Assembly: GCF_000717175.1 (NCBI RefSeq)
Contig: NZ_JNYD01000049.1
Span: 1 to 27,430, forward strand
Length of the DNA: 27,430 bases
Direction: 5' to 3'
Origin: Pseudonocardia autotrophica
GTDB lineage: Bacteria; Actinomycetota; Actinomycetes; Mycobacteriales; Pseudonocardiaceae
A program made the position numbers and the translations under genes. The notes under the pieces are model-generated. The model worked only from the letters and a program-made list of their open reading frames with translations. It did no database searches and was not told the DNA's origin. Positions 1 through 27,430 of this stretch are shown here, piece by piece. Within the stretch, counting starts at the first letter, position 1; every line of letters starts with the position of its first letter.

Positions 1-269
1 CGCGCGGAGACGGCGTAGAGCTCCTCGCGGTGCTCGCGCAGGTGCTGCCCGAGCGCCTTGAGCAGCCCGGCCCGCTGATGGAAGGTCAACTCCCGCAGCC
101 CCGGCCCACCGACCTCCCGCCCGTAGCCCAGCGCGGCGCCGAAGTCGACCCCCGCCGAGGACACCCGGGCGATCTCCTCCCCGGTCACCGCGTCGAACAA
201 CGGGCGGCCCTCATCGGTCGCGGTGTGCCAGTCACCGGAGACATAGCTGCGCAGGACCGGGATGCTCAC
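1..269 (-). CDS. paaZ: PaaZ/PaaN-type phenylacetate ring-opening enzyme, N-terminal part (runs off the window)
   Basis: Only the first 89 residues are visible; the gene continues beyond base 1. The GTG start (complement of 267-269) gives a protein beginning VSIPVLRSYVSGDWHT, with DAVTGEEIARVSSAGVDF and ELTFHQRAGLLKALGQHL further on. This is the characteristic N-terminus of the PaaZ/PaaN aldehyde-dehydrogenase family. PaaZ hydrolyses the oxepin-CoA ring of the phenylacetate pathway and oxidises the resulting semialdehyde; some homologues have only the dehydrogenase half. Which form this is cannot be seen because the C-terminal (hydratase) part lies outside the window. It is divergent from a PaaG-like gene and a TetR regulator, and the palindrome at 330-343 lies 60 bp upstream of its start, which supports a phenylacetate role and shared control. 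Confidence 0.85.
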   Translation of the reverse strand, partial: MSIPVLRSYVSGDWHTATDEGRPLFDAVTGEEIARVSSAGVDFGAALGYGREVGGPGLRELTFHQRAGLLKALGQHLREHREELYAVSA

Positions 270-329
270 GGGCGGTCTCCTCGTCGTCGGGAAGCCGGTG
301 TGTCCGCCGTCGCTCACCCGGTCTCGCGG

Positions 330-343
330 CGAACGATCGTTCG
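330..343. promoter_or_regulatory. Perfect 14-bp palindrome, probable PaaR operator
   Basis: CGAACGATCGTTCG is a perfect palindrome in the 101-bp gap between the divergent paaZ and paaG-like starts, 27 bp before the latter. It fits the pseudopalindrome CNAACGNNCGTTNG that I recall for the TetR-family phenylacetate repressor PaaR of Thermus thermophilus. A TetR-family gene lies two genes away in the same locus. That it is the operator is an inference from position and match. Confidence 0.75.
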
Positions 344-370
344 GTTGCCGGGAGACGCTAGCATGACCGC

Positions 371-1198
371 GTGCAGACGAACAGTGGTGCGGCCGAACCC
401 GACGGGCCGGCGGTCCTCGTCACCGCGGACGACAAGGACCCGGCCGTCGCGATCGTCACGCTCAACCGCCCGGCGAAGCGCAACGCGCTCACGGTCGAGG
501 TCAAGGAGGCGCTGCTCGAGGCGCTGGAGCGGGTGGCGGCCGACGGCGCCGTCCGTGCGGTCCTGCTGACCGGGACCGGCAAGTCGTTCTGCGTCGGCCA
601 GGACCTCGGCGAGCACGTCGAGTCCCTGCGCGGCAACGCCGCGACCTCCTTCGACACGGTCGAGAAGCACTACAACCCGATCGTTCGGGCGATCGCGACG
701 ATGCCGAAGCCGGTCGTCTGCGCGCTCAACGGCGGCGCCGTCGGTGCCGGCCTCGGCTTCGCCCTGGCCTGCGACCTGCGCGTCGCCGCCGACACCGCCA
801 CCTTCGCCACGGCGTTCTCCGCCATCGGGCTCACCGCGGACTCCGGGCTGTCCGCCAGCCTCGTGCACTCGCTGGGTGCCGCCCGGGCCACCGAGCTGCT
901 GCTGCTCGGCGAGTCCTTCGACGCCCAGCAGGCGCTGGCGTCGGGGCTCGTCAGGACCGTGGTGCCGGCGGAGGAGGTGCTCGGCGCCGGGCTGGAGCTG
1001 GCGCGCCGGCTCGCGGCCGGGCCCACGCTCGCCTACGCCGAGATCAAGAAGGCGGTTGCGATCGGCGCCGTCTCGTCGCTCGACACGGTCCTGGCCAACG
1101 AGGGCGAGGGGCAGGCGCGGCTCGGTGTGACCCGCGACCACCGCGAGGCCGTCGAAGCGTTCCTGGAGAAGCGCAAGCCCGCGTTCGAGGGCCGATGA
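371..1198 (+). CDS. paaG: PaaG-like enoyl-CoA hydratase/isomerase
   Basis: This is a 275-residue crotonase-fold protein. It matches E. coli PaaG (about 262 aa; 1,2-epoxyphenylacetyl-CoA isomerase) in several blocks: SFCVGQDLGEHV, VEKHYNPIVRAIATMPKPVV, the oxyanion-hole segment NGGAVGAGLGFALACDL, and AFSAIGLTADSG. In the last block Asp157 aligns with the PaaG catalytic Asp136. The position used by the first catalytic Glu of ordinary hydratases is glycine, as in PaaG. The GTG at 371 is used because the nearer-looking ATG at 363 is out of frame. The stop overlaps the start of the TetR gene by four bases (ATGA), so the two are translationally coupled. A general enoyl-CoA hydratase is the alternative; the neighbouring paaZ favours phenylacetate breakdown. 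Confidence 0.85.
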   Translation: MQTNSGAAEPDGPAVLVTADDKDPAVAIVTLNRPAKRNALTVEVKEALLEALERVAADGAVRAVLLTGTGKSFCVGQDLGEHVESLRGNAATSFDTVEKHYNPIVRAIATMPKPVVCALNGGAVGAGLGFALACDLRVAADTATFATAFSAIGLTADSGLSASLVHSLGAARATELLLLGESFDAQQALASGLVRTVVPAEEVLGAGLELARRLAAGPTLAYAEIKKAVAIGAVSSLDTVLANEGEGQARLGVTRDHREAVEAFLEKRKPAFEGR

Positions 1199-1839
1199 CC
1201 GCCGCGCCGTCCGAGCCGCCCGCCCCGCCCGCGCGCACCCGCCGCGCCCGGGGTGCGGCCGGTGCGCGCCGGCCGGTGTACGACGCGTCGTCGCTGCTCG
1301 CGGTGGCGGTGCAGGAGTTCAACGCCCGCGGCTACGACGCGACCTCGATGGAGGACCTCTCCCGGGCCGCGGGGATCACGAAGTCCTCCTTCTACCACCA
1401 CGTCAGCGGCAAGGAGGAGCTGCTGCGGGCCGCGCTGAACCGTGCGCTCGACGGCCTGTTCGCCATCCTCGAGGAGCCCGCGGCGCAGGAGGGCGCGGCC
1501 CTGGACCGCCTGCGGCACATCATCTTCCGCCAGGTCGAGGTGCTCACCTCCGAGCTGCCCTACGTCACCCTGCTGCTGCGGGTGCGGGGCAACACCGAGA
1601 CCGAGCGGTGGGCCCTGGCCCGGCGCCGGGCGTTCGACGCCACGATCGCCTCGCTGGTCGCCGACGCCGTGGCCGACGGCGAGGTCCGCGCCGGGGTGGA
1701 GCCCTCGCTCGCCGCCCGGCTGCTCTCGGGCACGGTCAACTCGATCATCGAGTGGTACCGGCCGGGACGGCCCGGGTCCGAGTCGCTGCCGGGCGAGGTC
1801 GTCCGGATCGTCTCCGAGGGGATCATCCCGCCCGCCTGA
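1195..1839 (+). CDS. paaR: TetR-family regulator, probably PaaR-like repressor
   Basis: This 214-residue protein has a disordered basic/Pro-rich N-terminus of about 28 residues. A TetR DNA-binding domain follows (YDASSLLAVAVQEFNARGYDATSMEDL), with a helix-turn-helix around residues 50-69 ending in ITKSSFYHHVSGKEELL. The rest is an all-helical ligand domain without a recognisable ligand motif. It overlaps the PaaG-like gene by ATGA and lies one gene from the palindrome at 330-343. Phenylacetate loci of Thermus and of actinobacteria are known to be repressed by TetR-type PaaR and induced by phenylacetyl-CoA. The PaaR assignment here rests on locus and operator match, not on specific ligand residues. 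Confidence 0.8.
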   Translation: MTAAPSEPPAPPARTRRARGAAGARRPVYDASSLLAVAVQEFNARGYDATSMEDLSRAAGITKSSFYHHVSGKEELLRAALNRALDGLFAILEEPAAQEGAALDRLRHIIFRQVEVLTSELPYVTLLLRVRGNTETERWALARRRAFDATIASLVADAVADGEVRAGVEPSLAARLLSGTVNSIIEWYRPGRPGSESLPGEVVRIVSEGIIPPA

Positions 1840-1856
1840 GGCCCTCCACGATCGGG

Positions 1857-1870
1857 CGAACGAACATTCG
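1857..1870. promoter_or_regulatory. Imperfect second copy of the PaaR-type palindrome
   Basis: CGAACGAACATTCG differs from CNAACGNNCGTTNG at one position. It lies in the 48-bp gap between the convergent ends of the TetR gene and the decarboxylase gene, 3' of both. It may be a weak auxiliary operator, a decoy site or chance. Confidence 0.35.
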
Positions 1871-1887
1871 GTGCCGCGTACCGGCGC

Positions 1888-3348
1888 TCAGCGGGCCACG
1901 ACCCGCACGGTCTCCAGCTTCGGATCCGCCGGGTCGGGCAGCACCATCCCCGCCCGCAGGCCCGTGGCGAGGTAGTCGAGGATCTCCCCGGTCACACGCT
2001 CGCCCGGCAGCAGCACCGGGATGCCCGGCGGGTACGGGGTGACCTGCTCGGCGCAGACCCGCCCCTCGGCCTCCCGCAGCGGCACGTCCTCGAAGGGCGC
2101 GAAGAAGGCGTCCCGGGGGATCATCTCGGCGTCGGTCTCGAGGGCGGACTTGCTCGGCAGGTCGACGGGCGGCGGAGTGTCGAACCCGTCGGCCGCCTTC
2201 GCCATGGCCGAGAGGGCCTCGAGCAGGGTCCCGGCCGTCTGCGCGTCGTCGGCCAGGCTCAGCTGGGCCTCGATCCGGCGGTGGTCGGACAGCCCGACGT
2301 CGACCGCGCGGTGCCCGCGCAGCCAGTCGGCGGCCTGGTAGCCGCTGATCCCGAGCTCCGACAGGTCGATCAGCACCTTCAGCTCGTCGAGCTCGTGCGA
2401 GGCCTCCGCGCCGAGGAGCTGGTCCCGCAGCGGGGTCAGCCCGGGGATCGCGTCGACCTGCCGGCGGACGTCGGCGGCCAGGTCGAGCGCCCGGCCGAGC
2501 AGCTCGTGGCCGTGCTCCACCATCTGCCGCCGCCAGCCGTCCATCCCGGCCCACAGCAGGACGTTGGGGCTGGTCGTCGAGAGCATGTCGGCGCAGGCGG
2601 CCAGGAACGTCGGGTCGATCAGGTCGCCCTGCTGGTGGAACACCGAGCCCTGCTCCAGCCCGGCGCCCATCTTGTGGATGCTGACCACGCAGAGGTCCGC
2701 GCCCGCGTCCATCGCCCAGGTCGGCAGCCGCTCGTGGAAGGGCAGGTGCGCGCCCCAGGCCTCGTCGACGAGCAGCGGCAGCCCACGCGCGTGGCACAGC
2801 TCGGCGATGGCGGAGATGTCCGCGCAGGTGCCGTAGGGCGTCGGGCTCGTGATCAGCACTCCGGCGACGTCGGAGTCCCGCTCGAGGGCCCGTTCGACGT
2901 CGGCGGGCGAGGGCGGGTGGGCGAGGTGCTGGTCGCGGTCGTAGCGGGGGGACACCCACACCGGCTGCAGGCCCGAGAGCACAAGCCCGGAGATCACGGA
3001 CTTGTGGGCGTCCCGGCCCACGAGCAGCCGCCCGTGCCGGCCGGCCACGGCGAGCATCGCGCTCTTCACCGACAACGAGCTGCCGCAGGTGGAGAAGAAG
3101 GCGTTCTCGGCGCCGACGGCGTCGGCCATGAGCTCCTGGGCCCGGGCGATGATCCCGGAGGACGAGGCCCGGTCGTCGAGCCCGCTCGAGGCGAGGACGT
3201 CGGCGCGGAAGACGTCCTCGCCCAGGACCGCCCGCACCCGCGGATCGGCGCCGCGGCCCTGCTTGTGGCCGGGCGGGGTGAACGGGGTGTGGTGCTCGCG
3301 GTGGTAGGCCTCGAGGGCGTCCAGCACCGGTGCCTGCGTGTGGTCCAC
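1888..3348 (-). CDS. Orn/Lys/Arg decarboxylase-family PLP enzyme (short form)
   Basis: This 486-residue fold-type I PLP enzyme belongs to the lysine/ornithine/arginine decarboxylase family. Visible landmarks are the N-terminal FTPPGHKQGRG block, the PLP-ring contact segment STCGSSLSVKSAML (residues 86-99), the cofactor aspartate in VDEAWGAHLPF (Asp195), and the Schiff-base lysine in VSIHKMGAGLEQGSV (Lys226). It lacks the response-regulator-like N-terminal wing domain of the E. coli inducible decarboxylases (over 700 aa), as is usual for Gram-positive and actinobacterial members. Substrate (lysine, ornithine or arginine) cannot be told from the sequence. A GTG start at 3348 follows GGAGGG on the minus strand. 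It faces away from the Dap operon, so a link to that operon is only conceivable. Confidence 0.85.
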   Translation of the reverse strand: MDHTQAPVLDALEAYHREHHTPFTPPGHKQGRGADPRVRAVLGEDVFRADVLASSGLDDRASSSGIIARAQELMADAVGAENAFFSTCGSSLSVKSAMLAVAGRHGRLLVGRDAHKSVISGLVLSGLQPVWVSPRYDRDQHLAHPPSPADVERALERDSDVAGVLITSPTPYGTCADISAIAELCHARGLPLLVDEAWGAHLPFHERLPTWAMDAGADLCVVSIHKMGAGLEQGSVFHQQGDLIDPTFLAACADMLSTTSPNVLLWAGMDGWRRQMVEHGHELLGRALDLAADVRRQVDAIPGLTPLRDQLLGAEASHELDELKVLIDLSELGISGYQAADWLRGHRAVDVGLSDHRRIEAQLSLADDAQTAGTLLEALSAMAKAADGFDTPPPVDLPSKSALETDAEMIPRDAFFAPFEDVPLREAEGRVCAEQVTPYPPGIPVLLPGERVTGEILDYLATGLRAGMVLPDPADPKLETVRVVAR

Positions 3349-3419
3349 GGGCGTCGACCCTCCGTCCTGTCGTGCGGGCGTCAGGTCCTACCCGGACACG
3401 ACGGGGGCGAAACGGGGGC

Positions 3420-3983
3420 TCAGGGCAGGCCCGCCACCCAGTCGGCCAGCCGCGCCACGTTCTCGGCGTTGCGGCCCTGGTCGACGAGGGTGAACGGGAC
3501 CAGCGGGCGGCTGCGCAGCACGACCCGGGCCGCCGGGCCCTGGGGGTGCACCTCGACCTCGACCCGCTCGCCCCAGCTGCGCCAGGTCACGCCGGTCCGC
3601 AGCAGGGCGCGGTCGGCGTCGACGGCCGTGAGCCGGCCGCCGGGCAGGAGCGCGGCGGCCTCGCGCACACGGGCCAGCACCTCCGGCCCGGACACCGCGG
3701 CACGCACGGTGCGCTGCGCGACCACCCCGGCCACCCCGGTCCGGCGCGCCGCCCGGTCCTGGAGGTGACCGAGGACCAGGGCCATGATCAGCCCGAACAG
3801 CGCCCCGGCCACGATCGACGCCACCGCCAGGATCGCGTAGCCGGCGGGTCCGGCGTCGGCGCCCGGGCCGCCCTGCAGCGCCACGAGAACGCCCCAGAAC
3901 AGGCCGAAGGGCACTCCGGTGGCCAGGCCCAGCTGCATGCGGCTCGGCGGCTCCGGTGCTCCTGCGACGTTCCCTCCGGACAC
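3420..3983 (-). CDS. Small membrane protein of unknown function, two predicted TM helices
   Basis: This 187-residue protein is not one I recognise. Two hydrophobic segments lie at about residues 18-36 (LATGVPFGLFWGVLVAL) and 46-70 (GYAILAVASIVAGALFGLIMALVL). A soluble C-terminal domain of about 110 residues with alternating beta-like stretches follows (VEVEVHPQGPAARVVLRSRPLVPFTLVDQG). The GTG start at 3983 follows a good Shine-Dalgarno (GGGGGAGGACACC then GTG). It is downstream of, and divergent from, the Dap operon and 71 bp upstream of the decarboxylase gene on the same strand, so the last two may be co-transcribed. No catalytic motif is visible. Confidence 0.7.
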   Translation of the reverse strand: MSGGNVAGAPEPPSRMQLGLATGVPFGLFWGVLVALQGGPGADAGPAGYAILAVASIVAGALFGLIMALVLGHLQDRAARRTGVAGVVAQRTVRAAVSGPEVLARVREAAALLPGGRLTAVDADRALLRTGVTWRSWGERVEVEVHPQGPAARVVLRSRPLVPFTLVDQGRNAENVARLADWVAGLP

Positions 3984-4100
3984 GGTGTCCTCCCCCGACG
4001 GGCCCGCTCCGGCGGGCGCTGGTGATGCACCCGCTGCGGCGGGCTGCCGAGAAGGGTCGGGGTCCGGGGCCCGCGCGGCGAGGGAGGGGGCCCCCGGAGG

Positions 4101-4120
4101 ACCGGGGGTAAACCCCCGGT
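4101..4120. promoter_or_regulatory. Perfect 8-bp inverted repeat with TAAA spacer upstream of the Dap operon
   Basis: ACCGGGGG-TAAA-CCCCCGGT forms a perfect stem of 8 bp with a 4-base spacer in the 292-bp gap 3984-4275. The genes on both sides point away from the gap, so this is unlikely to be a terminator and may be an operator or a 5'-UTR hairpin. A GGGGG/CCCCC palindrome lies just before it at 4086-4095. Nothing else recognisable is in the gap except the Shine-Dalgarno GGGGGGAGA at 4262-4270. Confidence 0.4.
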
Positions 4121-4275
4121 GGGGTCAGGGGGATCACTCCGTCACCTCGGGTATCTGCCCCAATGTCCCAGGGCTCTCCCCAGAGCATTCTCGTTCCCGT
4201 CGAACCGCACCAACGGCGGCCGACGAACCGGGGGAACGCAGCAGCACCGAGGCTGCTCGATGGGGGGAGACAGCA

Positions 4276-5253
4276 ATGCCGATCGTGACCGGTCCGCAGG
4301 AATTCACCGAGGAGCGACTGTTCGTCGACCTCCGCTCGATCGTCGGACACGAGCTGTACCTGAAGTGCGAGGGCTTCAACTTCGCCGGCTCCGTGAAGCT
4401 CAAGGCCGCCGCCTCCATGGTCGAGGCCGCCGAGCGCGCGGGGGAGATCGGGCCCGGCTCGACGCTCGTCGAGTCCTCGTCCGGCAACCTGGGCGTGGCG
4501 CTGAGCATCATCGCCGCCAACAAGGGCTACCGCTTCATCTGCGTCACCGACATCCGCTGCAACGCCGCCACCATCCAGCTGATGGAGGCCATGGGCACGG
4601 ACGTCCGCGTGATCCGCGAGGCCGGCCCCGAGGGCTACCTCGGTGCGCGCCAGGCGTACGTGCGGGCCGTCCTCGCGGCCGACCCGCGCGCCCACTGCCT
4701 GAACCAGTACAGCAACCCGAACAGCTGGAAGGCGCACTTCCGCACCACCGCGCCGGCCATCGCCGAGGAGTTCCCGCAGCTCGACGTGCTGTTCGTCGGC
4801 GCCGGCACCACCGGCACGCTGATGGGCTGCGCCCGCTGGTTCCGCCAGTACCGCCCGGACGTGCACATCGTGGCCGTCGACGCCGTCGGCTCGGTGACCT
4901 TCGGGCAGCCCTCCGGGCGCCGGCTGATCCCCGGCCTGGGCACCAGCGTCGTGCCGGAGATCTTCGACCGGTCCTACATCGACGACGTGGTGTTCGTCGA
5001 GGAGGCCGACGCGGTCGCCATGTGTCACCGGATCGCGAGAAAGGGCTTTCTCTTCGGCGGATCTACGGGCACGGTGGTCAGCGGCGCGAAGGCCTGGCTG
5101 GACCAGAACTCGGCCGGGCACCTCACGTCGGTAACGCTCGCCCCCGATCTGGGCGAACGCTACTTGGAGACGCTGTACCGAACCGAGTGGGTCCGGGACA
5201 ACTTCGGCGAGGACGTGCTCGTCGAGCCGGCCGACGAGAGCCTGGTGGCCTGA
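4276..5253 (+). CDS. sbnA: SbnA-type N-(2-amino-2-carboxyethyl)-L-glutamate synthase (Dap pathway, step 1)
   Basis: This 325-residue PLP enzyme of the cysteine-synthase fold has the usual SbnA length. In Staphylococcus, SbnA condenses O-phosphoserine with glutamate to give the substrate of SbnB. Lys41 in FNFAGSVKLKAA is the expected Schiff-base lysine, at the position of SVKDR in cysteine synthases. SSSGNLGVAL (67-76) is the substrate loop and GAGTTGTLMG (176-185) the PLP-phosphate loop. The ATG at 4276 is chosen because it is preceded by GGGGGGAGA at good spacing; the reading frame is open further upstream but that part does not resemble the family. The next gene starts 5 bp after the stop, and sbnB is the last gene of the same run, so the operon makes L-2,3-diaminopropionate as a building block. 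Confidence 0.92.
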   Translation: MPIVTGPQEFTEERLFVDLRSIVGHELYLKCEGFNFAGSVKLKAAASMVEAAERAGEIGPGSTLVESSSGNLGVALSIIAANKGYRFICVTDIRCNAATIQLMEAMGTDVRVIREAGPEGYLGARQAYVRAVLAADPRAHCLNQYSNPNSWKAHFRTTAPAIAEEFPQLDVLFVGAGTTGTLMGCARWFRQYRPDVHIVAVDAVGSVTFGQPSGRRLIPGLGTSVVPEIFDRSYIDDVVFVEEADAVAMCHRIARKGFLFGGSTGTVVSGAKAWLDQNSAGHLTSVTLAPDLGERYLETLYRTEWVRDNFGEDVLVEPADESLVA

Positions 5254-5257
5254 GAAG

Positions 5258-8200
5258 ATGGCACTGCTGCCGCCCACCCCGGGGCACGCCCCGGCGGAGG
5301 CCCCCGCGGGCCCGCCCGCCCCGCTCTCGGAGCTGGTCCTCGTCGACCGGCACGAGGCGCAGGGCTGGCGGGTCCGTCGCCACGAGCGCCTGGACTCGGT
5401 GTTCGAGGAACGGTGCGACTGGATCCGGGAGTACGGCCGCGCCGGCCAGCTCGCCGTCGACGGCCCCGGGGCCTCGCTGACCTACGACGAGCTCGACGCC
5501 CGCGCCAACCGTCTCGCCCGCTACCTGCGCCTGCACGGCGCCCGCCCCGGCGACCGGGTCGCCCTGCTGTTCGACGTCCGGGTCGAGACCTACGTCGCCC
5601 TCCTCGCGGTCCTCAAGATCGGCGCGACCTGCGTGCCGCTGGACCCCGACGCCCCGACCGAGCGGCTCGGCTTCCTCGTGGCCGACGCCGAGGTCCGGCT
5701 CGTGCTCACCCGCTCGCACCTGCGCGGACGGGTCGCCGTCGTCGGGTCGCTGCCCGCGGGCGCCGAGATCCTGGCCGTCGACGACGCCGCCGCCCTGATC
5801 GCCGAGATGAGCCCGCAGCGGCTGCAGCCCGCCGAGCGCGGCGAACCCGTCGACCGGCCCGCGTACGTCGTGCACGTACCCGGCCCCGCCGGCTGGTCCG
5901 AGCGCGTGGAGATCGACCACCGCAGCATGTGCAACGCCGTCCGGGTCTCGTCCGAGACCTTCGGTGTCCGCGGGCACCGCCTCTACCAGGGCCGGGCCCT
6001 GTTCTCCGGAGGCGGCATCGAGGAGGTCTGGATGGCCTGGGCGGCCGGCGCCACGCTGGTGCCCGCACCCGACGGCCCGCGCCTCGTCGGCGATGTCCTG
6101 CACGCCGTCCTGGCGGAGCGCCGGGTCACCGCGCTGTGCACCACCCCGGCCGTGCTGGCCACGCTGGAGGCGGACCTGCCCCAGCTGCGGTTCCTGCTGG
6201 TCTCGGGGGAGGCCTGCCCCCAGAGCCTGGTCGCGCGCTGGCACCGGCCGGCCCGCCGGTTCCTCGTCGCGTACGTGCCGCCGGGCGCGACCGTGGCGGC
6301 GACCTGGACGGACGCGCACCCCGACAAGCCGATGACGATCGGCGTGCCGCTGCCGACCTTCGCGACCGTCGTCCTCGACCCCGAGGAGCCGGCGCGGGCG
6401 TTGCGGCACGGCGAGACCGGCGAGATCGGCGTGGCCGGGCTCGGCCTCGCCTGCGGCTTCCCCGACCCCGCGGGCGACGCCTTCGTCGATGACTTCCTCG
6501 GCATCCCCGGCAACCCGTCGGGGCGGATCTACCGGACCGGCGACCTCGGCCGCGTCGACGACGCCGGCGAGATCGAGTACCGCGGCCGCCGGGCGCTGCA
6601 GGTGCTGGTGCACGGCGAGCGCGTCGACCTCACCGCGATCGAGTCGGTGATGCTGGCGGTGCCCGGGGTGGCGTCGGCGGCGGTCGCGCCGCACGAGCCC
6701 GAGCCCGGCGCCACCGAGCTGGTCGGCTTCTACACGCTGCGCGCCGACAGCCCGGCGGTCACGGAGCGGGAGATCGGGTCGTGGCTGCGCGAGCGGCTGG
6801 CGACGGACCACGTGCCGGCCCGCCTGGAGCGGCTGGACTCGCTGCCGCTGACCGCCGACGGACGGGTGGACCGCGAGGCCCTGCCGCTCAACGGGGGCGA
6901 GATGACGCGGCTGCGCGCCGAGAACGCGCGGCTGCACGAGCAGCTGGAGCAGCTGCGGCCGCCGGTGACGCCGGTCGACGCCGCGCCTCCCGTCCCGCCC
7001 GCGCCTCCCGTCCCGCCGCCCTCTGCCCCGGCGGTGCTTCCCGCGCCGGCCGTGTCTCCTGCGCCTCCTGCCCCGCCTGCGTCGGGGAACCTCACGTTCG
7101 ACCAGATCATCGGGTCGACCTCTCCGGCTCCGGCGTCGCCGGCGGCTCCCGCTCCGGCGCCTCGGCCCGAGCCGCAGCCGGGCGTCCTGACGTTCGACCA
7201 GATCATCGGCTCGACGGCGGTAGCGCCGGCTCCGCCGGCGACCCCGACCCCGACCCCGACCCCGACGCCGGCGCCTTCGCGTGAGCCGCAGCCGGACGTG
7301 CTGACGTTCGACCGGATCATCGGGTCGACCGCCGCCCCGTCCCTGGCTCCGACCCCCCTTCCTGCAGTGACCGCGCTTCCTGCAGTGACCCCGCTCCCTG
7401 CAGCGACCCCGCCTCCTGCACCGACTCCGCCCCCGGCGCCAGCCCCGGCCCAGGAGAAGCCGGCGACGAGGCGGCCCACGCCCTACCCGCGGGCGAGCGC
7501 TCCGGCGCCGGTGCGGCCCACGCCCTACCCGCGGCAGACCGGCCCGGGCCCGAGCCCCGCGCCGAACCCGATGCCGAGCCCGGCCCCGCGTCCGGCGGCG
7601 TCCGCGCCGACGCAGGCCCCGCGGCCCGCCGGCCCGGCGCCCTCGCCGTTCCCGCGCTCGACCCGACCGACGCCGTTCCCGCGGACCTCGGCTCCCCTGA
7701 CGCCGACACCCTTCCCGCGGACCCCGGTCCCGGCCCGTCCCGCCCCGGCCCCGCGGCCGGTCGCGCCGCCGGCCCCGGCGCCCGTTCCGGCGCACACCTC
7801 AGCCGCCCCGGCCGCCCTGGCCCCCGCCCCGGCCGCCCCGGCGCCCGCCCCGGCCAAGGCCCCGTCCTCCGCGGGCCTCGCCTCGGCGCTGGCGAGCGTG
7901 CTGGCCGAGGTGCTGGCGGTGGAGCACGTCCCGACCGACCGCAACGTCTTCGACGACCTCGGCGCCGACTCGATGGTGATGACCCGGTTCTGCGCCCGGT
8001 TGCGCAAGCGGGCCGACCTGCCGTCGATCTCGATCAAGGACGTCTACGCTCACCCGACGATCGCCGGGCTCGCGACCGCCTTCGCGCCGTCGATGCCCGT
8101 CGCCGCCCCGGTCGTCCCCGTGGGCGCGGCCGGCGACGACGTCGTCCACGGGCTGGCCCAGGTGCTGGCCGAGGTGCTCGGCGTAGACCGCGTGCCGACG

Positions 8201-10636
8201 GACCGCAACGTGTTCGACGACCTGGGCGCCGACTCGATGGTGATGACCCGGTTCTGCGCCCGGTTGCGCAAGCGGGAGGACCTGCCGTCCATCTCGATCC
8301 GGGACGTCTACGCCAACCCGACGATCGCCGGAATGGCCGCCGCGGCCGCGCCGAGCGCCGTGGCCCCGGCGCCGGTGCAGGCCGCGCCCGCGCCGGTCGT
8401 CCCGGTGCGGCACAGCACGTTCGGCTACTACCTCACCGGGTTCCTGCAGCTGCTGGTGTTCGCGCTCTACGCGACCGCCGCCGGCGTCGTCATGGACCGG
8501 GCCTACAGGTGGATCTCCACGAGCACCACCGTGCTCGAGACCTACATCCGGTCGGTCGAGGCCGGGGCGGGCGCGTTCCTGGCGCTGTGCCTGCTGCCGG
8601 TCGTCGCGAAGTGGGTGCTGGTCGGGCGCTGGAAGGAGAAGGAGTTCCCGGTCTGGAGCCTGCGGTACTTCAGGTTCTGGCTCGTGAAGACACTCGTGCG
8701 CGGCAACCCGATCGCCCTGCTGATGGTCGGCTCGCCGATCTATACGCTCTACCTGCGCGCCCTCGGGGCGAAGGTCGGCAGGGACGTCGTGATCCTCACC
8801 CGGAACCTGCCGGTCTGCACCGACCTGGTGACGATCGGCTCGGGCACGGTCATCCGCAAGGACGCCCTGATGCCGGGCTACCGCGCGCACGCGGGCAAGA
8901 TCCAGACCGGACGGGTCACGCTGGGCCAGGACGTCGTCGTCGGCGACAAGAGCGTGCTGGACATCGGCACCGCCATGGGCGACGGCGCGCAGCTGGGGCA
9001 CGCGTCCTCGCTGCACCGCGGGCAGAGCGTCCCGGCGGGGCAGAGCTGGCACGGCTCGCCGGCCGTCCCCACGGACACCGACTTCCGCGCCGTCCCGCCC
9101 GTGCGGATCCGGGCGCTGCGCAAGGTCAGCTATGTGACGAGCCAGCTGGTCAAGCTGTTCGCGATCTACCTGCCGCTGGGCTTCGGCGGGCTCTACATCG
9201 TGGTGAACGCCGTGCCGCGGTTCAAGGAGCTGCTCCAGCCCGGCGTCCTCGGGTACACCACCTCGGCGTTCTACCTGGAGGCCCTGGCCGAGTCGGCGAT
9301 CATCGTCTTCGGCGGCCTGGCCGTCGGGCTGCTGATCGTGCTCACCGTCCCGCGGCTGGTGGCCCTGTTCGTCCGGCCGGACCGCGTGTACCCGATGCAC
9401 GGGTGGCGGTACTCGCTGCACCGCACCGTCACCCGGCTGACGAACGTGAAGACCTTCGTCTACCTGTTCGGGGACAGCTCGTTCATCGTCGGCTACCTGT
9501 ACCTGCTGGGGTACGACCTCGGCAAGGTCGAGCAGACCGGCTCGAACTTCGGCTCGGCCATCGCCCAGGAGACGCCGTTCCTCACCTCGGTGGGCCGCGG
9601 CACCGTCGTCGCCGACGGACTGTCGGTGAACAACGCCGACTTCTCCAACACCTCGTTCCGCACCGCGCGGGTCGCCATCGGCCGCAACAGCTTCCTCGGC
9701 AACGCCATCGCCTACCCGATCGGCGGGCGCATCGGCGACGACTGCCTGCTCGCCACCAAGGTCGCGGTGCCGGTCGACGGTCCGGTCCGGCACGGGGTGG
9801 GCCTGCTCGGGTCGCCCGCCTTCGAGATCCCCCGCACCGTCCAGCGGGACCGGGTGCTGGAGATCGACATGCGGGAGCGCCGCCGCCGGCTGCGCCGCAA
9901 GAACCTGCACAACCTCGTCACCATCGGCCTCGCGCTGCTGGTGCGCTGGGGCCACGTCCTCGGCCTGCTGCTGCTGGGCCTGCTGGCGCTGGACCACTTC
10001 CAGGACTTCGGCGCGGTGGCGTTCGGGCTGGAAGTGGTGGCGAGCCTGCTGTTCACGATCGTCTGGTTCGTGCTGTGGGAGCGGCTGATCGTCGGCTTCC
10101 GCCGGCTCCGCCCGAAGTCCTGCTCGATCTACGACAAGGCCTTCTGGCGCCACGAGCGCTTCTGGAAGCTCGTGGTCCCGCCGATGGAGAAGCTGCTCGG
10201 CGGCACGCCGTACAAGAACCTCGTCGCGCGGATGCTCGGGGTCCGGGTGGGCCGCCGGGTGTTCGACGACGGCATCGGCCTCACCGAGCGCACGCTGACC
10301 GCCATCGGCGACGACTGCACGCTTAACTTCGGCACCACCATCCAGTGCCACTCGCAGGAGGACGGCGCCTTCAAGTCCGACCGCACCACGCTCGGTGCGG
10401 GCGTGACCCTCGGCCTCGGCGCCTTCGTCCACTACGGCGTCACCATCGGCGACGCCGCGGAGATCGCCCCCGACTCCTTCGTCATGAAGGGCGAGGAGAT
10501 CCCGGCGGGCGCCCGTTGGGGCGGCAACCCGGCCCACGAGCTGGCCGACCCGCCCGCGCCGGTCCCGCCCGCCCTCCCGTCCCCGACCGACCGGGGCGCG
10601 TCCGACTGGACCGCCGCCCTGCTCACGGCCCGCTAG
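5258..10636 (+). CDS. Pls/PosA-type membrane homopolyamino-acid synthetase with degenerate A domain and two tandem carrier domains
   Basis: This 1792-residue protein has the Pls layout: A-domain-like region (about 45-545), short coiled coil (about 550-567), Pro/Ala linker (about 568-870), two PCPs with phosphopantetheine serines Ser905 and Ser993 (LGADSMVMTRFC in both), then a membrane part. Predicted TM segments lie near 1056-1078, 1103-1124, 1292-1320, 1344-1373, 1550-1583 and 1585-1614. They surround three soluble segments, the last containing hexapeptide (left-handed beta-helix) repeats at about 1650-1760. In Pls and the poly-Dap synthetase these segments perform iterative condensation. 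The A region is degenerate: A3 reads YVVHVPGPAGWSERV, the A4 aspartate aligns with Gly251, A5 reads AYVPPGATV without Glu, and the A10 lysine is Arg536. A7 (YRTGDLGR) is kept. The frame is open throughout, so this is not a frameshift. No C or TE domain is present. Confidence 0.9.
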   Translation: MALLPPTPGHAPAEAPAGPPAPLSELVLVDRHEAQGWRVRRHERLDSVFEERCDWIREYGRAGQLAVDGPGASLTYDELDARANRLARYLRLHGARPGDRVALLFDVRVETYVALLAVLKIGATCVPLDPDAPTERLGFLVADAEVRLVLTRSHLRGRVAVVGSLPAGAEILAVDDAAALIAEMSPQRLQPAERGEPVDRPAYVVHVPGPAGWSERVEIDHRSMCNAVRVSSETFGVRGHRLYQGRALFSGGGIEEVWMAWAAGATLVPAPDGPRLVGDVLHAVLAERRVTALCTTPAVLATLEADLPQLRFLLVSGEACPQSLVARWHRPARRFLVAYVPPGATVAATWTDAHPDKPMTIGVPLPTFATVVLDPEEPARALRHGETGEIGVAGLGLACGFPDPAGDAFVDDFLGIPGNPSGRIYRTGDLGRVDDAGEIEYRGRRALQVLVHGERVDLTAIESVMLAVPGVASAAVAPHEPEPGATELVGFYTLRADSPAVTEREIGSWLRERLATDHVPARLERLDSLPLTADGRVDREALPLNGGEMTRLRAENARLHEQLEQLRPPVTPVDAAPPVPPAPPVPPPSAPAVLPAPAVSPAPPAPPASGNLTFDQIIGSTSPAPASPAAPAPAPRPEPQPGVLTFDQIIGSTAVAPAPPATPTPTPTPTPAPSREPQPDVLTFDRIIGSTAAPSLAPTPLPAVTALPAVTPLPAATPPPAPTPPPAPAPAQEKPATRRPTPYPRASAPAPVRPTPYPRQTGPGPSPAPNPMPSPAPRPAASAPTQAPRPAGPAPSPFPRSTRPTPFPRTSAPLTPTPFPRTPVPARPAPAPRPVAPPAPAPVPAHTSAAPAALAPAPAAPAPAPAKAPSSAGLASALASVLAEVLAVEHVPTDRNVFDDLGADSMVMTRFCARLRKRADLPSISIKDVYAHPTIAGLATAFAPSMPVAAPVVPVGAAGDDVVHGLAQVLAEVLGVDRVPTDRNVFDDLGADSMVMTRFCARLRKREDLPSISIRDVYANPTIAGMAAAAAPSAVAPAPVQAAPAPVVPVRHSTFGYYLTGFLQLLVFALYATAAGVVMDRAYRWISTSTTVLETYIRSVEAGAGAFLALCLLPVVAKWVLVGRWKEKEFPVWSLRYFRFWLVKTLVRGNPIALLMVGSPIYTLYLRALGAKVGRDVVILTRNLPVCTDLVTIGSGTVIRKDALMPGYRAHAGKIQTGRVTLGQDVVVGDKSVLDIGTAMGDGAQLGHASSLHRGQSVPAGQSWHGSPAVPTDTDFRAVPPVRIRALRKVSYVTSQLVKLFAIYLPLGFGGLYIVVNAVPRFKELLQPGVLGYTTSAFYLEALAESAIIVFGGLAVGLLIVLTVPRLVALFVRPDRVYPMHGWRYSLHRTVTRLTNVKTFVYLFGDSSFIVGYLYLLGYDLGKVEQTGSNFGSAIAQETPFLTSVGRGTVVADGLSVNNADFSNTSFRTARVAIGRNSFLGNAIAYPIGGRIGDDCLLATKVAVPVDGPVRHGVGLLGSPAFEIPRTVQRDRVLEIDMRERRRRLRRKNLHNLVTIGLALLVRWGHVLGLLLLGLLALDHFQDFGAVAFGLEVVASLLFTIVWFVLWERLIVGFRRLRPKSCSIYDKAFWRHERFWKLVVPPMEKLLGGTPYKNLVARMLGVRVGRRVFDDGIGLTERTLTAIGDDCTLNFGTTIQCHSQEDGAFKSDRTTLGAGVTLGLGAFVHYGVTIGDAAEIAPDSFVMKGEEIPAGARWGGNPAHELADPPAPVPPALPSPTDRGASDWTAALLTAR
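7091..7330 (+). repeat. Three copies of a short LTFD[QR]IIGST motif inside the Pro/Ala linker
   Basis: The linker of the Pls-like protein carries LTFDQIIGST at residues 612-621 (7091-7120), LTFDQIIGST at 644-653 (7187-7216) and LTFDRIIGST at 682-691 (7301-7330). They are spaced 32 and 38 residues apart, and the sequence between is mostly Pro/Ala/Thr. Hydrophobic islands in a disordered chain look like repeated short docking motifs; function is inferred. Downstream, RPTPYPR/RPTPFPR-like motifs recur to about residue 830. Confidence 0.8.
7934..8333 (+). repeat. Tandem duplication of a carrier-protein domain
   Basis: The two PCP domains of the Pls-like protein are nearly identical from VPTDRNVFDDLGADSM to DVYA(H/N)PTIAG. 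At DNA level 7961-8012 and 8225-8276 are identical over 52 bases around the phosphopantetheine serine codon, while the flanks differ mostly at synonymous positions. This indicates recent duplication or continuing gene conversion. Confidence 0.85.
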
Positions 10637-10646
10637 GAGCCCCCCG

Positions 10647-13600
10647 ATGACCACGCCGTCCGGCCCGTTCACCCCGTTCACCCCGACGACGCCCGTCCTG
10701 ACCCCGGAGAGCCTGATGACCTCGCCGACCGCCGCCCCGACCTGCGCCCCCGGCAGCGCGGCCCGCGTCTGGTGGACCGCCGCGCTCACGGCGGGCGGGC
10801 ACACCACGGTCCCGCGCTGGACCCTCGAGCCGCGCCCGGGCGTCGCGCTCGTGGAGGTGGCGTTGCCCGGTCCGGTGACCGAGGCCGCGCTGGTCGCCGC
10901 CCACGCCACGGTGCTGGCCGCGGTGTCCGGCGAGCCCGAGACCGTCGCCGGGCTGGTGACGCCGGCCGGGCCGCTGCCGTTGCGCCTGCCCGTGGTGCCC
11001 GGCCCGTGGCGCACCCTGGTCGAGGCCGCCGGGCGGACCGCCGCCGAGCTGCACACCCACCAGGACTTCCCGGTCGACGGGCTGCGCGCCGAGCTCGGCG
11101 TGTCCGGTCCGGTGTTCGAGACCGTCGTCGACCCCGCCGGGCCGGCGCCGGAGCCCACGGGGGAGGTCGTGCTCACCGTCGGCGTCCGCGACGGGCACCT
11201 GCAGCTGCGGCACCGCACGGACGTCCTCGACGCCGCCGCCGGGTCCCGGATCGGGGGCTACCACCTCGCCGCGCTCGCGCAGCTCACCGCCGATCCCGAC
11301 GCCGACCACACGGCGTCGACGCTGCTCTCCGACGAGGAGCGCGCCTTCCAGCTGGAGGGCCTCGCCGGGCCGACCCGACCGCTGCCCGACCGGCGCTTCC
11401 ACGAGCTGGTCGAGGAGCGCGTCCGCCGGCACCCCGACGCCGTCGCCGCCGTTCAGGGCGACGTCCGCTGGACCTACGCCGAGCTGAACGACCGCGCCAA
11501 CCGTCTCGCCCGCGCGCTGCGTGCCCGTGGGCTGGAGCGCGAGGGCGTCGTGGGCGTGGTGATGGAGCGCAACCTCGACTGGATGGCCGCCGTGCTCGCC
11601 GTGTTCAAGGCGGGCGGGGTGTACCTGCCGATCGAGCCGCACTTCCCCGCCGAACGCATCCGCAAGACGCTGACCCGCGGCGACGCGGTCCTGGTCGTCA
11701 CCGAGCCGGGCAGCACGGAGACCCTCGACCGCGCCCTCGACGCGCTGCCCGAGGTCCGCGTGCTCACCCCGGCCACCGCGCTCGCGGAGGAGCCCGACGG
11801 CTCCGACCTCGGCATCGAGGTCGGCCCCGACCAGGCCGCGTACGTCTACTTCACCTCCGGCTCCACCGGCGAGCCCAAGGGCGCGATGTGCGAGCACGCC
11901 GGGATGCTCAACCACCTGCTCGCCAAGATCGAGGACCTGGAGATCGCCGAGGGCGCGGTCGTCGCCGAGATCGCCCCGCAGTGCTTCGACATCTCGCTCT
12001 GGCAGCTGGTGTCGGCGCTGCTGGTCGGCGGCCGGACCGTCGTGGTGGACCAGGACTCGATCCTCGACGTCGAGCGGTTCGTGGACACCGTCGTCGGCGA
12101 GCGGGTCGCGGTCATGCAGGTCGTGCCGTCCTACCTCGAGGTGGTGCTGTCCTACCTGGAGCGCACCGGCCGCGCGCTGCCCGACCTGCGGTGTGTCTCG
12201 GCGACCGGCGAGGCCCTGAAGACCGAGCTGGCCCAGCGCTTCTTCGGGCAGGTGCAGGGTGTGTCGCTGGTCAACGCCTACGGCCTGACCGAGACCTCCG
12301 ACGACACCAACCACGAGGTCATGCGGTCCGCTCCGGCCAAGGTCCTGCTCGGCCCGGCGGTGCGCAACGTGCGGGTGTACGTGACCGACGAGAACCTCGA
12401 GCCGGTCCCGCTCGGCGCGCCCGGTCTGATCTGCTTCGCCGGCGTCTGCGTGGGCCGCGGGTACGTCAACGACCCGGAGCGCACGCGCGCGGTCTACCTG
12501 ACCGACCCGCACGTGCCGGGGGAGCGGCTCTACCGCGGCGGCGACTACGGCCGCTGGACGCCCGAGGGCAAGCTCGAGTTCCTCGGCCGCCGGGACAGCC
12601 AGGTCAAGATCCGGGGTTTCCGCATCGAGATCGGCGAGATCGAGAACGCGCTGCTGGGCATCCCCGGGGTGCGCGACGGTGCCGTCGTCGTGGCCGAGCG
12701 GCCGGGCGCGGGTGCGCAGCTGGTCGCCTTCTACGCCGCCGCCGAGGACCTGCCCGTCGACCTGCTGCGGGACGGACTGGCCCGGACGCTGCCGGTGTAC
12801 ATGGTTCCCGCGGCCTTCCACCGCCGGGAGCCGTTGCCGCTCACCGCCAACGGCAAGATCGACAAGAAGGCGCTGACCGCGCTCGCCGCCGAGCTGGGCC
12901 AGGAGCCCGCCGCGGCCGCCGACCACGAGGCTCCGGCGACCCCCGCCGAGCAGCGGCTGGCCGCCGCGTTCGCCCAGATCCTCGGGGTGCCGGAGGCGGA
13001 GATCAGCCGGCACGACCACTTCTTCGACCGCGGCGGCTCGTCGCTGTCCGCGGTGAAGCTCGCGGTCGCGCTGGACCGGGCGGTGTCGCTCAAGGACATC
13101 ACCCGCAACCCGGTGCTCGCCGACCTCGCCACCCTGCTCGACGCACCCGCCCAGCCGGCCGACCCGGCCGTCGCCGCCGCCCCGGCGGAGCTGCTGCAGC
13201 CGCTGGTCACCGGGGCCGACCCGGGCCGGGCGCTGATCTGCTTCCCGCCGGCCGGTGGCAACGCCGTCAACTTCCGGCCGGTGGCCACCGAGCTCGGCGC
13301 GCTGTCCGGCCTCACCGTGTACGGCGTCGAGCCGCCCGGCCACGACCCGTCCACCACGGAGAAGTTCGTGCCGCTCGGCGAGATCGTCGACCGCGTCGTC
13401 GCCGAGATCGCCACGAAGAACCTCACCCGCGTGCTCCTGTGGGGGCACTCCTCGGGCACGGCGTACGCCGTCGCCGCGGCCCGGGCGCTGGACGAGCGGG
13501 GCGTGCGGGTCGAGCTGGTCGTCCTGTCCTCGCAGCAGCTCGGCGACCCGATGACCCGGCGGAACGGGATCGTCGAGCTGTCCGGCCGGTCGGACGCCGC

Positions 13601-13946
13601 GCTGGTCGACCGGCTGCGCGAGACCGGCCTGTACCCGGAGCTGGCCCAGCTCGACCCGGAGGGGGCCCAGCGGGTCGCGGCGGCGTACCGCCACGACTGC
13701 ATCGAGGCGCACCGCTACCTGGCCGACGCCGCCACGTCCGGGATCAAGGTCACCCCGCCCGTCGCGGTGGTCCGGGCCGCGGACGACCCGAGCACGGCGG
13801 ACGAGTCCCGGCGCCGGGACTGGGAGCTCCTGGCGGGGGAGGTGCAGACCCGAGAGCTGGACGGGGGCGGGCACCACTTCCTCCGGAGCCGGCCCCACGA
13901 CGCGGCGGTCGTCGTACTCGACGCGGTCCGCGCCGCCTCTTCCTGA
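10647..13946 (+). CDS. Stand-alone NRPS: C-domain remnant, A domain (diamino acid), PCP, thioesterase
   Basis: This 1099-residue protein starts 10 bp after the Pls-like gene. Residues about 35-235 resemble the C-terminal half of a condensation domain (HQDFPVDGLRAELG; LRHRTDVLDAAA) without HHxxxDG. The A domain (about 245-770) is intact: A3 FTSGSTGEPKG (402-412), A5 NAYGLTET (543-550), A7 YRGGDYGRW, A8 GFRIEIGEIE, A10 LTANGKIDKKAL. Reading the pocket by alignment to PheA from FDISLWQL, MQVVPSY, SATGEAL and NAYGLTETSDD plus the A10 Lys gives DIWQSTADDK, two residues from the Dab code DIWELTADDK of SyrE/PvdL. A PCP follows (DRGGSSLSA, Ser799), then an alpha/beta-hydrolase thioesterase with GHSSG (Ser935) and a C-terminal GGHHFL histidine. 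Inferred role: activate Dap, and transfer or release it. An alternative ATG at 10716 also has a ribosome binding site (GGAGA). Confidence 0.9.
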   Translation: MTTPSGPFTPFTPTTPVLTPESLMTSPTAAPTCAPGSAARVWWTAALTAGGHTTVPRWTLEPRPGVALVEVALPGPVTEAALVAAHATVLAAVSGEPETVAGLVTPAGPLPLRLPVVPGPWRTLVEAAGRTAAELHTHQDFPVDGLRAELGVSGPVFETVVDPAGPAPEPTGEVVLTVGVRDGHLQLRHRTDVLDAAAGSRIGGYHLAALAQLTADPDADHTASTLLSDEERAFQLEGLAGPTRPLPDRRFHELVEERVRRHPDAVAAVQGDVRWTYAELNDRANRLARALRARGLEREGVVGVVMERNLDWMAAVLAVFKAGGVYLPIEPHFPAERIRKTLTRGDAVLVVTEPGSTETLDRALDALPEVRVLTPATALAEEPDGSDLGIEVGPDQAAYVYFTSGSTGEPKGAMCEHAGMLNHLLAKIEDLEIAEGAVVAEIAPQCFDISLWQLVSALLVGGRTVVVDQDSILDVERFVDTVVGERVAVMQVVPSYLEVVLSYLERTGRALPDLRCVSATGEALKTELAQRFFGQVQGVSLVNAYGLTETSDDTNHEVMRSAPAKVLLGPAVRNVRVYVTDENLEPVPLGAPGLICFAGVCVGRGYVNDPERTRAVYLTDPHVPGERLYRGGDYGRWTPEGKLEFLGRRDSQVKIRGFRIEIGEIENALLGIPGVRDGAVVVAERPGAGAQLVAFYAAAEDLPVDLLRDGLARTLPVYMVPAAFHRREPLPLTANGKIDKKALTALAAELGQEPAAAADHEAPATPAEQRLAAAFAQILGVPEAEISRHDHFFDRGGSSLSAVKLAVALDRAVSLKDITRNPVLADLATLLDAPAQPADPAVAAAPAELLQPLVTGADPGRALICFPPAGGNAVNFRPVATELGALSGLTVYGVEPPGHDPSTTEKFVPLGEIVDRVVAEIATKNLTRVLLWGHSSGTAYAVAAARALDERGVRVELVVLSSQQLGDPMTRRNGIVELSGRSDAALVDRLRETGLYPELAQLDPEGAQRVAAAYRHDCIEAHRYLADAATSGIKVTPPVAVVRAADDPSTADESRRRDWELLAGEVQTRELDGGGHHFLRSRPHDAAVVVLDAVRAASS

Positions 13947-13984
13947 CCGGACCCACGAGTCGCACACCCTCGGAAGGACAAGAC

Positions 13985-14977
13985 ATGACCCAGCCCGCAC
14001 CCGCACTGGACCTCACCCAGCGACCCGGTGGGCCCGTCGTCCTCACCACCACCGCGCCGCAGGGGCCCGCCGCGTGGGCCGCCCAGAACCGGGACACCGT
14101 CCGAAACCTGGTGACGCAGTACGGGCACCTGTTCGTGCGCGGCCTCGGCCTGCAGGACTGGGCGGCCACCGCGGCCGTCTTCCGCGGGCTCACGAACACC
14201 CTGCTCGGCGAGCGCGAGGCCTTCGCCCCGCGCCAGCACTTCGGCGACGGCGTGCACTCGTCGACCTCGTGGCCCGCCAACCAGCAGATGTGCATGCACC
14301 ACGAGCTGAGCTACACGCTCGAGTTCCCGGGCCTGATGCTGTTCGCCTGCCTCAACCCGCCCGCGTCCGGCGGCGCCACCACGGTCTCCGACGCCTCCGC
14401 GGTGCTCGAGGCGCTGCCCGCCGACCTCGTCGCCCGCTTCGAGCGCGAGGGCTGGATGCTCACCCGCACGTACAACGACGAGATCGGCGCCTCGTGGCCG
14501 GACGCCTTCGGCACGGACGACCGCGGCGCCGTCGAGGCCTACTGCCGCGGCAACGCGATCGACTTCGAGTGGACCGCCGACGGCGGCCTCAAGACCCGGC
14601 AGCGCCGGCTCGCCGTCGTCAGGCACCCGGTCAGCGGCGCGCGGTGCTGGTTCAACCAGATCGCCTTCCTCAACGAGTTCACGCTCGACCCGGACGTCCG
14701 CGAGTTCCTCGTCGACACCTACGGCCCCGACGGCCTGCCGTTCACCACGAGGTTCGGCAACGGCGACCCGATCGGCCCCGAGGTCATCGCGCTGATCAAC
14801 GACGTCTACACCGCCCACACGCTGCGCGAGCCGTGGCAGGCCGGTGACCTGCTGCTCGTCGACAACGTCCGCTGCGCGCACAGCCGGGAGCCCTACCAGG
14901 GCGACCGGCAGGTGCTCGTCGGGCTGGCCGACTCGGTCAAGCTCGCCGACTGCGCCCCGCAGGGCGGTGCCCGGTGA
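13985..14977 (+). CDS. SyrP/clavaminate-synthase-like Fe(II)/2-oxoglutarate dioxygenase (TauD/TfdA family)
   Basis: This 330-residue protein has a complete iron site: H105-x-E107 in MCMHHELSYTLEFPG and a distal histidine in NVRCAHSREPYQGDRQVLVG (His299), with Arg308 placed to bind 2-oxoglutarate. The HxE form and the segment around it resemble SyrP and related enzymes, which hydroxylate the beta-carbon of carrier-bound amino acids, and clavaminate-synthase relatives. The ATG at 13985 follows GGAAGGACAAG, 38 bp after the NRPS stop. It overlaps sbnB by GTGA. Position between an A-PCP-TE gene and sbnB suggests it oxidises Dap, free or carrier-bound; whether it hydroxylates or does another oxidation cannot be told from sequence. 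Confidence 0.88.
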   Translation: MTQPAPALDLTQRPGGPVVLTTTAPQGPAAWAAQNRDTVRNLVTQYGHLFVRGLGLQDWAATAAVFRGLTNTLLGEREAFAPRQHFGDGVHSSTSWPANQQMCMHHELSYTLEFPGLMLFACLNPPASGGATTVSDASAVLEALPADLVARFEREGWMLTRTYNDEIGASWPDAFGTDDRGAVEAYCRGNAIDFEWTADGGLKTRQRRLAVVRHPVSGARCWFNQIAFLNEFTLDPDVREFLVDTYGPDGLPFTTRFGNGDPIGPEVIALINDVYTAHTLREPWQAGDLLLVDNVRCAHSREPYQGDRQVLVGLADSVKLADCAPQGGAR

Positions 14978-16050
14978 CGGCCGTCGACCCCGCCGCAGAT
15001 CGCACGGCAGAGCCCTCGGGCACCGGGCTCACGGTGCCGCCGTTCGCGGTCGTCTCCGGATCGCAGGTCCAGGGGGCGCTGGCGGGACGGGAGCGCGAGA
15101 TCACCGACCTGGTCGAGGCCACCTACCGGCTGCACGGGGCGGGGGACACGGTGAACCCGCCGTCGTACTTCCTGCGGTTCCCGGACCGGCCGACCTCACG
15201 GATCATCGCGCTGCCGGCCTCGCTCGGCGGGCAGACCCCGGTCGACGGGCTGAAATGGATCTCCAGCTTCCCCGGCAACGTCCAGGCCGGGATCCCGCGC
15301 GCCTCCGCCGTGCTGATCCTCAACGACCACGACACCGGCTACCCCTTCGCCTGCATGGAGAGCTCGATCATCAGCGCCACCCGCACCGCCTCCTCGGCGG
15401 CGCTCGCGGCGGACCGGCTGAGCGAGGGGCGCAAGCGGCCGACCCGCGTCGGGTTCTTCGGCACGGGCCTGATCGCGCGGTACATCCAGACCTTCCTCGC
15501 CGGGACCGGCTGGGAGTTCGAGGAGATCGGCGTGTTCGACCTGTCGGCGGACAGCGCCGCCGGCTTCCGCGGGCACCTCGAACGCACGGGCACGCCGGGC
15601 CGGGTCACGCTGTACGACACCCCCGAGGAGCTGATCCGGGGCAGCGACCTGGTGGTCTTCGCGACGATCGCCGGCACCCCGCACGTCACGGACGTCTCGT
15701 GGTTCGACCACGGGCCGCTGGTCCTGCACGTCTCGCTGCGCGACCTCGCGCCGGAGATCCTGCTGGAGGCGACCAACTACGTCGACGACGTCGAGCACTG
15801 CCTCAAGGCGGACACGTCGCCGCACCTGGTGGAGCAGCGGCTCGGGCACCGGGACTTCCTGGCCGGGACGCTCGACGACGTCCTGTCCGGGCGCGCGTCG
15901 GTGCCGGCCGAGGGCACGGTGATCTTCTCGCCGTTCGGGCTGGGCGTGCTCGACCTGGCCGTCGGGAAGTACGTGTACGACCAGATCGTGCGGGCGGGGG
16001 AGCTGCAGGTCGTCGACGGGTTCTTCCACGAGTTGAAGCGACACGGGTAG
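14974..16050 (+). CDS. sbnB: SbnB-type 2,3-diaminopropionate synthase (Dap pathway, step 2)
   Basis: This 358-residue protein belongs to the ornithine-cyclodeaminase/mu-crystallin family. SbnB oxidatively splits N-(2-amino-2-carboxyethyl)-L-glutamate with NAD+ to L-Dap and 2-oxoglutarate. The family segment GLKWISSFPGNVQAGIPRAS is present, as is the Rossmann loop VGFFGTGLIARYI (glycines from about residue 160). The GTG start overlaps the dioxygenase stop by four bases. The 2-oxoglutarate released is the cosubstrate of the neighbouring dioxygenase, which is neat but may be incidental. With sbnA at the other end of the operon the Dap pathway is complete. Confidence 0.93.
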   Translation: MTAVDPAADRTAEPSGTGLTVPPFAVVSGSQVQGALAGREREITDLVEATYRLHGAGDTVNPPSYFLRFPDRPTSRIIALPASLGGQTPVDGLKWISSFPGNVQAGIPRASAVLILNDHDTGYPFACMESSIISATRTASSAALAADRLSEGRKRPTRVGFFGTGLIARYIQTFLAGTGWEFEEIGVFDLSADSAAGFRGHLERTGTPGRVTLYDTPEELIRGSDLVVFATIAGTPHVTDVSWFDHGPLVLHVSLRDLAPEILLEATNYVDDVEHCLKADTSPHLVEQRLGHRDFLAGTLDDVLSGRASVPAEGTVIFSPFGLGVLDLAVGKYVYDQIVRAGELQVVDGFFHELKRHG

Positions 16051-16103
16051 CCCCGGCGGTTCGGGGGCAATTTCGTCGGTGGTGCCCGCTAGCGTCCGCG
16101 TCG

Positions 16104-16463
16104 ATGGCTGCGACGTGGATGAGCTTCCTGGGCGCGCTCCTCGGCGCGCTGCTCGGCGCCGCGGCGAACCTGCTGGTCGGCGAGGGCAAGCGGCGCCGTG
16201 AGGAGGACACGGCGCTGCTCGGCTGGTGCAGTCAGGTCTACGACTGGGTCGTCGAGGGGAAGGTCGCGCCCGAGGCCGCCCGCCACATGCTGGAGGAGCG
16301 GCGGATCACGGGGCACTGGTACGCCTTCAACCGGCGGTACGCGAAGCGGGTCGACGCTATCCTGGACGAGCTCGACCGGGCCTTCGCGCCGCCGGAACCA
16401 CCGGGTGCGGCCCGCGAGAGGTTCGTGCTCGACACGGAGGACGACGATGAGCGACCAGGCTGA
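16104..16463 (+). CDS. Small protein with N-terminal membrane segment, unknown function
   Basis: This 119-residue protein is not one I recognise. Residues about 5-27 (WMSFLGALLGALLGAAANLLV) are a Gly/Ala-rich hydrophobic helix, followed by a basic stretch (KRRREED) and a mostly helical soluble part with several Trp/Tyr (WCSQVYDWVVEG, GHWYAFNRRYAKRVD). The ATG at 16104 is 53 bp after sbnB. Its end overlaps the next small gene by 17 bp. It may be read through from the Dap operon, but nothing in it points to that pathway. Confidence 0.55.
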   Translation: MAATWMSFLGALLGALLGAAANLLVGEGKRRREEDTALLGWCSQVYDWVVEGKVAPEAARHMLEERRITGHWYAFNRRYAKRVDAILDELDRAFAPPEPPGAARERFVLDTEDDDERPG

Positions 16464-16617
16464 CGAGCCCGTGGTCACCGAGGTGACCGCGCGCCAGGTC
16501 CGGGCGGCCCGCTTCCGGGTCGTGCGGGACTCCGTGCAGGGCCGGGTCACCCCCGAACGCATCCGCCGGCTCGCCCGCGTGCTGCTGCCGGGGGAGGACT
16601 CGCCGCGGACCGGCTGA
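16447..16617 (+). CDS. 56-residue hypothetical protein
   Basis: The ATG at 16447 opens a frame giving MSDQADEPVVTEVTARQVRAA and ending LLPGEDSPRTG. It has an acidic N-terminus and then a basic amphipathic stretch (ARFRVVRDSVQGRVTPERIRRLARVLL). It overlaps the preceding small gene by 17 bp, which suggests coupling. I do not recognise it, and the coding evidence is only start/stop arrangement and third-position GC. Confidence 0.45.
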   Translation: MSDQADEPVVTEVTARQVRAARFRVVRDSVQGRVTPERIRRLARVLLPGEDSPRTG

Positions 16618-16626
16618 GGCCCGGGA

Positions 16627-16809
16627 TCACCCCTCGCCGTCGGCGTCCGCCACGTCCGGGCTGTCGCCGCGGGGATCCTGCGTGCCCCCGTCCGGCCGGT
16701 CCTCCGCCGGCGCCGTCATCGTCGGCTCGGCGTCCTGGTCCACGGGGTCGTCGGGCAGCGCCGGCTCGTCCTCGGCCCTGCTGCGCTCGGGGTTCTGGGG
16801 GTCGGTCAT
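16627..16809 (-). CDS. 60-residue acidic, low-complexity hypothetical protein
   Basis: An ATG-started frame encodes a Pro/Asp/Glu/Ala-rich, probably disordered peptide (MTDPQNPERSRAEDEPALPD). It converges with the 56-residue gene and lies 65 bp downstream of the YggT gene on the same strand. The ribosome binding site is poor (GGCGGGGGC). It could be a chance frame. Confidence 0.35.
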   Translation of the reverse strand: MTDPQNPERSRAEDEPALPDDPVDQDAEPTMTAPAEDRPDGGTQDPRGDSPDVADADGEG

Positions 16810-16833
16810 GGCCCCCGCCTACCCGGGTGGGGG

Positions 16834-16863
16834 TGGGGTATGCGGGGCTGGGGTATGCGGGGC
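16834..16863. repeat. 15-bp perfect tandem repeat, two copies
   Basis: TGGGGTATGCGGGGC occurs twice head to tail between the acidic ORF start and the end of the YggT gene. No function is apparent. Confidence 0.7.
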
Positions 16864-16874
16864 GCCCGGCGCGA

Positions 16875-17159
16875 TCAGAACGGGATGAGCGGGACGATCG
16901 CGGTGCGGAGGATCAGCACGCCGACGAAGACGATGATGAAGGCCAGGTCGAGGCTGATCCCGCCGAGGTTCACCGGCCTGACCACGCGGCGGACCGGCGC
17001 GATCACGGGCTCGGTGATGCCGTGGGTCACGCGGCGGGCCTGGTAGAGGGCGGAGCCGCCGCTGCCGGGGGAGAGCACCCCGATCCAGTCGACGACCACC
17101 CGCGCGAGCAGGACCAGCTGGAACAGCACCAGCAGCAGCCCGAGGAGGGAGGCGATCAC
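16875..17159 (-). CDS. YggT-family integral membrane protein
   Basis: This 94-residue protein has the YggT pattern: an N-terminal hydrophobic helix (LLGLLLVLFQLVLLARVVVDW), the conserved loop THGITEPVIAPVRRVVRP, and a second helix (LDLAFIIVFVGVLILRTAIVPL). YggT proteins are small inner-membrane proteins often found near cell-division genes in actinobacteria; their role is poorly defined. The GTG start is preceded by AAAGGAGACCTCC, an excellent Shine-Dalgarno. It is divergent from the Wadjet operon, with 95 bp between the starts. Confidence 0.88.
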   Translation of the reverse strand: MIASLLGLLLVLFQLVLLARVVVDWIGVLSPGSGGSALYQARRVTHGITEPVIAPVRRVVRPVNLGGISLDLAFIIVFVGVLILRTAIVPLIPF

Positions 17160-17209
17160 GGAGGTCTCCTTTCCATTTCCTCTCCGAGTGTCCCGATCCC
17201 AGGTGAGAG

Positions 17210-17238
17210 GGGCCTGAGAGTTTTCTGTCGGTAGGCCC
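17210..17238. promoter_or_regulatory. Small inverted repeat upstream of jetA
   Basis: GGGCCT (17210-17215) and AGGCCC (17233-17238) form a 6-bp stem with a 17-base loop, 17-45 bp before the jetA start and within the 95-bp gap between divergent genes. It could be an operator or a leader hairpin. The short stem makes chance quite possible in such GC-rich DNA. Confidence 0.25.
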
Positions 17239-17254
17239 TTCTAAGGTCGTGACC

Positions 17255-18760
17255 ATGACGGCCGCCTCCGTGGTGTCGCCCGCGGCGGACGCGACCGCTC
17301 GGGCGCGGTGGCGCGCGCTCGCGCTCACCGACCCGATCGCGCGGCTGGTGCGCAACGCCGCGCACGCCGGGATCGACGACGAGCTGTTCGACCTCCGCCA
17401 GCTCGCGCTGGCCGCCGTGGACCTCGTCGTCGGGTCGATGGGCTTCGCGCGCGAGGCCACCCTGGAGGAGGTCGCGGACGACCTGACCGCGCTCGCGGCC
17501 CGGATGCGGCCGGACCGCGCACACCAGGCCCGGGACGTCGCGCAGGTGGTGCTGAAGGGCCTGCTCAACGAGGCGCACGAGCACCGCCGGTTCACCTACT
17601 GGTTCGCCGACCTCTCCGGGGACCGGGTCGAGCGCGAGCCCTACAGCTTCCGCCTGCTGTCGCTGCGCGAGGCGGAGTACGGGCCGGTGCTCACGGCGTC
17701 GGACCAGGCGATCACGTTGTTCCTGCACGGGCTCGACGTCGACCTGGAGGACGCGGACCGCGCCCTCGCCCACGTCCTGCAGCGCCAGCTCGACGACCGC
17801 CGCTTCGACGCCGCGGTCCGCACCGCCGCCCAGGCCGAACGCACGTCGGTGGGCATCGCGGCGACGTTGTCCGAGCTGCTCGACGCCACCCGGCGGGACG
17901 TCGGCAGCCACGACTGGCTGGTCGACGTGCCGGAGCGGCTCGCGATCGCCCGCCGGCACGTGGAGGAGCGGATCGCGGAGGACGACCGGTTCCTCGAGCA
18001 CGTGCAGAGCGGGCTCGACGCCGAGACGAGCGGGGACGTGCGGGCGGCGTCCGGCCGCATCGTCGACCTGCTCGGGCGGGTCCGGCAGGTGCACCTCGAC
18101 CTGGAGAGACGGCTGGTGGGCGCCCGTGAGGTCTTCCTCGCCGCCCAGGTCCGGCAGCGACTGACGAAACGGCGCCGGCTGCGGATGCTCGCCCTCGGGG
18201 AGGACGTGCTGCGCCCCGCCCTGGACCTGCCGCGCGAGCAGGCGGTGGAGGTCACCACCGCGTTCGCCGATCGCTCGCTCGGGGTCGGCGTGCCCCGGCT
18301 CGTCCGGTTCGACGACCTGCTCGACCAGCTCTGGGCGCCGCCGCGTCAGCGGGAGACCGTCGAGCCGGTGGCGGAGGAGGCCGGCCTCGAGGAGGCGGCC
18401 GAGGAGGACGTCCAGCGCTACCCCGCGGCCGTCGTCGAGGGAGCGCGCGAGGTGCTGTCCGCGGCCCGGGTGACCGAGGAGGGGGCCGCCCTGTCCGAGC
18501 TGCTCGAGGCGAGCGGGGACGACGAGGTCGCCGAGCTCGTGCTGCTCACGGCGCTGTGGGCGTTCGCCCCTGACCCCGCGGCGGACGAGGAGGACCCGGA
18601 CGGCTCGGTCGAGCTGGCCGGGGGCCTGGAGGCGCTGGACGAGGGCGTCGAACTGGACCATCGGCTGGCCCGGGGGCGGGACCTCCGGATACGGCCCCTG
18701 CGCCTGGGTGTCGAAGAGGAACCGTCGATCGCGGACGAACTGGAGGCTGTGGGTGAGTGA
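17255..18760 (+). CDS. jetA: Wadjet JetA, kleisin-like subunit
   Basis: This 501-residue, largely helical protein begins LTDPIARLVRNAAHAGIDDELFDL after a short leader. By order (A-B-C-D), size and neighbours it is the JetA (MukF/kleisin-like) subunit of a Wadjet system, which bridges the SMC heads and the JetB KITE protein. The C-terminal quarter is acidic. ATG at 17255 is 8 bp from AAGG; GTG at 17249 is an alternative two codons upstream. It overlaps jetB by 8 bp. The identification depends mostly on the neighbouring jetC and jetD, as JetA sequences are poorly conserved. Confidence 0.78.
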   Translation: MTAASVVSPAADATARARWRALALTDPIARLVRNAAHAGIDDELFDLRQLALAAVDLVVGSMGFAREATLEEVADDLTALAARMRPDRAHQARDVAQVVLKGLLNEAHEHRRFTYWFADLSGDRVEREPYSFRLLSLREAEYGPVLTASDQAITLFLHGLDVDLEDADRALAHVLQRQLDDRRFDAAVRTAAQAERTSVGIAATLSELLDATRRDVGSHDWLVDVPERLAIARRHVEERIAEDDRFLEHVQSGLDAETSGDVRAASGRIVDLLGRVRQVHLDLERRLVGAREVFLAAQVRQRLTKRRRLRMLALGEDVLRPALDLPREQAVEVTTAFADRSLGVGVPRLVRFDDLLDQLWAPPRQRETVEPVAEEAGLEEAAEEDVQRYPAAVVEGAREVLSAARVTEEGAALSELLEASGDDEVAELVLLTALWAFAPDPAADEEDPDGSVELAGGLEALDEGVELDHRLARGRDLRIRPLRLGVEEEPSIADELEAVGE

Positions 18761-19469
18761 CGCCGTCGCCGCGGATCTGACCGAGGTGCGCGCCGCCGCG
18801 GAGCTGCTGGCGTTCGGCCTGCAGCGCAGAGCGAGGCCCGTCGAGGGCAGCGACTACCGCGCCCTCCTGGACCGATACCGCACCGAGCTGCGGTTCCGGG
18901 ACGTCGTGGACACGATGGCCGAGGGCCTCGGTCTGGAGGCGCTGGGCACCCCACGCTCCGGGATCGTGCTCGCCCCCGAGCCCGGTGGCCCGTTCGCCAC
19001 CCGGCTCACCGACTTCCGGGCCATGGACCAGTCCGAGCGCCTGGTGTTCGGACTGGTCCTGATCGGCATCGCCGCCTACGCCTACCCCCAGGACGTGGAC
19101 TTCGACGATCCGGAGACCAAACTGGTGGACCTGGTGAAGGTGGACGAGTTCCTGCGCGCGGCCGTCGACACCCTCAAGGCCCAGGAGGGTGGCGAGGGCA
19201 CGCCGGAGGAGCGGGCGCGGGTCGCGGCCGAGATCTACAGCGACATGCCCCAGCTGATCACCACGCAGACCGGGCGCCGGGGTCGCGGCTGCACCCTCAA
19301 GGCGATCGAGGACGCCCTCGGCTGGCTGGTGGACCAGGGCGCCGCCCGCGAGGCCACCTCGCTGGGGCCGGATGTCTACCACCTCACCGACCGGTTCCGG
19401 CTGCTCGTCGCGGACTCGGCGGGCGGGGCGGCCCTGGACGCGCTGCGCGAGCTGCGGGCGGCCTCGTGA
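18753..19469 (+). CDS. jetB: Wadjet JetB, KITE-like subunit
   Basis: This 238-residue protein is a probable tandem winged-helix (MukE/KITE-like) subunit. Recognisable parts are SDYRALLDRYRTELRFRDVVDTMAEGL near the N-terminus and RGCTLKAIEDALGWLVDQGAA, a winged-helix-like segment near the C-terminus. The GTG at 18753 overlaps the jetA stop, and the stop overlaps the jetC start (GTGA), so production is coupled. Assigned by order and size between jetA and the SMC gene. Confidence 0.78.
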   Translation: MSDAVAADLTEVRAAAELLAFGLQRRARPVEGSDYRALLDRYRTELRFRDVVDTMAEGLGLEALGTPRSGIVLAPEPGGPFATRLTDFRAMDQSERLVFGLVLIGIAAYAYPQDVDFDDPETKLVDLVKVDEFLRAAVDTLKAQEGGEGTPEERARVAAEIYSDMPQLITTQTGRRGRGCTLKAIEDALGWLVDQGAAREATSLGPDVYHLTDRFRLLVADSAGGAALDALRELRAAS

Positions 19470-22400
19470 GCGCGCCGGTGATGTGGAAGATCAGCCGCGT
19501 CCGGATCGATCGCATGGGGCCCCGGGCCGCCCGGTTCCTCGACGTCACACTGGATTTCCGTGACTCGGGGGACGTGCCGCTGGACTCGATCCTCTGGCTG
19601 CGCAACGGTGGCGGCAAGTCCACCGTCCTGTCGCTGATCTGCGCGCTGATCCGGCCGGCGCGCAAGGACTTCCTCGCCACCCAGGCCACCGGCAAACACC
19701 TCGAGGACTACCTGCTGGACGACGACACCGGACACGTCGTCATCGAGTGGTCCGGTCCGGGACGGCGGCGCCTGGTCACCGGCGCCGTGTACGAGTGGAC
19801 CGACCGCGCCCAGCCGGCGGACCCGAACCGGGACCACGACCGGCTCACCGCCCGGTGGTACCTCTGCACCGAGGACCGGGCCGGCCGCACCGGGTTCGAT
19901 GGCCTGCCCATCGGGCAGCGGCTCACCCAGAAGGACTACGTCGCGGCGCTGCGGGAGTGGGACGCCGTGCCCGGCGCGGGCGTCGTGGTCACCGACCGGC
20001 AGGACCGCTGGCGACAGGTACTGGACGACCACGGCCTGGATCCCGCGATCTTCACCGCGTTGCTGCAGATGAACGCCACCGAGGGCGGCATCGAGGGCCA
20101 GTTCCAGTTCCGCAACGCCGACCAGTTCGTCCGGTACCTGCTGGAGCTGATCGTCGACCCGGACGTGCCCGCGCAGGTCTCGGAGATCCTCGAGAAGGTC
20201 CGCTCGGGGCTCGCCGAACGGCCCCAGCTTCTGGCGGACCGGGCCTTCGCCGCCGAGGCCGTCCCGCTGCTGCGGACCCTGGCCGCCTGTCAGGGTGTGC
20301 TCGCCGAGGCCACCGGGGCGGCGGAGTCGGTGCAGGAGCGGGCGGTCGCACTGGCCGGGCGGATCGCGGCTGCGGCGGCCGCGGCTCGGCGCGACGAGGC
20401 CGCCCACGCGGACCGGCAGCAGGAGCTGTCCGCGGAGGTCGTCGAGCTGCGGTCGGCCGCGGCCGCGGCGGAGTCTCAGGTGGCGGCCCTGCATGGGCTC
20501 GCTGCGCGGTTCCGGCTTGCCGAGGCCCGGGCGGAGCTGGCGGCCGCGCAGAAGGCCCAGCGGAGCGCGCGGGAGGTCCGGGCCGCATGGTGGGCGGTGG
20601 ACCCGCTGCTCCGGTGGCGCGAGGCGCAGGCCCGCGTCCGGTCCCTCGAGGAGCAGCAGGCCGCCGCGGAGCTGGGCGCCGAGCCGCTGCGCCGCGCCGC
20701 GGACGAGGCGGCAGCGCGCTACGCCCGCGCGCTCGACGGAGCGCTCGCCGAGCAGGCCGAGCGGAGCGCGGAGCTGCAGGAACGATGCGGGAGCGAGCAG
20801 ACGGAGGCCGAGGCCGCGCGGGGTCGCGCGGGCGCGGCCCGGACGGTCGAGGGCCGGCTGGCCGCCGAGCAGGAGAACGTGCGGGAGCGGCTCGCCGACC
20901 TGGACCGCGCGGTCGCGGCGGCGCGCGCGGCCGGACACGTCGAGCCGGAGGAGGAGGTCCCCGCGGCCCTGCAGCGGCACCGCGCGGCCGCCGCCGCGGC
21001 CGCGGAGGACCTGGCCCGGCTCGCCGAGGAACGGGCCGCGGCACGGGAGCGTCGCGAGGAACTACGGGCCATCGAGGAGGGCCTGGCGACCGAGCGGCGC
21101 ACCGCTCTCGACAGCGTGCACTCGGCCACGCAGCGGGCCGCGGACCTGCGGGAACGTGCGGCCGAGCTCGCCGCCGAGGACCGGCTGCAGGCGCTGAGCG
21201 GTGGGGACGCGGTCGATCCGGTTGCCGAGGCGGGCGACCTCGAGGAGCTGCTCACCGCGGCGATCGCGCGGACCGAGCGGCGCCGGACCGAGCTGGCGGT
21301 CGAAGGGGCCGAGGACGAACGGGCACTGGAGGCGCTCGCCGCGACCGGGCTCCTCCCGCCGACCCTGGACCTGGGTCGGGCCCGCGCCGTCGTCGAGGAG
21401 GCGGGGATCGCCGTCGCCACGGGCTGGCAGTATCTGGCGGACGCGGTGCCGCAGCGCTCCCACGCCGCCGTCCTGCGCGCGGCGCCCGCGCTGGCGTCGG
21501 GTCTGCTGGTGCACGCGGCCGAGGATCTCCCCGCGGCCCGCGCGGCGCTCGTCGAGGCGGGGCTTCGCCCGACGACCGCGGTGGTGCTGGCCTCGACGAC
21601 GGATCTCGACGCGGTGGTCCGGGGGGAGCGGACCGAGGAGTTCGAGCTGGTCCCGCCCGCGGCCGCGCTCACCGATCCCGCAGCGGGGGGCGCCGAGACG
21701 GCGGCTCGGGAACAGGCCCGTGTCGGCCGGGTGGACGCGGATCGGGAGCTGACCGCCGTCCGCGACCGGGACGACGATCTCCGCCGCCGGGTCCGGACGC
21801 TGCGGCGGGAGTGCCCGCCCGGGACCCTCGAGGAGCTCGACGGCGCGGTCGCCGCGGCCCGGGAGGCCGTCGCCAGCGTGGACTCGGATCTCGAGCGCGT
21901 CGCCGCGGACCTTGGTGAGCTCTCCGAGCGGGAGCAGACGATCGAGGGGCTGCGGGAGGCCGCGGAGGCCGCCCGGCGGGCCGCCGACGTCGCCGGCGCC
22001 GTGCTCGGCGACCTCGCCACCCGGCTCGCGGCGGCCGAGGAGAGCCGCGCCCGGGCCGCCGCGCTGCCCGCGGAGATCGAGGCGGCGCGCGCCGACATCA
22101 CCCGCGAGGAGGCGACGGAGGAGGCGGCCCGCCGGATCCTCCGGGAGGTCGAGGAACAGCTCAACGCCGTGCGCCGCGCGACCACGGCCCAGCAGGAGGT
22201 CCGCTCCACGCTGGACGTGCCCGCGTCGGCGCTGGAGGCGGCGGAGCCGGTCGCGCCCGCCGAGGCACAGCGGGCGTGGGAGAGCGCCGTGGCGGCGTAT
22301 CGGCGCGAGGTGTCGGACTCCGCGCTCGCCGCCGCGCTGGACGAGGCCCGGCGCGGGCTCGCGGGTCCAACCGAGCAGGTCAGCGCCCTTCCCGCGGACG

Positions 22401-23833
22401 TGCGGGAGGCCGCGACGGCGCTCGCGGACGGCCCCGAGGGCGGTGACGCGGAGTCCCGTGCGGCGGCGTCGGCCCGGGCGGAGGCCGCGGCGGAGATCGC
22501 GGACGAGGCGGTCGGTGCCGCGCGTACCCGGGTGGACTCCGCCCAGGCCGAGGCCGCGCGCTACCCGCAACCGGCCGACGTCCCGGAGCCGGCGCCGACC
22601 ACGATCGCGAGTGCGGTGGCGGCGGCGGCGCGGGCGGAGGCGGAGCACGCCGCAGCCCGCGAGGCGACCGAGCGGGCCCGGCTGGAGCTCGACCGTACCG
22701 GCGGCCTGCGGGCCGAGGCGCGTGAGCGCGGGCGGGAGCTCGTGCACCAGGGGCAGCTGCTGGGCGTCGAGGGACCGTCCGACGGGGCCGAGGAGATCGG
22801 GGTCGAGGAGATCGGCGTCGAGGCTGTCACCGCCGAGGTGAGCGCAATCCGGGAGCGGCTGGACGACACCGCTGCGGCCGTCCGGCGGGGCCGCGCGGCC
22901 GTCGACGAGGCGGCGAAGGAGATCACGGTGTGGTCCTCGGCGGACCGGTTCGCCGAGGTCAAGCCGGCTGTGCGGGACCGGTTCCGGGTCGCCGACGTCG
23001 TCGACGAGCTCGGCGACGGCGTAGGCGCGCTGGCCGAGGACCTGGACAAGTACGCCGTCAATCTGCAGGGCAGGCTGGACGAGCTGGAGCAGCACAAGTC
23101 GGTCGTCGTCACCGCGATGAGCGGGATGGTTCGGCAGGCGCTCAAGTCCCTGGCGCGGGCGCAGACCCTGTCCGAGCTCCCCGAGAACCTCGGCGCGTGG
23201 GCCGGGCACCGGTTCCTCGACGTCGGGCCGCGGTCGGCCGTCGAGACGGCGGACGCGGTGGTCCGGGACCGCTGTGCCCGGCTGGTGGACGTGCTCACCG
23301 CCCGCGGTGCGGAGGTCCCGCGCGGTCTGGAGCTGCTCTGGCAGGCCACGAATGCCGTCGTCGGGGACGGGAACTGGCGGGCCCGGGTGCTCAAGCCGTC
23401 CACGGCGCTGGCCTTGGAACGGGTGTCGGTCGAGCGCATGCGCAAGTGGTCCGGCGGCGAGAAGGTCACCATCTCGCTGTTGCTGTTCTGCATGGTAGCC
23501 AAGCTGCGGGCGACGAGTCGCGGCCGGGACGTCCCGGGGCTGGGTGCGCTGCCGCTCGACAACCCGCTCGGCAAGGCCAACTACGTGGTGTTCCTCGACC
23601 TGCAGCGCAAGGTCGCGGCCGCCAACGGCGTGCAGTTGATCTTCCTGACCGGGGTCGGCGACATGAAGGCCGTCGGCCGCTTCCCGAACATCATCCGGCT
23701 GCGCAACGCCGCGAATCGGGGCCGAGAGTACGTCCGGGTCGCCGAGCGGACCCTCGCCGACGAGGACCCGGCGGGCGCGATCGACAGCACTCGGATCCAC
23801 CGGGACGACCCGGTCGCCCTCACCCTGCTGTGA
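19466..23833 (+). CDS. jetC: Wadjet JetC, SMC-like ATPase
   Basis: This 1455-residue SMC-type ATPase has a Walker A LRNGGGKST (Lys51) and a very long Ala/Glu/Arg-rich coiled-coil region with a central interruption (about residues 270-1190). The C-terminal head carries the ABC signature KWSGGEKVT (Ser1329) and a Walker B-like LPLDNPLGKANYVVFLDLQ. The start MWKISRVRIDRMGPRAARFLDV differs from type I JetC (MukB/MksB-like) and from the TIGR02680 type III family, so type II is the likely class by elimination. In Wadjet the complex extrudes loops on small circular DNA and triggers JetD cleavage. It overlaps jetD by four bases (GTGA). Confidence 0.88.
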   Translation: MSAPVMWKISRVRIDRMGPRAARFLDVTLDFRDSGDVPLDSILWLRNGGGKSTVLSLICALIRPARKDFLATQATGKHLEDYLLDDDTGHVVIEWSGPGRRRLVTGAVYEWTDRAQPADPNRDHDRLTARWYLCTEDRAGRTGFDGLPIGQRLTQKDYVAALREWDAVPGAGVVVTDRQDRWRQVLDDHGLDPAIFTALLQMNATEGGIEGQFQFRNADQFVRYLLELIVDPDVPAQVSEILEKVRSGLAERPQLLADRAFAAEAVPLLRTLAACQGVLAEATGAAESVQERAVALAGRIAAAAAAARRDEAAHADRQQELSAEVVELRSAAAAAESQVAALHGLAARFRLAEARAELAAAQKAQRSAREVRAAWWAVDPLLRWREAQARVRSLEEQQAAAELGAEPLRRAADEAAARYARALDGALAEQAERSAELQERCGSEQTEAEAARGRAGAARTVEGRLAAEQENVRERLADLDRAVAAARAAGHVEPEEEVPAALQRHRAAAAAAAEDLARLAEERAAARERREELRAIEEGLATERRTALDSVHSATQRAADLRERAAELAAEDRLQALSGGDAVDPVAEAGDLEELLTAAIARTERRRTELAVEGAEDERALEALAATGLLPPTLDLGRARAVVEEAGIAVATGWQYLADAVPQRSHAAVLRAAPALASGLLVHAAEDLPAARAALVEAGLRPTTAVVLASTTDLDAVVRGERTEEFELVPPAAALTDPAAGGAETAAREQARVGRVDADRELTAVRDRDDDLRRRVRTLRRECPPGTLEELDGAVAAAREAVASVDSDLERVAADLGELSEREQTIEGLREAAEAARRAADVAGAVLGDLATRLAAAEESRARAAALPAEIEAARADITREEATEEAARRILREVEEQLNAVRRATTAQQEVRSTLDVPASALEAAEPVAPAEAQRAWESAVAAYRREVSDSALAAALDEARRGLAGPTEQVSALPADVREAATALADGPEGGDAESRAAASARAEAAAEIADEAVGAARTRVDSAQAEAARYPQPADVPEPAPTTIASAVAAAARAEAEHAAAREATERARLELDRTGGLRAEARERGRELVHQGQLLGVEGPSDGAEEIGVEEIGVEAVTAEVSAIRERLDDTAAAVRRGRAAVDEAAKEITVWSSADRFAEVKPAVRDRFRVADVVDELGDGVGALAEDLDKYAVNLQGRLDELEQHKSVVVTAMSGMVRQALKSLARAQTLSELPENLGAWAGHRFLDVGPRSAVETADAVVRDRCARLVDVLTARGAEVPRGLELLWQATNAVVGDGNWRARVLKPSTALALERVSVERMRKWSGGEKVTISLLLFCMVAKLRATSRGRDVPGLGALPLDNPLGKANYVVFLDLQRKVAAANGVQLIFLTGVGDMKAVGRFPNIIRLRNAANRGREYVRVAERTLADEDPAGAIDSTRIHRDDPVALTLL

Positions 23834-24921
23834 CCCGGTCCCGACTCGCGACCGCCCTCGCGGAGGCGGTGACCCGGTCGTCCGCGCGGACCGTGCAGGT
23901 CGAGGCCCTGCGCCTGGTCGCGGTTGCTGCGGACGCGAGCCTCGAGCTCGCGGCGGACGCCCGCCAACGTCTCCTCGACGCCCTGCGGGAGCTGGCCTCG
24001 GCCGGAGAGATCGTGCTGCCCGCCGAACGGGGAACCGGTTGGGACCGCACCCGGCGTCCCGCGCTGCCGGTGTGGGTGCGGAAGGCGCCGGCTCGGCCGT
24101 CCCCACCGGCGGCGCGCCGGGAGCTCGTGCGTCCAGCGGAGCTCCGCGCGGTGGACGCGCTGTTCCGCTCCCATCCGCCGGGCGAGGCGCAGCGTGCGCT
24201 GGTGGACGCGGTGCAGCTGTTTCTCCGGGACGGGCGCGGCCCGTTCCATCCCGCGCGACGGTCCGGAGCCGCGCCGGTTCCGGTCGAGGAGCGGCCGGCG
24301 GTGCCCTTCGCCGAACGTTCGCTGGAGCTGACCGGGGACGAGAAGTACCTGGATCAGGCACGGACGACCCGGCTGTTCACCGACGGCATCCTCACCCCCG
24401 ACCTGCTCCGCGCCTTCCCGGTGTCGAGCCCACTGGGCACGGAACACCTCGGGCCCGGCCCGGTCACCCTTCTCGTCGAGAACGTCGCGACCTTCCACAG
24501 TCTCGTTCGGCGGCTGCGCGCGGCACCGGGGCCGGCCGGTTCCGTCGTCCTCGGCGGAGGGAGCAGGCTCGCCGGCGTGCTGCGTTCCCTCGCGGCCCGA
24601 CCCGAGCGGCCCCTCGAGCTGCGGTACTTCGGGGACCTGGACCCGCCGGGCGTCCGCTTCCCCGGTCGGGCGGACACGGCTGCCCTGGGCCTGCCGCCCC
24701 TGCTGCCAGCGGTCGCGCTGTACTCGTTACTGGTCGAGGCCGGGACCTCGCGCCCCGACCGAGAGCGCTCGGCCCGGGCCGGCGCGGCACCGTTGGACTG
24801 GCTCCCCGCGGCGATCCGGTCGAGGACCGCGGAGCTGTTCGCATCGGGAGAGCGGCTGGCACAGGAGTGGGTGGGCTACGAACAGCTCGCGGCACAGGAC
24901 CCCACCACGCTGTCGCGATGA
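23830..24921 (+). CDS. jetD: Wadjet JetD, TOPRIM nuclease
   Basis: This 363-residue protein has a TOPRIM active site: Glu217 in VTLLVENVATFHSL, and Asp269/Asp271 in LRYFGDLDPPGVRF. GD(L/I)DPxG is characteristic of JetD. JetD resembles topoisomerase VI A and cleaves the plasmid held by the JetABC complex. The first about 100 residues are probable winged-helix/arm regions. The GTG at 23830 overlaps the jetC stop; the frame is open far upstream but only inside jetC. The stop codon is the first part of a strong hairpin. All metal-binding acidic residues are present, so the system looks functional. Confidence 0.9.
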   Translation: MTRSRLATALAEAVTRSSARTVQVEALRLVAVAADASLELAADARQRLLDALRELASAGEIVLPAERGTGWDRTRRPALPVWVRKAPARPSPPAARRELVRPAELRAVDALFRSHPPGEAQRALVDAVQLFLRDGRGPFHPARRSGAAPVPVEERPAVPFAERSLELTGDEKYLDQARTTRLFTDGILTPDLLRAFPVSSPLGTEHLGPGPVTLLVENVATFHSLVRRLRAAPGPAGSVVLGGGSRLAGVLRSLAARPERPLELRYFGDLDPPGVRFPGRADTAALGLPPLLPAVALYSLLVEAGTSRPDRERSARAGAAPLDWLPAAIRSRTAELFASGERLAQEWVGYEQLAAQDPTTLSR

Positions 24922-24962
24922 GCACCAGCGTCGTCGAACCATGATCGAACGACGCTGATGCT
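24921..24962. terminator. Hairpin between the convergent jetD and FGGY kinase genes
   Basis: AGCACCAGCGTCGT (24921-24934) pairs with ACGACGCTGATGCT (24949-24962), 14 positions with one mismatch (a G-U/C-A position depending on strand) around a 14-base loop. It begins at the last base of the jetD stop codon and ends 4 bp before the kinase stop. Position between convergent genes suits a bidirectional terminator; there is no T-tract, as is usual in actinobacteria. Confidence 0.8.
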
Positions 24963-24966
24963 CCTC

Positions 24967-26373
24967 TCACCGTCCGAGTCGCGGGAGATACTTCTCCGCC
25001 GCCTCGCGGTAGCGCTCCTCCAGCCCGTCGGTGAGGTCGCCGTCGTAGCGCTCCGAGGTCCCGCTCGCCCAGCGCGGGGGCTCGGCACCGTCGGAGAGCA
25101 CCCAGGCGGCCTGGCGGGCGGCGCCGTCGGCCACGTACTCGCCGGGCTCGGGCACCACGACCGGCACGCCGAAGACCGTGGGGGCGATGCGCCGCACCGC
25201 CTCGGAGCGGGCCGCCCCGCCGATCAGCATGATCTCGTGCGCGTGCACGCCGACTGCGGCCAGCGCGTCGACCCCCGCCTTCTGCCCGGACAGCATGCCC
25301 TCGATCGCGGCGCGGGCCAGGTTGGCGGGCGTGGCGTTGGCCAGCGTCATGCCGTGGATCGCGCCGGTGGAGTCCGGCAGGTTGGGCGTGCGCTCGCCCT
25401 CGAGGTACGGCACGAGTGTGAGGCCCTCGGCGCCGGGCGGGGCGGAGAGGGCGAGCCGGGACAGCTCGGTGTGGTCGACGCCGAGGAGGCGGGCCGCCGC
25501 GTCGAGCACCCGGGCGGCGTTGAGCGTGACCACGAGCGGCAGGAAGGCGCCGGTGGCGTCGGCGAACCCGGCGATCGTGCCGGTCGGGTCCGTGCCCTGC
25601 CGGTCGCCGCGGGCCGAGACCACCCCGGAGGTGCCCAGGGAGACCACGACGTCGTCGCCGGCCCCGAGCCCGAGCGCGGCGCCCGCGTTGTCCCCGGCGC
25701 CGGGGCCGAGCCGGAACCGGGGGCCCTCGACGGACTCGGTGGGTCCGAGCACCCGGGGGAGGACGACGTCGTCGCGGCCGAGGCCGAGCCGCAGCAGGTC
25801 GCGGCGGTACTCGCCGGACGAGGCGTCGAAGTAGCCGGTGCCGGAGGCGTCCGACCGGTCGGTGACCAGCGCATCCAGCTCGCCGCTCCCGGCCAGGTGC
25901 CAGGTCAGCCAGTCGTGCGGGAGGCAGACGGCGGCGGTCCGGGCGGCGTTGGCGGGCTCGTGCTCGGCGAGCCAGCGCAGCTTGCTCACGGTGATCGAGG
26001 CGACGGGGACGGTGCCGGTCGCGTCCGCCCATGCCTGCGCGCCCAGCTCCTCGACGAGCGCGGCGGCGGCGGGGGCCGAGCGGGTGTCGTTCCACAGCAG
26101 GGCGGGCCGGACGACCTCGCCGGTCTCGTCGAGGCACACCATCCCGTGCTGCTGCCCGGCGACGCTCACGGCCGCCACCTCCGCGAGCCCGCCGGCCTCG
26201 TCGAGGGCCTGCTGCAGCGCGGCCCACCAGTGCTTCGGCTCGATCTCGGTCCCGTCGGGGTGCGCGGCCCGGCCGGAGCGGACCAGCTCCCCGGACTCCG
26301 CGTCCCGGACGACGACCTTGCAGGACTGTGTCGACGAGTCGACGCCGGCGACGAGCTCACCCATGCCGCCCAC
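24967..26373 (-). CDS. xylB: FGGY-family carbohydrate kinase, xylulokinase-like
   Basis: This 468-residue kinase has the FGGY layout: N-terminal phosphate loop [11 protein letters not shown], substrate segment [22 protein letters not shown], the catalytic-base region [14 protein letters not shown] (Asp of GDN), VSLGTSGVV, and the C-terminal [26 protein letters not shown] and GDNA-GLG are typical of xylulokinases, which phosphorylate D-xylulose with ATP. Start is uncertain: GTG at 26373 or the in-frame ATG at 26364. It is divergent from a uronate dehydrogenase-like gene, with an inverted repeat between. A related ketose kinase is the alternative. Confidence 0.88.
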
Positions 26374-26408
26374 CCTGCCCTGCGCGACCCCTCCTGCGCG
26401 AGGGCAGG
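26374..26408. promoter_or_regulatory. Inverted repeat between divergent sugar genes, possible shared operator
   Basis: CCTGCCCT (26374-26381) and AGGGCAGG (26401-26408) are perfect 8-bp arms separated by 19 bases that are partly self-complementary (GCGC on both sides, offset by one). The repeat fills most of the 43-bp gap between the kinase and dehydrogenase starts. Confidence 0.5.
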
Positions 26409-26416
26409 ATCACGGC

Positions 26417-27187
26417 GTGCAGCGAGTACTGATCACGGGAGCCGGCGGACGGATCGGGCGGATGCTCCGGGCGCGGATGCCGCGCCCCGACCGCGAGTTG
26501 CGCTTGCTCGACCGCGTGCCGGTCGACGAGCCCGGCGCGATCACCGCCGACGTCGCCGACCTGGACGCGATGATCGCCGCGTGCGAGGGCGTCGACGCCG
26601 TCGTGCACCTCGGCGGGATCTCCGGCGAGGCGGACTGGGCGTCGATCCGGGACGCGAACATCGAGGGCACGTACGCCGTGTTCGAGGCGGCGCGACGGAC
26701 CGGGGTCCGGCGGGTGGTGTACGCGTCGAGCAACCACGCCGTCGGGTTCGTCCACCAGCCCGACGACCCCGATCTCGACATGCCCGACGACGTCGGGCCC
26801 CGCCCCGACACCTACTACGGCGTGAGCAAGGTGCTCGGCGAGGCGCTCGGCAGCCTGTACCACGACCGGCACGGGCTCGACGTCGTCTGCCTGCGGATCG
26901 GCACCTGCGCCGACGAGCCCCACGACCTGCGCGGACTCTCCACCTGGCTCTCGCCCGACGACTGCGCCCGCCTGGTCGAGGCCGCGCTCGCGACGCCGTC
27001 GCCGGGCTTCCGGGTCGTCTGGGGCGTCTCGGCCAACACCCGCCGGGTCTGGTCGCCCGAGGGCGGCGCCGCCATCGGGTACGTCCCGCAGGACGACGCC
27101 GAGGTGTTCGCCGGCCGGATCGGGCCCGGTGATCCGGCGAAGGACGAGGCCGGGCGGAGATACGTCGGCGGGGCGTTCACGCTCTGA
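26417..27187 (+). CDS. NAD-dependent epimerase/dehydratase family protein, uronate dehydrogenase-like
   Basis: This 256-residue extended/atypical SDR is close in length to Agrobacterium uronate dehydrogenase (about 265 aa), which oxidises glucuronate or galacturonate to the aldarolactone. Visible are the NAD-binding loop ITGAGGRIG (6-14), the adenine-pocket Asp in TADVADLDAM, VVHLGGISG, ASSNHAVGF and the catalytic YYGVSK (Tyr134, Lys138). CLRIGTCADEP and STWLSPDDCARLVEAAL resemble this subgroup. The GTG at 26417 begins directly before RVLITGAGG. Being divergent from a xylulokinase-like gene it probably belongs to sugar or sugar-acid breakdown; an epimerase cannot be excluded. Confidence 0.8.
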   Translation: MQRVLITGAGGRIGRMLRARMPRPDRELRLLDRVPVDEPGAITADVADLDAMIAACEGVDAVVHLGGISGEADWASIRDANIEGTYAVFEAARRTGVRRVVYASSNHAVGFVHQPDDPDLDMPDDVGPRPDTYYGVSKVLGEALGSLYHDRHGLDVVCLRIGTCADEPHDLRGLSTWLSPDDCARLVEAALATPSPGFRVVWGVSANTRRVWSPEGGAAIGYVPQDDAEVFAGRIGPGDPAKDEAGRRYVGGAFTL

Positions 27188-27204
27188 CGACGACGAAGAT
27201 GTGC

Positions 27205-27326
27205 GACTCGGACGCCTGAAACTGCCGACTCGCGGGTCCGGAACTGCCGACTCGCGGGTCCGGATCTCCCGACTCGCGGGTCCGGATCTCCCGACTCGCG
27301 GGTCCGGATCTCGCGACTCGCGGGCG
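27205..27326. repeat. 22-bp tandem repeat, about 5.5 units
   Basis: Units begin at 27205 (degenerate), 27227, 27249, 27271, 27293 and 27315 (partial), an exact 22-bp period. The core is GACTCGCGGGTCCGG followed by a 7-base tail that is AACTGCC in the first units and ATCTCCC or ATCTCGC later. The core half GACTCGCGGGTC is a near-palindrome. The repeats fill the gap between the uronate dehydrogenase-like gene and a minus-strand gene end. A frame is open through them but its product is only a translated repeat. Confidence 0.9.
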
Positions 27327-27361
27327 CCGGTGGGCTGTGAAGTGAATTGACCGCAGCCTGA

Positions 27362-27430
27362 CTACGCGGTCTTGTCGAGGGTGACGCGGTAGCCGAGGTT
27401 GTGGAGTTGGCCGACGAGGCGGTCGCGTTG
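27362..27430 (-). CDS. C-terminal 22 residues of an unidentified protein, possibly a transposase
   Basis: The complement of 27362-27364 is a TAG stop. Reading back to the window edge gives QRDRLVGQLHNLGYRVTLDKTA. Endings of the type LxxLGYxVTLxxxA are familiar from several actinobacterial insertion-sequence transposases, but the fragment is too short for an assignment. No terminal inverted repeat is visible in the short flank. Confidence 0.4.
   Translation of the reverse strand, partial: QRDRLVGQLHNLGYRVTLDKTA

Follow-up and report, generated by a model that had tools for sequence, protein, structure and literature searches.

Five genes, all on the forward strand and with short gaps between them, occupy positions 4276 to 16050 of the window, by which we mean the whole stretch of 27,430 nucleotides that was analysed from the soil bacterium Pseudonocardia autotrophica. 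The genes and the domains discussed below are as follows.

4276 to 5253, forward strand: SbnA, a PLP enzyme of L-2,3-diaminopropionate (Dap) synthesis (TIGR03945; PF00291), with ATG at 4276
5258 to 10636, forward strand: Pls/PosA-type membrane synthetase of 1792 residues (TIGR02353), with a degenerate adenylation (A) domain, a Pro/Ala-rich linker, two PCPs and a polymerisation domain
5438 to 6892, forward strand: the degenerate A domain (residues about 61-545), in which the A3 loop, A4 Asp, A5 Thr-Glu and A10 Lys are lost
7868 to 8362, forward strand: two near-identical PCP domains, with carrier serines at residues 905 and 993, before the membrane domain
8423 to 10537, forward strand: membrane polymerisation domain (TIGR02353), with six hydrophobic stretches by hydropathy, in three pairs around soluble segments
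10647 to 13946, forward strand: stand-alone activating protein of 1099 residues, with a half condensation domain, an A domain, a PCP and a TE (PF00501, PF00550, PF00975)
10737 to 11381, forward strand: half-size condensation-type domain (structure model and its PDB matches)
11382 to 12896, forward strand: intact A domain, code D-I-W-Q-S-T-A-D-D-K by alignment
13985 to 14977, forward strand: TauD/SyrP-like Fe(II)/2-oxoglutarate dioxygenase (PF02668, 147.2 bits)
14974 to 16050, forward strand: SbnB, a dehydrogenase of Dap synthesis (TIGR03944)

The preliminary description had read this region as complete Dap biosynthesis next to a Pls/PosA-like synthetase, a separate A-PCP-TE protein and a SyrP-like dioxygenase, and the profile searches bear it out: SbnA (370.8 bits) and SbnB (411.1 bits) both exceed the curated equivalog cut-offs of TIGR03945 (349.95) and TIGR03944 (326.9), and the other three proteins have their matches within 5258 to 14977. 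As had also been stated, neither an MbtH gene nor a phosphopantetheinyl transferase gene is seen in the window; one match to each family (PF03621 and PF01648, respectively) lies elsewhere in the genome. A second SbnA above the cut-off, on contig 22 of the genome, was rejected as a similar cluster, since the 19.5 kb read there gave no SbnB or dioxygenase match and the A domains there reach just 26% identity.

The Pls-like protein and its separate partners

The C-terminal domain of the Pls-like protein scores 722.5 bits against TIGR02353 (cut-off 423.1), and the hydropathy scan places its hydrophobic stretches at residues 1059-1080, 1099-1118, 1297-1316, 1338-1356, 1553-1579 and 1583-1608; this agrees with the six transmembrane helices, paired around three soluble segments, that are described for Pls/PosA (PMC10522769). 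The scan also flags residues 101-119, 458-476 and 870-888, outside the membrane domain, which we take as soluble. The PCP attachment serine is kept in all 69 aligned rows of Pls-like proteins, within a motif that is mostly of the LGANSL form in the relatives; the alignment was used here in place of a narrow PCP-motif pattern, which missed 43 of 70 Pls-like proteins.

Against PF00501 the degenerate A domain retains a score of 165.4 bits, and the many solved A domains to which it can be aligned include 7wew and 8g95. However, the active A domain that Pls/PosA synthetases have within the same protein was not found, and a working one-protein Pls was rejected on the loss of the core motifs. The earlier statement that adenylation had been moved off the Pls-like protein therefore stands as regards the activity motifs, but the A domain itself is still present in degenerate form. 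A decaying relic is not favoured, since it changes more slowly among close relatives than the membrane domain does: dN/dS is 0.136 and 0.206 against two of them, versus 0.329 and 0.335 for the membrane domain, the difference being small against the more distant L053 (0.420 and 0.481, respectively). The degenerate domain is under purifying selection and is kept as a constrained part, perhaps a docking platform. The genome encodes three further Pls proteins whose A domains are degenerate too; a search within 15 kb of them gave no other A domain, a point against the trans-loaded reading.

In the 1099-residue protein, 9n1u comes first among the matches to the pocket region of the intact A domain, followed by the A domain of module 3 of PvdL, which we take to be a diaminobutyrate (Dab) module. 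The code DIWQSTADDK is found in 73 of 75 aligned rows of the separate A domain and, compared with DVWQMIGDDK, a code given for Dab modules with beta-OH (PMC12283262), shares D, W, Q, D, D and K. Gene linkage and the code together suggest specificity for Dap. The N-terminal 245 residues of the same protein are not an unknown extension: although no Pfam match was found for the half condensation domain region at E up to 1, its structure model (pLDDT 90.7) has NRPS or related condensation domains as the best 50 PDB matches listed, and these matches cover roughly half of a single-domain target. No HHxxxDG motif was found in it by eye.

The metal site of the dioxygenase (His105, Glu107 and His299; HxE...H, TauD family) is kept in 81 of 81 rows, and the only solved structures found by its sequence are 1y0z and 9yut, neither of them labelled SyrP. 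A hydroxy-Dap residue of 102 Da, as first predicted, is chemically doubtful because both candidate carbons carry nitrogen, so that hydroxylation at C2 or C3 leads to a hemiaminal. Desaturation (a residue of 84 Da), or oxidation after acylation of the amine, is just as plausible.

Conservation of the layout in actinobacteria

The comparison covered 80 loci, from Streptomyces, Amycolatopsis, Pseudonocardia and other genera, 61 of them with at least 6.5 kb upstream and at least 3.3 kb downstream of the dioxygenase. All five genes are present in 58 of these 61, the window's own locus (L049) included, and the gene order takes just two forms (52 and 6 loci). A genome search for the five-gene set had been proposed beforehand as a check; the layout does recur in many actinobacteria, and a chance grouping is thereby ruled out. 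Outside the operon, 709 gene-like ORFs were compared over the 80 loci, shadow frames being excluded, and the most widely shared family reaches 9 loci.

A complete membrane domain is present in 70 Pls-like proteins of the 80 loci. Seven of them, including that of L049, retain an A domain that is degenerate or truncated. Of the remaining 63, 59 have at most 260 residues between the ORF start and the membrane domain, which leaves no room for an A domain (L119, one of these 59, is cut by the contig end). Two trees each separate the A-less and A-degenerate proteins from Pls proteins with an intact A3 by a branch, with support of 99 in one and 93 in the other. Adenylation in trans is thus a well-supported prediction for the Pls-like protein, given the motif loss, the intact separate A domain, the conserved layout, the kept PCP serine and the trees; the shift of adenylation into a second protein had been anticipated, and the resemblance of the code to diamino-acid codes agrees with it.

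Some loci break the pattern. In L145, L146 and L148 the activation-oxidation part adjoins NRPS-type genes, and the stretch read contains no Pls domain (the SbnA-like enzyme of L148 is at only 31% identity). The Pls-like protein is therefore not the sole partner of this part, and the three loci count against reading the product as a strict homopolymer. A degenerate-A Pls protein and a dioxygenase occur in L140 (19 kb), where no A-PCP or Sbn match was found, and on plasmid L147, where no A-PCP or Sbn gene is among those annotated; L136 and L141 are without SbnB and the A-PCP protein. Two sbnB clusters on Streptomyces plasmids were set aside as different clusters, each with a tryptophan-halogenase-family gene.

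A putative trans-loaded Pls system

No published description of the split layout of Pls, A-PCP-TE and dioxygenase was found among the literature matches listed; the closest known systems are the following. As in the present operon, the poly-Dap synthetase of Streptomyces albulus PD-1 works with Dap from cysteine-synthase-like and ornithine-cyclodeaminase-like enzymes and has a membrane domain with three tandem soluble segments; however, its A, PCP and membrane domains are in one protein, the A domain was shown to prefer Dap, and the account of that cluster, as far as it was available, describes no dioxygenase or separate A-PCP-TE (PMC4668381). PosA, for delta-poly-L-ornithine, and the epsilon-polylysine synthetases likewise end in a membrane domain of the same family, but with an active A domain in the same protein (PMC10522769). 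Loading in trans has its own precedents: in capreomycin the Dap-specific A domain CmnA-A1 loads a carrier on another protein, CmnI, which ends in a condensation domain and not in a Pls membrane domain (PMC12400406), and in albicidin, ramoplanin and enduracidin an inactive A domain is complemented by a stand-alone A-T protein, though within multimodular NRPS lines for which the portion of the source available mentions no Pls domain (PMC8949500). SyrP-type aspartyl hydroxylases are TauD-family enzymes that work with an A-PCP pair, and their His/Glu/His site is kept here; their substrate, however, is Asp (PMC8949500).

The operon is thus probably a split, trans-loaded branch of the Pls/PosA family that makes a short cationic Dap-based peptide or polymer with oxidised residues, and we infer the product and the oxidation chemistry as follows. 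SbnA and SbnB, by their families, would make L-Dap; the A domain of the 1099-residue protein would activate it, load its own PCP and, given the motif loss in the Pls-like protein, also load the PCPs of the latter in trans. The dioxygenase would then oxidise PCP-bound Dap or peptide, and the six-helix membrane domain would link the units by amide bonds; the TE, missing in part of the relatives, may be an accessory for release or editing. Only tentatively do we suggest that adenylation was lost a single time in a widespread actinobacterial branch of the polylysine-synthetase family, which turned into a trans-fed membrane polymerase making a polycation from Dap that is oxidised on its carrier protein, such as a dehydro-Dap or N-acyl-hemiaminal polymer, with an activation-oxidation part that can instead feed ordinary NRPS lines. 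To our knowledge, no polymer of either type is known.

It is rather unlikely that the product is small, with a single oxidised Dap unit made by the A-PCP-TE protein and the dioxygenase, and with no more than a few bonds added by the Pls domain, to give anything from a dipeptide to a short oligomer: a TE domain is present in 49 of the 80 loci, the activation-oxidation part adjoins NRPS-type genes in the three loci above and PDAP itself measures only 0.5-1.5 kDa (PMC4668381), but the TE match is missing in 18 of the 58 complete loci and, for those characterised Pls/PosA synthetases that the PosA paper names, the product is a homopolymer (PMC10522769). A siderophore-like metal chelator, in which the oxidised Dap residue would be a metal ligand, is improbable even though Dap made by SbnA/SbnB is a precursor of staphyloferrin B (PMC11162802; see also PMC11479980) and aspartate in siderophores is hydroxylated by SyrP-type enzymes and TauD domains (PMC8949500); among the genes outside the five, none occurs in over 9 of the 80 loci, and hence no conserved uptake or export gene is seen within about 10 kb. 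Polymerisation through the Pls-like protein's own A domain, beside a separate neighbouring pathway of A-PCP-TE protein and dioxygenase, would fit the remaining PF00501 score and the purifying selection, but is highly improbable given the four lost motifs, the lack of any A domain on the Pls-like protein of most relatives, the tight linkage of the five genes and the small distances that separate them.

In the cationic homopolyamino-acid synthetases described in PMC10522769, activation and polymerisation are in one protein. A clade in which activation lies in a separate protein, as the split Pls reading holds, would offer a natural route to study or reprogram the membrane polymerisation domain alone, the carrier of the Pls-like protein being expected to be loadable from outside. 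On the same reading, a class of oxidised cationic peptides based on Dap is to be expected in Streptomyces, Amycolatopsis, Pseudonocardia and other genera.

A putative split diaminopropionate gene set

The window opens contig 49 of the source genome. Three of its features are listed here.

1888-3348, minus strand: gene divergent from the operon, whose product weakly resembles lysine, arginine and ornithine decarboxylases but scores under the cut-offs of those families
4276-16050, plus strand: five-gene operon encoding SbnA, a 1792-aa Pls/PosA-type protein, a 1099-aa protein with adenylation, carrier and thioesterase domains (A-PCP-TE), a TauD-family dioxygenase and SbnB
17249-24921, plus strand: Wadjet-type defence operon just downstream (JetA3/JetC3/JetD3 models), with PADLOC matches for three of its four proteins; the second (18708-19469), without a match, is in JetB's expected place

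SbnA, SbnB and the Pls C-terminal domain exceed their curated NCBIfam cut-offs, and the metal site of the dioxygenase can be read directly in its sequence. In all nine protein segments compared, the window is identical to a contig from Pseudonocardia halophobica VKM Ac-1069 (L049), and a second genome of the source's species encodes an identical dioxygenase.

A degenerate and an intact adenylation domain

According to the part of the published account available to us, known synthetases are single proteins that combine the adenylation, carrier and membrane domains (PMC10522769), whereas in the window activation is assigned to a separate protein. The Pls-like protein does contain an A domain (PF00501, 165.4 bits), closest in the PDB to linear gramicidin synthetase A domains, with 7wew (epsilon-polylysine synthetase) ninth and 8g95 (PosA) tenth. 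Compared with intact Pls proteins, the motifs that we take to be A3, A4, A5 and A10 are altered: the A3 loop is YVVHVPGPAGWSERVEIDH instead of YIIYTSGSTGRPKGVAVEH, A4 is FSGGGIEE instead of AFDFSIEE, A5 is YVPPGA instead of YGPTEA, and arginine replaces the A10 lysine. Judged from these residues, the protein cannot plausibly adenylate by itself. The A domain of the 1099-aa protein is intact, which supports the preliminary description's proposal that adenylation had moved to a second protein. Its code, D-I-W-Q-S-T-A-D-D-K, is found in 73 of 75 rows, the others being one DIWQSTTDDK and one mostly gap (only rows more than 60% identical were taken, leaving out the variant ligases described below, and the window is present twice, as query and as L049). 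In the pocket region the closest structure is 9n1u, whose title names no substrate, followed by PvdL module 3; a source seen in part gives DVWQMIGDDK for diaminobutyrate modules with a beta-hydroxyl, and describes Dap and Dab codes as alike (PMC12283262). The first 245 residues of the 1099-aa protein gave no match in a Pfam search; the structure that AlphaFold predicts for residues 31-245 (mean pLDDT 90.7, 35 sequences) does match condensation domains, across about half their length. The GxSxG of the TE is present in 50/50 rows (49 loci and the query).

Against two related loci (L050 and L051), dN/dS is 0.136 and 0.206 for the degenerate A domain, and 0.329 and 0.335 for the membrane domain; the former is not drifting and therefore may serve in docking or structure. 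Behind it is a linker of 33% Pro and 21% Ala, along which an LTFD(Q/R)IIGST peptide is spaced three times (residues 612-691, window 7091-7331). Two near-identical PCPs follow (serines 905 and 993), and beyond them six hydrophobic stretches in three pairs, the same arrangement as in the Pls/PosA membrane domain in the published text that we could consult (PMC10522769).

Among 70 Pls-like proteins with a full membrane domain, from the best 80 of 406 dioxygenase relatives, seven have an A domain that is degenerate or truncated. Of the remaining 63, 59 (including L119, cut by its contig end) have a membrane domain that begins no further than 260 residues into the ORF; the four beyond this limit are L123 (263), L099 (355), L054 (378) and L118 (612; its locus contains 395 masked bases). 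By sequence, then, the Pls-like protein of most relatives is without an A domain, and the loss is graded: L053 is partly degenerate, L059 is without the domain end, and L080 and L084 keep only the first part. The PCP serine is kept in 69/69 aligned Pls-like rows (L119 was too short), and a carrier that appears loadable but is without its own loader argues for loading in trans.

In a FastTree phylogeny of 189 membrane domains, one branch (support 99) parts 73 intact rows from 116 others, 'intact' here meaning the A3 pattern alone; the protein entries among the rows were drawn from a search with the window protein's own A and PCP region (best 120 listed). IQ-TREE with 52 chosen rows recovered the same split, with an SH-aLRT of 93 that is suggestive rather than firm. 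We read this as a probable single loss of adenylation inside the Pls/PosA family.

The source genome encodes a further three Pls-type proteins in which the A domain is degenerate (contigs 4, 3 and 15; L129, L130, L132). Their membrane domains are 76-78% identical to the window's, and no second A domain lies within 15 kb of them. An 856-aa paralogue on contig 2 (L131), near a proline-racemase-family gene, has PCP and membrane domain only.

Conservation and variants of the layout

All of the best 80 of the 406 dioxygenase relatives from the genome-collection scan were examined; requiring 6.5 kb and 3.3 kb of flanking DNA left 61 loci, the other 19 being too short for the count. A search for the five-gene set, as earlier suggested, found it complete in 58 of the 61, in two orders only: Pls/A-PCP/TauD/SbnB/SbnA in 52, and SbnA first, as in the window, in six. 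The remaining three are L069 (no SbnB match), L099 and L123. The 80 loci belong to Streptomycetaceae (51), Pseudonocardiaceae (19), Geodermatophilaceae (4), Propionibacteriaceae (2) and Thermomonosporaceae (1), with three unassigned; when the 709 gene-like ORFs beyond the operon were compared, the most widely shared families reached only 9, 9, 7 and 7 of these loci. A dioxygenase relative at E <= 1e-40 occurs in 43 of 62 genomes of the genus, and of 197 genomes drawn evenly from the class, 11 have one at E <= 1e-100, the window's own included, in 4 of 91 genera. L106, a contig that bears a betaproteobacterial MAG label, opens with the A domain and the dioxygenase, reflecting either transfer or a binning error.

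In L095, L099, L113 and L123, a stand-alone A-type ligase and a small separate carrier, beside a PCP-membrane protein and a dioxygenase, stand in place of the A-PCP-TE protein; thus the split can go further. The L095 ligase matches TIGR03098 (759 bits, cut-off 592.35; the only one scored), and those of the other three loci are 90-92% identical; the carrier is PF00550 in L099 (the sole one scored) and present in all four by similarity. The beginning of an SbnA gene adjoins the variant genes in L095.

Twelve 19-kb stretches around more divergent dioxygenases were also sampled. Four are complete (L135, L137, L139, L142), L136 and L141 are limited to Pls, dioxygenase and SbnA, and L140 has only a degenerate-A Pls protein and the dioxygenase, a pair also found on a P. 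alni plasmid (L147). L138 contains SbnA, SbnB, dioxygenase and part of an A domain, with no Pls match in its 19 kb. In L145 and L146, A-PCP, dioxygenase, SbnB and SbnA adjoin NRPS-type genes (A-KR-PCP, and condensation, A, methyltransferase and PCP, respectively), and the Pls membrane domain was not matched within these stretches; L143 and L144 offer no more than a distant dioxygenase (31% and 37%), neither the Pls domain nor Sbn genes being matched in their 19 kb. On a Kitasatospora plasmid (L148, 5497-19216) the dioxygenase lies beside an A domain 62% identical to that of the 1099-aa protein, in a larger NRPS cluster. This cluster further encodes an SbnA-like enzyme (31% identity), a member of a lyase family and a kinase, which may offer an alternative way to make Dap. 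Given these counter-examples, A-PCP and dioxygenase together have the look of a portable module, most likely making oxidised Dap on the carrier, for which the Pls domain looks like the commonest, not the sole, outlet.

Proposed pathway and relation to known systems

The operon would synthesise Dap, which the separate A domain would activate and pass in trans to the Pls-like carrier. Loading in trans has a precedent in CmnA-A1 and CmnI (PMC12400406), and cases are described in which an A-T protein makes up for an inactive A domain (PMC8949500), both in sources seen in part. Oxidation would take place on the carrier and polymerisation at the membrane. Free Dap hydroxylated at C2 or C3 gives a hemiaminal, so the 'hydroxy-Dap' residue foreseen in the preliminary description is doubtful as a stable residue unless its nitrogen is acylated; desaturation or deamination of Dap would give other masses.

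In searches of an open-access library we found no description of the five-gene split layout; a Streptomyces scabies proteomics study, as far as its accessible text goes, mentions that sbnA and an NRPS gene lie close to the gene for an SbnB homologue (PMC11479980). As far as these searches reach, the system is an undescribed, but real and conserved, variant of Pls/PosA systems, in which function is likely split between the activation and membrane proteins.
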